From positions 1,116,001 through 1,180,000 of the forward strand of contig NZ_CP037899.1 of the NCBI RefSeq assembly GCF_007475525.1: a stretch of DNA of 64,000 bases, given 5' to 3'. This document shows, in pieces, positions 1-64,000 of this stretch. The translations under genes were made by a program, and so were the position numbers. The notes beneath the pieces were generated by a model, which saw nothing but the letters and a program-made list of their open reading frames with translations, had not been told where the DNA came from and searched no databases. Source of the DNA: Methylacidiphilum kamchatkense Kam1 (lineage in GTDB: Bacteria > Verrucomicrobiota > Verrucomicrobiia > Methylacidiphilales > Methylacidiphilaceae). How positions within the stretch are numbered: the stretch's first letter is position 1; each line of letters starts with the position of its first letter.

Positions 1-1258
1 TTTTCTCCTTTTGTATTTTCTCTATGCTTTTCTCTGGATCTTTTAGCTCTACGTTCCCATGGTAGCTTGCTAGGCCTATTTCCTGTTGGATTTTGGCAAG
101 GCATTCTGCTACACTAAGGCCCTGTCTTGATTGAGAGGCGAGCCCTTTGGCCTCTTTTTCTTCCTTAGCTGCATCAGCTTTTTGTCCTGAGTCTTTTTCG
201 AGTCCAAACGCTCTTCCTGTTGGCCTTTCTTTTTCCTCTGGCTTTTCCCTTTGTTTTTCTTTCTGCAGGGCCACTTGTTGGTCTTCCCTAGTGGCCGATG
301 CGCTTGCTCTCACATATTCATGGTTAAAAGTGGGAGCAGGGGAAGAGAGTCGGTCCATGAACTCTTCGACTCTCTCCGAGGCTATGCTTCCAAAAAATCC
401 ACCCACCCCCATTCCTACTACTCCTCCAGCCATTGTCCCAATTCCAGGAAAGAGCACTGAACCGAAGATCGCGCCTGCTGACCCGCCAAGACTGCTTCCC
501 ATCAGAGGCAAACCAACCCTTGAGAGCGCTTTACCAAAAGATTGAGCCCAATGGCCTGTTTCCTTCCCCTCCCGAACAGCCGCTTTTGCTTCTTCGCCTA
601 TGCCTAAAAGTGTTAGGGCTGTTCCTATCCATCCGAAGAATTTACTCTTCTTGAGCGGCTTCGCTTTGTCTTTTAATTCATAGTTTTTTTCAACCTCTGC
701 TACATGTTGCCCTACCTGCTCCTTCGAATAATTCTTAGGTTCGAGAATTTTTTGCTCGGTATTACCTACTTCATTTGCCGTAGCCATGGGATAGAAGAGT
801 CCATTATCTTTATTATAACTATATCCAATGACTTGATGAATAAGCTGTGGATAACCAAGCTCTTGGCCCACTCCATCTTCAGGATAGCCTTGGTACTTAT
901 ATCCTAGCGTTCTCAGTACCCTTTCATATACATCATCGATATGTTTGTTTTTAAAATCGTGAATTTCCTTTCGCATCAACACGAAATTATCCCAGGCATT
1001 GGGATCCTTTAGAAACCCGGAGAGAAAAGTAGGAATCGAATGATCTACTGTCCAGCCATCGGGCACCTTGCCTAATTTCATCTTGTCTATTTCCTTATTA
1101 GGAATCCCCAGCTGTTCCAATAAATTCCTATGTCTTGTCGCAAGCGTTTTGAGATATTCCTTTTTTACTTTATTTTCGAATTCAGCCTCTTTTTCCTTTA
1201 CTTCTTTTGGGTGGATTCTTTTGACTCTAACGGGTTTCCAGGATTGTTCTTCGGGCAT
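1..1258 (-). CDS. HNH-nuclease toxin-like protein with glycine-zipper tail (partial, runs off left edge)
   Basis: The reading frame opens at the ATG at 1258 and stays open to the window edge, giving about 419 codons without a stop. Near the N-terminus it has an HNH (beta-beta-alpha metal) signature: VDHSIP, then an Asn in AWDNFVLM, then a His in FKNKHIDD. This suggests a DNA- or RNA-cleaving domain. A Gly-rich hydrophobic stretch follows at about residues 240-290 (positions ~400-540), resembling a membrane-active glycine zipper. After it comes a charged, Lys/Glu-rich tail. Polymorphic toxins usually carry the nuclease at the C-terminus, so this order is unusual. The gene lies 70 bp downstream of a SUKH immunity-type gene on the same strand. 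The nuclease call rests on motif reading only; the full length and C-terminus are outside the window. Confidence 0.6.
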   Translation of the reverse strand, partial: MPEEQSWKPVRVKRIHPKEVKEKEAEFENKVKKEYLKTLATRHRNLLEQLGIPNKEIDKMKLGKVPDGWTVDHSIPTFLSGFLKDPNAWDNFVLMRKEIHDFKNKHIDDVYERVLRTLGYKYQGYPEDGVGQELGYPQLIHQVIGYSYNKDNGLFYPMATANEVGNTEQKILEPKNYSKEQVGQHVAEVEKNYELKDKAKPLKKSKFFGWIGTALTLLGIGEEAKAAVREGKETGHWAQSFGKALSRVGLPLMGSSLGGSAGAIFGSVLFPGIGTMAGGVVGMGVGGFFGSIASERVEEFMDRLSSPAPTFNHEYVRASASATREDQQVALQKEKQREKPEEKERPTGRAFGLEKDSGQKADAAKEEKEAKGLASQSRQGLSVAECLAKIQQEIGLASYHGNVELKDPEKSIEKIQKEK

Positions 1259-1609
1259 TGGGCATCTCCTTTTTTCTATTTATATAGGACATGCCCCCGC
1301 AGAACTGTTCTTTGCGTGCCAGCGTTTTCAATCACCAAATAAAAAAACTTCGGTTTTTAAAAAAGAAGAAAAATCGGAGTATTCCTCGCAAAATTCAGGA
1401 TAATAGAAGTGGAGTTTGAAAAAGCACTGCCGGCGAGGATCATAACAGTACGTAATCTCTAGGAGATCTCTATCCTGCCCGAAGATGAAATACTGCAGGC
1501 GCTCCTCTTGCTTTTCGTCATACTCCTCTTCTTCTACTTTGCTCCTATAGTAGCGATTATGGGGAATGAGAAAGTCGCTGTTAAGAAACCGAAAAGGCTC
1601 CTCATGCTC
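715..1609. repeat. Direct repeat, copy 1 (toxin/immunity segment)
   Basis: About 895 bp covering the 5' portion of the long HNH gene, the intergenic segment and the 3' end of the immunity gene. It matches 2807-3698 with scattered substitutions and short indels. Identity is high enough to imply a fairly recent duplication. Confidence 0.85.
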
Positions 1610-2440
1610 TTCAGTCCTTAACCATTCGGTAGGGGAGTCTTCGTCGGGAATGTGGAAGAATATCGAATAGTCGGTACGGAAGCCGTTACTAAAGGCGAGA
1701 AACTTTTTATAAAACTCTGGAATCGGAAATCCAAATTCTTTAAGAAACCGGCGGTTTGCTTGCTCAATCGCCTTGAAAGAAGCGGGCGGAAGAAAGCTTC
1801 CTTCGATGGATAATTGTTCAGCCATTCGTGCTTTTTGAATCACCTGGATTTCCCGAGCTTCTAACAGTCTTGGAGCAGGCTCAAGATAACGAAAAAAATA
1901 TTCCAGTTCGGCTTTAAGCAACGAGTACAAATCCGAATAAAAAATATTTTTCCCTTCGGGAGGAATCTTTTCTCCTTCAGGATAGAAAACCCCAAAATAT
2001 CTTTCACTGCATCTTATGTAATAGCGCTTAGTCAAAGCATCGTAGAGATAGCTGCGATATCCGCTCTCGCCTAGCAATAGATGATGGGGGGGAGATAAGC
2101 TACAGAAGAAACTATCAGTTTTGAGATCGAAATTGCGAATGTAAAGATTGTTCCGAAAGATATTCTCATCGGTAAGGACTTCTTGTCTAAGCAATCGATT
2201 TGGGGAAAGAGGATCAGTAATATGATAAAACCTGCCATAGCCAAAACAAAAGCCATTGGCGGAAGCTAGCAGTTCTTTATAGTCTTGAGGCAGAGCGAGG
2301 CCAAATTCCTTCTGGCAGGCCAGGTCTATGGATTCTATTGCCTCAAGAGAGGCTGGCGGATTGATTTCAATATAAGGATGCTCCTTTTGAGAAGATTGGA
2401 GCCTTGCCAATAGGGTTTGTAATTCTGAAGCTGGGGGCAT
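1328..2440 (-). CDS. Tandem SUKH (SMI1/KNR4-like) protein, probable immunity protein
   Basis: 370 aa soluble protein with two related halves. Each half has the SMI1/KNR4 (YrhA-like) signature: LPQDYKELLASANGF near residue 50, and IPEFYKKFLAFSNGF near residue 235, each followed by an aromatic strand ending in FYHI/FFHI. SUKH-superfamily proteins are the commonest immunity proteins of bacterial polymorphic toxins and bind their partner nuclease directly. The gene sits immediately upstream of the HNH gene on the same strand, so co-transcription is likely. It has no signal peptide and is therefore cytoplasmic, as expected for neutralising a nuclease. The upstream position relative to the toxin is the reverse of the usual toxin-then-immunity order. 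The pairing is inferred from neighbourhood. Confidence 0.65.
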   Translation of the reverse strand: MPPASELQTLLARLQSSQKEHPYIEINPPASLEAIESIDLACQKEFGLALPQDYKELLASANGFCFGYGRFYHITDPLSPNRLLRQEVLTDENIFRNNLYIRNFDLKTDSFFCSLSPPHHLLLGESGYRSYLYDALTKRYYIRCSERYFGVFYPEGEKIPPEGKNIFYSDLYSLLKAELEYFFRYLEPAPRLLEAREIQVIQKARMAEQLSIEGSFLPPASFKAIEQANRRFLKEFGFPIPEFYKKFLAFSNGFRTDYSIFFHIPDEDSPTEWLRTEEHEEPFRFLNSDFLIPHNRYYRSKVEEEEYDEKQEERLQYFIFGQDRDLLEITYCYDPRRQCFFKLHFYYPEFCEEYSDFSSFLKTEVFLFGD

Positions 2441-2789
2441 AATAAAATATAATAGTTAAACTCTTTTCTTTTATCATGGGCTGCTAGGCTTTTCTCAACT
2501 TTTTAGACTGAGTATCAACACGCTTCGTTAATCGTCCTTCCAGAAAAAACCTGAATTTTTGTCCTTCACAAGCTTAATATCTTTTGCTAGAAGATCCTTT
2601 CCTCAGGTTCCTTACGCATTTCTTTTTGTCCTAGCGTTAGGATTTTTTTTTTTCTTCGCTCCATCCTCTCAGAAAGAAAATTTTCTTTTCCCAAAATCTT
2701 TACTCTTTTGATCCAATCCCTATTCCTTGATCGTCCAACCTAGAAGGACTTCACTAAGCTTTGCCACCTCCCCATTGCAAGGAGCAAGC
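2441..2789. other. Gene-free spacer between the two cassette copies
   Basis: AT-rich stretch with no convincing ORF, promoter or terminator. It separates the intact immunity gene from the end of the short HNH copy and shows no obvious similarity to the repeated units on either side. Confidence 0.5.
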
Positions 2790-3347
2790 TCAAGCAAACA
2801 ACAACCCCTGCTCCTTCGAATAATTCTTAGCTTCGAGAATTTTTTGCTCGGTATTACCTACTTCATTCGCCGTAACCACGGGATAGAGTCCTTTATTTCT
2901 ATTATAATAATATTTAACTTGATGAATAAGCTGTGGATAACCAAGCTCTTGGCCCACTCCATCTTCAGGATAGCCTTGGTACTTATATCCTAGCGTTCTC
3001 AGTACCCTTTCATATACATCATCGATATGTTTCTTTTTAAAAGCGCGAGTTTCCTTTGGCATCAACACGAGATTATCCCAGGCATTGGGATCCTTTAGAA
3101 ACCCGGAGAGAAAAGTAGGAATCGAATGATCTACTGTCCAGCCTTGGGGCACCTTGCCTAAATTTTTCATCTCGGTTATTTCATCATTAGAAATCCCCAG
3201 CTGTTCCAATAAATTCCTATGTTTTGTCGCAAGCGTTTTGAGATATCTCTTTCTTTCTGTTTTATAGAATTTATCCCTTTTTTCCTTTACTTCTTTTGGG
3301 TGGATTCTTTTGACTCTAACGGGCTTCCAGGATTGTTCTTCGGGCAT
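2790..3347 (-). CDS. Short HNH-nuclease protein (second cassette copy)
   Basis: 185 aa. The protein is nearly identical to the first ~180 residues of the HNH protein encoded at 1-1258. The HNH residues are intact: Asp73-His74, Asn92 and His107. Similarity ends abruptly after the shared NYSKEQ, where this copy adds only GLLFA and stops, so it lacks the glycine-zipper and charged tail. It has the same upstream sequence as the first copy, including the Met-Pro-Glu-Glu start. It may be a free nuclease domain acting as an orphan toxin module, or a truncated relic. The only immunity sequence next to it is a fragment, so protection would have to come from the intact gene at 1328-2440. Confidence 0.55.
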   Translation of the reverse strand: MPEEQSWKPVRVKRIHPKEVKEKRDKFYKTERKRYLKTLATKHRNLLEQLGISNDEITEMKNLGKVPQGWTVDHSIPTFLSGFLKDPNAWDNLVLMPKETRAFKKKHIDDVYERVLRTLGYKYQGYPEDGVGQELGYPQLIHQVKYYYNRNKGLYPVVTANEVGNTEQKILEAKNYSKEQGLLFA

Positions 3348-3698
3348 TGGGCATCTCCTTTTTTCTATTTATATAGGACATGCCCCCGCAGAACTGTTCT
3401 TTGCGTGCCAGCGTTTTCAATCATCAAATAAAAAAAATTCGGTTTTTAAAAAAGAAGAAAAATCGGAGTATTCCTCGCAAAATTCAGGATAATAGAAGTG
3501 GAGTTTGAAAAAGCACTGCCGGCGAGGATCATAACAGTACGTAATCTCTAGGAGATCTCTATGCTGCCCGAAGATGAAATACTGCAGGCGCTCCTCTTGC
3601 TTTTCGTCATACTCCTCTTCTTCTACTTCGCTCCTATAGTCGCGATTATGGGGAATGAGAAAGTGGCGGTTAAGAAACTAAAAAGGCTCCTCATGCTC
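2807..3698. repeat. Direct repeat, copy 2 (toxin/immunity segment)
   Basis: Partner of 715-1609 in the same orientation. It begins at the shared CCTGCTCCTTCGAATAATTC and ends at the shared CTCATGCTC. Outside these points the flanks are unrelated. Confidence 0.85.
3417..3698 (-). pseudogene. Remnant of SUKH immunity gene (C-terminal part only)
   Basis: On the minus strand this reads as the last ~94 codons of the immunity protein encoded at 1328-2440, ending at an equivalent TGA (3417-3419) with a few substitutions. Similarity stops at about 3698, inside the second SUKH domain, and no start codon or first domain follows. It occupies the same position relative to the short HNH gene as the intact immunity gene does to the long HNH gene, so it is a duplication relic. 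Confidence 0.7.
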
Positions 3699-3963
3699 CT
3701 ATCACTTTTTTTCTTAGATTTTTCTTCAATGCGTAGATACTCTTAGCCTATATTCATTTCTTTTTGTGCAATCGCAAGATAGAAAAGATCATTTAAGACC
3801 GAGTTAGTTCATTCAGTAAAGAAAGTTTATATAAAACTTAAAGATATACACAATGTATTTGAAATGATACTTTTACTCACTTTGCTGTGTGTTGCTTGCT
3901 CTTCCCAATCTTATAATTTTGCTATGATGCTATTTTTTTATCATTATCCCCATAAAGTAGAGA

Positions 3964-4128
3964 GTGACTGAGGCTAAAAATTCTAGACAAAAGCAAAAAC
4001 CAAAAGAATTTTCGGATCCCGAAAAATTGCAAATGTTTTATGGGAGAGCAATCAGCTTGACAGCGATCAATTTCCGTATAAAACTCAGTATATCTTGTGG
4101 AGCCGTTTCCCAGATGATGTTAGGATAG
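3964..4128 (+). CDS. Candidate small protein (54 aa, GTG start)
   Basis: A GTG-initiated frame of 54 codons with a Lys/Gln-rich N-terminus followed by an amphipathic segment (GRAISLTAINFRIKLSISCG). It is preceded by a weak purine-rich AGTAGAGA. It lies in an otherwise gene-poor interval just before tRNA-Val. Amino-acid composition looks protein-like but no family is recognised; it could be a chance frame or a gene fragment. Confidence 0.25.
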   Translation: MTEAKNSRQKQKPKEFSDPEKLQMFYGRAISLTAINFRIKLSISCGAVSQMMLG

Positions 4129-4213
4129 GAATATCCTGAACTTAATGTATAGATGGGATTTTGCACTGCATTATTGAAGTAGGGAGCTCTACAACCTTAC
4201 ACATAAGAAAATT

Positions 4214-4285
4214 GCGCGGTTAGCTCAGTGGCAGAGCATCACCTTGACACGGTGGGGGTCACAGGTTCAAGTCCTGTACCGCGCA
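4214..4285 (+). tRNA. tRNA-Val (GAC)
   Basis: A 72-nt cloverleaf. Acceptor stem GCGCGGT pairs with ACCGCGC, and the discriminator is A. The D arm is GCTC/GAGC. The anticodon stem is TCACC/GGTGG around loop TTGACAC, giving anticodon GAC. The T arm is ACAGG-TTCAAGT-CCTGT. CCA is not encoded. It separates the toxin/immunity region from core genes and could be an integration landmark. Confidence 0.95.
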
Positions 4286-4640
4286 AAGAAAGTAGGAATT
4301 ATTACTTTATTGCCGATTTTTCTGTAACTTATGTTGGCCATTGAGCCGACCTAAAGCCGTTTTATTGGATACCTACTGTTGACGATCTGACTTCCTCGCT
4401 TTCTTTTCAAGCGAATTGTACGTGTCCTGACCTTAGAACAAATATGGCCTTAGCTCTATTGCCGTTTTGCTTAAAAACCGCAGCCACGCTCGTAGACAGT
4501 ACTAATCTCATGGACTAATCTCTCTAATGAAAGAATAATTATTTAGCTTTTGCAAAACGGCAGAAATAAAAAAATAGAAAGGAACTATTTTTCATCCCTT
4601 TTGTTTCTCCTTTTTAAAAGGAGCTTATAAGCTTGAGACT
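4286..4640. other. Gene-free stretch with an 11-bp inverted repeat
   Basis: No ORF is convincing. TGCCGTTTTGC at 4460-4470 and its perfect reverse complement GCAAAACGGCA at 4552-4562 enclose ~80 bp, and a related TTGCCGATTTTT lies near 4308. This could be the ends of a decayed small mobile element, but no transposase remnant is visible. Confidence 0.35.
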
Positions 4641-5726
4641 ATGAAACCAACTCAAAAACTTCACGATTTAAGACAAAGCCTGTGGCTAGATAATATCTCT
4701 AGAGAAATGCTAGACAAAGGAGTGTTAAAAAAATACATCGATGAGTATTCTATTACTGGATTGACTTCCAATCCAACGATCTTTGACCACGCTATTGCTA
4801 GATCGCATTTTTATGATCACAGTATCCTCGAGTATTCCCATAAAGGATTAGAAGGAGAAGAGTTGTTTTTCCAATTGGCAATAGAAGATCTTAGAAGAGC
4901 AGCCGATCTTTTTTCTCCAATCTATGAACGCACTTTTGGCAAAGATGGATGGGTTTCCTTAGAAGTTTCTCCTTTATTGGCCTATGATGCTCAAAATACA
5001 TTTTTAGAAGCTCAAAGACTGCATCAGGTATTTCAAAGACCAAATCTTTTTATAAAAATTCCTGGTACAAAAGAAAGTTTGCCCGCAATTGAAAAGTCCA
5101 TTTTCCAGGGTATTCCAATCAATGTGACCCTTCTTTTCACACCTCAACATTACTTAGAGGCTGCTGAGGCATACATGAGAGGACTTGAAAGAAGAATTGC
5201 TGAGAGACTTCCATTGGAAAATGTTTTTTCTGTGGCCTCCCTATTTGTAAGTAGATGGGACAAGGCGACTATGAATAGGGTGGGGGATTCATTAAGAAAT
5301 CAGTTGGGAATAGCCATTGCCAAAAAGACATATAAAGCTTATAGGGATGTTTTGGAATCGGATAGGTGGAAGCAGCTTGCTCAGAAAAAAGCCAATGCTC
5401 AATTACTTTTATGGGCTAGCACAGGGACCAAAGATCCTCAAGCTTCAGATATTCTTTATGTTAAAAATTTGGTAGCCCCTGACACAATTAATACCATGCC
5501 AGAAGAAACCCTTTTGGCTTTTGCTGACCATGGGCAGATTGGAGAAGTTTTGCCTAGAGATGGCGGGAATGCTGATGAAATTATCGCTCAGTATCATCAG
5601 CAAGGAATTAGGGTTGATGAGTTAGGCCAGCTGCTACAAAAAGAAGGGGCTGAATCATTTGTCAATTCATGGAATGATCTTTTAAGTTCTCTCAAGAAAA
5701 AAGCCTCCTTGTTAAGAGCCTTTTAA
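4641..5726 (+). CDS. tal: Transaldolase
   Basis: 361 aa, the length of the longer bacterial transaldolase subfamily. It transfers a dihydroxyacetone unit between sugar phosphates in the non-oxidative pentose phosphate pathway, in the cytoplasm. Visible signatures are SLWLDNISR (residues 13-21), GLTSNPTIF (40-48), VSLEVSPLLAYD, the Schiff-base Lys139 in FIKIPGT, and NVTLLFT. The ATG at 4641 fits the family start. It stands alone, followed after about 75 bp by the zinc-ribbon coiled-coil gene. There is no sign of fusion to glucose-6-phosphate isomerase, which occurs in some relatives. Confidence 0.93.
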   Translation: MKPTQKLHDLRQSLWLDNISREMLDKGVLKKYIDEYSITGLTSNPTIFDHAIARSHFYDHSILEYSHKGLEGEELFFQLAIEDLRRAADLFSPIYERTFGKDGWVSLEVSPLLAYDAQNTFLEAQRLHQVFQRPNLFIKIPGTKESLPAIEKSIFQGIPINVTLLFTPQHYLEAAEAYMRGLERRIAERLPLENVFSVASLFVSRWDKATMNRVGDSLRNQLGIAIAKKTYKAYRDVLESDRWKQLAQKKANAQLLLWASTGTKDPQASDILYVKNLVAPDTINTMPEETLLAFADHGQIGEVLPRDGGNADEIIAQYHQQGIRVDELGQLLQKEGAESFVNSWNDLLSSLKKKASLLRAF

Positions 5727-5801
5727 TGAATTTTCCTTAAATGAATTTTCCTTACATATTTATTGGCACTACTTTATCTCTGTTGCTATACTTTTATTCT
5801 T

Positions 5802-6506
5802 ATGCATCCATCTATCCCTTTTCTTTTAAAATTGCAGGAGATGGATAAAAAGATTATTGAAATACGCAAATTACTAGCCAAAATTCCAGTAGAAACTGAA
5901 AAATTCCAAAAGCAGCTTAAAATCGAAGAAGAGAAGGTTGCTCAAAATAAAAAGGAGCTTTTGCAGATTGATTTATCTATAAAAGAGATGGAAGCCGAAA
6001 TTGCTGGATTAAAATCAAAAATTAACCAGTATAAAACCCAACAGCTTTCAACGAGAAAAAACGAAGAATATCAAGCATTGTCTCATCAGATTGATAATGC
6101 CACCCAAAAAATTTCGGATTTAGAAGACAAAGTGTTAGAGTTTTTGGAGAAAAAGGAACGGGTTTCAAAAACGTATAAAGAAGCAGATATACAATTTCAT
6201 CATTTCGCTTTAGAAGTAAAAAAGAAAACTGAAGCCCTTTCTACACAAAAGGAAAATTTGGAAAAGAGTCTTAGTCAATTACTAGAAGAAAGAAAAGCTT
6301 ATATAAGCCATCTAGAGCCTAATGTTTTACAAATCTATCAAAGAATTGCTGCTTCAAAACCTGGGACCGCAATTATGCCGGTCGTTGATGAAACTTGTGG
6401 GGGCTGTCATATGCGAATGACAAAACAAGCCTATTTGAAAGTTAAGGCATCCGATGCACTTGTTTTCTGTGAATATTGTGGTAGAATTTTGTTCTTTTCG
6501 GAGTAA
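5802..6506 (+). CDS. Coiled-coil protein with C-terminal C4 zinc ribbon (CdsZ/DUF164-like)
   Basis: 234 aa from the ATG at 5802, which is preferred over an upstream TTG at 5763 because family members begin close to the coiled coil. Residues ~10-180 form long Lys/Glu-rich heptads. The C-terminus carries a four-cysteine zinc ribbon, CGGCHMRM followed by FCEYCG about 25 residues later. This matches the zinc-ribbon regulatory family known in chlamydiae as CdsZ and as DUF164 elsewhere. Some members associate with secretion systems or metabolic enzymes, but the role here is unknown. It is followed immediately by the rpoZ-like gene and smpB, probably as one transcription unit. Confidence 0.8.
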   Translation: MHPSIPFLLKLQEMDKKIIEIRKLLAKIPVETEKFQKQLKIEEEKVAQNKKELLQIDLSIKEMEAEIAGLKSKINQYKTQQLSTRKNEEYQALSHQIDNATQKISDLEDKVLEFLEKKERVSKTYKEADIQFHHFALEVKKKTEALSTQKENLEKSLSQLLEERKAYISHLEPNVLQIYQRIAASKPGTAIMPVVDETCGGCHMRMTKQAYLKVKASDALVFCEYCGRILFFSE

Positions 6507-6509
6507 CTT

Positions 6510-6803
6510 TTGAAAATTACGATGAACACTTCTCCAGAAAATATCAATCAACTGTTATCTGCAGCTTTAGCAAAAGTAGAAATTCCTGAAGTTCTAGTCA
6601 ACATGGTTTCAAGAAGAGTCAGATTGCTCGCCAAAGGAGCAAAGCCTCTCATTGAAACTTCACCTCATTGGAACCTCATGCAAATTGCTCTAAAGGAAAT
6701 TGCCGAAGGAAGGCTGAGTTGGGCACCCATCGAAGAAGCAACAGAGGAAAAGGCTCCAGGAGAATATCCACAAGAAGAAAGCACGCCAAGTAGTTTATCA
6801 TAA
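6510..6803 (+). CDS. rpoZ: DNA-directed RNA polymerase omega subunit-like protein
   Basis: 97 aa from TTG 6510, or 93 aa from ATG 6522, which I consider the likelier start. The central part (VNMVSRRVRLLAKGAKPL, then IALKEIAEGRLSW) matches the conserved helix pair of RpoZ, which binds the beta-prime tail and helps assemble RNA polymerase. The N-terminal conserved segment is weaker than in proteobacterial omega, and the acidic C-terminus is poorly conserved, as usual. It starts a few bases after the zinc-ribbon gene and ends 13 bp before smpB. Confidence 0.75.
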   Translation: MKITMNTSPENINQLLSAALAKVEIPEVLVNMVSRRVRLLAKGAKPLIETSPHWNLMQIALKEIAEGRLSWAPIEEATEEKAPGEYPQEESTPSSLS

Positions 6804-6816
6804 GCTTCTCCGGAAT

Positions 6817-7275
6817 ATGGACAGAGACCTTGTTATTAACAGGAAAGCAAGGCGAGATTATAACATCATAAAGACCTTGGAAGCAGGAATAGTTCTTTTA
6901 GGATCCGAAGTGAAATCATTAAAAGAGGGGAAAGGAAGCTTGGAAGGAGCTTTTGCTAGGATAGAAAACGGGGAAGCTTTTCTGTATCAGATGAATATTT
7001 CCCCATATGAAAAAGCGCCCACTTATGCGCTTAGAGATCCGAAATCACCCAGAAAATTACTGCTTCATAAAAAAGAAATAGGAGAGCTTGCGGGTGCTAT
7101 TTCTAGACAAGGCAGAACCATTGTGCCATTAAAACTCTATTACCGTAGGGGTAAGATCAAGGTTCTTCTAGGGATCGCTTCAGGTAAGAGCCAAGTGGAT
7201 AAAAGAGAGAAAATAAAAGAACAAGAATCTCAAAGAGAAATTAGCAGAATTCTAAAGAGAAGAAGAGAGTTTTAA
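6817..7275 (+). CDS. smpB: SsrA-binding protein SmpB
   Basis: 152 aa, standard SmpB length. It has the N-terminal RKARRDYNI, the GIVLLGSEVKSLKEG core of the OB-like barrel, and the basic C-terminal tail beginning GKSQVDKRE and ending KRRREF, which inserts into the ribosomal decoding centre. SmpB delivers tmRNA to stalled ribosomes for trans-translation. It is the last gene of a probable unit with the zinc-ribbon and rpoZ-like genes. No tmRNA gene was recognised in the window. Confidence 0.95.
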   Translation: MDRDLVINRKARRDYNIIKTLEAGIVLLGSEVKSLKEGKGSLEGAFARIENGEAFLYQMNISPYEKAPTYALRDPKSPRKLLLHKKEIGELAGAISRQGRTIVPLKLYYRRGKIKVLLGIASGKSQVDKREKIKEQESQREISRILKRRREF

Positions 7276-7807
7276 ATTTAATTAGCTGTTTTCCTGCATG
7301 GAGTTATATTACTTCAATGCGTTCTGAAGTTGAGGGAAGTATACGTTCTATTATTTCCCTTTCTTATTTTAATGGAGCTGTACAACAGCTTTAATTCAGA
7401 AACTTCTATTTGTGATATCACGTACCAGTTGTTAGAAATTATTTTTTAGGTTTGGTGTGCTATTTAAAATTCATGTCTTCAACAATTAATTATAATTCTT
7501 TTTAAAAGTATTTCTATTCTTCGTGTCTTCCTAATCTTTATTCAATGCGGAGTACATTCCTCTATCTAGAAAAAGAAGCAACTCCAACACAATTTTATAA
7601 GATAGGCAACTATTAAAGGTGGCTTTTCAATTTATCTTCTTACTTTTTCTTCCTTCTTTCTATCTTATTATAAAATTAATGATATTTGACATAATTAAAA
7701 ATAAGTTTAAAGTATTTTTAAACTTCAGACTTGTTCTTCGTCATATTCATTTCTATTTCAATTAGAAATTGTTTGTTTTATTCGAGATTTAAAGTTGGAG
7801 GTATACT
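7276..7807. other. Gene-free AT-rich stretch
   Basis: Over 500 bp with no convincing ORF or RNA gene. Its right end supplies a strong Shine-Dalgarno (GGAGGT) six bases before the ATG at 7808. Confidence 0.5.
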
Positions 7808-8338
7808 ATGATAAAATATTTACATCTATTGATATTCCTCTTATGGAGTTCATCTTATGTAGCATATGGGACACCTTATTTTCTTGAAGAGCTTGAAAAA
7901 ATACTAACTACAAAAAATACTAAAAGCAACAATTGTTATGTTTTGTCTAATTGTAGTAATAATAAAGAATATTTCCTATTATCAATCATTGATTCTAGAT
8001 ATAATTCTTTTCTCAGTGATTTTGAACAAAAATTTATCAGTAAATATAAATGCATACGACTCCCCCAAGATGTTGTTTCTTTCAATACACGATATTATTA
8101 TTTAGTGGACGAAGTTGGAAACTATTGGAAGGTGTGCATCACTGCGTTTAATAACTACACTACTAAAGTATCTGCTGAGCTTTTTCGAGATACTCCTTCA
8201 ATTCCAGCTAATGTTTTTGCTGCAAGGGACTTTTGCTTATCTTTGAATGATACGGAAAAAATCAAATACAGAGATATCATAAGAAATTTCTTTAATTTAT
8301 CTGAAAACCAAATTGCTAACGTTTATAGGGGAGTGTAA
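7808..8338 (+). CDS. Hypothetical secreted protein
   Basis: 176 aa of unrecognised family. It has a clear signal peptide: Lys3, hydrophobic core LHLLIFLLWSSS, likely cut after VAYG. The mature part contains several Cys and many Asn/Tyr and ends in IANVYRGV. A strong ribosome-binding site GGAGGT precedes the ATG. It stands alone between large AT-rich spacers and is more AT-rich than its neighbours, which suggests an acquired or fast-evolving gene. Confidence 0.6.
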   Translation: MIKYLHLLIFLLWSSSYVAYGTPYFLEELEKILTTKNTKSNNCYVLSNCSNNKEYFLLSIIDSRYNSFLSDFEQKFISKYKCIRLPQDVVSFNTRYYYLVDEVGNYWKVCITAFNNYTTKVSAELFRDTPSIPANVFAARDFCLSLNDTEKIKYRDIIRNFFNLSENQIANVYRGV

Positions 8339-8443
8339 TACTCGATAAATTATGCTTAAATAGCAATACTAATTATATGATCTTTGTTATATTTATTGAT
8401 AATATCGATTAGTTTGGAAACTTAGAATGCATATGATAGAAGA

Positions 8444-9976
8444 TTAGTGCAAGAAATGGCGGATATGGGTAAACAACATAGCCATATTATGATTATTAGC
8501 GGTTTCGATGACTTCTTTGTCTCTCACGCTTCCCCCTGGTTGAATCACTACGGATGCTCCAGCGGCTGCCGCTAGTTCCACTCCATCAGGAAAGGGGAAA
8601 AAGGCATCCGAAGCAATTGCGCTACCTTGCAAGGATATGCCTTCGCGCTTGGCTTTTTCAATTGCTATTCTTACCGCATCGACTCTTGAAGCCTGGCCTG
8701 ATCCTATTGCTAATGTTCTATCGGAATCTGAAAAAACAACGGCGTTGGAGCGAGCATGTTTGACCACTTTAAGACCGAACATACACTTGTCGATTTCTTT
8801 TTGAGTCGGTTTCCTTAAACTAACGACTTCTATTTTATCTTGATCTAGAAGGATGGTGTCAGGTTCCTGAAGAAGATAAGAATTGCCAAAAAGGGAACGG
8901 ATGACAAAACGAGGGAAGGGTAATTTTTCGAAGCAAACTTGAATTAGCCTCAAATTTTTTTTCTTTTGTAAAAGCTTTAATCCTTCATCTTCGAATTCTG
9001 GAGCAATAACGACTTCAACAAAAATTTCTGAAAGGAGCCGTGCCAAAGAAGAATCAAGTGGTTTGTTGATGGCAATCACTCCACCAAAGGGTGATTCTCG
9101 GTCCGTTTCAAAGGCTTTAAGATAGGCATCTGTAACGGTATTTCCCATTCCTATCCCGCAGGGAGAAGTATGCTTAAAAATCGCGGCAACGGCTTTCTCC
9201 GCAGGGAATTCGAGTAAGGTTCTTACTGCTGCATCAATATCAAGAATATTGTTGTAAGAAAGATCCTTTCCTTGGAGTTGTTGAAAATAATTCCAAAAAT
9301 CTCCATAAAGGGCAGCGTGCTGATGAGGATTTTCTCCATATCTTAATGGAGAATAATCGTAGAGGGGAATGCTCGACTCCGGTGGAAACTGGCGGATATG
9401 AAACTTTTCTTGAAAAAAACGAGCTATCTGGCTATCATAATAACTGGTTAAGTTAAAGGCTTTAAAAGCGAGTTTTTTACGCAAGACCAACGAGGTCGAG
9501 CCCATAGTCTGCACTTGATGCATTACTTCAGAATAATCAGTGGGATCCACAACAACGGTAACATGCGGATAATTTTTTGCTGCACTTCTTGCCAGAGTAC
9601 ATCCTCCAATATCGATAAAATCCAATATTTCTTCCGTCGATAGGTCTTTTTTTATTGCGGTAGTAAAGGGATAAAAATTGACAATGACATATTGAATTTG
9701 AGGAATTCCTAGTTCAGCAATTTCCTTTAAATGTTGGGCTTCGTCCCTTTTGTAAAGAATGCCGGCATGAATTTTTGCATGTAATGTTTTGACCCTTCCT
9801 CCTAGAAGTTCAGGAAAGCCAGTGACATCCGAAACTTCTTGAACAGGAATGTGAGCATTTTTTAAAAGTCGAGCTGTTCCACCTGTAGAAATAATGTCTA
9901 TTCTAGCTTGGCTTAAAACTCTAGCTAATTCGACAATTCCAGTTTTATCATACACTGAAATGAATGCTGTACTCAT
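8444..9976 (-). CDS. purH: Bifunctional AICAR transformylase / IMP cyclohydrolase
   Basis: 510 aa, full length. The N-terminal MGS-like IMP cyclohydrolase domain (residues 1-~145) shows STGGTARLL and GGRVKTLHAKIHAGIL. The C-terminal transformylase domain contains the catalytic KHTSPCG motif near residue 267 and SDAFFPFPDG. It performs the last two steps of de novo purine synthesis, in the cytoplasm. The start is at the ATG at 9976. A PHP phosphoesterase gene lies ~40 bp upstream on the same strand, so the two may be co-transcribed. Confidence 0.95.
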   Translation of the reverse strand: MSTAFISVYDKTGIVELARVLSQARIDIISTGGTARLLKNAHIPVQEVSDVTGFPELLGGRVKTLHAKIHAGILYKRDEAQHLKEIAELGIPQIQYVIVNFYPFTTAIKKDLSTEEILDFIDIGGCTLARSAAKNYPHVTVVVDPTDYSEVMHQVQTMGSTSLVLRKKLAFKAFNLTSYYDSQIARFFQEKFHIRQFPPESSIPLYDYSPLRYGENPHQHAALYGDFWNYFQQLQGKDLSYNNILDIDAAVRTLLEFPAEKAVAAIFKHTSPCGIGMGNTVTDAYLKAFETDRESPFGGVIAINKPLDSSLARLLSEIFVEVVIAPEFEDEGLKLLQKKKNLRLIQVCFEKLPFPRFVIRSLFGNSYLLQEPDTILLDQDKIEVVSLRKPTQKEIDKCMFGLKVVKHARSNAVVFSDSDRTLAIGSGQASRVDAVRIAIEKAKREGISLQGSAIASDAFFPFPDGVELAAAAGASVVIQPGGSVRDKEVIETANNHNMAMLFTHIRHFLH

Positions 9977-10017
9977 AAGGAGAAGAACTTTCTAGAATGA
10001 AAAATTGTCTATTCTTT

Positions 10018-10731
10018 TTACATATCATTACCAATCGATTTGGTCATGAGATGTCTACTTCTAAACCGAAAAACATTATTCCATGTTTTTTTTAAAGCTT
10101 CCTTCGTAGAAATATATCGTTTTTCTAAAAGGGTACCATGCCGAATAGCCCGAAGAATGCCTTGGACAGAAAAATCGTCCGTTTCTACAATAGTTAGTGC
10201 CGTACCTATAACCTCTGCATCATGAGCATCACTGGCGGAAATCATTGGAAGTCTTCTTTCTTTTGCATAAGCCATAGCTTTTTGATTGCATCTTTTAAAA
10301 GTGACAGCCGCATTAAAAACTTCTATCCCATCTAAGGGAAGTTTGTCCAGAAACCGTTTTCGAATTCCGGCACGAAAATAATCAAAGGGATGAGGAGCGA
10401 TGGCGAGTCCTCCCATGGAATGAATAAGAGAGACGGCATCAATTGCAGGAATTCCTTTTAAGTCTGGTAGCTTTATCCCAAGAGCTAGAAGATGGCCTTC
10501 TTTGGTGGTAATTTCTTGTCCGGGAAGAATCAGAAAATTATCCACAGGTAACCCGTCTTTTCTGATTAATCCGATTTGTTCCAAATAATCAATTCCAGCA
10601 GACGTGTTATGATCGGTGAGAGCAAATCCGTTCAATCCCTTTTCCTTTGCAACGCGGACCAATGCTTCCGGTTCTGATACTCCATCTGCAGAAAATCTAG
10701 AGTGACAATGGAAATCAATTCGGTATTGCAT
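10018..10731 (-). CDS. PHP-domain metal-dependent phosphoesterase
   Basis: 237 aa with the PHP motifs in order: DFHCHSRFSADG (metal-binding His8 and His10), ALTDHNT, GQEITTKEGHLLALG, IAPHPFDYFR and SASDAHDA. Single-domain PHP proteins of this size hydrolyse small phosphoesters such as nucleoside 3',5'-bisphosphates or act on RNA ends; the substrate here cannot be told. It lies just upstream of purH on the same strand and back to back with ubiE. Confidence 0.85.
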   Translation of the reverse strand: MQYRIDFHCHSRFSADGVSEPEALVRVAKEKGLNGFALTDHNTSAGIDYLEQIGLIRKDGLPVDNFLILPGQEITTKEGHLLALGIKLPDLKGIPAIDAVSLIHSMGGLAIAPHPFDYFRAGIRKRFLDKLPLDGIEVFNAAVTFKRCNQKAMAYAKERRLPMISASDAHDAEVIGTALTIVETDDFSVQGILRAIRHGTLLEKRYISTKEALKKTWNNVFRFRSRHLMTKSIGNDM

Positions 10732-10830
10732 ATTTATACTACCATAACATATTTATTTTGTTCTGTTTACTTTTTTCTACTCAACTCTATCATCTATCCT
10801 GTCGCTACTATTTTAAAAAGCGGATAGACA

Positions 10831-11541
10831 ATGACCCAACAAAACTCCATAGGCAAACTATTTGACAAGGTGGCCAGTAGATACGACTTTCTAAACCACT
10901 TTTTGAGTCTTGGGATCGATGTATTGTGGAGAAAAAGATTAGCCAGAAAAGTAGCAGACCTAAAGCCTTCCTCTTTACTGGATTTGGCAACAGGAAGCGG
11001 AGATCTTCTCTTGGCTATCCTTAAAAATTCTCCCACTATCCTTCGATATTATGGGGTGGATATTTCTCAAGAAATGATCGCTCTTGCTAAAGAGAAAGGG
11101 CTTGACAATCTTCTGATAGCTGATGCCTCTAGTCTGCCTTTTGTCGAATCGAGTTTTGATGTTGTTACTGTTGCCTTTGGACTCAGAAACTTCCAAGATC
11201 GAATGCTTGCATTAAGAGAAATTTTAAGAGTATTACGGCCTGGTGGTACCCTCTACGTGTTGGAGTTTTCTATGCCTAAGACTATTCTTAGACCTTTTTA
11301 TTTGTTCTATCTGCAGAAGCTCATGCCACTGCTTGCCTCTTTTGTAGGCGCTCCAAAAGATGCTTATATTTACTTGGCACAATCGATTTTAGACTTTCCC
11401 CAACCCAAAGAGCTTGTAGGTCTTTTTCAGAACGCTGGATTCGACTGCTGCGGCTTTGTGCCAATGACTTTTGGCATTGTTACGATTCATTGGGGAAAAA
11501 AACCAGAAACTGCTCTTAATAAATCAGCTTTAAAAACTTGA
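10831..11541 (+). CDS. ubiE: Demethylmenaquinone/ubiquinone C-methyltransferase UbiE/MenG
   Basis: 236 aa. The FDKVASRYDFLNHFLSLG start and the SAM-binding motif LLDLATGSGDLLLAI are typical of UbiE/MenG, as are VTVAFGLRNF and RVLRPGGTLYVLEFS. It carries out the C-methylation step of quinone biosynthesis; whether on menaquinone or ubiquinone precursors depends on the organism. The start ATG at 10831 fits the family N-terminus. Its 3' end overlaps the convergent DciA-like gene by 26 bp. Confidence 0.93.
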   Translation: MTQQNSIGKLFDKVASRYDFLNHFLSLGIDVLWRKRLARKVADLKPSSLLDLATGSGDLLLAILKNSPTILRYYGVDISQEMIALAKEKGLDNLLIADASSLPFVESSFDVVTVAFGLRNFQDRMLALREILRVLRPGGTLYVLEFSMPKTILRPFYLFYLQKLMPLLASFVGAPKDAYIYLAQSILDFPQPKELVGLFQNAGFDCCGFVPMTFGIVTIHWGKKPETALNKSALKT

Positions 11542-12061
11542 TCGGCTTGCCTGTAAGCGAAGCTATTTTTTCTATGATCTTTGGATTCTTGGTAATTTCA
11601 TAGGATATCACACTAGAAACACAACGAAAAAAGGCGGTTTGTTTCTCTTCATTAATCGAGATAAGCACGCTGTAGGTAGCCAGGTGAGTTCCAACGGCTT
11701 CTTTCCATATAGCTTGCAGGGCTGCTGGATGATGCAGCCTTTTCCTTTCTAATCTTTTGAAAAGACTTTCAAAAAGACTTTCTCTATACCACTTCGCTCG
11801 CAATACGGGATTATTTGGAAGATTGGAAAGTTGGTCACCGTTTCCATCTTTGCCAGATGCCTCGAGAAATCGGTCATAAAGTAGAGTTGGAGCTTTTCTA
11901 GAAAAATACAGTGTTAAGGTTTCTTTAGAAAAAGAATTGGTTTGTTGATGGGCTTTTAAAAATGAAGAAAGAGTATCAAACCAACAATCGTTATAGTTCT
12001 TACTATCGATCCGTAATACTGGAAATCCGGCCTCTGTCCCAGAAAGGATCTTTTGTTTCAT
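11516..12061 (-). CDS. DUF721/DciA-like protein
   Basis: 181 aa. The C-terminal half (ALQAIWKEAVGTHLATYS, then FFRCVSSVISYEI, ending KPIKFLKLIY) matches the DUF721/DciA fold, a KH-like domain that in many bacteria loads or assists the replicative helicase DnaB. The first ~95 residues are not recognised and lack hydrophobic segments. It overlaps ubiE tail to tail. Assignment rests on the C-terminal pattern, so the helicase role is an inference from the family. Confidence 0.6.
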   Translation of the reverse strand: MKQKILSGTEAGFPVLRIDSKNYNDCWFDTLSSFLKAHQQTNSFSKETLTLYFSRKAPTLLYDRFLEASGKDGNGDQLSNLPNNPVLRAKWYRESLFESLFKRLERKRLHHPAALQAIWKEAVGTHLATYSVLISINEEKQTAFFRCVSSVISYEITKNPKIIEKIASLTGKPIKFLKLIY

Positions 12062-12121
12062 CTTGAGAATTTTTTTTTTGGACTGATCTTTATCTCAGCC
12101 TATCCAATCCCTTGTTTTAGG

Positions 12122-12589
12122 TTAGAGTACTTGACCATTTTCAATCGTTCTCTTACTTAATAATTGCTTACAAGCACTTTTCATTCTCCCCAATACATAA
12201 TAAACAGTCTGACTCCTCACCCTAAAGAGCTCTCCGCCAACAATTTTGCTTATAAAGGTACTTGGTATATTGACGATTTGTTGGGGTAGGGAACCACTTA
12301 AGCCCTGACAAAGAATGGAAGTCATGGCTTTTGTCAGAGTTTGAACATGAGGGCCTAAATGCATCCGAAAATAGACCTTGCCTTCTTCATCGGAAAGAAG
12401 ATAGACACCGACCATATCGGTGCATTCTTCATCTTTTCGGACATCAGTAAGAACATAGGACTCACCTTCTTTTGGAGAAAATTGAGGAGCAGCTTCGCTG
12501 TAAGCAATTAGCATTTCTCGTCTTTCTTCTTCTCCTAAAACTTCGAAAGTAGAAATAATGTCTTTTAAAGCTTTTGGTAACTCTTCCAT
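12122..12589 (-). CDS. sufE: SufE-like sulfur-acceptor protein
   Basis: 155 aa with the SufE layout: N-terminal helix ending in EERREMLIAY, a Cys at position 56 (EECTDMVGVYLL) corresponding to the sulfur-accepting cysteine, a central LGPHVQTLTKAMTSIL, and a C-terminal helix pair. SufE takes persulfide from the cysteine desulfurase SufS for Fe-S cluster assembly. The neighbour upstream on the same strand is a two-domain sulfurtransferase, so both handle persulfide. No sufS or sufBCD is present in the window. Confidence 0.75.
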   Translation of the reverse strand: MEELPKALKDIISTFEVLGEEERREMLIAYSEAAPQFSPKEGESYVLTDVRKDEECTDMVGVYLLSDEEGKVYFRMHLGPHVQTLTKAMTSILCQGLSGSLPQQIVNIPSTFISKIVGGELFRVRSQTVYYVLGRMKSACKQLLSKRTIENGQVL

Positions 12590-12615
12590 TTTTGAGTTAA
12601 TTTAGTTGTAAGATT

Positions 12616-13469
12616 TTATCTTTCAATGGGAGCTCCCACACGATTACCCCATTCTGTCCAAGAGCCATCGTAATTTTTTACGTTTTTATGGCCGAGAAGA
12701 TAGGTTAAAACAAACCATGTGTGGCTTGATCGTTCGCCTATCCTACAATAGACAATTGTTTCCTTGTCATCTGAAATCCCACAGTCTTGTTCGTAAATCT
12801 TCGATAGCTCTTCTGCCGATTTGAAAGTACCGTCTTCGTTGACTGCGGTTTTCCATGGTACGTTTTTAGCTCCCGGAATATGTCCACCTCTTAATGCCCC
12901 TTCCTGTGGGTATTCCGGCATATGGAGAAGCTCTCCCGTGTATTCGCCTGGAGAACGGACATCAATAAGAGGTCCTTTCTTTTCTTTGCAAAAGCGCAAG
13001 ACTTCCTCATAAAAGGCTCTGATTTCCGAATCATGTCGAGTTAAGGGAACAGGATATTCTGTTTTAGGAAATGTCGGCTTTTCTTTTGTGAGCGGTCTTC
13101 CTTCTTTTATCCATTTGTCTCTGCCTCCATTGAGAATCTTTACAGCGGTATGACCAAATAGTCGGAATACCCAAAGGGAGTAACACGCCCACCAATTGGA
13201 CTTATCACCATAGAAAATACAGATGGTTTGGGGGCTTATTCCTTTATCACTGCAGAGTTTGGCAAATTTTTCGGGAGAGATATAATCTCTAATTAATGGA
13301 TCGTTGAGATCCGCTCTCCAATCAATATTGACTGCGTTGGGGATGTGCCCTGTATCATACAGGAGAGGATCTTCATTACTTTCAATTATTCTTATTGTCG
13401 GATCGTTAAGATGATCCTGTAGCCAGCTAGTTTCGACTAAAACTTCAGGATGAGCATAGGTTTTTTCAT
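12616..13469 (-). CDS. Two-domain sulfurtransferase (rhodanese), frameshifted just after the start codon
   Basis: The continuous frame from about 13480 to 12616 encodes two rhodanese domains. The first contains [14 protein letters not shown]. The second contains [24 protein letters not shown] and the active-site loop [10 protein letters not shown], whose Cys carries the persulfide. This is the thiosulfate/3-mercaptopyruvate sulfurtransferase type. The frame has no ATG, GTG or TTG upstream of the second domain. The natural start, ATG at 13469, is followed by six A's and then CC, putting it one base out of frame; seven A's would give Met-Lys-Lys-Thr-Tyr-Ala-His-Pro, the expected N-terminus. It lies just upstream of the SufE-like gene. 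A truncated product from TTG 12999 would hold only domain 2. Confidence 0.8.
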
Positions 13470-13529
13470 AGTGTTTCTTTTAAATACAGAATAAAATACA
13501 AAAAGAGAGGGAAAAAGAAAAATAGAAAA

Positions 13530-14480
13530 TCAGGAGTATAGTTTTGTGTAACCTTCCTTTTGTAAGTTCAGTCTTTTTAGCCAAGCCAGATCGGTTTCCA
13601 ATTGAACATTGTTTTGCGTAAGCAGTTTCTCTCCAATAAAAATAGAATTGACTCCGGCTATATAACATAAAGTCTGTATGGACTCATCAAGCAATTTCCT
13701 ACCGGCTGCCAGTCTAATCCGAGAGGTAGGAAAAAGAATCCTTGCCGTAGCAATTATTCTAACCAGATCGATATAGGAAAAATTGCTTTGAGCATATAGA
13801 GGCGTCCCCTTTATTGGCATATAGACATTGATAGGAACGCTTTCTGGAGGTTCTGGTAAAGTCCTCAGATAATAGAGCATCTCCAGCCGATCCTTTAAAC
13901 TTTCTCCCATTCCTATGATACCTCCAGAACAGAGTTTTAGCCCTACCTTTTGAACTATTTCTATAGTTTGGAGTCTATCTTGGAAACTGTGTGTGGTAGC
14001 TATTTTGGGATAGTAATTAGGACCAGTATTCAAATTGTGGTTATATACGGAGAGTCCTGATTCCTTCAGCATTAAAGCAGCTTTTTCTGTCAAAAATCCC
14101 AGGGAAAGACATAATTCTAAGCCCAAAGAACTTATTTTAGAAATAATTTTGCAGATTTGCTTTGTTTTTAATTCTTCATGAGATAAGCCTTTCCAAGCTG
14201 CACCCAGACAAAATCGAGTCGCTCCATTTTCCTTCGCTTTCTTTCCAGCTTCAAAAATTGTCTCTTCATCAAGCAAGCTACTTTTTTCAATTGAGGTGCG
14301 ATAATGAGCACTCTGAGCACAATATTTACAATCTTCACTGCAACCCCCACTCTTAATATTAAGAAGTTGGCAAAACTGCAGATCATTTTTCCCAAATACT
14401 TTTTTGGCTTGTAATGCCTGCTGGATTAAATCCTCAAGAGGTTGAGAATATATTTGCTCAATCGTATGATAGTCGTTCAT
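13530..14480 (-). CDS. bioB: Biotin synthase BioB
   Basis: 316 aa from ATG 14480, chosen over an upstream TTG at 14492. A radical-SAM enzyme that inserts sulfur into dethiobiotin in the final step of biotin synthesis. The radical-SAM cysteines are in GGCSEDCKYCAQS (C47, C51, C54). YNHNLNTG, GGIIGMGE and NVYMPIKGTPL are also BioB-specific. The second Fe-S cluster ligands lie along the barrel. bioD is in this window at 24.6 kb, so the biotin genes are dispersed rather than in one operon. Confidence 0.95.
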   Translation of the reverse strand: MNDYHTIEQIYSQPLEDLIQQALQAKKVFGKNDLQFCQLLNIKSGGCSEDCKYCAQSAHYRTSIEKSSLLDEETIFEAGKKAKENGATRFCLGAAWKGLSHEELKTKQICKIISKISSLGLELCLSLGFLTEKAALMLKESGLSVYNHNLNTGPNYYPKIATTHSFQDRLQTIEIVQKVGLKLCSGGIIGMGESLKDRLEMLYYLRTLPEPPESVPINVYMPIKGTPLYAQSNFSYIDLVRIIATARILFPTSRIRLAAGRKLLDESIQTLCYIAGVNSIFIGEKLLTQNNVQLETDLAWLKRLNLQKEGYTKLYS

Positions 14481-14694
14481 GAATCTCAACAATAGTCGAT
14501 CTTCTTTTTAACAACAATGTTTTCCATTGGATTAGTAAAAAAAGACAAAATATATATCGAAACAAATATAAACTTTTTCTCCTTGGAGTATCCTCATGCT
14601 TAGGAAACCCATTTTCATATATCATTCGGTGATGAATGGAGGGAGATCTTTATTTGCTCCTTTCTGAACCAATAGTTATATTGATTTTTCCCTT

Positions 14695-15114
14695 ATGCTA
14701 ATATTCCGCCGTTATCCTCTTTGGATAGGCCTTCTCCTCCTTTGGATTCTTTTAATTCTTCTAGGTATTACCTTTGGCATTTGTGGTCTTATTGCTTTGT
14801 TTTGGGGAGTTTCAGCCAGAATATCGATTGGCAAAAACATGGTCCGTAACGGAGCGATGAAAATAGAAGAAAATGTCAAGTCTCTTTTCGACTTGAAAGA
14901 TTGGACAGAAGGAAATTCCTTTAATCTGGTTATTGCCAACTCGCTTTCGGCATTTAATGGTGTGGAAGGTGGATTATGGGATAACGAACAGGGTTTTATT
15001 GCCTACAGCTATCCAACATATGAAGGTTCTTTAAAGCTAGATGTCCCTGCGGCAGAAAAGAATCGAATCGTAACTTTGGCATTGGAATCACTAAAAAAAG
15101 GAAATCTCTATTGA
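14695..15114 (+). CDS. Sensor kinase, N-terminal part (TM1 and extracytoplasmic sensor region)
   Basis: 139 aa. There is one strong transmembrane segment (residues ~10-38), then an unrecognised extracytoplasmic region cut short by TGA at 15112. The next frame (TTG 15111) resumes mid-domain and contains the second membrane segment and kinase, so this is the first part of one gene. The frames are joined at CTAAAAAAAG (15091-15100). Read as CTA AAA AAA, it forms the heptamer A_AAA_AAA at 15093-15099, and a -1 shift there continues straight into the kinase frame. One extra A would do the same. Confidence 0.7.
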   Translation: MLIFRRYPLWIGLLLLWILLILLGITFGICGLIALFWGVSARISIGKNMVRNGAMKIEENVKSLFDLKDWTEGNSFNLVIANSLSAFNGVEGGLWDNEQGFIAYSYPTYEGSLKLDVPAAEKNRIVTLALESLKKGNLY

Positions 15115-16145
15115 AACAGTTCGACGGCAAAAGAGAAACTATGCTCCTTTACGTTACACCTTTAGAATCAAAAAAGGGCAAAACCGTTGTATGGACAATG
15201 ACTCGAGTGCCAATCCGCCTGGTATCAGACTACGAAAAATTAGCCGTTTTTTTATCTTTCTTATTAATTTTTTCTCTTTTATTTGGGATATTTGGATTAC
15301 GCATCCTCCATGCTTGGTCAAAAGAAATTGCACGAATCGAACAAATCATTGCTACCACTCCTCCTGACCAAATCCCTTCTTTGGGTTCTACTGGATTTGA
15401 TGAATTGGACAAACTTGTAGTTACCTTAATCAATGCGAAGAAAAATCTCATTGAGGAAAAAAATAGAAAAGAAGAATTAATGCATAAGCTGTTAAAAAAC
15501 GAGCGAATAGTCGCTCTAGGAAGAATGGCAGCCACGTTAGCTCACGAACTTCGTAACCCTCTAGCTACCATACAGCTTGAAGCTGAAAACGCTTTAGAGA
15601 CAGACACGATGAACAAAGAAGGCTTAAATCGTATATTGGATCAAGTGGCTCGCATGGGCAAGCTGCTTGAAAGCATTGTCCTGCTGTCTCATGCTGGGGA
15701 AATCCTGCCCCAGCTAATCGATCTATCCGTTTGGATTCAATCTCAAATCCAAAAATATGGGTTACTTGCAAACAAATGCGGAGTAGAGTTGAGAGTTTTT
15801 CCTTGTGAAGGGAATTGGGTTTTTGATCCCAAAAGTATGGCAAGAGCCTTTGAAAATCTTCTTCAAAATAGCCTAGAGCATACTCCAAAAGGAGGATGGA
15901 TTGAAGTAACGCTAGAAAAAAAAGACAATTCACTCTGTCTGTCTGTTGAAGATTCAGGAAAGGGTATTGAGGAAGATCTCCGGGAGTCGATTTTTGAGCC
16001 CTTTTTTACGAAGAAAAGCAGTGGTTTTGGTCTTGGACTTTCGATTGTAAAAGAGATTGTCGAAGCTCATAATGGACGGATAGAATATAAAAAGGGAAGG
16101 GAAGGAGGAGCTCGTTTCGAAATCTATTTACCAAATAGTACTTAG
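15111..16145 (+). CDS. Two-component sensor histidine kinase (main part)
   Basis: 344 aa from TTG 15111, but most likely the continuation of 14695-15114 by frameshift. It has the end of the sensor region, TM2 (residues ~41-65), a HAMP-like linker, and a HisKA domain with phospho-acceptor His in LAHELRNPLATI (~residue 145). The HATPase_c domain has N-box ENLLQNSLEHTPKGG, G1 DSGKGI and G2 SGFGLGLSIV. It autophosphorylates and passes phosphate to the regulator gene five bases downstream. The input signal is unknown. NtrB-like organisation next to an NtrC-type activator suggests control of sigma-54 promoters. Confidence 0.88.
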   Translation: MKQFDGKRETMLLYVTPLESKKGKTVVWTMTRVPIRLVSDYEKLAVFLSFLLIFSLLFGIFGLRILHAWSKEIARIEQIIATTPPDQIPSLGSTGFDELDKLVVTLINAKKNLIEEKNRKEELMHKLLKNERIVALGRMAATLAHELRNPLATIQLEAENALETDTMNKEGLNRILDQVARMGKLLESIVLLSHAGEILPQLIDLSVWIQSQIQKYGLLANKCGVELRVFPCEGNWVFDPKSMARAFENLLQNSLEHTPKGGWIEVTLEKKDNSLCLSVEDSGKGIEEDLRESIFEPFFTKKSSGFGLGLSIVKEIVEAHNGRIEYKKGREGGARFEIYLPNST

Positions 16146-16150
16146 GGCTT

Positions 16151-17485
16151 ATGGCTGATATTCTAATTGTAGACGACGACAACGCCTTTCGGTACGTTTT
16201 TTCTAAAACTGTCCACTCTTTAGGTTATTCCGTATTAGAAACGGCAGACCCCAATAAAGTCATGGAATTGGCAAAAGAAGTTAGTCTCATTTTTCTGGAT
16301 TTAAAATTAAAAGAGCATGACGGTCTCATACTGCTTGAAAAGCTATGTAGTTCTAGTCAACATCCCCCAGTTGTTATATTGACAGCCTATTCAAGCAGTT
16401 TCAATACGATTGAGGCGATGAAAAGGGGAGCCTTTGACCATTTGAGTAAACCAATTAAAAGACAAGAGATTAAAGAAGTTATTGAAAGGGCCTTAAAAAG
16501 ATCTTCCTTTTCCTCTTTTTCAATAAAACAGCCTGATGAGCCTGAGGAGCTTATAGGAGAGAGTCTACCAATGCGGCGCGTTCAAAAAACCATTGGATTT
16601 GCTGCTGCTTCCGATTGTCCTGTCCTAGTCGTTGGAGAGACAGGTACTGGAAAAGAATTAGTTGCAAAAGCTATTCATCGACACAGTTCGAGGGGAGTGG
16701 GACCGTTTATAGCAGTCAATTGTGCTGCAATTCCAGAAACGCTTTTTGAAAGCGAATTTTTTGGCCATCTCAAAGGCTCCTTCACGGGTGCACTACGAGA
16801 TCGTAAAGGAAAATTTTTAGAAGCCTCTGGTGGCACCCTTTTCTTAGATGAGATTGCGGAAATGCCCCTAGCTATGCAAGCAAAGCTGTTGAGAGTCTTG
16901 TCAGAAAAAACCATAACTCCAATCGGTTCTGAAACGACCTATCCTGTTGATGTCCGCATCGTAGCTGCAACCAACAAAAATTTATTGGATCTTGTCTCTA
17001 AAGGAAAATTTCGGGAGGATTTGCTGTATCGTATTCAGGTTTTACAGATTGAACTTCCGGCTCTTCGAGAAAGAGGACCGGATGTTCTTTTGCTTGCTAA
17101 TCATTTTCTTGAAAAACACTTTCCTGGTTCCTTCAAAAAATTAAGCGCAGCTGCAGAAAAAGCCGTTCTCGAATATTCCTGGCCTGGAAATGTTCGTCAG
17201 CTTGAAAATGTGATTCGCCGGGCAGGAATTATTGCTAGAGGACAGTCTATAGAGGTAGAGGATCTTGGCATTCCTATTGAAAAAGAGGCATTCGATGTGA
17301 GAGAGAAAGAAGATCTTTTACAATTAGATTTCTTTTCGGCCATTGCAAAGCTTGAAAAGCTTCTTATAGAAAAAGCTCTTGAGGAAAGTCAGGGCAATCG
17401 TGCTGAGGCGGCACGTCGGTTAAAAATTCATCGCAGTTTACTCTACCTTAAGATGAAAGAACATAGGATCGAAACATTGGAATAA
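16151..17485 (+). CDS. Sigma-54-dependent response regulator (NtrC family)
   Basis: 444 aa with three domains. The receiver has the acidic pocket at residues 8-10, phospho-acceptor Asp50 in FLDLKL, and a conserved Lys in LSKPIKR. The AAA+ domain has Walker A GETGTGKE, the sigma-54 contact loop GSFTGA (GAFTGA in most members) and Walker B GTLFLDEI. A Fis-type HTH closes the protein (GNRAEAARRLKIHRSLLY). It activates sigma-54 promoters when phosphorylated by the adjacent kinase. The two genes are five bases apart and surely co-expressed. The target genes are not identifiable here. Confidence 0.93.
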   Translation: MADILIVDDDNAFRYVFSKTVHSLGYSVLETADPNKVMELAKEVSLIFLDLKLKEHDGLILLEKLCSSSQHPPVVILTAYSSSFNTIEAMKRGAFDHLSKPIKRQEIKEVIERALKRSSFSSFSIKQPDEPEELIGESLPMRRVQKTIGFAAASDCPVLVVGETGTGKELVAKAIHRHSSRGVGPFIAVNCAAIPETLFESEFFGHLKGSFTGALRDRKGKFLEASGGTLFLDEIAEMPLAMQAKLLRVLSEKTITPIGSETTYPVDVRIVAATNKNLLDLVSKGKFREDLLYRIQVLQIELPALRERGPDVLLLANHFLEKHFPGSFKKLSAAAEKAVLEYSWPGNVRQLENVIRRAGIIARGQSIEVEDLGIPIEKEAFDVREKEDLLQLDFFSAIAKLEKLLIEKALEESQGNRAEAARRLKIHRSLLYLKMKEHRIETLE

Positions 17486-17737
17486 TCGACTGATTTTTGG
17501 TCATTGGTTCAATCGACCGACTTCTTTCTGTACAACAGACATTCTTTTCTATCGTATTGGTTACTTAGAAGAAGGGCTTGTTTTCTCTAAAAACATCATA
17601 AGGTCAAAAAATGGTATAAAACTTGCTAAATCCAAAAGCCCATGAAAAACATCCTTGATTTACCTCTTGGATTTTCTCTTTTCCAATTTTGCTTAAAATG
17701 GTGCTCCAATGGATTGGCTTACCACTATCCCATTCTT

Positions 17738-18465
17738 GTGAGAACCAAGAAAAAAGAAGCTGTTGTTTATATTTTATTTTTTCTTGCTTCCTTATTTTCA
17801 TTCTCGCCATTTCTTCGATGCATTGGACTAACTATTGGTGAAGATGAAGGAGTATTATTAAAAGAAAATCCTGATAAAAAAGAAAGAAAAGAGAACGAAA
17901 AGAATTTAAGCGGATTTTTTGTTGCAGGTTTTGTTGGACCGCAATGGATCCGATCCTCAGGAGGGCATATTGAAGGAGGAAATTCCAAAGTTTTTTTGAA
18001 TAATGATTTTAGCACCATTCTTTCTCCTACTTTTGGTTATTATTGGTACAATCCTGAAAAACTTGGTCATTTTAGTTTTACCCTTGAATTGACATCTGCT
18101 TACAATGGTTCATTGATTTCTGTTCATTCTGGATCACAATCTTATACTGTTTCAACAAACACAGGTCTAGTCTTCCTTTTGGAACTGTTGGGTATCGGCT
18201 TGGGCAGTGGGAACCTATTATTGGATTAGGGAGTGGAATTGGTATCTTGGCTCCACAGGGTGCAGGGATACAAATTGTTCCGACCGCCCTTATGGATGTG
18301 GGGATGCGTTATCATTGGACTGATAAATGGTCACTGCGGATTGAGTCTTTTTTTGGATGGCTCGGATCCTCTAGAGACTATGTTGGGAATAGGGAAATTA
18401 GTTCCATTCAATATTTTTCAAACAATATTGTGGTGGGAATAGGTTACGCTTTGGGTAATTTCTAG
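17738..18465 (+). CDS. Outer-membrane beta-barrel protein, frameshifted near 18175
   Basis: From GTG 17738 the product has a signal peptide (RTKKKEAVVY, then a hydrophobic core) and alternating beta strands rich in Gly and aromatics. The first frame reads to TNTGLVF and then falls into an out-of-frame tail ending at 18229. The second frame carries PFGTVGYRLGQWEPIIGLG and continues to a terminal strand ending GIGYALGNF, a typical last barrel strand. Adding one base near 18171-18180 (GTCTTCCTTTT) restores one continuous barrel of about 240 residues. It is probably a porin-like or OmpA-type 8-strand barrel of unknown function. An upstream ATG at 17642 would add an implausible N-terminus. Confidence 0.65.
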
Positions 18466-18708
18466 GAGATTGCTCTAAGCTTGTTTGTTTTTTTATCGGC
18501 TTAGACTGTTAGCGTAGCCTCAATGAGAGCGTCAAGAATCCAATGATTTTGGAGATGGCAAAAATAACAATAGTTACTGATAAATTGAAAAAGAAAAGCT
18601 GGTAATCGTAGCAGAGAGAAAATACGCCTTAGAAATGATACAAAAAGGAGATTTAAAAAAAGAAGGCCAAAGAAAGCTAAGTTAAAAAAGCAATAATTAG
18701 AAAAAAAA
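18466..18708. other. Short AT-rich intergenic stretch
   Basis: Between the barrel gene and tRNA-fMet. No ORF, terminator or RNA was recognised. Confidence 0.4.
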
Positions 18709-18782
<74 letters not shown>

Positions 18783-18846
18783 ATGTCAAATATAATTGAA
18801 AAAAAGTTTATCACAAAAAGCAAGAGGAAATTTTTTCAATAAATCC

Positions 18847-19182
18847 TCAAGACATTTCGGCATCCTTTATTTTATTAAGGATCTGGTTTTTCGAAGTGAC
18901 CCCAATTTGTTTCCCTTTGATCTGCCCTCCTTTAAAGATTAGAAGAGTCGGTATGGATTGAATTGAATATTGATAAGCTAAATTAGGTTCTTGATCCACA
19001 TTTACTTTGACGAATTTAATTTTACCATCAAGCTCTTTGGCTAACTCATCAAGAACAGGACTTAGCATATGACAAGGACCACACCATTCAGCCCAAAAAT
19101 CAACAACGACAACTTGAGGAGACTTTATAACTTCATTTTCAAATTCTTTTGAGGTTATACTCTTTATTAATTGTGAGGCCAT
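18847..19182 (-). CDS. trxA: Thioredoxin
   Basis: 111 aa, normal thioredoxin length. The active site is DFWAEWCGPCHM with Cys34 and Cys37. The cis-Pro is in SIPTLLIFKGG, and the buried Asp is in VVDFW. There is no signal peptide, so it is cytoplasmic. It reduces protein disulfides using thioredoxin reductase. It lies 15 bp downstream of a Pro/Ser-rich membrane-anchored protein in a minus-strand run that includes ftsH. Confidence 0.95.
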   Translation of the reverse strand: MASQLIKSITSKEFENEVIKSPQVVVVDFWAEWCGPCHMLSPVLDELAKELDGKIKFVKVNVDQEPNLAYQYSIQSIPTLLIFKGGQIKGKQIGVTSKNQILNKIKDAEMS

Positions 19183-19196
19183 TGTGTTTACTCCTT

Positions 19197-20054
19197 TTAA
19201 AATATATCATAATATGCTAATACAAAATAGGTGGCTGTCAAAAGACTCACAAGAGCTGATAATCCTAAAACAATCCTATTTGGCATGCCTATATTGGCGC
19301 TTTTTTTCTCCTTTTCCTCTTTTCGAGATTCTTTTCTTCTCTCCTCTTCTGGCTTTTTTAGTGAAGTCTGTTGTTCCTGCTTTTTATCCTTTCTTAAATG
19401 AGTCTCCCCATTACCAGCAGATTGCATTTCATGGGTCTTAATAGATTCAGTAGGAAAAGAAGCAAATGAGGAAGGATTTTCCTGCGTCGTGGAAAATTCT
19501 CTTTTTCCTGGTTGAGAAGTTTCTATAGGAGACAAATGCCTAGACTTCAATGAAGGAGGGCTACCAACATTACTATCTTGTTTGAAAGAAAAGGAAAAAG
19601 GCTCTTCTTTCTTTTTCTCTTTTTCCTCGGGTTTGAGAAACGAAAAAGGGGCATTGGGTTTTTGAAAGGGTTGTTGAGAAAGAGGATTAAGAGGGAAATT
19701 GCCTACTTTGAAAGAAGGCTTACCAAGCTCTGGATTTTTGTTCAACTCGCTAGGTTCGCTAGAAACTCCTTGGAAAGGACTGGGTGGTTGTGCCATTTGT
19801 TGAGAAAAGAAATAACCGGGAGGAAAGGGTAAAGGACTATGCAAAGAAGACTTTGGAATAAAAGGAACATGAAAATGGATGAAAGAACTTGTGCCAACGG
19901 ATTCTGAATGAGGAGTATGTGGACTTTTTATAGGAAAAGGGGTAGAAGAGTGAGGAACTGAACTCGGAGAATGCGGAATGGGTTGTTTCTCTTTGGTCTC
20001 TATTGGATCGTTTGAGCTTGGCTTGCGGAAAGGAAAGTTCAAGGCCATAGGCAT
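19197..20054 (-). CDS. Pro/Ser/Phe-rich low-complexity protein with C-terminal membrane anchor
   Basis: 285 aa, no family recognised. Residues 1-~190 are low-complexity and rich in Pro, Ser, Phe and Lys, with no predicted secondary structure. A highly charged Lys/Glu segment (~215-255) follows, then a single hydrophobic helix at the extreme C-terminus (VLGLSALVSLLTATYFVLAY). This is the layout of a tail-anchored protein with a long disordered cytoplasmic region. It lies between ftsH and trxA on the same strand, so it may be an FtsH substrate or adaptor, but nothing in the sequence shows this. Confidence 0.55.
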   Translation of the reverse strand: MPMALNFPFRKPSSNDPIETKEKQPIPHSPSSVPHSSTPFPIKSPHTPHSESVGTSSFIHFHVPFIPKSSLHSPLPFPPGYFFSQQMAQPPSPFQGVSSEPSELNKNPELGKPSFKVGNFPLNPLSQQPFQKPNAPFSFLKPEEKEKKKEEPFSFSFKQDSNVGSPPSLKSRHLSPIETSQPGKREFSTTQENPSSFASFPTESIKTHEMQSAGNGETHLRKDKKQEQQTSLKKPEEERRKESRKEEKEKKSANIGMPNRIVLGLSALVSLLTATYFVLAYYDIF

Positions 20055-20123
20055 AGAGTGACATTTCTCCTCAAATTGGTCAAATGAAAAAAAAGAATCA
20101 AGTACTATAGGATTTATTAGTAA

Positions 20124-22043
20124 CTAAGAGCTGTTTGCAGAGGAAGAGGAAGAGTAGGAGACTCCTTCTTGATTTTTCACCTTATCTAAAATACTTTTAA
20201 ACTCTTCACCACTGAGAGTTTCTTTTTTCAACAGAATAGTTGTGACTTCTTGTAATTCTTTAAGGTGTTGCTGTAAAATAGACTTCGCCTTTTCATAATT
20301 TTCTTCAAGAATCTTTTCTATTTCTAATTCGATAATGCGGGCTGTTTCATTACTACATTCCTTCAGATAGGAACTATCAAGTCCTCCAAAGAGCGGCTGT
20401 GGGGGCACATAATGAGCAAGCCCTGATTTTTCTCCCATTCCATATAAACACACCATTTGTCGAGCAATCGTTGTCGCTACTTCTAGATCATTTTCGGCTC
20501 CAGTTGTAACATCTTTGTATATCAATTCTTCAGCGGCTCTTCCGCCCATTGCTACGCAAATGCGATCAAGCAGTTCAGATTTACTCAACAGATATTGCTG
20601 AGAAGCAGGAAGTTGTAAAGTATAACCAAGAGCAGCTCTGCCTCTAGGGACAATGCTAATCTTTCTTACTGGTTCAGCGTGCTCTAAATAAAAGGCAACA
20701 AGCGCATGACCCACTTCATGATAAGCAACTCTTTCCCTCTCTTTTTCAGAAAGTACGCGACTTTTTCTTTCCGGGCCTGCAATTACTTTTTCCATAGCTT
20801 CAAAGAGGTCCTTTTGTTCAATACACGTTGATTTTCTTCTTGCAGCTAGAAGAGCTGCCTCGTTAAGGAGATTGGCCAGATCGGCTCCTGAAAAACCCAT
20901 GGTAGCCTGAGCGATTTCTTTGAAATTGATGTCTGAAGATAAAGGTTTTCCTCTAGCGTGAACTTTTAGGATTGCTTCTCTCCCATTGGCATCTGGTAGA
21001 TCAACGACAACCTGTCTATCAAAACGGCCTGGACGCAAAAGGGCACGATCAAGAATTTCTGGTCTGTTGGTTGCAGCAAGAACGATTATTCCCTCGTTTG
21101 GATCGAAACCATCCATTTCAACAAGGAGTTGATTTAAAGTCTGTTCATGTTCATCCGATCCAACTTGAATTCTTATGCCTCTTTGTCTTCCAATGGCATC
21201 CAATTCGTCAATAAAAATTATACAAGGGGCTTTGGCTTTGGCTTGCCCGAAAAGATCTCGAACACGCGCCGCACCCACTCCCACAAACATTTCTACAAAT
21301 TCACTACCACTAATAGAAAAAAAAGGCACTTTAGCCTCTCCGGCAACCGCTTTAGCTAACAATGTTTTACCCGTTCCTGGCGGTCCTACCAGCAACACTC
21401 CCTTGGGAATTTTTGCTCCTAGGGCCTTATATCGAGAGGGGTTTTTTAAAAAATCTACCACTTCTTGCAGCTCATACTTCGCTTCATCACATCCTGCCAC
21501 ATCGGCAAATGTTACCCCTGTACTTTCATCTACTAAGAGTCTTGCTCGGCTTTTCCCAATATTCAGCAGGGAATAACCGGCTCCACCTCCTCCAACAAAC
21601 CTGGCAAGAGCAAACCAAACCAGAAAAAAAATAAGGATCGGTACGACCCACGAAAAAAGAATTTGTGACAGTAAACTAGGTTTGACGCTCCCATAGACAA
21701 CTCCCGCAGCTTGCAAGCGTTTTACTAAATCTGGATCATCAACTCTTACCGTTGAAAAAAGCCCGATTTTTGGTGGTCTCCCTTTTTCTTCCGGTTTTGA
21801 AATCAGCATTTTTCCATAGATTTCATCTGGAGTAATTTTACATTCAATTATTTCTTTTTGATTTAGTTTGTTAAGGAATTCACTGTAAGGAATGGTCGAA
21901 ACTGTAGCCTTATGAAGGCTCTCTTGCCATAACCACACGAGAAATAGAGCAATTCCAATCTGAACAAGAAATCTTAGATAAGGAAAAGGGGGTTCAGGCT
22001 CTTTTTGTGTGGGAAAGTTTTTTTTGGGAGGAGAAAGTTTCAT
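20124..22043 (-). CDS. ftsH: ATP-dependent zinc metalloprotease FtsH
   Basis: 639 aa, membrane-bound AAA+ protease degrading unassembled membrane proteins and short-lived regulators. TM1 is at ~24-41, a periplasmic loop follows, and TM2 is at ~126-147. Walker A GPPGTGKT is at 220-227 and Walker B IIFIDE at 275-280. The pore loop FVGVGA and second region of homology [20 protein letters not shown] are present. The zinc site HEVGH is at 442-446. The C-terminus ends in a Ser-rich tail ([10 protein letters not shown]), as often seen in this family. It is transcribed with the udg and rluD genes upstream on the minus strand, separated by ~90 bp. Confidence 0.97.
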
Positions 22044-22132
22044 TGCTGGAGTTGATTTAACTGAACTACATGAAGTATTTTGGAAAATATAAAATCTAAA
22101 AAGAAACTAATAAAGAAGTAATTCAAAAGGTT

Positions 22133-22957
22133 TTAAGAAAGAAAATATTTCTTCTGTTTTTCAGAAATAGGCATCTGGAGTTTGCTCATCACTGCCAGCA
22201 TATCTTCCCAAACTTTTCTTTTATTTGCAAGAGAAGGGTTGTGGAGCAAATAGGAGGGATGATATGTAGCTATTAAGAACGCTCCATTAAAATCGATAAA
22301 TTTTCCTCTAACTTCGCTAATTTTTATTCCTATTTTTCCTGTCAGCCCTTCATAAGCCGTAGCCCCAAGAGCCACAATCACCTTTGGATTAATTAACCGT
22401 ATTTGAGATAACAAATAGGGTAGACAGGTGGCCATTTCTTCTGGAGTTGGTTTTCGATTTCCTTTTTGGCCTTTAGGGATGTCGGGGCGACATTTTAAGA
22501 CATTCGCTATGTAGACTTGATCGCGACTTAATCCCATAGCTTTGATCATCTTTGTCAAAAGCTGACCAGCTGGACCAACAAAGGGTTCTCCCTGTTGATC
22601 TTCTTCTGCTCCAGGAGCTTCGCCCACAAACATCAATTTACTCGAAGGATTTCCTGAACCAAAGACAGTCTGAGTACGGAATGCCACAAGATGCTGGCAG
22701 CTTTGACAATTTTCTACCCTCTTCTTTAAAAGATTGAGCTCTTGTTCCACCTTTTCCTTTGGTATTATCTTCTGATAGCTGGTATGGAGAGAAGAGGAAA
22801 GATCCGATCGCTTATTTGTCTTCGAAATTTCTACGGATTGTTTGGTCTCTTTTTTTAGAGTCCTTGGGAAAAAGAGATGGGTATAGCCAAGGCTTTGAAG
22901 GATTTCTAGATATTTATAGATCAAAGTTTGGATCTTTCCATGGTTGATTTTTTCCAT
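22133..22957 (-). CDS. Family-4 uracil-DNA glycosylase
   Basis: 274 aa. The C-terminal ~200 residues match family-4 UDG. CQSCQHL carries two Fe-S cysteines and the remaining pair lie in VLKCRP and MATCLPYL. Motif GEAPGAEEDQQGEPFVGPAG surrounds the active site, and ATYHPSYLLHNP is the DNA-intercalation motif. It removes uracil arising from cytosine deamination, consistent with thermophile-like repair. The first ~65 residues are poorly conserved linker. The start overlaps the end of rluD by 44 bp, so the two genes are translationally coupled. Confidence 0.9.
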   Translation of the reverse strand: MEKINHGKIQTLIYKYLEILQSLGYTHLFFPRTLKKETKQSVEISKTNKRSDLSSSLHTSYQKIIPKEKVEQELNLLKKRVENCQSCQHLVAFRTQTVFGSGNPSSKLMFVGEAPGAEEDQQGEPFVGPAGQLLTKMIKAMGLSRDQVYIANVLKCRPDIPKGQKGNRKPTPEEMATCLPYLLSQIRLINPKVIVALGATAYEGLTGKIGIKISEVRGKFIDFNGAFLIATYHPSYLLHNPSLANKRKVWEDMLAVMSKLQMPISEKQKKYFLS

Positions 22958-23878
22958 AAAAGAATTCTAATGCCTCTTTAAAATCTTGCGGGAAAGGAGC
23001 AAAAATTTCGATAATTTTTTCCTTTTTCGGATGCAAAAACTTTAATCCATAGGAATGAAGCAACATTGGAAATGCATATTTTCTAACGCCTTTCCCATAC
23101 AATGGATCACCGATAATAGGATACCCAAGATGGGCGAGATGAACCCTAATCTGATGGGTTCTTCCAGAAATAGGCCGACATTTTAGCATTGAAGCTTCTG
23201 AAGAAGCATACAGAAGAGAAAATTGAGTTTCTGATTCCTTTCCTTTTGTCAAATGAACAGACATTTTTTTTCTATTTGTAGAATGCCTTTGTATGTTCGA
23301 TTTATAGGTAAAGGATTGATAAGGAAACCTGTTCTTGCATAAGCAAATATATGTTTTTGTTATCTTTCTAGCAGCAAATTGCCAAAGAAGTGCTTTTAGA
23401 GCTCCTTCTGTTTTTGCAATAATCATTACTCCAGTGGTATCTTTGTCCAATCTATGGACAATTCCGGGACGATGAAGAGTAACACAAGGTAAAGAATTAC
23501 CATAGTGGAAAAGTAGAGCGTTGACTATAGTCCCTGACCAGTGACCACATCCAGGATGGACGACTATACCTCTTTGTTTATTAATGACTAGAACTTCTTC
23601 ATCCTCAAAAAGGATATCTATAGGGATATTCTCTGGACGAGGAGAAAATGTATTATCGTCCTCTTCCGCATCAAGAATTTCTATTTCTTCTAGGCCTCGA
23701 ATCAAATAAGAAGGTTCAATGGGGGTACCATTTTTGAAACGAAGCGTCCCATTTAATATTTTTTTTTAATCTTGTTCCTCGATATTTTTAAAATCGAAGC
23801 TAAAAAGGTATCTATTCTTTGCCCCACTCCTTTTTCCATCTCTACTTTTGAAATCGACTGCTGTCGAATTTCCCCCAT
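22914..23878 (-). CDS. rluD: 23S rRNA pseudouridine synthase, RluA/RluD family (frameshifted in the S4 domain)
   Basis: The long frame (23705-22914) holds the catalytic domain: INKQRGIVVHPGCGHWSGT, the catalytic Asp in HRLDKDTTGVMI, then RPISGRTHQIRVHLAHLG. It has no ATG. In another frame ATG 23878 encodes an S4 RNA-binding start (GVGQRIDTFLASILKISRNKIKK), which runs into a stop just after a run of nine A's (T's at 23759-23767). With ten A's it continues as ILNGTLRFKNG and joins the catalytic frame, giving a normal RluD of about 320 residues. So the S4 and catalytic parts belong together, and one A is missing or slippage occurs. Confidence 0.88.
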
Positions 23879-23913
23879 AAAACCTTCAGAATAGCAATTT
23901 AAATAGAATCTTT

Positions 23914-24189
23914 TTAAGATTCAGTCGACCTTCCTACTTCTATCTCCATGACATCGAGGTCTCCGTCATCTCCAATGGCTTCTACAGGGCAGCCTTCCTT
24001 AGCTTCCCTGCATTGTTCTTCTTCTTCGGGTGTCTGAGGCTGCTTATAAACGTAGGAATGGCCACCATCATCGTTTCTTTTGAAATTTGCAGGGGCCGTC
24101 TCCCTGCATAAATCACAATCTATACATTGCGTATCGACGTAATATTTTCCAAAAACGTTTCCTGGATATTTATTATTTCTATCAGCCAT
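23914..24189 (-). CDS. Ferredoxin, single [4Fe-4S]-type
   Basis: 91 aa, acidic. CIDCDLCRE (C22, C25, C28) plus the distant GCPVEAI Cys provide four ligands of one cluster, and the second set of ligands of 2[4Fe-4S] ferredoxins is absent. Small electron carrier in the cytoplasm; its redox partner is unknown. It ends 36 bp before the rluD start on the same strand. Confidence 0.88.
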   Translation of the reverse strand: MADRNNKYPGNVFGKYYVDTQCIDCDLCRETAPANFKRNDDGGHSYVYKQPQTPEEEEQCREAKEGCPVEAIGDDGDLDVMEIEVGRSTES

Positions 24190-24587
24190 TTTAACCTCTA
24201 TTATTCTCTACTTTCTATTTATACTTAATGTACTATTCCCGTCAAGCCCCAATAACGGTGACGAGATTTTTACGCTCCGACCTTTGCAAGGACCTCCATC
24301 GCTCCAGTCCCTGAATGGTCTCCGATTCAATCCGTTTTCACAGACGTCAATATTTTTAAAACAATTTTTCATTATGTCAAAGAGATATTAAGAAACAGTA
24401 TGTTTGTAACAGAACCATTCTACGTTCTTTGAAAAATAGTTCCAATTTTTAGAAAATTTTATATATAGATCAAAAAAAAGGGACTAGAAAGGATGAAAAA
24501 AGAAAAAGAAGAGATTTTTTTTCATTTTTATTAGATACATCTTTAGACAATCCTTAAATATAAATAAAAGAAAACCCATTTTTAACA
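24190..24587. other. Gene-free stretch containing a GC-richer patch (24241-24350)
   Basis: About 400 bp between divergent ferredoxin and bioD genes. The patch at 24241-24350 is visibly richer in G+C than its surroundings and keeps a short open frame on the minus strand ending NLVTVIGA. It may be a remnant of an inserted gene or element; no family was recognised. The right part is A-rich and probably holds the bioD promoter. Confidence 0.35.
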
Positions 24588-25232
24588 ATGACCGTTTTTA
24601 TAACAGGAACAGATACTGGGGTAGGAAAAACAGCCTTTAGCTATGAGCTTGTGAAATATTGGAGGGCAAAAGGATACAATGCCATTGGCTTAAAACCTAT
24701 TTCTACTGGTGGAAGAGAGGATGCTATAAGGCTTTGGGAAGCATCCGATAAAAGAATCAGTTTAGATAACTTAAATCCCTTTTATTTTTCAGAGCCTATG
24801 GCTCCTGCGATTGCTGCAGAACTAGAAGGAAAAATCATCCATCTTATGGACGTGCAAAAAGCGATTACTCACATGGTGGAGGGCTTTAGTCATGTTGTTA
24901 TTGAAGGGATAGGTGGATGGCTGACACCTATTTCACGAAAATGGCTTTTAAGAGAGCTCGTTCAAATCCTCCACTGTCCTGTTGTTATTGTTGCGCATAC
25001 CCGACTCGGATATCTTAACCATACATTTCTAACAATCGAAAACATCCTAGCCGCAGATATTGCTATCAAGGGGCTTATATTGAACCAATATGCTTCTTTG
25101 GGCGTTGTTCCCATGGCGATAGAACTTATTGAAACAAGATATAATATCCCAATAGCCCTAATAGATGATTTTAGAAAAAGTCCCTTTTGTTGCCCTCAAT
25201 GGTTAGAAGATGCTTCTTCTAATTCTTTATAA
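24588..25232 (+). CDS. bioD: Dethiobiotin synthetase BioD
   Basis: 214 aa. The P-loop ITGTDTGVGKT (residues 5-15) is followed by GLKPISTGG with the CO2-carbamate Lys, and VIEGIGGWLTPI near residue 105. It forms the ureido ring of dethiobiotin from DAPA, CO2 and ATP. It is slightly shorter than average. It stands apart from bioB (13.5 kb), and bioA/bioF are not in the window. The 3' end overlaps the convergent gene at 25196 by 37 bp. Confidence 0.9.
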   Translation: MTVFITGTDTGVGKTAFSYELVKYWRAKGYNAIGLKPISTGGREDAIRLWEASDKRISLDNLNPFYFSEPMAPAIAAELEGKIIHLMDVQKAITHMVEGFSHVVIEGIGGWLTPISRKWLLRELVQILHCPVVIVAHTRLGYLNHTFLTIENILAADIAIKGLILNQYASLGVVPMAIELIETRYNIPIALIDDFRKSPFCCPQWLEDASSNSL

Positions 25233-26623
25233 CCGAAATACCTTTTTTCACGGATAATTTCCACTGCTCTTATTGGAACCAATTCTTTCCACCGAGGATC
25301 TCCCGACTTGATATATTCTGTAACTTCTTTTGGAGAAAAAGATTTAAGGGGTGGATTGATCGGGTGCAGGGGAACCAAATGATTCGATTCCAAAAGATAA
25401 TTATAGATATGTTTGATTGAACCTTTTATCTCTAGATTTTCGGCTGTTATAAGCTTGGAGGTTTGAGGATCATAAGTTGGATAGACATAAAGTTTGATTT
25501 TCTTTTTAAAAAGTCTGCCCATGGCTTCCAGGATACCTCCTTCGACATAGGAATAGTATTTTTCGTTAAAAAGTTCTTGAAGGAGGGGAATTCCCAGAAC
25601 CAGACCAATGAGATTTTTGGTAAAACGGTTCAGATAAGTCGAAATTTCATAGAATTCAGCGTAATTTGAAATTAGTACATGTTGTTTTAATGCACATAGT
25701 AGTTCAATTCTTTGGATAAAATTGTCTTTATCGATCGTTCCCATTTCGGTTAAAAGATTGCGAGTAGTAATCTCCATTATTTCTAGTTTAGGGACATCGG
25801 CAATTTCTGGTTCCTGTAGAAATTTAGCTCTAGCCACTTCCATCATTTCCATATTGAGATTTGTCACAGGTTCAAACCTTCCCCTTTCAATCAATATAGC
25901 TTTTTTGTAGAGAAGATCCGAAGGCTGAACAGCTTTTCCATTAGGGGTAAACAGAATCACTGGAGTGAGCCCAGAAACTAGGAGTTGTAAGTTCAACAAT
26001 CTTAAGTCAATTTTTTCAAATAAATGCCCTGCGGTATCGATTAAATCGACTTCAATTTTCCCTGGAGCAATATTGTCCATCAAAGATTCTATTAAAAGCA
26101 CTAGATCTTGATTGTAATAAAAGGCTCCATAGATCAAATTGACTCCTAAAATCCCGAGTGTTTCTTGCTGTTGAAGTCTTTCCTGCTCAAGAAATCGAAC
26201 ATGGATGATAACATCATTCCATTTTCCCATTGGATTGTCTTGAAATCTAATTCCCATCCAACCATGACAATCCATTCGTTGTTGATATCCCTGAATGGTA
26301 ACGGTATCCGCAAAGACAAAAAATTGTGTGTTTTTTCCTCGCTTAACCTCTAGTCTGTCGATTAAAAGGTCATATTCATGGTCTAACATTCTTGAAAGCC
26401 TTTCTTGACAGACGTATCTTTCAGTAGGCCCATATATGGCGTCGCTGACTGTCATGTCATAAGCAGAAATGCTTTTAGCAACCGTTCCAGCAGCTCCTCC
26501 AACTTTGAAAAACCAGCGGACAACTTCTTGTCCTCCACCAATTTCAGCAAACGTTCCATATTTTTGGGAATCAAGATTGATTTGTAGTGCCTTTTGATGA
26601 GTGGTTAAGGTTGTTTTATCCAT
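25196..26623 (-). CDS. Conserved protein of unknown function
   Basis: 475 aa soluble protein, no signal peptide. The N-terminus contains a striking motif, TFAEIGGGQEVVRWFF, followed by GGAAGTVAKSISAYDM and SDAIYGPTERYV. These look highly conserved and I believe homologs occur widely (e.g. cyanobacteria, planctomycetes/verrucomicrobia) without established function. No catalytic motif I know is present, and the C-terminal half is helical. It stands alone and overlaps bioD tail to tail. I do not assign an enzyme name. Confidence 0.6.
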   Translation of the reverse strand: MDKTTLTTHQKALQINLDSQKYGTFAEIGGGQEVVRWFFKVGGAAGTVAKSISAYDMTVSDAIYGPTERYVCQERLSRMLDHEYDLLIDRLEVKRGKNTQFFVFADTVTIQGYQQRMDCHGWMGIRFQDNPMGKWNDVIIHVRFLEQERLQQQETLGILGVNLIYGAFYYNQDLVLLIESLMDNIAPGKIEVDLIDTAGHLFEKIDLRLLNLQLLVSGLTPVILFTPNGKAVQPSDLLYKKAILIERGRFEPVTNLNMEMMEVARAKFLQEPEIADVPKLEIMEITTRNLLTEMGTIDKDNFIQRIELLCALKQHVLISNYAEFYEISTYLNRFTKNLIGLVLGIPLLQELFNEKYYSYVEGGILEAMGRLFKKKIKLYVYPTYDPQTSKLITAENLEIKGSIKHIYNYLLESNHLVPLHPINPPLKSFSPKEVTEYIKSGDPRWKELVPIRAVEIIREKRYFGYKELEEASSNH

Positions 26624-26726
26624 GCGATAGAATAATCTACTCGCTCATAGGAAAATTCAAAAACTATTGCGAGTATTGACTTCTTGTATTTCTGTGACTT
26701 GTCATATTCAAGAAAAAATCGTAGAT

Positions 26727-27377
26727 ATGAGCATCATGTACCTTAAAGAAAAACAAAGGGATTATTTTGGAACAGCTCTCTCTATAGAAGAATTAGATGC
26801 CAATCCTTTACGACAGTTCATCAAATGGTACGAGGTTGCCCTAGAAACCGAACCCTTTGAACCAAATGCTGTAGCGTTAGCTACTTCCAATAATCAAGGG
26901 GAAACTAAAGTTCGCTTTGTTTTAATCAAAGCTATTGATGACAAAGGCTTTCTTTTTTTTACAAACTACTCAAGCATCAAAGGCAAACATCTTGAAGAAA
27001 ACCCAAAAGCCTCTTTTGCTTGTTATTGGCCAACTCTTTATAGACAAATTTGTGTCAGTGGCACCTGTGAAAAAACTAGCTATGAATTGTCCCTTCGTTA
27101 TTTCCGAACGAGACCTTTCTTAAGCCAAATTTCTGCCTATACTTCTCCACAAAGTCAACCCATTCCATCTGATAGAACCTATATGGAAACTCTTTTCGAT
27201 CAAAATAAAGCCAAATACGCATCCCTAACCGTTCCTATGCCTGACAACTGGGGAGGATATCGACTAATTCCAGAAAAAGTAGAATTTTGGCAAGGCAGAG
27301 AAAATCGTTTCCATGACCGTTTTCTTTATTCCAAAGAAGCTTCGGGCCAATGGAAAATTGAACGTCTGGCTCCTTAG
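26727..27377 (+). CDS. pdxH: Pyridoxamine 5'-phosphate oxidase
   Basis: 216 aa from ATG 26727, preferred because family members start shortly before the REYF-like KEKQRDYFGTAL; the frame itself extends to 26667. The FMN-binding region reads ATSNNQGETKVRFVLIKAI and FFTNYSSIKGKHLEENPKA. The C-terminal substrate-binding segment PDNWGGYRLIPEKVEFWQG, with NRFHDR, is diagnostic. It oxidises PMP/PNP to pyridoxal 5'-phosphate in the cytoplasm. It appears monocistronic. Confidence 0.92.
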   Translation: MSIMYLKEKQRDYFGTALSIEELDANPLRQFIKWYEVALETEPFEPNAVALATSNNQGETKVRFVLIKAIDDKGFLFFTNYSSIKGKHLEENPKASFACYWPTLYRQICVSGTCEKTSYELSLRYFRTRPFLSQISAYTSPQSQPIPSDRTYMETLFDQNKAKYASLTVPMPDNWGGYRLIPEKVEFWQGRENRFHDRFLYSKEASGQWKIERLAP

Positions 27378-27509
27378 CAGATAATGAAAAGAAATTTTAT
27401 TTTATGATTGACAAAAATTTTTATCTTAAGTTCTTCTATAAGAAAGAACTTTAACAATTAACCCATATGGATAAGTAAAACAAGTTAACTAACAAAGGCA
27501 TTACTCTAT

Positions 27510-27983
27510 ATGAAAAAACAATTTTACAAAGCTATTGTTCTAGGAATTTCCTCTCTTTTTTTCTCATCTTCTCTTTTTGCTCAAGATATAATGAAAGATG
27601 GAAAGAAGTTTTATGAAATGAATTGTGCTGCTTGCCATCAACCGACAGGTACGGGTGTGCCTGGGGTTTACCCTCCTTTAGCCGGTTCAAAACTCGTTAA
27701 TGGGGGATCAAAAAGAGTTGTTGCTATTATTTTAAATGGCTTGCAAGGGCCCTTTAAGGTCGATGGCACTCAATACAACGGAGTGATGCAACCCTGGAAA
27801 GCCATATTATCCGACGATCGGATTGCTGCGGTGGCAACCTACATTAGACAATCATGGGGAAACAAAGGAACTCCAGTAACGGTTGAACAAGTCAAAGCTG
27901 CTAGAGAAGAATATAAAAGTCGAACAGCTCCTTTGAGTGAAGCAGACGTTAATGCTATCCCTGATGAGGATATAAAGCCTTAA
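27510..27983 (+). CDS. Class I cytochrome c, periplasmic
   Basis: 157 aa with signal peptide (Lys2-Lys3, hydrophobic core, cut after FAQ or nearby). Haem attachment is NCAACHQPTG (C39, C42, H43). The distal Met ligand is probably in YNGVMQPWK, with TYIRQSWGN as the C-terminal helix, the arrangement of cytochrome c class I / c6-like electron carriers. The ~30-residue tail after the fold is acidic. Monocistronic, ended by a strong terminator at 28060. It is the last core-type gene before the secretion island. Confidence 0.9.
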   Translation: MKKQFYKAIVLGISSLFFSSSLFAQDIMKDGKKFYEMNCAACHQPTGTGVPGVYPPLAGSKLVNGGSKRVVAIILNGLQGPFKVDGTQYNGVMQPWKAILSDDRIAAVATYIRQSWGNKGTPVTVEQVKAAREEYKSRTAPLSEADVNAIPDEDIKP

Positions 27984-28059
27984 AAACGATTCTTTAGAGA
28001 GAGTATTGCTTAGATGGAAGCAAGCAATAGGAGTGGGGAAGTTGCGGGTCGAATCGTTA

Positions 28060-28085
28060 AGCCCTAGTTAAAAACTAGGGCTTTT
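28060..28085 (+). terminator. Rho-independent terminator after cytochrome c
   Basis: Perfect 9-bp stem GCCCTAGTT (28061-28069) / AACTAGGGC (28073-28081) with an AAA loop, followed by TTTT; the flanking A/T pair extends the stem by one. Confidence 0.9.
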
Positions 28086-28221
28086 GTAGTGTGAAAACAG
28101 AAATGGTAGAATAAACTAAAGTCTTTGAATTGGGAAGGCTATTGTTGGCTTCGAGTTCTAATAACTCTGCTCTGTAGGAGAGCTCAAGGTTAGAGTACTA
28201 GATTTTCTTTTCTCATCCAAT

Positions 28222-28974
28222 CTATTTTATCGATCTATACCACGCATACCATTCTACTTTAAATTTCTCGTCGATTTTCCAAACATTTTCAAATTGCCAC
28301 CGCACTTTTCCTTTTTCTAATTGATATCCTTTTGGATATATAGAGAAAAAGCTCCCATAGATCCATTGCAGATAGAAAGGAGAATTTGTTTTACCAATCG
28401 CTGGGATTGACCGAGCGATCCCTGAAAGATCAAAAGTAAATGAAATTTCATTGAAGGGGGGAGAACCACTACCAGTAACTCCAACATTGTTTATATACTC
28501 GAAAGAATCTTTAGTAGCAGAGGTAGCCAATACAAGAAACTCAGCCTGCAAAAGCGTTTTCACTGTTTTATTTTTAGGCCAATAGATATCTGCTGCCCAA
28601 AAATATTGACAGTTGTGTTTTGTTTTTACATAGAACCAATTCCACTGGCTGATCTGTTTTCGAATGATAGGAACAGTGACTCCGTCAACCCAATATTTCA
28701 TCCACAAAGCAGGAAATCTTGGATCCTCTTCAAAAATTGGAACATTCTTTTCCCAATGCTCATAATCATAGGTATGCACCTCGTATTGTTGAGTAAAAAT
28801 CACATGAGCTTGTAAAGTTCCAGGTTGGTTTGGACTGGGTAAAAGAATAAGTTGAGCGTAACTGTCCAATCGACTCTTGTGAAAAGATTTTTCTAAGGTC
28901 TGTTCAAAGGCTTTACAACAAAAACATAAAAAAAATAAAGAAATTAAAGATAGGATCTCCTTTTGAACAATCAT
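28222..28974 (-). CDS. Hypothetical secreted protein
   Basis: 250 aa with signal peptide (hydrophobic LSLISLFFLCFCC, then KAFEQ). The mature part is rich in Trp and Tyr with alternating strands (HTYDYEHWEKN, QISQWNWFYVKT, RWQFENVWKI), suggesting a beta-rich periplasmic or outer-membrane-associated protein. No family recognised. It is the last gene of a minus-strand series that includes the PilN/O/P/Q-like genes, separated from the next upstream gene by ~20 bp, so it probably belongs to that operon. Confidence 0.55.
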   Translation of the reverse strand: MIVQKEILSLISLFFLCFCCKAFEQTLEKSFHKSRLDSYAQLILLPSPNQPGTLQAHVIFTQQYEVHTYDYEHWEKNVPIFEEDPRFPALWMKYWVDGVTVPIIRKQISQWNWFYVKTKHNCQYFWAADIYWPKNKTVKTLLQAEFLVLATSATKDSFEYINNVGVTGSGSPPFNEISFTFDLSGIARSIPAIGKTNSPFYLQWIYGSFFSIYPKGYQLEKGKVRWQFENVWKIDEKFKVEWYAWYRSIK

Positions 28975-28996
28975 TAAAAAGAATATTTTCCATATG

Positions 28997-29644
28997 TTAC
29001 GATTTTCTTCTCTGCTCTTTTGGATGATTCATTTTTATTTTAAGTGTTTTAAGCTTTTTGAGTTCTTGCTTTGATTTCACTGCCAAAGGCCCTTTTGATC
29101 TGTTTGATTTAATGCTGTGTGAAAGGCCATGAGCGGTTGTATGCAATTTAGCTTTAAAGACTCCATTGTTTTCAACTGATTTAAGATCATTCACTCTTCG
29201 ATTCTTTTTCTGAGTATAAAGAGAAGGCAAAGAATTTTTTATTCCACTTTCTTCTCTTTTAACTTCAAAGATCTTCTCTTTGGTTAGAAGCTTGTACCCA
29301 TTAGCCTGTGAGGCTGTTTTAGCCATTAAAATAGGATCGGTAGCATAAAAAACTGCACTCACTCTGCCTTCTACTGATTTTTTGGGGATGTAATTGCATT
29401 TTGCTCGTTGAGCCATAGCCACAAGAAAATCGTTTAGAGACATATCAAAAATCACGTATGGTTTATCATCATCAAGAGAATTATGTTGCAGCATTTCCTC
29501 TCCAGAGGTTAAATCTCTTTTTTTAAATCCAATATCGATATCCAAAGCGTTAGAAGAAAATGCTGATTCTTGAGGCTCTTGAGCAAGACAAAAGGAAAGA
29601 TAAAAATAAGAAATCACAAAAATCTTAAGACTAGCTCTTTTCAT
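28997..29644 (-). CDS. Secretin N0/STN-domain-like protein lacking the secretin pore (PilQ-N-like)
   Basis: 215 aa with signal peptide (FVISYFYLSFCLAQ). Residues ~60-125 (KPYVIFDMSLNDFLVAMAQR, VEGRVSAVFY, ANGYKLLTKEKIFEV) resemble the N0/STN domain found at the start of PilQ/GspD secretins. The rest is basic and Ser/Lys-rich, and no secretin pore domain follows. It is fourth in the order PilN-, PilO-, PilP-like then this gene, which matches canonical pilNOPQ. A role as a periplasmic connector for an outer-membrane channel is an inference. Confidence 0.5.
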   Translation of the reverse strand: MKRASLKIFVISYFYLSFCLAQEPQESAFSSNALDIDIGFKKRDLTSGEEMLQHNSLDDDKPYVIFDMSLNDFLVAMAQRAKCNYIPKKSVEGRVSAVFYATDPILMAKTASQANGYKLLTKEKIFEVKREESGIKNSLPSLYTQKKNRRVNDLKSVENNGVFKAKLHTTAHGLSHSIKSNRSKGPLAVKSKQELKKLKTLKIKMNHPKEQRRKS

Positions 29645-29679
29645 GTTGTTGGAAAATATTAGAAAATGCGTATTAGGGG

Positions 29680-30339
29680 TTATCTTTTCAAAGAATTATA
29701 AATCTGGATCTCTCCATAGACACCCTGTTCATCCATCACAACCCTTGGCCAGGGGATTCTTACTTCTACTCCAGCTTGATCTTGCAGAACAAGAACGTTG
29801 CTTTCGATAGAAAGAACTTTAATTTTTTGCAATTGATTTAAGGTTCTTAACAAAAACACATCTCCAGGATGAAACACTCGGTTTCCAATGATAACTTCCT
29901 TGCCTTCTTGAAATCCTCGAATCGGGATACTTGAAGCAAGATCAGCTAGGGAATCCTTTGGATTATCCGCTGATGATCCAGTTAAAAATGTTCCTTGAAC
30001 AGGAAGGCCAAAAGCATCAATGCCATTCGCAGGGAGAGGAACAGGTTTTCTGGTAGTCAAAGAAGAAATATTTGAATGGGAAATTGCATCACAGAATTGA
30101 TCGTATTGCGAGTCATAGGTCTCGATGGGGTCCGTTTTCCTTATTAGCATTTTTCCTTCATCCAGTGTCTTCACTAATAAGAGAATAAAAGCGCCTAAAG
30201 GCATTAAAAATATTAAGGGATGGGCTGATAAAAATCTCCAAATAGGCAGTGGCAATTTAGGAATTAGGGAATGTGGGTCAGTGTGCTCTTGATTATTTTT
30301 TAAGAGAAGGAAAAGGTGAAAGAAGCTGAATTTTCTCAT
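29680..30339 (-). CDS. PilP-like inner-membrane/periplasmic protein
   Basis: 219 aa, single membrane helix at ~residues 40-60 (LIFLMPLGAFILLLVKTL). A linker follows with Pro-rich parts, then a small C-terminal beta domain (IIGNRVFHPGDVFLLRTL, KIKVLSIESNVLVLQD, EVRIPWPRVV) that resembles the beta-sandwich of PilP/GspC-like lipoproteins. It starts 47 bp inside the upstream PilO-like gene. Family assignment rests on layout plus gene order, not on a diagnostic motif. Confidence 0.45.
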   Translation of the reverse strand: MRKFSFFHLFLLLKNNQEHTDPHSLIPKLPLPIWRFLSAHPLIFLMPLGAFILLLVKTLDEGKMLIRKTDPIETYDSQYDQFCDAISHSNISSLTTRKPVPLPANGIDAFGLPVQGTFLTGSSADNPKDSLADLASSIPIRGFQEGKEVIIGNRVFHPGDVFLLRTLNQLQKIKVLSIESNVLVLQDQAGVEVRIPWPRVVMDEQGVYGEIQIYNSLKR

Positions 30340-30868
30340 TGGTTTTCTCCATGGGTTTTAATGGATTCATTTTTGATGGCGATTGTTCAAAACCATTGCG
30401 TTTGTAAATAAACTCACAGTTTAGAGCTCCAGCATTCTGATTAATAGAAGGAGGAGTCAGTAAAATCGATACTGGAGTAAAATCAGGAAGTTCTTCGGAG
30501 CAAAATTCTAAAAACTGAACTACAGCTCCAGATCTTGCTTCGGCTCTAATGCCAATCCCCATAGGGTCATGAAAAATGCTTAATAGCCTAAAATCGTTTC
30601 TTTGCCTTTGAAAACGAGACAGAACATCAATCAATATGGCTTCTGTGCTCTGCTTTATCCTTGATTCATACCATATTTTAGAATCTCTAGCCTTTTTTTC
30701 TTGTGTAAAAACTCTATGAATATAATTTTCTGCTTGTTCATATTCCTTTTCCATCCTCAGCTTTTTGCGTGCTTCCTGTTGAACATAGCCAATGAGCACC
30801 TCAGAAAAAACCCAAGCCAGACCCAATAGACAAATAAAAAAAGAAACTCTCAGAATAAAATTTTTCAT
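30293..30868 (-). CDS. PilO-like inner-membrane protein
   Basis: 191 aa: N-terminal membrane helix (residues ~4-25), coiled-coil segment (~30-75), then a ferredoxin-like periplasmic domain (GIGIRAEARSGAVVQFLEF, LPDFTPVSILLTPP, LNCEFIYKR). This is the PilO/GspM topology. Its start overlaps the stop of the PilN-like gene by 4 bp (ATGA), indicating translational coupling. PilO proteins pair with PilN and bind PilP in type IV pilus machines. Confidence 0.5.
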   Translation of the reverse strand: MKNFILRVSFFICLLGLAWVFSEVLIGYVQQEARKKLRMEKEYEQAENYIHRVFTQEKKARDSKIWYESRIKQSTEAILIDVLSRFQRQRNDFRLLSIFHDPMGIGIRAEARSGAVVQFLEFCSEELPDFTPVSILLTPPSINQNAGALNCEFIYKRNGFEQSPSKMNPLKPMEKTNEKIQLLSPFPSLKK

Positions 30869-31494
30869 CGCAGATCTTCTTTAGAAAGAAAGCAAGTCAA
30901 AGTCGCTCTTATCTGCTCCTTTTTTTCTTTGGGCAGTTCAATATTGGAAAATTCGAATTTTATTTTTTTCCCCACACTCTTTTCAAAAGCCAGAGAAACA
31001 AGAGCACAGTAAAAACCTAAAGTTTCCATGCTATTTGGATCTTCAGAACGAACCTTCAGGGTGCACTTAATCCTACGAGAAGTATCAAGCAATTCCATGT
31101 GGAATTGCTCAATCTGTAGTCCAGGAACTGATGAAAAACAGACAGCAGCAACAAGATTAGCCGGATAGATTTCGTTAATAATCTCTTTGTGAAATCTATC
31201 ATTCCACAACAGCAGCTTTTCAATGTTTTCTTTTTCATGTAGAATTTTTTCTTCTTCTTTGAAATTGGCCTTCCAAGGATAATTTTTCAAAATCGTAAAG
31301 AGTTGAATAATTCGATACAAAAAGATCGTTGATAAAATGATTAGAAATAAGTAACCGACAATATTTTCGATTCCTTTCCATCTATTATTTTTAGTTCCGA
31401 TCGAAGTCGTTTTGTTCTGCTCTCTTCCCATGGAAAGCAAAAAATTATTTTCTTTCGTTTTATTCTCCCTATCTATCGGTTTCATTTGATTCAT
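30865..31494 (-). CDS. PilN-like inner-membrane protein
   Basis: 209 aa: basic cytoplasmic N-terminus (~45 residues), one membrane helix (IVGYLFLIILSTIFLYRII), coiled coil, then a periplasmic ferredoxin-like domain (LQIEQFHMELLDTSRRIKCTL, then a helix and the strand KIKFEFSNIEL). This is the PilN/GspL-C topology. It is first in the four-gene PilN-O-P-Q-like series. The PilM-binding motif expected at the N-terminus of true PilN is not visible, and no PilM is encoded here. Confidence 0.5.
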   Translation of the reverse strand: MNQMKPIDRENKTKENNFLLSMGREQNKTTSIGTKNNRWKGIENIVGYLFLIILSTIFLYRIIQLFTILKNYPWKANFKEEEKILHEKENIEKLLLWNDRFHKEIINEIYPANLVAAVCFSSVPGLQIEQFHMELLDTSRRIKCTLKVRSEDPNSMETLGFYCALVSLAFEKSVGKKIKFEFSNIELPKEKKEQIRATLTCFLSKEDLR

Positions 31495-31524
31495 CTTTGT
31501 TGTATGGCGATTAGTTTTAACTCT

Positions 31525-31923
31525 TCAATTTTTGGGTAAATAGAGGTTGCTTAAGGTAAGCCAATATTTTCCTTCTGAATAAAAAACGACACCGGTTGCT
31601 GGAACAAAAGAGGATTTGGAATTTAACCGAATAGCCTCCACAATATATCTCGGAGGCAACGTTTGAGGAAAAACTCTTTTAGCTCGAACTTCAGTTCCTA
31701 TCGGTAAAAGCATTCTATTTGCATAGACGAGCGGAGTTGAAAGCGTAAAACCTTCTTTCGATGGAACAACCCTTAATTGGGAGGCAGAAAGCAGATAATC
31801 AATCTTTTGGCATTCTATGTTTTGAGGAAAACTCGGCAAATAAGAAGACTGAATAGAGCATCCTGTATAAAAGAGATTAAAGAAAAAAAATAAACTCAAT
31901 CGGTTGATTGTTATTTTTCCCAT
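31525..31923 (-). CDS. Small lipoprotein-like secreted protein
   Basis: 132 aa from ATG 31923, chosen over TTG 31947 because the signal peptide then begins properly (MGKITINRLSLFFFFNLF) and ends at a lipobox-like FYTGC. The mature part has a beta-rich segment (TPLVYANRMLLPIGTEVRA, RYIVEAIRLNSKSSFVPATG) that recalls VirB10/TrbI-type periplasmic strands. It is just upstream of the PilN-like gene on the same strand and is perhaps the first gene of that operon. GACCTAATAA lies seven bases before the start (see findings). Confidence 0.5.
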   Translation of the reverse strand: MGKITINRLSLFFFFNLFYTGCSIQSSYLPSFPQNIECQKIDYLLSASQLRVVPSKEGFTLSTPLVYANRMLLPIGTEVRAKRVFPQTLPPRYIVEAIRLNSKSSFVPATGVVFYSEGKYWLTLSNLYLPKN

Positions 31924-31990
31924 CTCTTTTTTATTAGGTCCGTTCAAATTGAAAAATGGCCGACCTATTTAATAAAAAGAAAATTTTATA

Positions 31991-32539
31991 ATGGAAAAAA
32001 ATTACATTCTTTCTAATAAATCAGATAAATGCTCTCTTTTTCAAAGATGGCTTATTAGTGGTTTTGAATTAGCTTTGCTTTTTTCTCTTTGTGCCAAGAT
32101 TTTCAATAGACTAACATTACTTTTCGTTTTTCCTTTCTGTTATTTCTGTTGGTGTGTTTTCTGGGAATGGAAAATTCAAAGTCGACCTTTCCATTGGATC
32201 ATGGGACAAAGAATTATAACTGAAAATAAAATGGATTTGAAACGTGCTGTTTATCGAGGTCTATTACGATTATTTTTTCCTTTTATTTTTTTAGGATTTT
32301 CAAAAGTAAGCTTACTGGACCTATTAAGCCGATGTCGATGGAGCAAAAAGAGGTTAATTTTGAAAACTGACAGCTGTTTAAAAGATGCCTCGAAAATGAT
32401 TCATGCTTTTTTCCTTTGCTCTAAACTATTCTGCAGCTTATGGGAAAAATGGCTTATGACATTTCTATCAGCTATTTCCTGCTTCATCAGCCGGCATCGG
32501 CCATGCAAACCGCAAGACTCGCAACCTCCAAGTTCATAG
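31991..32539 (+). CDS. RDD-like membrane protein (degenerate)
   Basis: 182 aa with two or three hydrophobic segments (residues ~22-52 and ~92-112). PFHWIMGQRIITENKMDLKRA, followed by YRGLLRLFFPF, resembles the RDD-family pattern (short loop, Gly-x-Arg-x-x, Arg-rich helix). It is divergent from the lipoprotein/PilN operon with only 67 bp between starts. The last ~40 residues look unlike the rest and overlap a different protein-like frame (32440-32580), so the 3' end may be disrupted. Confidence 0.4.
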   Translation: MEKNYILSNKSDKCSLFQRWLISGFELALLFSLCAKIFNRLTLLFVFPFCYFCWCVFWEWKIQSRPFHWIMGQRIITENKMDLKRAVYRGLLRLFFPFIFLGFSKVSLLDLLSRCRWSKKRLILKTDSCLKDASKMIHAFFLCSKLFCSLWEKWLMTFLSAISCFISRHRPCKPQDSQPPSS

Positions 32540-32580
32540 AAGTCACTGCCCGTCTATCAGCGGTAGCAAGCTATAATTAA
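32440..32580 (+). CDS. Candidate small protein (46 aa) overlapping the end of the RDD-like gene
   Basis: ATG 32440 opens a 46-codon frame whose product (YDISISYFLLHQPASAMQ, ATSKFIEVTARLSAVASYN) looks more protein-like than the overlapping C-terminus of the gene at 31991. It ends in TAA at 32580, eight bases before the end of the convergent gene. A second in-frame ATG lies at 32449 with GGGAAAA close by. It could be an independent small protein or a frame-shifted continuation. Confidence 0.3.
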   Translation: MGKMAYDISISYFLLHQPASAMQTARLATSKFIEVTARLSAVASYN

Positions 32581-32588
32581 AAACCTAT

Positions 32589-33491
32589 CTACTCATTTTG
32601 TTCATCGTTTGGTGAGTAATTGCCAACCCTTACAGAAAGAATTTGATCTATAATTTTTATTTCCCGAATCCGATTTTCTTTTGTTTTTGCTAATTCTTCA
32701 TTGGAAAGCCTATATAAATCCGAAACCTGGTTTAAACGACTCTCCGAACGCATCTTATGAATGTCTTTAAGGAGCTGATCCCGACTTTTTTCCATTTCAA
32801 AACAAAGATTTTGTAATTCTTCAACTTTTTTTTCAGCTTTGTCTTTACTTTCGGAATACTCTAAAAGGCAGCTTTTAAGATTCTGTATTTCATTTTGCTG
32901 TTCTAGAATAAAATTTTCAACGACTTTTAATTCTTCATGCCATGGACACCATGTTTCCAAATTATCCTTGGAAATGAACTGTAATGCTTCTTTAGGAATA
33001 ATATAAATGTTTCTTGCAATAGATCTTATGGATCTGTGTGAGACTCCAGGAATTACTAAAAAACCAGGATCATTTTTTAAGATGACCAATAGTTCAAAAA
33101 AGGAATGTATACTTTCTTTCTTTTCTTCTTCTACTGCTACGGCTTTTTCTGACGCTAGACGTTGTGCCCATGCAAGGCCGATATAAATGATGTAAAAAAA
33201 GAGGGAAGCATTTGATAAAATATATCCGAAGGATTCTAAAGAATAGGAGAAGGAGTAATAAGGAAAAAGAAAACTAAATTTATTAAGACTTGCAAACAGG
33301 GCTATCCAAAGGAAAGCAAGAAGGTTCTTATTTTTAAAATTTTGTTTAAGAAGGCTATGAAGCCAAATAGGCAAAAAAATAAATGTGTAAGAAAAATTCC
33401 ATGGAAAATGCAATGGAAAGGGATTTAATGGAGGAGTTCTGAAAAAATAAAGGAGCAATCCATAAATCAATAAAGGATAAATCGTATCCAT
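32589..33491 (-). CDS. Membrane protein with C-terminal coiled coil
   Basis: 300 aa, unrecognised. Residues ~5-115 contain four hydrophobic segments, among them LLIYGLLLYFF and FIFLPIWLHSLL. The C-terminal ~180 residues are cytoplasmic, with long heptads rich in Glu/Lys (residues ~200-265) ending EIKIIDQILSVR. Islands of this type often use such proteins as scaffold or anchoring factors. No promoter or partner is evident. Confidence 0.5.
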   Translation of the reverse strand: MDTIYPLLIYGLLLYFFRTPPLNPFPLHFPWNFSYTFIFLPIWLHSLLKQNFKNKNLLAFLWIALFASLNKFSFLFPYYSFSYSLESFGYILSNASLFFYIIYIGLAWAQRLASEKAVAVEEEKKESIHSFFELLVILKNDPGFLVIPGVSHRSIRSIARNIYIIPKEALQFISKDNLETWCPWHEELKVVENFILEQQNEIQNLKSCLLEYSESKDKAEKKVEELQNLCFEMEKSRDQLLKDIHKMRSESRLNQVSDLYRLSNEELAKTKENRIREIKIIDQILSVRVGNYSPNDEQNE

Positions 33492-33603
33492 CTTAAATTT
33501 CTTTATTGAAGTTTTGTAAAAAAAAATCTTTTATATGCTCTTTCCAAGTTTAAAAAGCAACCAGTAACGATGAAAAATAGTCTAATCAGCAATTAGTAAA
33601 ACC

Positions 33604-33777
33604 ATGAGAGGAAAAGTTGGACAATTTCTCTTTGATGCAATGATGACACTTCTCATTGCTATAGCCATAGACCGGTTCTGTCCAGAGCCATTGCGAGGTT
33701 GGTGCAGAAACGGATGGCAGATTATAGGGAACGCTATGGAAGAAGTCGTACATTGGATCGGAAGGCTATTTCATTGA
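33604..33777 (+). CDS. Candidate small membrane peptide (57 aa)
   Basis: ATG 33604 to TGA 33777. It has one hydrophobic segment (FDAMMTLLIAIAIDRF) followed by Trp/Cys-rich RGWCRNGWQ and an amphipathic end. It lies on the opposite strand to its neighbours and meets the end of the sigma-like gene. The composition is convincing for a small single-pass protein, but the ribosome-binding site is weak. Confidence 0.35.
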   Translation: MRGKVGQFLFDAMMTLLIAIAIDRFCPEPLRGWCRNGWQIIGNAMEEVVHWIGRLFH

Positions 33778-34747
33778 TTTTTTGAACTTTCCCTCCCTTT
33801 TTCTATTCCTACTAATAATCTTTTGAGGGAAAGTTTTTGGCGGCAATTAAATGCTTCTATTCCTAAAAAATACCGATCGTTTTGTATTTCCCATACAGGA
33901 TAAAAATACTTTAAAACTAAAACAGATTTAATGTCATTGGGCGCGTTTTCAATGATTTGAATCCACTCTTTTTTAATTCTTCATTATCCGATGATTGTTG
34001 CATACCGTTTGGTCCAGCAATAATGGTATGCAATTGATCACCCTCATTATTGATTGGAGCATCCAAACTAACTATTTGCGGATTATTAATATTGTTTTCT
34101 GGATCTTCTAAATTGAGGTTCTTTTGAGAAGAATTTTTCTTTTTTAGATAAGAACTAATCTGAACTGTTTTAGATTTTAATGCTTCGGCGGCAATTTCAT
34201 TTTTGATCCAGTATAAGGCATAGTTTGGAAATGGATTTTGTGAAGAAGGATTGTACCTTTCTAAGGCTCTGTAAAAGCCAATAATTCCATCACTAAAGAC
34301 CGCCTCTTTAATATTTAGGTTGTTCGTTTTGACAACCCTGTGGATCAACTCAATACCGTTTATAATCAATGGTTCCGTTGCTTCAGCTAATGTTTGCCTT
34401 TTTCTTTTCCATATTATAGCTTCTTTCCCATTGTCTTTTTCAGCTTCCTCTCTGAGGTTGTTCCACCATATGATGTTCAATCGTAATTTATCTAGCACTG
34501 CTAATACTTTTTCGTCCATGTAGTTATGTTTGGATCGAAGTAAAGAAATTAAAAAAACTACTTCTTTGGCATTAATTCTCTTTTGTTTAGAAGGTTCATG
34601 AAGATGAATAATCTTCTCAATAAGAATTTTCTTTATAGATGGAATCTGAAGTAAAGATAGTTTTTCTTCATGCAAAGCCATTTGGAATTTTTTGATCGAT
34701 TCTCTCCAATCTATTTCCTTTTTGACCCATTGTGCTTTATTTTTCAT
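33771..34747 (-). CDS. Sigma-70-like factor, frameshifted before region 4
   Basis: The open frame 34747-33917 (276 aa) contains region 2 (EAVFSDGIIGFYRALERYNP, then FPNYALYWIKNEIAAEALKS). A region-3-like IVSLDAPINNEGDQLHTII follows, then an out-of-frame tail. With one extra A in the run of six at 33969-33974 (T's on the plus strand) the frame continues EWIQIIENAPNDIKSVLVLKY and ends at 33771, giving a region-4-like end. The N-terminal ~130 residues are unusual for sigma factors. It overlaps the upstream 385-aa gene by 11 bp. It is the second sigma-like gene of the island. Confidence 0.6.
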
Positions 34748-35894
34748 AAGACTTTTCTTTTTTTATTCCTTCCTTATTCTTCGCTAAGTGAAAAAGCAGG
34801 TTTGAAGGGATGATTTTTAAACGATTAAGGTTCTGAGATATAATTTCTAAATGTTTGCTTTCTTTGCCTTCGATATCTGCCATTTCTTTCTTAAAAAGAG
34901 AATTTTTTTCTTTTAAGAATAGCTCATATAAAATTTTTTTTGTTCTATAACTAAAGATAAACTTCTCTTTGGTTGAAGAATAATTGCCAGTTCTTGATTC
35001 TAAAAAATCTTTTAATGTCCAATAAAAAATGGCAAAGGCTCTTGCGTAAGGATCTTTAATTTCGTTATTTGAGACGGCAGCTAAATAATTATCAAAAAAG
35101 TTGTTTATTCCTCCAACTACCTCTCCACAAAACAGATCCAACGATTGCAACAAACGGCCATTATTTTGAGCAGGTTGAGCTTTTTCTGCTTTTGTGTCAA
35201 AAAATTTAAGAATGTATTGGCTTACAGGAATTGGAGCTATGGGTTGAATATATTCAAGAAGAATTTCGCCTTTTCCATTAGCAATGATTCTTCCTCTTGA
35301 ATCCGTTTTTGCTTTATAATAGCCTTTAGAGGCAAAAGGAGAAGGATCTTTATCATTGTCTTTTTTTATAGAAGAAAAAAAAGAGAGATACTGTAATATT
35401 TTTTCATATTTTTCAGCATATATGTTGGAAAGTCCTTGAAAAAGATCTCCAAGCTCTTTTCGTTCTTGATCAGATAAAGAACTACGCACTTTTTGTGAAA
35501 AGCTTTTTATCCATTTTAACGTTCCTTTATCCAAAAAGAGTACTTCATCCGAAGATGCTGGAACTGATCGTGTTTTTTTCTGATTCTTCTCTTTGGCTGA
35601 ATCATTTATAAAACGAAGATTTTCTTCCCATCGTTCGTTTGTACAAATGTCATATAGCATCGAACAAAGAAGAGCCTTTTCTTTGATGTCAAAAGCAGCA
35701 TTTTTTTGTTGTCTTAATACCTGTTCTGGGTTGTTTCTAAGGTATTTATTTTTCCGAACAATATTTTGTACTTTTAAAATTTCCTCATAATTGAGAGAAT
35801 GGAGAGGAAGCCATAAAAATCTGTCTTTTTCCTTGCCAGTAATTAATTCAATCTCTTTTTTATCTAAAAGAGCAAATCCATTAAGTTCTATCAT
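34737..35894 (-). CDS. Hypothetical cytoplasmic protein
   Basis: 385 aa, no family recognised, no membrane segment. Mostly helical and charged, with a central Gly/Arg segment (DSRGRIIANGKGEILLEYIQ) resembling a beta hairpin. It overlaps the sigma-like gene downstream by 11 bp, so the two are coupled. It is preceded by a 72-aa gene. It could be an accessory or anti-sigma partner, but only position suggests this. Confidence 0.5.
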   Translation of the reverse strand: MIELNGFALLDKKEIELITGKEKDRFLWLPLHSLNYEEILKVQNIVRKNKYLRNNPEQVLRQQKNAAFDIKEKALLCSMLYDICTNERWEENLRFINDSAKEKNQKKTRSVPASSDEVLFLDKGTLKWIKSFSQKVRSSLSDQERKELGDLFQGLSNIYAEKYEKILQYLSFFSSIKKDNDKDPSPFASKGYYKAKTDSRGRIIANGKGEILLEYIQPIAPIPVSQYILKFFDTKAEKAQPAQNNGRLLQSLDLFCGEVVGGINNFFDNYLAAVSNNEIKDPYARAFAIFYWTLKDFLESRTGNYSSTKEKFIFSYRTKKILYELFLKEKNSLFKKEMADIEGKESKHLEIISQNLNRLKIIPSNLLFHLAKNKEGIKKEKSYEK

Positions 35895-35922
35895 AAAATC
35901 TGAAGTGTGTGTTTAATCGATT

Positions 35923-36141
35923 TTATCTTTCAATGGATCTTTTAATTTTTTCTGGAAAAGAAATGGGCATTTGAAAAGATTTAGTACTCTCTTTTTGTTC
36001 CTTTGGTATGTTTTGATCTTTTGTTAATGTTATTGCTTTAAGGTTTCTTAGATGATCTAAAATATGTAAACCTGGTTGATATAGCGGAAGACTTTCTTGA
36101 ATATTCTTAAAAGAAACATATTCAAAGCTGAATGGCTTCAT
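35923..36141 (-). CDS. Small hypothetical protein (72 aa)
   Basis: 72 aa, basic, with YVSFKNIQESLPLYQPGLH and a Pro-containing C-terminus (MPISFPEKIKRSIER). No family recognised. Its start faces that of the AAA+ gene with only 19 bp between the two ATGs. A perfect palindrome (36142-36156) fills that gap, so both genes are probably controlled from the same site. Confidence 0.5.
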   Translation of the reverse strand: MKPFSFEYVSFKNIQESLPLYQPGLHILDHLRNLKAITLTKDQNIPKEQKESTKSFQMPISFPEKIKRSIER

Positions 36142-36156
36142 ACCTATATTATAGGT
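36142..36156. promoter_or_regulatory. Palindromic site between divergent starts
   Basis: ACCTATATTATAGGT is a perfect 7-1-7 inverted repeat that directly abuts the start of the minus-strand gene and ends four bases before the AAA+ gene ATG. It may be an operator and/or two overlapping -10-like elements. Confidence 0.55.
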
Positions 36157-36160
36157 TGCA

Positions 36161-37078
36161 ATGAAAAAAAGTGTGGATCCTTTTTATTCCTTATCTAAAG
36201 AAGACTATGTTTCAAGTTTGATACTTCCAGAAGACTATATTATTACGGATATTGCCGCTATAAGAGTGGTAGAATGTGCAGTCCATGCAATGGGAGAGGG
36301 GACTGCGCTTTCTGCAGTGTTGTTGGATGGTCCTCCTGGTATTGGAAAAACATTTTTGGGTAAGGCAATTGCTAAAGCCATTGGGGCAAGACATATGTTG
36401 TTTCAATTTTTTCCTGGATGTGGAAAAGAAGAACTTCTGCGAGATAAATCCATCGATGGAACACTTGTTCCTGGTATCATTCCTCTGGCTATAACTTCTT
36501 CTATAGAAAACAAAACGGTACTCATTCTCAACGAACTAGATAAAGCCGATGTTTCCGTTGACAGTTTTTTACTCGATTTTATTAACGAATCTCAAATATT
36601 TGTCCCTCAGTTGGGAGGCGAATTGAAGGCTAACAATACTAACCTTTTAATTGTAATCACAAAAAATGATCTACGTGATGCTACGGAAGCTTTGTTAAGA
36701 AGATGTCGGGTTATCTATATGAACTGGCCAACTGTTGAAATGGAAACAAAACTCATAAGAATGCACAATCCATGGGCTTCTGAAAAATTTTGTGAAATCT
36801 TTATAAATGCAGCCAATCAATTGCGAAGACATCCTGGTGTAAAGAAAAAACCTTCCCCTCCAGAGCTTGTTCGATTGATAAGCGATTGTTGGCGCATTCG
36901 CAATCAAAATATGACTCTTTTAGAATGGAGTCAATTTTTGCTCACAGGGCTTCTTCCTTTACCTCAAGATAGAAAGTATCTAGATCAAAACCCTATGGCT
37001 TTAGCATCCGAAGTGAGAAATCTCCTTTCAGAAATTAAAAATCTTTGCAGAATCCACTTTAATGGAATACGTGAATAA
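36161..37078 (+). CDS. MoxR-type AAA+ ATPase
   Basis: 305 aa. Walker A GPPGIGKT (57-64), Walker B LILNELD (121-127), sensor-1-like LLIVITKND and arginine-finger region ALLRRCR are in order, matching MoxR/dynein-related AAA+ proteins that act as metal-insertion or complex-remodelling chaperones, usually with a VWA partner. No VWA gene is nearby. The C-terminal ~100 residues form a helical lid. It is divergent from the 72-aa gene and lies within the secretion island, so it may remodel an island protein. Confidence 0.75.
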   Translation: MKKSVDPFYSLSKEDYVSSLILPEDYIITDIAAIRVVECAVHAMGEGTALSAVLLDGPPGIGKTFLGKAIAKAIGARHMLFQFFPGCGKEELLRDKSIDGTLVPGIIPLAITSSIENKTVLILNELDKADVSVDSFLLDFINESQIFVPQLGGELKANNTNLLIVITKNDLRDATEALLRRCRVIYMNWPTVEMETKLIRMHNPWASEKFCEIFINAANQLRRHPGVKKKPSPPELVRLISDCWRIRNQNMTLLEWSQFLLTGLLPLPQDRKYLDQNPMALASEVRNLLSEIKNLCRIHFNGIRE

Positions 37079-37494
37079 AAACTTTTTTCTTGTATAAAAA
37101 GCGTTCGATGGCGCATGCGACTTTAAAAAAAATAGACTTATCTGTTCATGCCTCTATCCTCTGTTGGTGAAATACCCACCTAAGACCTTCGTTTCCATTC
37201 TCCTAAAAGAGTCTTTAAGGGCATGCACAGCTGCCTACTGCGCTAGGGGCGTCCCCTCGTACAGTAATGCTACTAGAAAAGCACTCCGTCTTGCTTCGCC
37301 TCAAGTAGCGTCAGCGCATCGTGTGCTAGTTCAACCAACAGCAGCAGACACCACGTTGAAATAAAAGACAAGGACCGTCTCGCCCCCAGCCTATCCTTCC
37401 TCGCCATCAACGGAATGGCTTGTCGTGCACCATGTCAAATTCTTGTAAGAATTTTTTTCATTGGGAAAGATAGCGTTTAGCATTGTAGAGTTGT
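37079..37494. other. GC-richer gene-free island with foldable inverted repeats
   Basis: Base composition differs clearly from the surroundings. A nested hairpin TACTG(37236)-CGCT-AGGGG-CGT-CCCCT-CGTA-CAGTA(37266) is perfect in both stems. GGTG...CACC and GCATGC lie nearby. The only longer frame (37164-37364, +) looks non-coding. It could be a structured RNA or the end of a decayed IS200/IS605-type element; no transposase is present. Confidence 0.45.
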
Positions 37495-39342
37495 TTAGGT
37501 TTCTCCTGGTGAAGGAATTTGACTTTGTATTTCATTTAAATAATGGGAGGCGGCTTGTCCAGCTTCCAGAGCGGCTTTTTCTCTCATCATGTCAATGACA
37601 TGCAACCGATCTAGAAGCAACTGATACCGAGTTTGTCTATAATTTTCTATATTGTTTTTCAGTTTTTCTAAAAACTGCTGTTGGTTATTGATTTGATTTG
37701 TTACCATAACCTCTAGCTGAGAAATTTGTGGAATGGCCAAAAGATAATTTTGTTGGCATTGCTCTCTGAGAGATTTGAGATCAGTTTGGAGTTGGGTTAA
37801 TTTTTGTATGACATTCACTGTATCTTGATAGAGTTGAGCATCTAATCTTTCTACTGCAACATTTTGCTGTAGTCGAGCGGTATTTGCCTGTATTAATATC
37901 ATATAAGATTGATAAGATTGTGGACTTATTCCTGTAACTAGAGTGCCTGATCCCCAACTTGGATTAAGTAGTTGAACTGGGAGGACTAGCATATTTTCTG
38001 AGTTATTTTCTTTTCTATGTGAGATCTCAATTGGCCTTTCGCTATCCGTTTGCTGTGCGCTTCTTATCGATAGCAGAGAAGCATAAGGGAAAACGGTTTT
38101 ATCCAATCTATTAGATGCAAAGAGTAGGACAGGTTCGCCTGGTTTTGTTTTTAGAGTAAATTGTATTATTTGCTTTTGATACTTTTTGGTAAATTGATAC
38201 AAAAAATTCGGCTGTTTCCTTAAATTGGATCGAATTAAATAATCTTCTACAGCCCCGAACGCACCTGCAGAATATATTTCCGAAAGATTTGGGCTTAGGC
38301 CATAGATATTCGACTGATTGATTCCGTTGACAGGACTATAAAGTCCATTGAGGGAACTGCTATTCATCCAGAAAAGAAGCTGTTGCAAGGCATTTCCTCC
38401 CCATATTACAGCTTGATATAAAGGATCATTTGGGGATGATGATCTAATCAAGGCGTTAGATCCCAATACCATGGCATTGCCTAAAATGCTAGGCAAAACA
38501 GATCCCAAATTTATTTGACCATTAAGCCCATTCCCTGATGAGAGCTGATTGCCAAGAATTCCCCAGCTTAGTGGACCTGATAAATTCATCAATCCACCAA
38601 TATTGCTAAATAGAGGATTGGAACCCATGTACATTGGAAAGAAATTCATCGCCATATAACCTAACCCTCCGACCATTGTTCCTAAATTACTTCCTCCCAT
38701 AAATTGTTGAGCAAGAGAACTGCCTACCCCGAATTGTTGGGGGGAAAGAGAAGTCAACATAAAAGGTGGGAAAGCATCCAATCCAATGGGAAGACCTGAC
38801 AATCCCATGATATTCCCTATATAGCCCAGACCCATGCCATTAAAATTATTACCGTCAAATTGAAGACCATAAGGCAGTTGAGTGAGCATTCCATTTAAAG
38901 ATTGAGATTGAGATATCGATGTGTTTAAAAAGTTTGAGCCAGAATTTGGATCATTGTATGGATTTTGGGGAACATGGACCTGAGAGACAGCATTCTCATA
39001 ATTTCCAATTGAAGTAAGAGAAGCAAGTTGTTGACTTAATTGTTTTGTTCCAGAGATCATTTGATCAATATGTTGAACATGCTCATCATTATCTCGGAGG
39101 ATGTTTTGAATGTCTTGAAGCCTATTTACGATATAGTTCATTGCATCGGCTGCACTCCCAGAAAATCCAGTCACATCAACAGGATATCCCCCTCCAGAAG
39201 TAACAGGAGGAGCTGAAGGAGCCTGTGAATAATTTTGAATGGGAGGAATGATGGGTGAGGAGTCAGAAAAAAGCGGAAACTGCATGCATAATATGAGAAA
39301 GAACTGTAAAATAATTCTTTTTTTTAGTGATCCCTTTTTCAT
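37495..39342 (-). CDS. Large secreted Gly/Asn/Leu-rich protein with C-terminal coiled coil
   Basis: 615 aa with signal peptide (KKRIILQFFLILCMQFPLFS). Residues ~65-110 form a coiled coil. Residues ~165-370 are low-complexity with many Gly, Asn, Leu, Met and Phe (GLGYIGNIMGLSGLP, NGLNGQINLGSVLP). Residues ~480-600 are long helices (VERLDAQLYQDTVNVIQKL, SQLEVMVTNQINNQQQF). The terminal coil recalls VirB5/TrbJ-type minor pilins, but the size and Gly/Asn middle are not typical. It begins the run of genes leading away from the coupling protein, 4 bp overlapping the next upstream gene. Confidence 0.45.
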   Translation of the reverse strand: MKKGSLKKRIILQFFLILCMQFPLFSDSSPIIPPIQNYSQAPSAPPVTSGGGYPVDVTGFSGSAADAMNYIVNRLQDIQNILRDNDEHVQHIDQMISGTKQLSQQLASLTSIGNYENAVSQVHVPQNPYNDPNSGSNFLNTSISQSQSLNGMLTQLPYGLQFDGNNFNGMGLGYIGNIMGLSGLPIGLDAFPPFMLTSLSPQQFGVGSSLAQQFMGGSNLGTMVGGLGYMAMNFFPMYMGSNPLFSNIGGLMNLSGPLSWGILGNQLSSGNGLNGQINLGSVLPSILGNAMVLGSNALIRSSSPNDPLYQAVIWGGNALQQLLFWMNSSSLNGLYSPVNGINQSNIYGLSPNLSEIYSAGAFGAVEDYLIRSNLRKQPNFLYQFTKKYQKQIIQFTLKTKPGEPVLLFASNRLDKTVFPYASLLSIRSAQQTDSERPIEISHRKENNSENMLVLPVQLLNPSWGSGTLVTGISPQSYQSYMILIQANTARLQQNVAVERLDAQLYQDTVNVIQKLTQLQTDLKSLREQCQQNYLLAIPQISQLEVMVTNQINNQQQFLEKLKNNIENYRQTRYQLLLDRLHVIDMMREKAALEAGQAASHYLNEIQSQIPSPGET

Positions 39343-39965
39343 TTTCTCGCCTCCATTGGAATTTTCTTTTGTTTATCAATCTGCTCCAGCCTAAACTTCT
39401 TATTGACAAAATCTTTTGGTAACCTGTCAAAGACGACAAAGCGAAAGTTTCTTTTTTCCCAGATGGAATAAAGATGTTGGCAACTAGCACTCAATTTTTT
39501 ACAACACTCCAACAGCTCGTTTTTCAATGGATGCAATGAACTTTTAATAAATTCAATGGAATGATTGCCAATTTCCTTTTTTTCTATAGGCATAGATAAA
39601 ATAACAGTGCCAGGTTTTTTGGGATTATCGATGATAAACCATTCTTCCCATGCTTCAGGAGCTTCGTCATACATTTGAGCCCATAAAGGATATTCTCCAT
39701 CTAAAAGACTAAGAAAAAAATTCCGATCTATGATAATGGCAGGAAAAGAAGGCTCATTATTTGAATTTTTTGGAATCTCTTTGCCTAATCTTTGATAAAA
39801 ATAGGCTTCAAAAAGAATAGCTCTTAATGACAGAGAAGAGGATTCTAACTCTTCATTAAAATGAATTCCTAAGTCCTCTGGAAAAACAATTTTAGAAAGC
39901 TCTGTCTCTTCCTTTTCTTCTGCATACTCTTTCTCTTTCCAATTACCAACAATTTTTTTACTCAT
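39339..39965 (-). CDS. Hypothetical cytoplasmic protein
   Basis: 208 aa, acidic, no membrane segment or recognised motif. It contains aromatic-rich stretches (YPLWAQMYDEAPEAWEEWF) and a Cys-containing helix (LLECCKKLSASCQHLYSIW). Four-base overlaps with both neighbours show it is part of a coupled operon running from the coupling protein gene to the 615-aa secreted protein. Confidence 0.5.
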   Translation of the reverse strand: MSKKIVGNWKEKEYAEEKEETELSKIVFPEDLGIHFNEELESSSLSLRAILFEAYFYQRLGKEIPKNSNNEPSFPAIIIDRNFFLSLLDGEYPLWAQMYDEAPEAWEEWFIIDNPKKPGTVILSMPIEKKEIGNHSIEFIKSSLHPLKNELLECCKKLSASCQHLYSIWEKRNFRFVVFDRLPKDFVNKKFRLEQIDKQKKIPMEARK

Positions 39966-40210
39966 TTTCTATGGCCTCCAATTTCTTTAAATCCATTTTC
40001 GATCATTGTAGAGCAGTCATTTAAAACTACGTCTAAAAAGCTTCCCATCTGATTTAATGACTTACTGCTTAGAGAAAAAAGGCCGCGTACCAAAAAATGA
40101 AGGACATCCGATGTTGTCTTGTTTTTAAAATAGAATAAAGAGAGGAAAAGAGGGAAAGAAAGAAAGCTAAAGAGAAAAGGTGAAGCATTTTTCCATTGTT
40201 TCATATTCAT
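39962..40210 (-). CDS. Small single-pass membrane protein
   Basis: 82 aa from ATG 40210 (an upstream TTG at 40237 is less likely). One hydrophobic segment (FLFSFLSFPLFLSLFYF) near the N-terminus is followed by an amphipathic ~50-residue tail. No family recognised. It is coupled to the next gene by a 4-bp overlap. Confidence 0.45.
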   Translation of the reverse strand: MNMKQWKNASPFLFSFLSFPLFLSLFYFKNKTTSDVLHFLVRGLFSLSSKSLNQMGSFLDVVLNDCSTMIENGFKEIGGHRK

Positions 40211-40252
40211 AGTAGAAGAGTAAATCGATAGATACAAATGAAGAACAGATCT

Positions 40253-40645
40253 TCACATTCCTTTTTTTGCTCTAATTATGTCTGTAAATTTTTGTTTTAA
40301 TTCAGCTTGAAACTCTCCTTCTTTAACCATCTGCCATATCCTTTTCGGTGTGCCTATAAAACGTGAATAAAGATTAGATAATCCCAAAAAAAGAAAGGAT
40401 AGTAGGGCAACTTCGAAAAGAAAAACAACTAGATCAGCCTCTCGCCGAGAGTGTAGAAGCATATAGAGAAGAGCTATTGGAAAAGCTTCCAGAAGTTCCC
40501 AAAAATTAAGCTTATCGGTAGAAAATAATAGATGATCCCCTGTAACGGTCATAACACCACAGATCAAACAAAGCATTAGTAATCCGATGATATGCAGATT
40601 ATTATTGTTTACAGGAGGCTGCGGATTAGTCACATGATCAAGCAT
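40253..40645 (-). CDS. Polytopic small membrane protein adjacent to coupling ATPase
   Basis: 130 aa with three hydrophobic segments (HIIGLLMLCLICGVMTV; ELLEAFPIALLYMLL; LVVFLFEVALLSFLFLGL) and a basic cytoplasmic tail. It starts 11 bp after the coupling ATPase gene. Since that ATPase lacks the usual N-terminal membrane helices, this protein is a good candidate for its membrane anchor; this is an inference from topology and position. Confidence 0.5.
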   Translation of the reverse strand: MLDHVTNPQPPVNNNNLHIIGLLMLCLICGVMTVTGDHLLFSTDKLNFWELLEAFPIALLYMLLHSRREADLVVFLFEVALLSFLFLGLSNLYSRFIGTPKRIWQMVKEGEFQAELKQKFTDIIRAKKGM

Positions 40646-40656
40646 AACATTCCTTT

Positions 40657-42786
40657 CTATCTAGGGATAAGATGAAGCAGAAATTGAACTCTTTTTATGC
40701 TTTTCTTCCCAAACCGAGGGTGAAGTTTCACAATGGCTTCTCCATCTTTAAGTCTAGAAAAGATATAAGGAGGGTAAATCGGCTCTTTGCGAAATTGAAT
40801 TTGGAAATCTTGATGGGCGATAGGTTTTGATAAATCAAAAAGAATTTCTTGTGTTCCTCTATACAGATAACCGTCACTTCTTTCAATTTCCCCAAAAAGC
40901 CTAGAGGCATAATCATTGGTTTCCATATGAGGATTTCTTAAAAAAATGATCGTTGCTGTATTGGTTAGAATGGCTTCTATTTCAGATTTAATCATTCGGG
41001 ATTCCAACACAGCTAAAGATTGAAAAGAAATAATACAACCACATTTATATTCCCTTGCCTTATCAAAAAAACCTCTTTCTCCAGTCCAATCTCCTGTGGT
41101 TGCCACGGTAGCAAATTCATCGCAGAGATAAATTACAGGCCTTTGTTGGTTAATTGGTCTGCCATCAATTTTTAGTTGCTTTCTTGAAAGGACTGACCGA
41201 AAAAAATCGAGTTTTAATAGTATGCTTGCCACTTTTGCCGCATTTCTCCATCTAGAAAAATTCATATCCAATACAAGGATCTTTCCCTGATCAATGATAT
41301 CTGCAAAATTGAGGTTTCCTTTGGGACTTACCATTCGATCAAAAGGCGGCTGAGTCATCAGTGATGTGAGAACCGAAACAGTCATACCGATGGAACCTGA
41401 GGTTCTTTCATTGGCAATATTTAGATATTCACCTTTGAAATAAAGGTAAACTTCATCGGAATAGGGATCTTTACCATAATGATGGAGGATTTTTTCGTAG
41501 GAACTTAACCACTTTTGCAAAGGGCCATATTCAGGAGCAGGGATTTCAATATTGTTTATCAAATTAGATAAGGCCAATAATTGATCAATCTCATCAATAA
41601 GACTTAGGCAGCTTTCCCAAAGTTCAAGGTTGGGAAGAACCCCAAATTTAAAAGATTTTAAAAGTTTTTTTAGTCGATCTGTTAGTTCCGAGCACACTAG
41701 AAGAAGATTGTTGTGAAACTCATCATTTTGAGAATAAGAAAAAAAAGCAGCACGAAAAGAACGCAAACCATTAAATAAGGAAAGGATGCTAGAAGAACCA
41801 AAATGCGATTTCGAAGCTTGCTCCCCATTTAAATATTTTAAAATTTTTTCTGTTTCAATTTTCTTCCATAGTCTCTTTTCCCTCTCTTCTTCATTTTCAT
41901 TTTCCGGCGCATTTTTACTTGCAACATATATGTCTTTAATTTTCTTTTTCCATTCTTGGATCAGGTTTTCGATCCTGTTGATAAGACGATTGATTTTTTC
42001 CAATCCCTGAAAAATTTTCTCTTTATTCTCTCTTAAAACACTTTCCACTGAAGATATTTGGCTTTGGTTTGCAGGCTGTCCTCGATCCATGACAAGAAGA
42101 TTAAGAAGAGGGAAAGACATTGGTGGAGGACATTCTTCAATTATTCCCTTTTGAGCTGCCATAACAAGTTCTCGATGAAGTTGAAAAATGGAGCTAAACA
42201 ATTTCCTTCCAGCCGCATCCCAGAAAGGATCTTGGCTTGTCTTTCCATCATCAACTGCCTGTTTTAAAGTAATCATTAAATCAGCAAGCTCTGATGGAAG
42301 GGAGTCCGGATTATTAAATGGATCTAGAGCAAGATCATGCTCAGGACCAAAAAGCAAAATATCTTTTTCTCTATCATATTTCTTAGCAAGCCATAATACC
42401 ATTTCAGTCAGCTCGCATTTTCCATCCATAATAAATCCCGAGAATTTTAATTCTGCTTTTTCTTTAGGATCTCTAAGATCAGTTGCTCTAAAAAGGCTTT
42501 CCAAAACTTGAGTCAGTACAAATCGAGTTTTTCCAGCACCTGATCCTCCCAGAATGCTCATATGTGAGAATAAATCTTTAATAGTTAGAGGATTGCCAGA
42601 TTCATCCGTTAGCTCCTGAGGTTCTGTTTCAACTCGAAAATACAATTTTCCAAAATCCGAAGAACTTATTGGATGCCGTGGCCAATAATTTCCTTTGACT
42701 TTAGCAGAAAGAGATTCTCTTGGTTTTACATATTGAGGGCCGATCGATCCAACTAAAGTCTCTCTGATCTTTTGGAATAGTTTCAT
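40657..42786 (-). CDS. Type IV coupling protein (VirD4/TraD/TraG family ATPase)
   Basis: 709 aa. Walker A GGSGAGKT is at 80-87. The FIMDGKCELTEMVLWLAKKY segment corresponds to the DPKGE region. Near residue 560 lies Walker B VIYLCDEFATVA, followed by CGCIISFQSLAVLESR and a sensor region ILTNTATIIFLRNP, typical of the TraM-recognition/TraD domain. It would bring substrates to the secretion channel. There are no N-terminal membrane helices, and residues ~215-450 contain a long helical insertion, so it is an atypical soluble form. The motif GACCTATTTAAT lies just upstream of its start. Confidence 0.85.
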   Translation of the reverse strand: MKLFQKIRETLVGSIGPQYVKPRESLSAKVKGNYWPRHPISSSDFGKLYFRVETEPQELTDESGNPLTIKDLFSHMSILGGSGAGKTRFVLTQVLESLFRATDLRDPKEKAELKFSGFIMDGKCELTEMVLWLAKKYDREKDILLFGPEHDLALDPFNNPDSLPSELADLMITLKQAVDDGKTSQDPFWDAAGRKLFSSIFQLHRELVMAAQKGIIEECPPPMSFPLLNLLVMDRGQPANQSQISSVESVLRENKEKIFQGLEKINRLINRIENLIQEWKKKIKDIYVASKNAPENENEEEREKRLWKKIETEKILKYLNGEQASKSHFGSSSILSLFNGLRSFRAAFFSYSQNDEFHNNLLLVCSELTDRLKKLLKSFKFGVLPNLELWESCLSLIDEIDQLLALSNLINNIEIPAPEYGPLQKWLSSYEKILHHYGKDPYSDEVYLYFKGEYLNIANERTSGSIGMTVSVLTSLMTQPPFDRMVSPKGNLNFADIIDQGKILVLDMNFSRWRNAAKVASILLKLDFFRSVLSRKQLKIDGRPINQQRPVIYLCDEFATVATTGDWTGERGFFDKAREYKCGCIISFQSLAVLESRMIKSEIEAILTNTATIIFLRNPHMETNDYASRLFGEIERSDGYLYRGTQEILFDLSKPIAHQDFQIQFRKEPIYPPYIFSRLKDGEAIVKLHPRFGKKSIKRVQFLLHLIPR

Positions 42787-42837
42787 TCTTATACATTAAA
42801 TAGGTCAACTTTATTGATAGCGATCTATTGTTAAAAT

Positions 42838-43497
42838 ATGAACTTTATTATCGAATGGCCTGAACCCTGGAAAAAATGGGCAGATGCGGTTAGCGATAAT
42901 CTAATTGATGGATTCTGGATTGAAAGTTATGAAGAATTTTGGCCTAAAATCTGGCCTGATGGTTCACTTATCTATGCCCAAAACACCAATGGGAATCATT
43001 GGTTACTCTTAAGAGAAAATGCTTGGATCGATTATGGATTTGACAATTTCGATGAGTTTCTAGAAGCCTTATTGTCGAAAAGAATTGAAGCCGACAAGAC
43101 TTCTAAAATAATTCTGCTAGGAAATTACAGGAAACTGCCAAGAGGAAATTATTTAGGATCATTTCGTGGTTCTATTCTGATCAATGGGCAAAGAGCAATG
43201 CATTTTCTCATTATTAATGATAATGAATTTCATAATGTGCGTTTGTTGGCGCATAAAATTGATCGAGATTGTGTTGTTCAGAAAGAAATCTTTTTTCAAG
43301 AGTTTATCGATAAGCTAAAAAGTATTTTTCTGAACAACGAAGACAATAGGATAAAACTTATTCGGGTAGGTATTTTTCTAGGGATTTTTACTGCTATTTT
43401 TTCTCTCATAGCTTTTTTTTGGAAAAAAGGAATTTTTTTAGCTATTCTTTCTCAAATTGCTTGTCTTTGGATCTTTTGGAGAATAGGAAAAGAATAG
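42838..43497 (+). CDS. SUKH-like protein with C-terminal membrane hairpin
   Basis: 219 aa. Residues ~10-85 (NLIDGFWIESYEEFWPKIWP, GNHWLLLRENAWIDYGFDNF, then DEFLEALLSKRIE) resemble the SMI1/KNR4 pattern of a strand with Gly-Asn-His-Trp and a final helix. The C-terminus has two hydrophobic segments (IGIFLGIFTAIFSLIAFFW; IFLAILSQIACLWIFW). It is divergent from the coupling ATPase with 51 bp between starts. An immunity-like role at the membrane is possible, but similarity is weak. Confidence 0.4.
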   Translation: MNFIIEWPEPWKKWADAVSDNLIDGFWIESYEEFWPKIWPDGSLIYAQNTNGNHWLLLRENAWIDYGFDNFDEFLEALLSKRIEADKTSKIILLGNYRKLPRGNYLGSFRGSILINGQRAMHFLIINDNEFHNVRLLAHKIDRDCVVQKEIFFQEFIDKLKSIFLNNEDNRIKLIRVGIFLGIFTAIFSLIAFFWKKGIFLAILSQIACLWIFWRIGKE

Positions 43498-43526
43498 ATT
43501 CTTAATTCCTAAATTATTTTTAGATG

Positions 43527-44240
43527 CTATTGATCAGCAGAAACACTCTTGTTTCTCAATTCTATAGGGATTAAAGCGTTGCTTTTTTCCTTATTCTTAT
43601 ACAGAGATTCAATAAAATTTAAAGTAGTAACGTTATCAGTTATAAAATAATACGGATTTTCTTCTTCAGAAAATAAGGTGTTATAAGGTAAAAAAAACTC
43701 CTGAATTTTTTTTGCTTGCTGACTGAAAGTAGCTGGATCATCAACAAAGGCATTTCTTTTACCGACAATTGGAGCATAATCTTCAAACCAAAATTGAGTT
43801 GATTCATAATAACACCAACCCAAAAGAGGAGAAAATGGATGAACCATTGATGAGGCATTGGAGGGGGTATTTTTAAAATAAAAATAATTTTGTAAAAAAA
43901 GTGAGCATGATTCGATAACTGCCAAGTTGATTATAGTACAAGCGATGAAGGAATAATGCCAAGATGAACTAAGATTTTCAAAAAAAGAGAGATTTTTTTC
44001 ACTAAGTCGATCGACTGTTGTATGGACGCCAAAAAAGCAGGGTAAAGAAGGATAGATAGATGCATACTGACAAAATGGCTGAATCAAATCCTCCGAAATG
44101 ATAATAAGATCTGCTTTAGCTAGGCGTGGATGACCAGAAAAAAAATGGAGAAATTTTCCTGGATCATAATACGCAGGAAAAATTGTTTTAAATCTAAAAT
44201 TTTCCAAATAGTCAGCCGGGTCAATTGGTTGAGGTTGCAT
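43527..44240 (-). CDS. Hypothetical protein
   Basis: 237 aa, aromatic-rich, no signal peptide. Hydrophobic patches (YSFIACTIINLAVIESCSLF) are too polar for a sure membrane helix. A middle segment (HPFSPLLGWCYYESTQFWF) is striking but unrecognised. It is divergent from the gene at 44281 with 40 bp between starts. Confidence 0.45.
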   Translation of the reverse strand: MQPQPIDPADYLENFRFKTIFPAYYDPGKFLHFFSGHPRLAKADLIIISEDLIQPFCQYASIYPSLPCFFGVHTTVDRLSEKNLSFFENLSSSWHYSFIACTIINLAVIESCSLFLQNYFYFKNTPSNASSMVHPFSPLLGWCYYESTQFWFEDYAPIVGKRNAFVDDPATFSQQAKKIQEFFLPYNTLFSEEENPYYFITDNVTTLNFIESLYKNKEKSNALIPIELRNKSVSADQ

Positions 44241-44280
44241 ACTATTATAAATAGAAATAGAAGAATTTTTTTAAACACTT

Positions 44281-44868
44281 ATGAATGTTTTTGCTTCATT
44301 TTCATCATCAAATCGTTTTTTTTACGACACAGAAAAAGTCATTCAAGAAATACTTTGGGAAAACACCATCGACACATTGCCACGATTACTGCCTCCTATT
44401 CCTGCTAATCTTTTAACTTTTGACCAATTCCCAAATAACAAAGCAATTGAATCAATTCCCGTAGAAGGAGGTTGGTTAAACTTATTAGTTCATCCAATTC
44501 AATGGCCGAAAGATCTTTTGCAAGTGTACTATGAGGATTTAGTTATTTTATTTTCTTGTGTAAAATCAAAAGAAGTTCAGCAAAACAATTTACAACCTAT
44601 CGCCCTCTGTCAGTTTGTACAAATTTGTAAAAAAAAGAAAATGGCCCTTGAGAACAAAAATTGTCCATTTAATTGTATGGGGATTTGTGCTATTGGAACA
44701 TTCCAAAATCAATCTCTCCCAGTAGAATCATTAAACCATGATTCTATAGGCTATTATTTAGGACTTACCAAGCAACAGGTTCAGTCCAAATTAAAAATTG
44801 CAACAGAATATTTGAAAAACGCTTTCAAACAAAAGAAAGCTTTTTGCGAATTGCTTTCCAATAGTTGA
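44281..44868 (+). CDS. Putative DNA-binding protein with CX3CX3C motif
   Basis: 195 aa. The C-terminal ~45 residues (LNHDSIGYYLGLTKQQVQSK, LKIATEYLKNAF) look like a sigma-70 region-4/LuxR-type helix-turn-helix. Directly before it lies NCPFNCMGICAIG, three cysteines spaced four apart (128, 132, 136), with further Cys at 110 and 116, suggesting metal or Fe-S binding. The N-terminal half is unrecognised. It is probably an island regulator whose DNA binding could respond to metal or redox state. Confidence 0.5.
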   Translation: MNVFASFSSSNRFFYDTEKVIQEILWENTIDTLPRLLPPIPANLLTFDQFPNNKAIESIPVEGGWLNLLVHPIQWPKDLLQVYYEDLVILFSCVKSKEVQQNNLQPIALCQFVQICKKKKMALENKNCPFNCMGICAIGTFQNQSLPVESLNHDSIGYYLGLTKQQVQSKLKIATEYLKNAFKQKKAFCELLSNS

Positions 44869-44892
44869 AATAAATTAAATTACAATTTTTGT

Positions 44893-45561
44893 TTATCGAA
44901 TCTTTTCCTGTACTTTCTTTTGTTCAAGAAAAGCACTTGATCGATAAATTCCTTGGATCGGCGAAGGATTTAAGCCTTCAGGATTAAAAATGGGTGCCTC
45001 TTCCTTTTCTTTTTCTAGAGACTGCTGGTTTTTTTTCCCATCAAATGCCTTCTGCCAGAATTCTTGTTGTAGAAAGGGCCCTTTTCCTATTCCAGGAATA
45101 TTCCAATAGGAAGGTGCGGAATGGGTTTCCGTTGTTTTTTGATTAACCATATTATTGGCTTTTCCCTCAATTCTTTTCCAATCCAAAGAGCTTAACCTTT
45201 GATTGTTTCTTTCCAGACACATACAGGTACACATGCCATTCCATTTTTGAGGGTTTGAAGCTGAATCTATTCCCTGCTTCAGCTGTTCTTTAGCAGAAGC
45301 TCTAGCCAAGCCTATCGCATTTAGTGTCTCAATATTCGATAAGGCTCCAATGGAATTCTTTGAGGTAGAGTGTTGCTGGACAGGAAGGGATCTGTTCTCA
45401 CTTTCTTTGTTTCTATTTTTTGTTTTGTTTGTCGTCCCATCCATAATATCCATAGAAGATGGATTCATTGGAATGTGATCAAATGATTGAATATGCGCCG
45501 AAGGCTTTTCCTCTCCTCCCTGATGTGCAATTAATTCTACTCGTTTGTTTTGTTCGTTCAT
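44893..45561 (-). CDS. Hypothetical hydrophilic protein
   Basis: 222 aa, very polar with long stretches rich in Asn, Gln, Lys, Glu and Ser; largely disordered. A short helix (LNAIGLARASAKEQLKQGID) precedes a cysteine cluster (GMCTCMCLE). It is transcribed 22 bp after the glycine-zipper protein gene, so the pair probably function together. A secreted substrate or chaperone of the T4SS is possible, with no direct evidence. Confidence 0.4.
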   Translation of the reverse strand: MNEQNKRVELIAHQGGEEKPSAHIQSFDHIPMNPSSMDIMDGTTNKTKNRNKESENRSLPVQQHSTSKNSIGALSNIETLNAIGLARASAKEQLKQGIDSASNPQKWNGMCTCMCLERNNQRLSSLDWKRIEGKANNMVNQKTTETHSAPSYWNIPGIGKGPFLQQEFWQKAFDGKKNQQSLEKEKEEAPIFNPEGLNPSPIQGIYRSSAFLEQKKVQEKIR

Positions 45562-45583
45562 GGTGCATCCTCCTTTTAAATTT

Positions 45584-46450
45584 TTATCGTGCTATTCCTT
45601 CTCCTTCTTTTGTATTTAAATAGGAAAGCTGGGGTCGTGTTTGAAAATTGGAATTAGAAACTGAGGAAAAGTTTTCAGGTAAATAAAAATCTCGATTGAT
45701 TGGATGTTGATAATTTTGAAGCTTCGTATAAAACCTTTCGGAATTCTGTATATTTTCTATTTTCTCAGTAGGTGCTTTTAACTTTTCTACTATTTTTTCA
45801 ATCTTTTCACCAATTCTTTCTCCCATAGAAGAGCCAACAACCCATCCAAGCCATCCACCCATGGGTTTCCCAATCAAAGGAATTCCACCAAGGACATTTT
45901 CTCCCAACTTTTCACCTATTTTCCCAATTCCTACAGCTGTCGCTCCTTTTATGGCTGCTTCACTCATATTAAACATAGCCTCATCAATTTTTCCATGCGC
46001 CAACGATTGCATGGATCTGTAGACTCCCGGACCTGCAATTTCCGCCCCTAAAAGTGCTGCGTACTTTGGACCTCCTAATCGAGTCATCGTTTTTACAGCT
46101 CTTAATAAAAAAGAATCAGGCTGATTCATTCTTTCTCTATTCTGCAGCTTTTCTATTGCTTTTAATTGCTGTATTTTTCCTTCCTTTCCGGTAGCTATAA
46201 TGGATCCTGAATTTTTTACAGTTTCTTTTTCAAGTGGAGCAAAAGATAATGGTTCTTTTTTTATCTCTTCTACAATATTATCTGGATAATTTGTAGTAGA
46301 CATCTCTTTGAAAGTGTTTTCATTAACATTAGAAGAAGGCGGATCTAGAATGTTAATTTCACGAAAACTTGGACTAAGAAAGCTACCGTAGAGAAGAGAA
46401 GATAAAGGCAAGCTCCTAGTGGCATTAAGATGAACTTGAGGATTATTCAT
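45584..46450 (-). CDS. Glycine-zipper protein of the secretion island
   Basis: 288 aa. The N-terminal ~100 residues are polar. Residues ~120-225 are Gly/Ala-rich and hydrophobic with GxxxG repeats (KYAALLGAEIAGPGVYRS, GIPLIGKPMGGWLGWVVG), followed by an amphipathic helix GERIGEKIEKIVEKL. The arrangement resembles the glycine-zipper region of the HNH protein at 1-1258, in which a similar helix also follows the zipper. It could insert in membranes or be a channel or effector component. It lies just downstream of the GspE-like ATPase gene. Confidence 0.45.
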   Translation of the reverse strand: MNNPQVHLNATRSLPLSSLLYGSFLSPSFREINILDPPSSNVNENTFKEMSTTNYPDNIVEEIKKEPLSFAPLEKETVKNSGSIIATGKEGKIQQLKAIEKLQNRERMNQPDSFLLRAVKTMTRLGGPKYAALLGAEIAGPGVYRSMQSLAHGKIDEAMFNMSEAAIKGATAVGIGKIGEKLGENVLGGIPLIGKPMGGWLGWVVGSSMGERIGEKIEKIVEKLKAPTEKIENIQNSERFYTKLQNYQHPINRDFYLPENFSSVSNSNFQTRPQLSYLNTKEGEGIAR

Positions 46451-46498
46451 ACTTATATATTGTTAGGCGATAGCCTGGAAAAAATTTTAGATAAAAGA

Positions 46499-48556
46499 TC
46501 AACAAAATATGCTAGAATACGAGCGAGAAGAAAGTAGGAGCAAAGCTTCTTCTTTGGATATCACCCCTGTAAAAAAGAGCTCTGTAGCTTGAATCGCTAA
46601 TGGTTTAAAGCCTCTACTTTCATTATGAGCTCGTATTCTGTTAGGGCTTGCACCATTTTCAATTAAAGAAATAATTTCACTATCGAATGGAAGGAGTTCA
46701 AGAATCGGCATCCTTCCAGCCGTCCCTGTTCCTCTACATGCTTGACAACCCCTAGCTTCTGCAACGACAGGCTCTGCAACCTGACAATTGGGAAAATATT
46801 TTAAATCATCTGCCGTGGCCTTTCTTATTTTTTTGCAATAAGGGCATAATTTTGAAACGAGTCTTTGAGAAACAACCAATTTCAGAGCATAGGAAACAGC
46901 AAGCCTATCAATACCAAAACTCTGAACCATTCTTTCTATTACTCCCACTGGATCAGTTGCATGAATAGAGGAAAATACGAGATGGCCAGTTAATGCTGAA
47001 TCAATGGCAATTCGAGCACTTTCCATATCACGTATTTCCCCAATCATAATGATGTCTGGATCTTGTCGAACTATTCCTCTTAGAGCAGTAGCAAATGTAA
47101 TTCCTGCTTTTTCTCTAACCTCGATTTGCATAGCATCGGGAAAATGTTTTTCAACTGGATTCTCAACGGTAATTATTTTTTTTCTAGGGGAACTAATATG
47201 CTGTAGCATAGCATAGAGAGTAGTTGTTTTTCCACTTCCTGTCGGTCCCGTGGAGACAAACATCCCCTGTCCATTCGCTAAAAACCACAAAAGGAAGGAA
47301 TGCTCCATTGGCGGCAAATTCAAATCATCAAGGGTTGGAATTCGAGAAGAAAAAATACGAATGGCTGTATGCTCTTCCATCCCTTGGCCAATTACAATAC
47401 TATACCGTTGGTCATAACGAATCCCTTTGTATTGATAGCTACTACTTCCATCTTGAAATATTCCTTTTTGATCGGCAGCCATATTTCCAAAAAGCTTAAT
47501 TCGGTCCAATAGAATCTGATATTGAAGTCTGCTTAGGGGAGCTTGTTCATAATAATCACCGTCTATGCGAAAACGCACTCGCACATTGTGATCTTTAGGT
47601 TCAAGGGAAATATCGCTGGCCCCCATATCAATGGCACTGCTCATGATAGCATGATAAAGAGTGATTCCTGTTTCGTTAAAATGACTTAAATCTACTTGAG
47701 GCCATTCCCTTACGTGAAGAGGATCTCCTGGTAAAATTCCTTTAATTTTGTTTTCTTTTTTAACCAGAAGAAATAGTTTTTGGAAATAACCTGGTGAGCA
47801 AATCACTAGTTGGATTTTTGTTTTTAAAGCTTCGATCAATTGATCTTCTAGTTTAGAATTAAAGGCTTCTGGCGTAAGAACCCAAGAGCAGGTAGGAGAC
47901 TTCCTCCATAAAAGAGCGTTTTCAAATCCTTTGATGGCAGCACAAGCTTGCACCGCTCCTTCTGGAATAACAATTTTTGGGTCGGATCCAAAAAGAATTT
48001 GCTCAAGAATGTCAGCCACCCTTGGATACAATGATGATTCTAACCTTAACAGCTTTAACCAACTTTCCTTATCTTCTTGCTCCCAATCAGGAAAACCTTC
48101 TACCCCTCTTTCCCTTTTCAGGATAAGATTAGCTAAATCGCTAGGATGTAAGAGATAAAAAATTCTTGCTTTATCTGGAAAATTAATTGCAGCAAAAATT
48201 TCAATCTCATGTAAGCGAAAAGGATTGAGAATACCAATGACATAAAAAGGACTGTCCCATAAGATTATCGCATTGAATTCTTTTTCTAGCTTCTTGCCTA
48301 CAGGATAGAAAGCTGAAGAGGGCAGGGGATGATCTCTATCAGCAGGATATAGTGGTGGCCATCCATTACGATTGGTAAATGATTCCGACCATCTTTCCCA
48401 TGAAAAAAGGGTAGAAAATCGTAAGATCGTTTTTTCTAAATCAAAAAATGAATCAGACTTTTTCCACTCTTTAAGATTTTCTGCAACGATCAACCGTTCT
48501 TTGAGAAGAAAGTTTTCAAAATCGTTTTGAACAGAAAGACAATGTTTCGTTTGCAT
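46499..48556 (-). CDS. GspE/PilB-type secretion ATPase
   Basis: 685 aa. The N-terminal ~285 residues do not match the usual GspE-N1 domain. From ~300 the core is clear: the N2-like SSAIDMGASDISLEP, Walker A GPTGSGKTTT (437-446), Asp box ENPVEKHFPDAMQIEVREKA, Walker B DIIMIGEIRD (501-510), the His box GHLVFSSIHATDP, and the zinc site CPYC (571-574) with CQAC (604-607). These features define PilB/GspE pilus-extension ATPases rather than VirB11. It is divergent from the virB8-9-10 operon (61 bp between starts) and is probably the energiser of the island machine. Confidence 0.88.
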   Translation of the reverse strand: MQTKHCLSVQNDFENFLLKERLIVAENLKEWKKSDSFFDLEKTILRFSTLFSWERWSESFTNRNGWPPLYPADRDHPLPSSAFYPVGKKLEKEFNAIILWDSPFYVIGILNPFRLHEIEIFAAINFPDKARIFYLLHPSDLANLILKRERGVEGFPDWEQEDKESWLKLLRLESSLYPRVADILEQILFGSDPKIVIPEGAVQACAAIKGFENALLWRKSPTCSWVLTPEAFNSKLEDQLIEALKTKIQLVICSPGYFQKLFLLVKKENKIKGILPGDPLHVREWPQVDLSHFNETGITLYHAIMSSAIDMGASDISLEPKDHNVRVRFRIDGDYYEQAPLSRLQYQILLDRIKLFGNMAADQKGIFQDGSSSYQYKGIRYDQRYSIVIGQGMEEHTAIRIFSSRIPTLDDLNLPPMEHSFLLWFLANGQGMFVSTGPTGSGKTTTLYAMLQHISSPRKKIITVENPVEKHFPDAMQIEVREKAGITFATALRGIVRQDPDIIMIGEIRDMESARIAIDSALTGHLVFSSIHATDPVGVIERMVQSFGIDRLAVSYALKLVVSQRLVSKLCPYCKKIRKATADDLKYFPNCQVAEPVVAEARGCQACRGTGTAGRMPILELLPFDSEIISLIENGASPNRIRAHNESRGFKPLAIQATELFFTGVISKEEALLLLSSRSYSSIFC

Positions 48557-48617
48557 AACTTATGCGTTTGTTGGCGCAAATTTTTTTCCGTAATGGCCTA
48601 TTAATACTTTGATTATT

Positions 48618-49406
48618 ATGAGTTTTATTTTTCGAAACCCACATGAGGTCAATCCACCCGAAAGAGAAAGGGATGGATTATACGGTGTTCAAAGAATAAG
48701 ACTGCCCGCGTTTTTAAGAACCATATGGGAATGGAAGGAAGATCTAGCTGTTGTAAATAGTTGGCTTCTGCTTTTCTGTTTCTTACAAGCTATAGCGATC
48801 ATATTTCTTGGTATTGCACTATATCTGAAGATTCATGAGCCAACTCGGATGATTGTCGATCTCCCTGGATATGTTATTTGGCCAAAAACTGAAATATTTA
48901 AATTAAATGAAAACATGATTTTTTCTTTCCTCCATGAGGTGGGAAAAGCTCTTTATGAAGTAAGTCCTGGATCTTATTCCCTTTCAACAGTTGCCGATCG
49001 CGTTTCTCCCAAGGTCGCTGCCGCATTTAAAGAAGTCTATGTTCCATTGGCGATGAACGCTGCAAATGGAGAAAGAATTGTATGGAATTTGAGAGAAGTG
49101 CGTAAATACAACTCTCCAAAATTGCCAAGCTATTTAATAGTTGCCGGAAAATGTGATCGGGCTCGTTACAAAATTCAAAATGGTATGCCAGATGTTACAA
49201 GTGAATCAATTGTTATTCTCTTTTATATCAGTCAAGGCCGCAACACACCGATGAATCCTTTAGGATTAAGACTCGAAGGAGTAGAAGAGTTTCAGGGGGC
49301 AGAAGCAGAAAAAGTCTGGTCTTATACAGTTCCAATAGTTAGTTCGCCTGAAATATTGAAAAAAGAACCTATTTTACCTTCAAAGAAAAGAGGATCTGAA
49401 AAATGA
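48618..49406 (+). CDS. virB8: VirB8/TraE-like inner-membrane T4SS protein
   Basis: 262 aa from ATG 48618 (an upstream TTG at 48609 is less likely). Short cytoplasmic N-terminus, one membrane helix (LLLFCFLQAIAIIFLGIALYL), then a periplasmic domain of VirB8/TraE length. It heads an operon in canonical order VirB8-VirB9-VirB10, with a 4-bp stop/start overlap to the next gene. Sequence similarity to VirB8 is weak, so the call leans on topology and synteny. GGCCTATTAATA lies 11 bases before the start. Confidence 0.6.
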   Translation: MSFIFRNPHEVNPPERERDGLYGVQRIRLPAFLRTIWEWKEDLAVVNSWLLLFCFLQAIAIIFLGIALYLKIHEPTRMIVDLPGYVIWPKTEIFKLNENMIFSFLHEVGKALYEVSPGSYSLSTVADRVSPKVAAAFKEVYVPLAMNAANGERIVWNLREVRKYNSPKLPSYLIVAGKCDRARYKIQNGMPDVTSESIVILFYISQGRNTPMNPLGLRLEGVEEFQGAEAEKVWSYTVPIVSSPEILKKEPILPSKKRGSEK

Positions 49407-50374
49407 AAAGAAAACTCTCTGTTTTATTGCTCCTACTGTTTTTCCCTATTGCCAGGGGCCAACAAATCGATCCGCTTGACTCTAGGAATGCTCTCAATTC
49501 ATCGTTTCAGAACGGAAACATAAATTCAAATTCTTCGCCTCAAATTGCAGAAGAAGATGCTCCTCCTGTTATTATTAATGGTAAAAAGGCAGAAGAGTTA
49601 ACAGAAGATGAACTGCTCCAGTTTCTTCAACAAAAAGTTAGATTGATTCATCAGGAAGACGGTCAGGTAGAAATCCTTCGAATTTCTCCAGGATATCCGC
49701 TAGCCATTGAATTTTCAGAGCCAATAGTTGGATGGGAGATTGGAGACGGTAAATTGATTCATATAAGTAAACAGGGTGCAAAACTAATACTAAGATCTCT
49801 CGATACCACGGGTGATACTTCTCTTTTAGTTTTTTTCCAAGGAAACAGAACGAGAATTTATCATATTTTTGTAGAATCAGATTTTCAAAAGGCATTGAGC
49901 CTTATTAGAGTTAGCCCTTTTAGTAAAAATAATTCTTTAATGTCCACTCAGCTTGTTGCTTATTCCGCTGGAACGGACGAAGAAATCTCTTCAGTCAAAA
50001 GTGTGGCCCAAATTATCGCCAACTATGATCTTTTGGTTAGAGAAGGTTCTTTAAAGCCGATGGATGTGAGTAGAATAGCAATATTTAAACGTTCAAAAAT
50101 TACCGGCTTTGATTATTATTATCTTTACAGATTTTCTTCTGGTCTATTAGCGATTTCTTTCGCATGGAAGAATCTTTATCCTTATCGCGTAAGGTTAGAT
50201 GAGTCGACTTTAAGGGTAGCAATTGGACAAAGCCGCTTTATACCAGATTATGTATCATTAAATAAGGTAATATTACCTCCTGGAGGAATAACCAGCGGTT
50301 TTTTGATTATCTCTAATCCTCCATTTTCTCCAGATCAACCTTTTTCTTTAATCTGGAAAGAAAGTAAAAAATGA
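49403..50374 (+). CDS. virB9: VirB9/TrbG-like outer-membrane-associated T4SS protein
   Basis: 323 aa with signal peptide (KLSVLLLLLFFPIARG). Residues ~100-165 (YPLAIEFSEPIVGWEIGDGK, LILRSLDTTGDTSLLVFFQG, RTRIYHIFVES) match the VirB9 N-domain pattern, where two strands and a TTNL-like turn precede an arginine-tyrosine strand. The C-terminal beta domain (YRFSSGLLAISFAWKN, FIPDYVSLNKVILPPGG) is VirB9-like. It should form the periplasmic/outer-membrane core with VirB10. It overlaps both neighbours by 4 bp (ATGA). Confidence 0.7.
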   Translation: MKRKLSVLLLLLFFPIARGQQIDPLDSRNALNSSFQNGNINSNSSPQIAEEDAPPVIINGKKAEELTEDELLQFLQQKVRLIHQEDGQVEILRISPGYPLAIEFSEPIVGWEIGDGKLIHISKQGAKLILRSLDTTGDTSLLVFFQGNRTRIYHIFVESDFQKALSLIRVSPFSKNNSLMSTQLVAYSAGTDEEISSVKSVAQIIANYDLLVREGSLKPMDVSRIAIFKRSKITGFDYYYLYRFSSGLLAISFAWKNLYPYRVRLDESTLRVAIGQSRFIPDYVSLNKVILPPGGITSGFLIISNPPFSPDQPFSLIWKESKK

Positions 50375-51573
50375 AAAAGTTCCTTAAAAACAAATTTTTC
50401 CTCATCATTATAGGCATATTATCTGTTGCCACTTTTTACTATATTAAACCCATTCATCTTGTCTCAGGGTTGATGTATAGGACGATTGAATCTGCTAGAT
50501 ATACCTATTTTAGAGGACAAACTTTACCTTTAAGTTTAGAGAAAAAGATAAAGAATGAGGCTCAAGAACAAAGGAAGAACATCATTGTACAAAAAGGGGA
50601 GAAATCGAAGCTAAAGGCGGTTATTCCCGAAGAAATTGCACAGGCAAAAGAAAATATTCCAGAGCCAATCCTTCCTCCTACTCAAGTTAAAGCCCCTCCA
50701 ACTTCTAAGGACAAAAGTTCCCTTGGAGTTTTAGAACAACAACCCCCGAACAGAATTGCTCCTGTCCCTCGCGGGATAGTCGATCAAAAAGCTTTGGCTA
50801 GGGATTCTCAAGCTTCAGATCAGCCGGTGATCATAAAATGGGCAAGAAAAAGATATCTTTTCCGAAATCTTTCTCTTTCAGCTCTTGAAACTAATGGCAC
50901 TGAGGACAAAGGAGGCTCCGAAGGACCATTTGCAAATATTGATATTAATTCGTTCTCACCCCAAGGTGAGATGATAGAAGCAGCCTTGGTAAATTCCGCT
51001 TTTAGTTCTAATACAGATGTCGATGTAGTAGGAGCCGTTTGGCTTCCCTTTTACTTTCAAGGGAATCTTCTTCTTGAGCCTGGCGATCGATTAATTGGCA
51101 CTTCAGCCGGAGGAACAGCTTTACGGGACAGAATGATGGTCCATATCGACAAAATTATCTTTAAAGACGGTAGATCTTTGCCAATTCAAGGAGTCGCCCT
51201 CCATACTGATGGAACAGAAGGAATCAAAGGATACAGGGTTAGTGAATATGGCAAACAACTTTTGGGGCCAATTTTAGCAGCCATGGGGCAAGCCTTTCTC
51301 TATGCCATGGAATATCAATCCTTTAATTATTATATGTCTCCATATGGACTTACTCCTTGGGGTCTATATGGGCAGCCAGCTTATAATGGGGCAAAACAGG
51401 CAATGATGATGGGTGGGATGTATGCAGGCACTAACGCGATGCAACAAATCATGAACATTCTTGCTCAAGATATTGAGCAATATAAGCCCTATGTTTTTGT
51501 TCCAGCAGGAACTAGATTTAGGGTCTTTTTGAAAAGTTACATGGATATTTCAAAAGCTGATTATGGGAGATGA
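50371..51573 (+). CDS. virB10: VirB10/TrbI-like T4SS core protein
   Basis: 400 aa: cytoplasmic Lys-rich start, one membrane helix (~9-25), a Pro-rich periplasmic linker (~70-155), then the VirB10/TrbI beta-barrel domain (GEMIEAALVNSAFSSNTDVD, GAVWLPFYFQG, EPGDRLIGTSAGG, DGRSLPIQGVAL). An unusually long Gly/Met/Tyr-rich antenna-like insertion (residues ~300-360, YNYYMSPYGLTPWGLYGQ-like) precedes the last strand VFVPAGTRFRVFL. It spans both membranes and senses ATP use in known systems. Operon with VirB8/VirB9. Confidence 0.85.
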   Translation: MKKFLKNKFFLIIIGILSVATFYYIKPIHLVSGLMYRTIESARYTYFRGQTLPLSLEKKIKNEAQEQRKNIIVQKGEKSKLKAVIPEEIAQAKENIPEPILPPTQVKAPPTSKDKSSLGVLEQQPPNRIAPVPRGIVDQKALARDSQASDQPVIIKWARKRYLFRNLSLSALETNGTEDKGGSEGPFANIDINSFSPQGEMIEAALVNSAFSSNTDVDVVGAVWLPFYFQGNLLLEPGDRLIGTSAGGTALRDRMMVHIDKIIFKDGRSLPIQGVALHTDGTEGIKGYRVSEYGKQLLGPILAAMGQAFLYAMEYQSFNYYMSPYGLTPWGLYGQPAYNGAKQAMMMGGMYAGTNAMQQIMNILAQDIEQYKPYVFVPAGTRFRVFLKSYMDISKADYGR

Positions 51574-51601
51574 AAATTCATTCAACACTATTCAAAACAG
51601 T

Positions 51602-52474
51602 ATGAATATAAAATTTTATACACTTTGTGCTCTTGCTATTTTTTTTGTTATAGGTTGTGTTTCACAGAAAAAAACAGCGATGCCAATTGATCCAGCGTTA
51701 ATACAAAATAGTTACGACTATACCAAGCCATATGATGTTTATGACAGAAGCAAACCTGCGTATGTTCTGCCGGTTATAAATACTGGATGGACAAAAGCAA
51801 GGGTACATCCTAAAACAGGACAGTGGATTGGTGGACATTATGTAGGGACCGTTATTGATCCTGGACACTGGGCTACTCTTGAAGAGGCTGAGCTCTCTGG
51901 AAAACCTTATATCAGAGCGGACAATGGACAAATGATTGTTCCTAACCCTAGTGAAGACAACCCTCCAAGCAAAGATAAAGGAGTAGAAATAGATCTTGTT
52001 AATATGAAAAATAGGTTAGAAAAAATGGAGTCTACCTTGGCAGAGTCTATTCCTTCCCCAGAGTATAAAGAAGCCGCATTAATGAATGCGTTAGAAAAAA
52101 AATCACAAAGCAAAAAATATAGTTCCACCAATTTTCCTTCCATTGTAGTAGGAGATCCAGATATGGGAACTATCGCCCAACCCTCCACCTTTAACGTAAC
52201 TAAGACATCATCCTTTATTACTGTTGGGGAAGAAGAACCCACCGTTAAAAATGCAAAAAACCAAGATTTAAAAAAATATAATTCCACATTAACCACGATA
52301 GAAGTTCCTCTTGGGAAACCAGGACAGAACTTTGTCGTTAAAACTCCAAATGGTGGATTTGTGGTAGTCGAATTTTTACCTAATCGAAAAGTTAAAGTTT
52401 TATACAAAGGTCATACAGTAGAAAAGATTGCTCCACCAGATCAAGATGTTGTGGTGATTTCAGTGCCACAATAA
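51602..52474 (+). CDS. T4SS-associated lipoprotein
   Basis: 290 aa from ATG 51602. Signal peptide ends at lipobox FVIGC, so it is probably outer-membrane anchored. Residues ~55-105 contain a compact aromatic segment (GWTKARVHPKTGQWIGGHYV, DPGHWATLEEAELSGKPYI). A coiled-coil/disordered middle follows, then a C-terminal beta segment (GGFVVVEFLPNRKVKVLYKG). Its place after VirB10 suggests a VirB7/TraV-like role, although it is much larger than VirB7. Tail-to-tail overlap of 34 bp with the ParB-like gene. Confidence 0.6.
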   Translation: MNIKFYTLCALAIFFVIGCVSQKKTAMPIDPALIQNSYDYTKPYDVYDRSKPAYVLPVINTGWTKARVHPKTGQWIGGHYVGTVIDPGHWATLEEAELSGKPYIRADNGQMIVPNPSEDNPPSKDKGVEIDLVNMKNRLEKMESTLAESIPSPEYKEAALMNALEKKSQSKKYSSTNFPSIVVGDPDMGTIAQPSTFNVTKTSSFITVGEEEPTVKNAKNQDLKKYNSTLTTIEVPLGKPGQNFVVKTPNGGFVVVEFLPNRKVKVLYKGHTVEKIAPPDQDVVVISVPQ

Positions 52475-54036
52475 TTTAAAAGCCCTTTTTTCTTGATTAG
52501 AAATGAATTAGATTGATTGACAGAATTTATTTCATCAACCACTTTGGAAATATCGATGGATAAAATGTGACAAATGCTGGTAAGATGAGGAGGAAGATCG
52601 CTATAACTATTTAAAAAAAGATCAGTAGAAAGCAATAAATCTAAAAGGATTGCCTTTGACTCCAATTCATCAATATGTTCTAGCATTTTTAATGATTCTT
52701 CCATTGTGCCAAGCTTATAATTATGTCTTTGGAAGACAAACGTAGAAACCTCTCTTGGTAGAACACGTAGTGCCAAAGATAAAAAGATATTATAGGATCG
52801 ATCAATATTCTCTGTTTTGATCTTATCACATACTTTGGATATGAGAGAAGAACAGCTCAAATTCAAAAATTCTTCTTTCTTTTTTCTCTCTCTTTTGGCC
52901 TCTTCCTTTTCTTTCAATTCTTTGATTGCTTTGGCTGCAAAGGTAAACCCTTGTCTTTGTAAAAGAAAAAGCGCATCTTCCTTCTTAACAAGCCTATGGA
53001 TGGTTCCAATGGGGCTCCGTGCTAAGTATTGATGCAAAAGTGGCTTACTATCTTTTATGGTTAATTCTTCAGCTAATAAGGATGCCCATTTTCTTTCTTT
53101 TTTATCCCAATCACATGTTGAATCAACATCAATAAAAGGAGAATTAGTTTTAAGTCTAGAAGTTCCTGGAACAAAATGTCTTGTTGCTTCTTCATCAGAA
53201 AGTATTTCTCTATTTTCACTTTGAGCTTTATAGCATTGAAAACGCCAGTCAGCTTCTCTCTTTTTGGCAAAACATTCTGGATCTGTACAGACCATGTCAT
53301 CTGTTACATCCTCGAATAGATCTTTTGAATTGCCTGTTCGCTTAGTGCAATCAAGACAACTTGGAACACCTGGAATTAAATCTGGTTTTGCAATGGAGAA
53401 GTTCGCTTTTCTTAAATCAAGAAGAAAATTTTCTAATACCATCTTGGCTACTTGAGCAACAGTTAAAGATTTTGCGATCGCTTCAGATGCAACAACAGCT
53501 CGTAATTGAGGCACTGGTATTCTAGCGATATACCATCCTGCGCGTTTGGCCAATTTTCCAGATATTATCGCCTCTTTTGCAGCTTCTGGGAGAGACAATA
53601 GAGTAACCATTCGACTGATATAATCTCTACCCTTGCCTATGACTGAGGCCAATTCCACAATAGTCATCCCTCCTTGCAAAAGATTTTTGTACCCTTCAGC
53701 CTCTTCTATAGGATTAAGATTTTGTCTTTGAATATTCTCAATTATTCGTATTTGAAGAGCCATTTTTTCATCCATCGGATGAATAAAACACTCAATAAAC
53801 TCTTTGTTCAGTTTCTTACAGGCTCTCCATCTTCTTTCCCCTGAAACTATTTCATAATAACCTTCTTCTATTGGCCTGACTAAAATAGGATGAATGAGTC
53901 CGATTTTTTCTATGCTTACTGCAAGTTCTTCAATTTTGTCTTCTTGAAATTGTTTTCTAGGATTGTGTTTGGATAACTTAATTTTTTCAATTGGAATTAG
54001 GGTGATAGAAGGAGACTTTTGATTTTTCGTTTTCAT
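52441..54036 (-). CDS. ParB/KorB-like DNA-binding protein
   Basis: 531 aa. The ParB/Srx N-domain has HNPRKQF, GYYEIVSGERRWRACKKL (GERRWRA 66-72) and ENIQRQNLNPIEEAEGYKNL. A helix-turn-helix follows at 124-147 (MTIVELASVIGKGRDYISRM). Further on is a cysteine cluster (CLDCTK, then CTDPECFAKKR), as seen in plasmid ParB-type regulators. The C-terminal ~200 residues are helical and charged. It likely acts in island partitioning or global regulation; no ParA is present in the window. It begins at the stop of the sigma factor gene (TAATG). Confidence 0.85.
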   Translation of the reverse strand: MKTKNQKSPSITLIPIEKIKLSKHNPRKQFQEDKIEELAVSIEKIGLIHPILVRPIEEGYYEIVSGERRWRACKKLNKEFIECFIHPMDEKMALQIRIIENIQRQNLNPIEEAEGYKNLLQGGMTIVELASVIGKGRDYISRMVTLLSLPEAAKEAIISGKLAKRAGWYIARIPVPQLRAVVASEAIAKSLTVAQVAKMVLENFLLDLRKANFSIAKPDLIPGVPSCLDCTKRTGNSKDLFEDVTDDMVCTDPECFAKKREADWRFQCYKAQSENREILSDEEATRHFVPGTSRLKTNSPFIDVDSTCDWDKKERKWASLLAEELTIKDSKPLLHQYLARSPIGTIHRLVKKEDALFLLQRQGFTFAAKAIKELKEKEEAKRERKKKEEFLNLSCSSLISKVCDKIKTENIDRSYNIFLSLALRVLPREVSTFVFQRHNYKLGTMEESLKMLEHIDELESKAILLDLLLSTDLFLNSYSDLPPHLTSICHILSIDISKVVDEINSVNQSNSFLIKKKGLLNYCGTEITTTS

Positions 54037-54932
54037 TATTCGTAATCTAATGAAGAGTCGTTATAAAAATTGACGTTTATCATTGTAGAGGATATCCCAG
54101 TAGGTAGGGGATGTCGGATATTTAAAGTCTCAAAAAGAAAAAAATCTCTTTTAAGTTGATTTAGAGATTTCTCTAAAAGTTGTAGAACCTTCTTTCTAGA
54201 AAGTCTTAGTTTTTGAGCAATCCAGGCAGTAGGTCTTTTTTTAGCTCCTTCTCCTTCAATCCCAAAAAAGTATAATACTATTTTTCTAGAAATATCATCA
54301 AGATGAGACAACGCAATAGAAAGTTTCTGCAGCTTTTCTTCTTTTTCTTCTTCTTCAGCTGTATTGTCAGGATAAACCAAAAGGTCCATGAGAGAGGTTT
54401 CGGAGTCGTCTAAGGCAGAAAAATGAAGGCTTAAATCTCCAGAGTATACATGGAGTATTTTTTCCATGTCATGGAGAGAACATCCATATAATTCAGTAAT
54501 CTCTTCAACGGTTAGTCCTTGTTCTAAAAATCTCTCTATTTTTCTATACGATCTGTACATCGACGCTGGCCTGCGAACAGTAGCTCTACAAGCATTGGCA
54601 TAATTTCTAACCCTATTTCTCACATGATGAATGGCATAATCTAAAAATCGGATATTGAAATTCTCATTCCATTTTTCAAGAGCATCAAGAATTCCAATCC
54701 ATCCAACGTTTTCAGCATCAGGCCATTGATCAGCTAAGTTTGGTAAATAAAAACGAGCTACTTGCTGTCTTATAGGTAAAGAATTTTTAGCAAGCCATTC
54801 CAAGGCTTCCGCATCTGCAGCTTTTGCTCTAAGAATAAGTGGAAGTTCTTCCTTGAATTTCTGTTCATAGTGGGCAGAATGATGTTGCTGATTACTAACA
54901 AGATCCAAAGATTTGGCTAGTTTGGTTCTCAT
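54036..54932 (-). CDS. Sigma-70-family RNA polymerase sigma factor (island-encoded)
   Basis: 298 aa. Region 2 (ENVGWIGILDALEKWNENFN, IRFLDYAIHHVRNRVRNYAN) lies at ~74-121. A region-3-like HTH (GLTVEEITELYGCSLHDMEK) is at ~138-160. Region 4 (LSHLDDISRKIVLYFFGIEG, TAWIAQKLRLSRKKVLQLLE) is at ~208-255. Region 1.1 is absent, so it is an alternative sigma of FliA/SigF-like size. It is transcribed with the ParB-like gene and divergent from the T4SS operon, with three phased TGTAACAT repeats between them. It may direct polymerase to island promoters. Confidence 0.85.
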   Translation of the reverse strand: MRTKLAKSLDLVSNQQHHSAHYEQKFKEELPLILRAKAADAEALEWLAKNSLPIRQQVARFYLPNLADQWPDAENVGWIGILDALEKWNENFNIRFLDYAIHHVRNRVRNYANACRATVRRPASMYRSYRKIERFLEQGLTVEEITELYGCSLHDMEKILHVYSGDLSLHFSALDDSETSLMDLLVYPDNTAEEEEKEEKLQKLSIALSHLDDISRKIVLYFFGIEGEGAKKRPTAWIAQKLRLSRKKVLQLLEKSLNQLKRDFFLFETLNIRHPLPTGISSTMINVNFYNDSSLDYE

Positions 54933-54994
54933 GATAGTATTTGGCTATGACCATTGTAAACAAGCATAGGTTCTCGGCAAGAATAAAATATATT

Positions 54995-55024
54995 TGTAAC
55001 ATTACTGTAACATATCTGTAACAT
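54995..55024. repeat. Three TGTAACAT direct repeats with 11-bp period
   Basis: TGTAACAT occurs at 54995-55002, 55006-55013 and 55017-55024, exactly one helical turn apart, in the divergent promoter region between the sigma/ParB operon and the T4SS operon. This is the arrangement of an operator or iteron array bound by a protein on one DNA face; ParB or another island regulator is a candidate. Confidence 0.8.
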
Positions 55025-55171
55025 TTGTTTATTTTCTATCTTATTTTTTAAATATTAAATTTGATTTTTATTATTTTGTAATTCTTTATAATCTTGCTTT
55101 AGGCTTATTTTCAGCCATCTTAAGCTTTCAAATAAATATTTTTTTGTACTCGATCGAATTACTCATTACTT

Positions 55172-56539
55172 ATGAAAGTAATTCGATCCTTATTTTTCTT
55201 TTTCGTTTTTTCTCCTTTATTTTTTCTACCATCAGTTAGAGCGGAAAATGTTGAGGTTTCTTCCCAATCATATTCCCATGACCTCGCTCTAAAGCTAAAC
55301 CAACAAGAAAGTGAAATTTTTTCTCTTTTTTTCGCTCAGGCTATCTCCTTCTTTTATAAAGCCTTTCCTTTTTTGATTGGATTTCTTTTAGCAGCTGGAG
55401 GACTGAGAATATTTAGAAAAAAAAGGATGTGTTATCTAGCGGCCGATTATCTTCTTTGCTTCCTCATTGTAATGACTGTTCTTTCTGGAATCCCAAAAAT
55501 GGTTTTTGATCCGATAGAAGGAATTATTACGCAGGGCCTCGTTAGCCACATCGGCCAGATCAATATAGAAGGAATGAAAATTGAGGGAAAGAATCCTAGA
55601 GAATGGTGGGATAACTGGTTGTCTAATTCTAAAAGCTCTTTTGGATCAAAATTTTCATTAGAATATAGTGTAGAAAAGAGCCAAGGTATTTGGAAATACT
55701 TCCCACACCGATATGAGGAATTGGAAGCCAAAGCAAAAGAAACTTTTCAGAAATTTCTTCCTTATGACTTTCCCTCCGAAAAAATCAAAAAATTACTTCT
55801 CTTTCTGCTTATTACTACAGGTAAAGGATTTTTTCACTCGGTTCTCTTCTTTTCCTATATCCTTTCACAGCTTTCTCTCTTCTTCTATCTCCTAATCCCA
55901 ATTGTACTCAATTTTATCGAAGAATGTCTTATGCTTCTTTCCCTTTTTCTCTGTTTGTGTTTTGGATTAACACTGCCACTTAAACCGCATATACAGTTGA
56001 TGGGACAATCCTACCGATTTTTCCTTCTATCGTTCATTCCTAATTGCCTTTGGATCATTCTTTCTTTTTTGTGTTATCTCTTATTTACATCCCTTTATGG
56101 AGCAATTTTTGACGAAGGAGGTGGCTTCTTAGCATTCTTTCATTCTGCAAGCCATGATATACGACATGCTCTGAGTAAGACTTACTGTTTATTTTCCTTT
56201 TTAGAATTTTTGCCTGAAACCTTTAAGATAGTTTTCTCAGGATTTTGGGAGCTTTCATGGGAAGCTGGTTTTTTTTGTTTAGTTAGTTTTTGTTTATCCT
56301 TATTTCTCTTCTTGGGGATTACCATCCCATTGTGGGCAATGTTCAGGACAATATCTTTGACAAAAAATGCGCCAGCAGTTGCATTTCGATTATTTAGAAA
56401 GATCCGCTACGGCTTAGGAAAAACTATCTACAACATGATTTCAAAGATCAAAAATATCTCCCTATGTTTTCAAGAAAAAGAATTTTTCTCTTCAAAATCT
56501 AAAACAGAACCTAAAAAAGATCCTGCATCCTATTCATAA
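55172..56539 (+). CDS. VirB6/TrbL-like polytopic membrane protein
   Basis: 455 aa with signal-like first helix, then a second hydrophobic pair (AFPFLIGFLLAAGG; YLLCFLIVMTVLSG). A ~120-residue periplasmic loop follows, then at least four strong membrane segments in the C-terminal half (LSLFFYLLIPIVLNF, FFLLSFIPNCLWIILSFLCY and others) and a basic tail. No conserved VirB6 motif can be claimed; topology and its place at the head of the virB2-virB3-virB4 operon suggest the inner-membrane channel component. Confidence 0.55.
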   Translation: MKVIRSLFFFFVFSPLFFLPSVRAENVEVSSQSYSHDLALKLNQQESEIFSLFFAQAISFFYKAFPFLIGFLLAAGGLRIFRKKRMCYLAADYLLCFLIVMTVLSGIPKMVFDPIEGIITQGLVSHIGQINIEGMKIEGKNPREWWDNWLSNSKSSFGSKFSLEYSVEKSQGIWKYFPHRYEELEAKAKETFQKFLPYDFPSEKIKKLLLFLLITTGKGFFHSVLFFSYILSQLSLFFYLLIPIVLNFIEECLMLLSLFLCLCFGLTLPLKPHIQLMGQSYRFFLLSFIPNCLWIILSFLCYLLFTSLYGAIFDEGGGFLAFFHSASHDIRHALSKTYCLFSFLEFLPETFKIVFSGFWELSWEAGFFCLVSFCLSLFLFLGITIPLWAMFRTISLTKNAPAVAFRLFRKIRYGLGKTIYNMISKIKNISLCFQEKEFFSSKSKTEPKKDPASYS

Positions 56540-56561
56540 ATGAAAGAAAGGGAGGACTATA

Positions 56562-57326
56562 ATGAGAAAAACTTTGATTTTAATAAAAAATACGTTTACG
56601 GTCTCAAAACTGACTCTGCTTATTTTTTGGACATTTGTCTCTTTTTCAATTGCTCTATGGGCTGATGATGGGTCTGATCTAAGCCTTCCTTTGAAAGTAT
56701 CAAATCCATCTGCTCATTCTCTTCCTCTAAAAGGAGATTTATCGAATTTATCCAATAAAGAAAGCAAGGCTTTAAAGAAAAATGAAGCTAATCTCACTCC
56801 AAGAGAAAACAAATCGATAGACAAGATAGGAGAAAGTAAAGAACAAATCCAGAAGGAATTGCCAGCACAATCAATCATTCCAAATAACGAGAGCTTTCAA
56901 CCGATAGTTTTGGATTTTCGAATCACAGAACTTATGGAGCTTAAACGAATAGCTAGAGAGATCGGAGGCAATCTGATAATTACCATTGAACCTGTAGGAA
57001 TTACCGCCGCCGATCTCATCATTCCTTTAAGAAACTCTGGGTTGTTTAATGTTGAATCAAAGGATGGAAAACTTTTCATTGTAAGTTCCAATGGTCAACA
57101 ACAGAAAAAGGCATATGAAGAGGAAATAGCAGCACTTTCAAGACGACAAGCAGCTCTGCTTCGGAATATAGCAGTATTGCAGAACTTGGCAACTTCTGAG
57201 AATTCTTCCAAGCAAACCTCTTCAGTAGAATCCATTGATTCCATAGAAAAAGAACAGAAAAATAATATGCAATCGATGGCGCATATCCCTCCCAATACTC
57301 AAGAAGAATATCCTTTGCCAAAATAG
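56562..57326 (+). CDS. Secreted protein with STN-like domain
   Basis: 254 aa with signal peptide (LLIFWTFVSFSIALWA). After a polar linker, residues ~110-180 (FQPIVLDFRITELMELKRIA, GGNLIITIEPVGITAADLI, FNVESKDGKLFIVSS) have the strand-helix-strand pattern of secretin N0/STN domains, as in the gene at 28997. A coiled-coil tail follows. It could form part of the periplasmic ring of the secretion channel. A Shine-Dalgarno GGGAGG is seen before the ATG. Confidence 0.5.
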   Translation: MRKTLILIKNTFTVSKLTLLIFWTFVSFSIALWADDGSDLSLPLKVSNPSAHSLPLKGDLSNLSNKESKALKKNEANLTPRENKSIDKIGESKEQIQKELPAQSIIPNNESFQPIVLDFRITELMELKRIAREIGGNLIITIEPVGITAADLIIPLRNSGLFNVESKDGKLFIVSSNGQQQKKAYEEEIAALSRRQAALLRNIAVLQNLATSENSSKQTSSVESIDSIEKEQKNNMQSMAHIPPNTQEEYPLPK

Positions 57327-57382
57327 CTCCAAGCTACGATTGGTTTTCTTTTTGATTTTTAAAATGGAAAAGTAACTCAGTT

Positions 57383-58171
57383 ATGGCTAAAAAGAATCGA
57401 ATTTTGAAAGAGATTTTAGCTTGGATGCTCCCTTTTCTGTCCTTTTCCCTGTTTGTCCCTTATATTTCGGATGCCAAAGAAATACCTGATTATTTAGGGA
57501 AGGGAAGTAGTTTATTTCTGCCTTTCAAAAGAAAAGAATCGAATTATTTAAAAAATAAAACAACTACTAAAGAACAAAAACCTGCTGTAAGCATTACTCC
57601 AAAAAACCCAATTTTAACCTCACAAGAGGATCTATTCGATCAAGGATCGTTTGAAAAGAGATTTTCCTATCGAACAGAAAAATGGATTGTTTGGGTTTGT
57701 TGGCTTAAGCCAGATGGGGAAATCTCCGAGTCTTTGCCAATTTGGATAGATAAAAACAAAGACGGCCACTATTTCCTTAAAGCCTCTGTGAACATTGGAG
57801 AAGAAATTCAGCCCAATTTTGAAGAAAATCAGACTGTCAGCTTATGCCAAACATTAAGTCTTTTCCATTCAGACAATGGGGAAGTTAAGCCTATAGCCTC
57901 ACCAATTTGGATAATTATCCAATCCAAAGATAACAGAAAAGAAGAAATATGGACTGGAGAAGGGGGATGGGAAGCTTCTTCTAATTTATTCGATTTCAGA
58001 AACGTTTATTCTCCTTTTAAATCTTTTTTGAGAAACAAAAGTAATCCCATTTATAAAAAATTAAATCAATATGAATGGCCAGATATCGTTTTATTTCTTC
58101 AAAAATGTGACAACAAGATCAACAAACAGATGATGGAAAACCAAAATCAAATTCTTCTGAATTTTAAATAA
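57383..58171 (+). CDS. Hypothetical secreted protein
   Basis: 262 aa with basic start and signal peptide (WMLPFLSFSLFVPYISDAKE). The mature part has a beta-rich core with Trp and Cys (EKWIVWVCWLKPDGEISES, SPIWIIIQSKDN). No family recognised. It is in the VirB6-VirB4 operon between the STN protein and the pilin genes, so it probably serves the secretion machine. Confidence 0.5.
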   Translation: MAKKNRILKEILAWMLPFLSFSLFVPYISDAKEIPDYLGKGSSLFLPFKRKESNYLKNKTTTKEQKPAVSITPKNPILTSQEDLFDQGSFEKRFSYRTEKWIVWVCWLKPDGEISESLPIWIDKNKDGHYFLKASVNIGEEIQPNFEENQTVSLCQTLSLFHSDNGEVKPIASPIWIIIQSKDNRKEEIWTGEGGWEASSNLFDFRNVYSPFKSFLRNKSNPIYKKLNQYEWPDIVLFLQKCDNKINKQMMENQNQILLNFK

Positions 58172-58272
58172 AAAACTACTCAATTACTTTTTATTCCTTT
58201 TGTTTTCAGCTTCTTAAAATATTTTTTTAACAAAAAGTTATATTCTTTTTTTTACATTCCTATTAAGAAAAT

Positions 58273-58617
58273 ATGAAAACAAGATACTTTTCTTTTCAGC
58301 TACGACTTATTATTGCTATATTAAGCATCTTTTGTTGCTACGTCCTTAACTCTTCTATTTCTTATGGTGCTGGAGGAACCGGAGTTCTAAATGTAACACC
58401 TCTTAATGGAGCTGATGCTGAAGGATTTACTACTTTGCAACAATTGCAGATGGCCTTTTCAGACTACGGCTATCTTATTTCTCTTTGCTTATTGGTATTT
58501 GGGGGAGTTATGTGGTTTTTTAACAGGCCAGCTTTTACAATTGGTGCATTGGTTGCTGCAGCAGTAATCTATGGAGGCCCTCATCTTGCTAATGGAATTA
58601 GAGCTGTTTCTCAATAA
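58273..58617 (+). CDS. virB2: VirB2/TrbC-like pilin
   Basis: 114 aa. Long signal peptide (LRLIIAILSIFCCYVLNSSI, cut near SYG/A), then a short periplasmic part and two membrane helices (YLISLCLLVFGGVMWFF; AFTIGALVAAAVIYGGPHL), the VirB2/TrbC topology. It immediately precedes a second gene with the same C-terminal pair, then VirB3 and VirB4, the canonical order. CCTATTAA lies six bases before the start. Confidence 0.75.
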   Translation: MKTRYFSFQLRLIIAILSIFCCYVLNSSISYGAGGTGVLNVTPLNGADAEGFTTLQQLQMAFSDYGYLISLCLLVFGGVMWFFNRPAFTIGALVAAAVIYGGPHLANGIRAVSQ

Positions 58618-58652
58618 GGCCTATTTTCATTTAATTGAAGGGGATGGTTCAG

Positions 58653-59111
58653 ATGAGTAGAGAAATCTTTTGGGGATGTTATTTGTGTGATCCCTTACAA
58701 CAGGCTCTTTCTCAAATATGGGGATTTCAGTCTTCCCTTTTTCTTTCTTTCTTATCTCTTTATACTGTATATCTGGGGATCAATCATGCATTGCATACTG
58801 TCGAAATGGAAAGATGGGGAGCATTTGTGGCTGGTTCGATAATTTTACTGACAGCTCAAACACTTGGATCCATCTACTTTAATGTTATAAACGGTTCGAG
58901 TAGCTTGAATAATCAATCTGATAATCCAATTCCTGGATTTATAAGCTCTTTGCAAGATTATTTATATTGGATTAGTCTATCTCTGTTAGTTTTTGGTGGC
59001 TTAATGCTTTTTTTTAGACGCCCTGCTTTTGCTATCGGTGCAATAGTAGGTGCAGCGGTCATCTATGCCGGTCCTCATTTAGTTCATGGTTTATTGAACA
59101 GCATAAAATGA
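58653..59111 (+). CDS. Second VirB2-like pilin with extended N-terminus
   Basis: 152 aa from ATG 58653, chosen because AAGGGG lies nine bases upstream; the frame begins at TTG 58635. The C-terminal half is clearly related to the preceding pilin (ISLSLLVFGGLMLFFRRPAF, AIGAIVGAAVIYAGPHLVHG). The N-terminal half has no signal peptide of the same kind. It has its own hydrophobic segments (FLSFLSLYTVYLGI; FVAGSIILLTAQTLGSIYF), giving four helices. It is probably a paralogue made by tandem duplication plus fusion; it could cap or regulate the pilus or be a non-pilin membrane subunit. Confidence 0.7.
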   Translation: MSREIFWGCYLCDPLQQALSQIWGFQSSLFLSFLSLYTVYLGINHALHTVEMERWGAFVAGSIILLTAQTLGSIYFNVINGSSSLNNQSDNPIPGFISSLQDYLYWISLSLLVFGGLMLFFRRPAFAIGAIVGAAVIYAGPHLVHGLLNSIK

Positions 59112-59509
59112 TGAAAAATCCATCTAATCTTTTTTTTACTCCCTCTTTACCTTATTCAACATTCAACCAAAAAACCGACAAAGAAAGGGATAAAAATGGT
59201 CTGCCCGTATGCAAATCTGTGGGATTAATTAATGAAAAAGAAACATTCTTGGGATTGGAAGGTCCACTGATCTTTGTCCCTGCTGCTACCTTTCTCATTG
59301 TTCATAACTATACTCATAACTTTTATTTTTCCCTATGTGTTTTCGTAATAATCTACGCATTTATTCGAGTCTTTTTGAGCGATAAACCTCCACATTTTTT
59401 ACGTTTTATCATCGATTACCATAGAGTTCCCAAAATTTATGAACACCGGTTTTTTAATGTTCAGTTATCTTATAATCCTGCATCAATATTTGAAGAAAAT
59501 ATTTCTTAG
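59108..59509 (+). CDS. virB3: VirB3/TrbD-like inner-membrane protein
   Basis: 133 aa. A polar N-terminus of ~45 residues precedes the VirB3-like core: LEGPLIFVPAATFLIVHNYT and FSLCVFVIIYAFIRVFLSD (two membrane helices), then a cytoplasmic tail DYHRVPKIYEHRFF. The start overlaps the previous stop (ATGATGA) and VirB4 follows after ~45 bp, which is the conserved virB3-virB4 order. Confidence 0.7.
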   Translation: MMKNPSNLFFTPSLPYSTFNQKTDKERDKNGLPVCKSVGLINEKETFLGLEGPLIFVPAATFLIVHNYTHNFYFSLCVFVIIYAFIRVFLSDKPPHFLRFIIDYHRVPKIYEHRFFNVQLSYNPASIFEENIS

Positions 59510-59555
59510 CTTAGACCATTCATAAAAGACTTCTTTTTATAAACGCAAAAGCTCT

Positions 59556-62222
59556 ATGAAAAATTTTGTTTCACCATTACGATTATTTGTAAAGAGTCAG
59601 CTTTTTAATAAAAAGAGAATTCCTTCTTTCATAGACTGGGCTGATGCGTGTCCATATGCAGGGCTGTACGATAGATATATCATTGACAAATTTGGTGCGG
59701 TTCATGCCTTTTACAGGACCTACTTCCCTCAAGCCGACATAGCCAGCCCTTCTCGTCTTTCCGATCTACAGAACCAACTTAGGCTTTTGCTTACCCAGCT
59801 TCCTCATGAAATATCACAAACCCAGCATATTTTTACATGCAATGGAGACTACGGTCCTCTCCTAGAAGCCTTTGCTAGTATTCCTTCAGATCAACAAGTA
59901 AAAGAATTTAGAGAAAGAAAAGCAAAGAGACTTTTTCAACGAATGGCGAAAAGAAAGCTTGTAAGGATTGAAACCCACACAATTTTGACGGTTGCTCCTT
60001 CTGATCATCTGAGAGAAACTGAATGGTTTTTACGTATGGGGAGCAGAGAGAGTTCGGAAGCTGTAAGAAAAAGGATATCAAAAACACAGTTTGACTCGGC
60101 AGTCTCAAGTATAAAAGCAGCTGAAGCTGTTTTTTCAGAAATATTAAGGAAAGCTTCTGCACGATTTTTCCCTCTGGATGCATATGAAATAGCGGATTAT
60201 TTTTTCAGGCTGTGGAATCCGGGATTAGCTGTCGAAGAGACCATGAAAGTAAATTATGACTACGATAGGATGCCCTTTGTGGATGCCTGGATGGTTCAAG
60301 AAGTAAGGATTCATAAAGATATGATACAAATTGGGGATTACTATCACGGATTGGTTTCAATGGTTGGATTACCCTTGGAAACACGCCCTAGAGATATGGA
60401 AAAGTTAACTGTAGGATTACCCTTCCGTGATGTTCGTGTAAGTCTTGTAGTTAGGAAGACGGATAAAATAAAAGAATTAGAAAAACTGAGAAAACGTATA
60501 GACTGGGCGGATCAAAGGATGCGTCTTGGATTAAACCTTATTGATATGCTCTATAAACCTCATGAAAATAGAAGAGAATCCGGTATACAAAATATCGAAG
60601 CATGGATGCAAATAGAAGAAGCCCAAAATCTATTAAGAGACATTCGTTCGGGAGAGGATGATCTTCTTCAAATTCAGCTTACCATTCATTTTTGGCATAA
60701 ACAAAAAGAAGAGATCAAAAAAAGAGCCAAAATATTGCTTAATCGTTTTGGGGATCTCTCAAGAGCAAAAGGTTGGATTGAACAATCGAGCCTTTTGCCG
60801 GTGTTAATGAGTGAAATGCCGGCCGTTTATGCTCCGCTTACTCGGCCACTTCTTGTAAGAGGACGAATGGCAGCAGATTTGATGCCTATTTGCAGAGGAT
60901 TAGAAAGTGATGAAAAGCCTATTTATCTTTTTGGAAACACGACAGGAGGTTTAGTTCCTTTCGATTTGGAAGACAAAAGAAACGAAGGTGCTTCCATGCT
61001 TTACATCAGCGGAGTAAAAGGGTCTGGGAAAAGTGCATTAGCACAACTGATTGTTCTTAGACATCTTTTGGAAGGTAGTATCCTTGTGATTTTAGATAAA
61101 GGCAATAGTTATGACAGACTCGTTGAGCTTTGCGGTGGAACCACTATTAGACTGGACATGGCTACCCCAAAGTGCTTCAACCCCTTTGAGGTTTATACTC
61201 GGAGAAGTAAAAGTGGAGAACTGATAGAGCCTTCAGATTATGAGTTAACTAAGGTGGTCAGTTGTTTAGAAATACTTGCTACTTCTCAAAGAGGAAATAG
61301 TCTGAGCATCGAGGAAAAAAACATTCTTGAATCTTTAACAAGGCAAACTTTCTCTAATGCTGTAAAAAATAAAGCTTTTTATGTAACGCTAGATGATTTT
61401 GCACGCCAAATGGCTTATAGATCCGACGCTAAATTTCTAGCTGAATCCCTTAAGGCTTTTATTGATGGTAGGTATAAATGTTGGTTTAATGGCACCACAC
61501 AAATTCATTGGAAAACGAGAGTAGTCCATTTCGATTTTGAATATATCTCTAAGGATAAGGATTTAGCAGCTGCTCTCATTCCAATGGCTGTCTTATTCGT
61601 GTCAGATATTATCCTATCCAACCCCAATGTTTTTAAAATGTTGGTTTTTGGAGAAATGTGGCAACATGTATCTAATCCTGCTACGGCTAATTTGATTATA
61701 GAAGCTTTTAAAACCTATAGGAAAAAAAGATGTGCAGTCATTGGAGAATCTCAAGCTATCCTGGATCTTGTAGAGAATCCATCAGTTGCGAAAGCCGTCA
61801 TACAAAATGTTGACACTTGGATTTTATTTCCTCAAGGAAGCGAACATCATATTGAATATGCTGTTAAAGAACTTGAGCTCACACAAGGTCAAAGGGATTT
61901 GTTAACTCATTTACGATCATCGGCTAGGGTTCATATAGATGGCGAGGTAGAACTATGGAGAGAAGCTTTTTATCTGAGGGGAAGGGGACCTGATGCTCTA
62001 TCAGGGGTTATTCGTGCTGAAATTGAGCCAGAAGAATATTGGTTAACCACAACCACTCCTAATGATTTTCCAGCATGGAATGCGGCCAAGGCAGCCTTCC
62101 CTGGTGACATTCGGAAAGCATTAGAAGCACTATCTATAAAATATCCATTAGGAATTAGAGAAGAAAAGACAAAGGTAGCATCATCCAGTTTAGTCTCCTA
62201 TGAGTCTTTGCTAAAAAAATGA
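59556..62222 (+). CDS. virB4: VirB4/TraC-family T4SS ATPase
   Basis: 888 aa. N-terminal ~430 residues match the VirB4 N-domain in length and pattern. The ATPase domain has Walker A SGVKGSGKSALAQL (GVKGSGKS 486-493) and ILVILDKGNSYDRLVELCGG, with the D/E-rich loop CFNPFEVY. The Walker B-like FKMLVFGEMWQHV is near residue 705. AVIGESQAILDLVENPSV and NVDTWILFPQGS resemble the usual VirB4 segments (QS and P-loop-distal motifs). It energises pilus assembly and substrate transfer at the inner membrane. It overlaps the next gene by the ATGA at 62219. Confidence 0.93.
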   Translation: MKNFVSPLRLFVKSQLFNKKRIPSFIDWADACPYAGLYDRYIIDKFGAVHAFYRTYFPQADIASPSRLSDLQNQLRLLLTQLPHEISQTQHIFTCNGDYGPLLEAFASIPSDQQVKEFRERKAKRLFQRMAKRKLVRIETHTILTVAPSDHLRETEWFLRMGSRESSEAVRKRISKTQFDSAVSSIKAAEAVFSEILRKASARFFPLDAYEIADYFFRLWNPGLAVEETMKVNYDYDRMPFVDAWMVQEVRIHKDMIQIGDYYHGLVSMVGLPLETRPRDMEKLTVGLPFRDVRVSLVVRKTDKIKELEKLRKRIDWADQRMRLGLNLIDMLYKPHENRRESGIQNIEAWMQIEEAQNLLRDIRSGEDDLLQIQLTIHFWHKQKEEIKKRAKILLNRFGDLSRAKGWIEQSSLLPVLMSEMPAVYAPLTRPLLVRGRMAADLMPICRGLESDEKPIYLFGNTTGGLVPFDLEDKRNEGASMLYISGVKGSGKSALAQLIVLRHLLEGSILVILDKGNSYDRLVELCGGTTIRLDMATPKCFNPFEVYTRRSKSGELIEPSDYELTKVVSCLEILATSQRGNSLSIEEKNILESLTRQTFSNAVKNKAFYVTLDDFARQMAYRSDAKFLAESLKAFIDGRYKCWFNGTTQIHWKTRVVHFDFEYISKDKDLAAALIPMAVLFVSDIILSNPNVFKMLVFGEMWQHVSNPATANLIIEAFKTYRKKRCAVIGESQAILDLVENPSVAKAVIQNVDTWILFPQGSEHHIEYAVKELELTQGQRDLLTHLRSSARVHIDGEVELWREAFYLRGRGPDALSGVIRAEIEPEEYWLTTTTPNDFPAWNAAKAAFPGDIRKALEALSIKYPLGIREEKTKVASSSLVSYESLLKK

Positions 62223-64000
62223 AACGGTTTGTTTTTCTCTGCATCTTTTTTTCTCTAATTTATGTCATTGTTTCTAGTGTCTCATCCTTAGGTAAGGAAC
62301 TTCCAGAAGAAATGGATCTCAATCCCATTTTAGCTGAATCTGGATGGTCAGACCGCTCATTAAAATGGATGATAGCCAGTGGAGAATCGAACCATTTCAT
62401 CCGAAAAGATTGGATGGATACCGAAATTCTGGATTTTCTAAAAAGAGACCAAGCACTAGGTCTTATTCAAAATGATCTTCTCCGAGGAGATGGGCTTTTG
62501 GCTGATGCTCTTTCTGAAGGATTTCATCAATTAAGGGTCGGAAGTGAGACAGCTAAAAAAGAGGTTTTAGAGATTGCTCACGATGGGAAATCAAAGCTAT
62601 GGATTTCCTTATTATCTAATCCTCAAGCCATTTCGACATTAAGAAACTATTTACTTTATACTCCAAATAGTTATCCCCCTGTTTTATTTGCGTTGAAAGA
62701 TTGGGAGAATGGTGCTCCGGATGCCCTCCCAGACTTGGTTATGGAAACGCTCTTAAAAGCCGTAAATATAAGGCCAGTAAAGATTAAAAATATAGAAGAA
62801 AATTGGGAAGTGGCTAGAAGACTTTCCAGAATTGGAAATGATGGGCGAGGGGCATACTTTTTAGCTTCTTCGTATCCTAGAAACGAAGATACTTTTTATA
62901 ATGCATTTTGGGATAATGTTTGGGAACAAGTCAGAAAGGATCCTGTTTTGTCCCATGAATATTCTTATCGGCTAGAAAGAAACAAAAAAAGTTGGGACAT
63001 TTTATCTAAATTATTCAAGCAAGCCTTACACTCCTATGAAGGAAAAGATTTTTTTATTCATTATCTTGTTGGTAAGACTGCAATCAAACAGGAACTGAAA
63101 GGAAGGCCTTTGTGGCTGTGGGAAGCTTTAATGGGTAAGAAAACTCCATTTAGAATTGATCTGACAGAGGAAGCTTACAAAAGATTCTTAGTGTGTGTTG
63201 ATAAGGACCCCAGATACATTGATTTTATTCTTTGGCATCTTACTCGTCCAGCTGAAGCAGCTTCTGAAGCTACAAGAGAAGCTCTTTGTCAAACTCTTAG
63301 CAAAGAAGAGGCAATTAGTAAGCTAGCAATGGAATGGATATGGGAAGCAGGACCGAAATGGGAAGGGGAGATCCAGAAAAGTAGCAGTTGGAGTTTATGC
63401 GAACAAACTAGAAATGCGACTCCTTCCTCATTAAGAAAAGCTTATCATAACGGTCAATTGACTAGAGCTGATCTTTTTTCCATTGGGGATGCTATAGGCC
63501 ATTATTTGTTAAGAAATGATGAAGCATGGGCTGATCTTGTCTATTCAAAAACAGGAAAGCCACCGATCATTGAAAAATTTTTTCCTCTTCTTATCCAGTA
63601 TTCTCCAGAGTGTGCTTTAGCTTGGCTTGAAAGTATTCTGAACAATGATCAAGAATCGTTTGATGCTTTTGGCAGATGGATTTGTAATCAACCCGAACAC
63701 AAAATATCCGTAGAACAATATGACTCGTGGCTTAAGCGAGCGGAGGATCAATTAAAGGAAGCTATTGAAAAAAGAGAACCTGTTTTAGGAGAAGAGGCTC
63801 AATACTACATCGATTCTTTTGTTAAATGGGCGATGGGACCGGGTTGGGAATACATAATAAATAGGCTTTGGGTGGAAACGATCATTCCTGAGTCGTTAAG
63901 AAAAATTTTAAAAAACCACTGGATAGCCGATAAAGAAGAATTTTGGAAATGGTACCGAGGAGTATGTGCTCTTCCTGCAGCAAAAACAGCAATAGAAAGA
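62219..64000 (+). CDS. Large secreted protein of unknown function (partial, runs off right edge)
   Basis: ATG 62219 overlaps the VirB4 stop (ATGA). The frame stays open to the window edge, so the product has at least 594 residues. Signal peptide: MKRFVFLCIFFSLIYVIVSS. The mature part is helical with many Trp, Glu and Lys, and HEAT/TPR-like helix pairs seem plausible (WMIASGESNHFIRKDWMDTE; WISLLSNPQAISTLRNYLLY). No family recognised. Its coupling to virB4 implies a role in the secretion machine, perhaps like the large TraN/TrbN-type periplasmic proteins, but nothing specific is visible. Confidence 0.6.
   Translation, partial: MKRFVFLCIFFSLIYVIVSSVSSLGKELPEEMDLNPILAESGWSDRSLKWMIASGESNHFIRKDWMDTEILDFLKRDQALGLIQNDLLRGDGLLADALSEGFHQLRVGSETAKKEVLEIAHDGKSKLWISLLSNPQAISTLRNYLLYTPNSYPPVLFALKDWENGAPDALPDLVMETLLKAVNIRPVKIKNIEENWEVARRLSRIGNDGRGAYFLASSYPRNEDTFYNAFWDNVWEQVRKDPVLSHEYSYRLERNKKSWDILSKLFKQALHSYEGKDFFIHYLVGKTAIKQELKGRPLWLWEALMGKKTPFRIDLTEEAYKRFLVCVDKDPRYIDFILWHLTRPAEAASEATREALCQTLSKEEAISKLAMEWIWEAGPKWEGEIQKSSSWSLCEQTRNATPSSLRKAYHNGQLTRADLFSIGDAIGHYLLRNDEAWADLVYSKTGKPPIIEKFFPLLIQYSPECALAWLESILNNDQESFDAFGRWICNQPEHKISVEQYDSWLKRAEDQLKEAIEKREPVLGEEAQYYIDSFVKWAMGPGWEYIINRLWVETIIPESLRKILKNHWIADKEEFWKWYRGVCALPAAKTAIER

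Follow-up and report, generated by a model that had tools for sequence, protein, structure and literature searches.

The four consecutive genes that we call N, O, P and Z are best explained as a type IV pilus (T4P) alignment complex that was left orphaned when the pilus was lost and was probably then re-used by a type IV secretion system (T4SS). We give this reading a probability of about 0.58. The genes lie in a window of 64,000 nucleotides, the whole stretch of DNA that was analysed, and the set and its immediate neighbours are the following:

32589-33491, minus strand: gene of a membrane/coiled-coil protein, upstream of the set
31525-31947, minus strand: small lipoprotein gene, coupled, 30 bp upstream of N
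30865-31494, minus strand: N, putative PilN/GspL-like bitopic protein, 209 aa, lacking a PilM-like domain
30293-30868, minus strand: O, PilO-like bitopic protein, 191 aa
29680-30339, minus strand: P, PilP/GspC-HR-like protein, 219 aa, one TM and a C-terminal beta domain
28997-29644, minus strand: Z, secreted protein with a secretin N0 domain only, 215 aa
28222-28974, minus strand: gene of a 250 aa protein downstream of Z, a doubtful member of the set

An earlier note on this DNA had described four coupled genes in the canonical order pilN, pilO, pilP, pilQ. The open reading frames are indeed found in this arrangement: N and O overlap by 4 bp, O and P overlap by 47 bp, and a gap of 35 bp separates P from Z. 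The gene order is kept in 10-12 genomes of Methylacidiphilum and Methylacidimicrobium. As it recurs in both AT-rich and GC-rich genera, the arrangement is not due to chance. The protein identity is about 90% in the two closest relatives and 23-57% in the remaining ones, and O is conserved in 12 genomes. The lipoprotein upstream of N has a lipobox cysteine that is invariant in 11 genomes; its annotated start is TTG, but a start near 31920 fits the alignment of its relatives better. Among the loci read, the 250 aa protein is confined to Methylacidiphilum. The membrane/coiled-coil protein has a weak homolog in G020, located between the T4SS and the T4P genes of that genome.

Descent from a T4P is strongly supported for Z, moderately for P and O, and less well for N. 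Z consists of a signal peptide, an N0 domain at approximately residues 60-130 and a basic tail, with a pI of about 11. When it is compared with the N0 domains of T4P secretins, taken from the whole secretins of relatives in the order, hhalign reports 98.5% probability and 38% identity at an E-value of 4e-15 (E-values here are those of single pairwise comparisons, and no reversed-sequence control exceeded 1.4% probability). In a genome-wide search the HMM of Z matches the secretins of G022 (2.5e-20) and G014 (8.4e-20), in frames of about 500 aa; within the Methylacidiphilaceae its matches are ORFs that lack a secretin domain. Pfam gives weak GspD N0 matches in 6 of the 11 members. No N1 domain and no C-terminal pore (PF00263) follows the N0 domain and tail of Z, so that of the two domains by which a secretin is recognised the N0 domain is present and the pore domain is absent. 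Judged by its sequence, Z is a secretin-derived N0 protein and not itself a secretin. Most of its invariant residues fall within N0 and are densest at MxLNxFLxxMAQRAxxNY, a stretch that we take to cover the first helix of the domain. In Neisseria, the first-helix region of N0 is the region contacted by PilP.

Pfam and PDB sequence searches with N, O and P returned nothing useful; profile comparisons and predicted structures were more informative. P, a single-TM protein ending in a beta domain, matches the proteins in the PilP position of the relatives' T4P clusters (hhalign 83.7%, E 8e-6), and its motif DAFGLPVQG has the counterparts DSFGLLSRG in G022 and DPFGVPVHG in G020. A search for related loci found relatives of P only within the Methylacidiphilaceae; the nearest named ones are Methylacidiphilum sp. 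Yel and two species of Methylacidimicrobium, besides genomes assigned to the family. A search with the PilP-like protein of G024 found G020 and otherwise mostly low-complexity matches.

For O, the sequence indicates a single TM, a coil and a domain of alpha/beta type. It aligns over its full length with PF04350-positive verrucomicrobial PilOs (hhalign 72.8%, 173 columns). Against the diverged PilOs of the T4P clusters in G014, G020, G022 and G024 the probability is 0.1%, that is, no match, and the assignment of O therefore rests on the wider set of PilOs. The earlier note had named PF04350 for O and PF05137 for N as checks, and neither family has a match in the complete genome. PF04350 finds nothing above its cut-off there, O included, because O is too diverged for the model; most relatives in the phylum are missed as well.

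AF2 models were made for N and P from six input sequences, the alignments being built from the window and the related loci; their overall confidence is low (62.6 and 58.9, respectively), with fair values for the domains. A Foldseek search of the PDB with both models gave nothing at E<=0.001, and the hits in those lists were re-examined with VIA. The model of N has a TM, a long helix and a bb-a-bb domain, with a mean pLDDT of 62.6 overall and 70-83 in the domain. VIA gives it a Z value of 8.8 to the C-terminal domain of PulL (8a9w, 75/75 aligned, 2.0 A), with 5hl8 beside it. The Z value to PilO (2rjz) is 8.3, and ferredoxin-like rows of unrelated proteins score similarly. With moderate confidence, N thus has one TM, a coil and a predicted ferredoxin-like periplasmic domain. 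It has no PF05137 match in the Pfam search, nor has any other protein of the genome, and hhalign gives only 10% to the PilN of the T4P clusters, the shared features being the TM and a conserved Trp. The assignment of N as PilN/GspL-like is accordingly the weaker one, based on the predicted fold. For the model of P, the top row in VIA is the HR domain of GspC from the GspC-GspD complex (3oss_C, Z value 6.1, 59 aligned, 2.1 A). GspB (4wfw) is third and PilP (2IVW) is absent from the rows listed. The top row has no margin over the others, and such Z values are suggestive but not decisive.

In summary, the topologies that had been proposed for the set fit, in the case of O from the sequence. The family calls, regarded as weak one by one, have become strong for Z and moderate for P and O by profiles, and depend on the predicted fold for N; none of this evidence draws on gene order. 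Of the expected folds, the ferredoxin-like one is seen in the model of N; for P the resemblance to the GspC HR domain is less distinct.

No recognisable channel, fibre or processing part of the pilus remains. At the level of Pfam, the complete genome (G000, a chromosome of 2.20 Mb) has no secretin (PF00263). N-methyl pilins (PF07963), prepilin peptidase (PF01478) and the platform protein PilC (T2SSF, PF00482) are absent both from it and from the family relatives tested, so the genome lacks all three parts by which a type IV pilus machine was sought. The claim that no pilin, PilC or secretin pore is present therefore holds for the entire genome and not just for the window. Secretins are also absent from all family genomes tested except G009. 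The match in G009 (G009:C219:7285-7818) is the sole one in the family; it lies on a separate contig of a MAG and may be contamination.

Relatives in the same order still have the complete machinery. In G014 and G022 the T4P cluster contains, in order, a PilT-type ATPase, a large protein in the PilM-N position, PilO, PilP, the secretin, another gene, PilB, PilC and pilin-like genes. In G022 Pfam confirms the secretin, the T2SSE protein with MshEN, T2SSF and the PilT-type ATPase, while PilM-N, PilO and PilP are called from position and size. Similar clusters are carried by G024 and G020. In these two genomes one contig carries both the cluster and virB4, and about 20 kb separate the cluster from the T4SS genes; in G014 and G022 the T4P and T4SS are located on separate contigs. 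Further, the end of the G024 T4P cluster is a homolog (44%) of an AAA ATPase in the window (36161-37078). By sequence, N-O-P-Z looks like a remnant of such a complete cluster.

Descent from an alignment complex of the T4P/T2SS type is very likely. The set could also have come from a T2SS, as GspL, GspM, GspC and the N0 domain of GspD: the model of N is nearest to GspL/PulL, that of P is nearest to GspC and GspB, and the parts of the two machines share homologous folds. However, the clusters in which Z and P have their closest relatives also encode a PilT-type ATPase and, at the PilM-N position, a fused protein, and O matches PF04350 proteins. A T2SS origin is therefore improbable, and an origin from a T4P is well favoured.

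The N-O-P-Z set is under purifying selection. Its dN/dS is 0.15-0.27 between close Methylacidiphilum genomes and 0.26-0.44 in the single Methylacidimicrobium pair compared; the value for virB4, 0.064, is lower. That the set evolves faster than virB4, and that its secretin is truncated, is what one would expect of decaying leftovers without a present function. Such decay is hard to reconcile with ORFs that have stayed intact across 10-12 genomes from two genera that split deeply, with a dN/dS well below 1 and with the motifs that O, P and Z keep invariant, and we consider it highly improbable.

The set lies in an island with the genes of a VirB/VirD4-type T4SS:

36161-37078, plus strand: AAA ATPase of the island
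40657-42786, minus strand: VirD4/TraG-type coupling ATPase
46499-48556, minus strand: GspE-type ATPase of the T4SS, the single PF00437/T2SSE protein in the complete genome
48609-51573, plus strand: genes in the VirB8 and VirB9 positions and VirB10 (TrbI); a Pfam match for VirB10 only, the others by synteny
55172-62222, plus strand: gene in the VirB6 position, two VirB2/TrbC-like genes, gene in the VirB3 position, and VirB4; VirB4 clear, the rest weak or positional

VirB4, VirB10 and VirD4 are thus present, and the VirB2-like match is weak. The test for a VirB11 ATPase was negative; its place is held by the GspE-type ATPase. This ATPase scores 309/289 bits to GspE/PilB versus 68/85 bits to DotB/TraJ. 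Its full-length identity with the ATPase that lies next to the T4SS of G024 is 39%, compared with about 30-33% over stretches of 330-380 residues with the PilBs from the T4P clusters in the same relatives. Because its best full-length similarity is to this neighbour of the G024 T4SS, the island ATPase is part of the T4SS rather than of the vanished pilus, and its identification as a T4P PilB was rejected. The earlier note was thus right that a GspE/PilB-like ATPase shares the island, but it is of the GspE type and part of the secretion system. The ortholog in G024 is split over two overlapping frames (L031, about 10498-12547).

A few other features of the island were observed. It contains two sigma-70-like proteins (33917-34747 and 54036-54932) and a ParB-like protein (52441-54036); in relatives of the order, homologs of the second sigma and of ParB are found near VirB4 (G031), and the sigma is also found in G024. 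The two VirB2/TrbC-like genes are adjacent (58273-58617 and 58635-59111). After VirB4 there is a large, fast-evolving secreted protein of 825 aa without a Pfam match, from 62219 onward to 64696 (L025). In the order's T4SS islands that we read, this protein and a lipoprotein come after VirB4, except in G031, where they were not found; outside the family the large protein is about 20% identical. The protein at 56562-57326, a secreted protein of the virB operon conserved as far as G024 and G020, appears N0-like by eye; its reading as a second N0 domain was not supported, as profile comparison with the N0 domains of secretins gave no match.

The linkage between the set and the VirB-type core is conserved. 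In all seven complete or near-complete genomes, from two genera (G000, G002, G003, G004, G006, G007 and G008), Z is 29-45 kb from virB4, and the whole island is syntenic in G003 and G006. Unlinked relatives, which would speak against a shared machine, are represented by two partial cases. The draft genome G010 (L053) has N-O-P-Z and no virB4 match, perhaps because of an assembly gap. In G005, from a third genus of the family, a stand-alone N0 protein (L124, G005:C70:61740-62525) lies about 35 kb from the T4SS genes. O and P were undetected in this genome, and therefore Z may act alone or N, O and P may have diverged.

These two genomes, together with a dN/dS above that of virB4, count against a role in the T4SS. 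The two genomes would fit a T4P remnant with an unrelated job, for example as an envelope-spanning structural or signalling complex, that is in the island because the ancestral T4P cluster adjoined the T4SS and the location was inherited. In G024 and G020 the T4P cluster indeed neighbours the T4SS and yet is a separate machine. Against this, every complete genome from the two diverged genera retains the linkage, despite gain or loss of flanking genes such as 28222-28974. We regard an unrelated job as rather unlikely, though the least unlikely of the alternatives, and a function in the T4SS as somewhat better than an even bet.

The re-use of the alignment complex by the T4SS can be pictured as follows. 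The ancestor of the order would have had a complete T4P cluster near a VirB-type T4SS. The Methylacidiphilaceae would then have lost the pilins, the prepilin peptidase, PilC, the pilus ATPases, the PilM-like part and the secretin pore, and the inner-membrane alignment complex, with the N0 domain that it grips, would have been retained under selection. We infer that the four proteins form a complex, in which N and O may pair in the inner membrane through their coils and ferredoxin-like periplasmic domains, and P, anchored beside them, may bind the N0 domain of Z with its GspC-HR-like domain. PilP binds the N0 domain of PilQ (PMC3441751), and the HR domain of GspC binds the N0 domain of GspD (PMC3169554). 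Z would no longer lead into an outer-membrane pore; its variable tail, basic or coiled, may dock to the outer-membrane core of the T4SS, to peptidoglycan or to the adjacent lipoprotein. The set could then be a periplasmic collar or stator that aligns the T4SS, with the GspE-type ATPase in the place of VirB11. N0 domains are found in T4SS components of Xanthomonas (VirB7, PMC3093366) and Legionella (DotD, PMC2951367). An alignment complex serving the T4SS, with Z as adaptor, is the simplest account of the loss of the pore, the retention of N0, the P-N0 contact and these precedents. Whether the T4SS has absorbed the complex outright, with the severed N0 as adaptor to the VirB outer-membrane core in a hybrid of two envelope machines that are commonly regarded as unrelated, is an evenly balanced question.

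The set resembles PilMNOP-PilQ of type IVa pili and GspL-M-C-D of the T2SS in the order N-O-P-(Q), in topologies, in predicted folds and in having a putative P (HR) and N0 pair, whose counterparts bind each other in PilP-PilQ and GspC-GspD. It differs in that no PilM-like part, N-methyl pilins, PilC, prepilin peptidase or secretin pore was found with it, in that its Q is an N0 domain with a basic or coiled tail, and in that P has a TM instead of a lipid anchor. A clade without recognisable secretin, pilin or prepilin peptidase that keeps the PilN-O-P scaffold and the gripped N0 is a natural experiment, and the Methylacidiphilaceae test whether the function of the alignment complex is separable from pilus assembly. 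In the literature searched, we found no description of an orphan N-O-P-N0 set in a T4SS island.

Among secretion systems, Dot/Icm (T4BSS) with DotD and DotB is a T4SS that likewise has an N0 domain of the secretin type and uses a PilT/GspE-superfamily ATPase. However, the ATPase here is much nearer to GspE/PilB than to DotB or TraJ, and we know of no N-, O- or P-like proteins in Dot/Icm. VirB7 of Xanthomonas brings an N0 domain into the outer-membrane complex of a VirB-type T4SS, and here too an N0 domain is associated with such a system, as known from the genes. In VirB7 it is fused to the lipoprotein, whereas Z is secreted as a protein of its own, encoded in a PilN-O-P operon, and is a truncated T4P secretin. 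The set offers a route by which a T4SS may acquire N0 domains like those of DotD and Xanthomonas VirB7. Finally, plasmids of the IncI1/R64 type carry a T4SS and a thin type IV pilus together, and G024 and G020 likewise have both gene sets side by side. Unlike on these plasmids, the set described here is chromosomal and conserved within the family, and in the Methylacidiphilaceae the pilus is gone.
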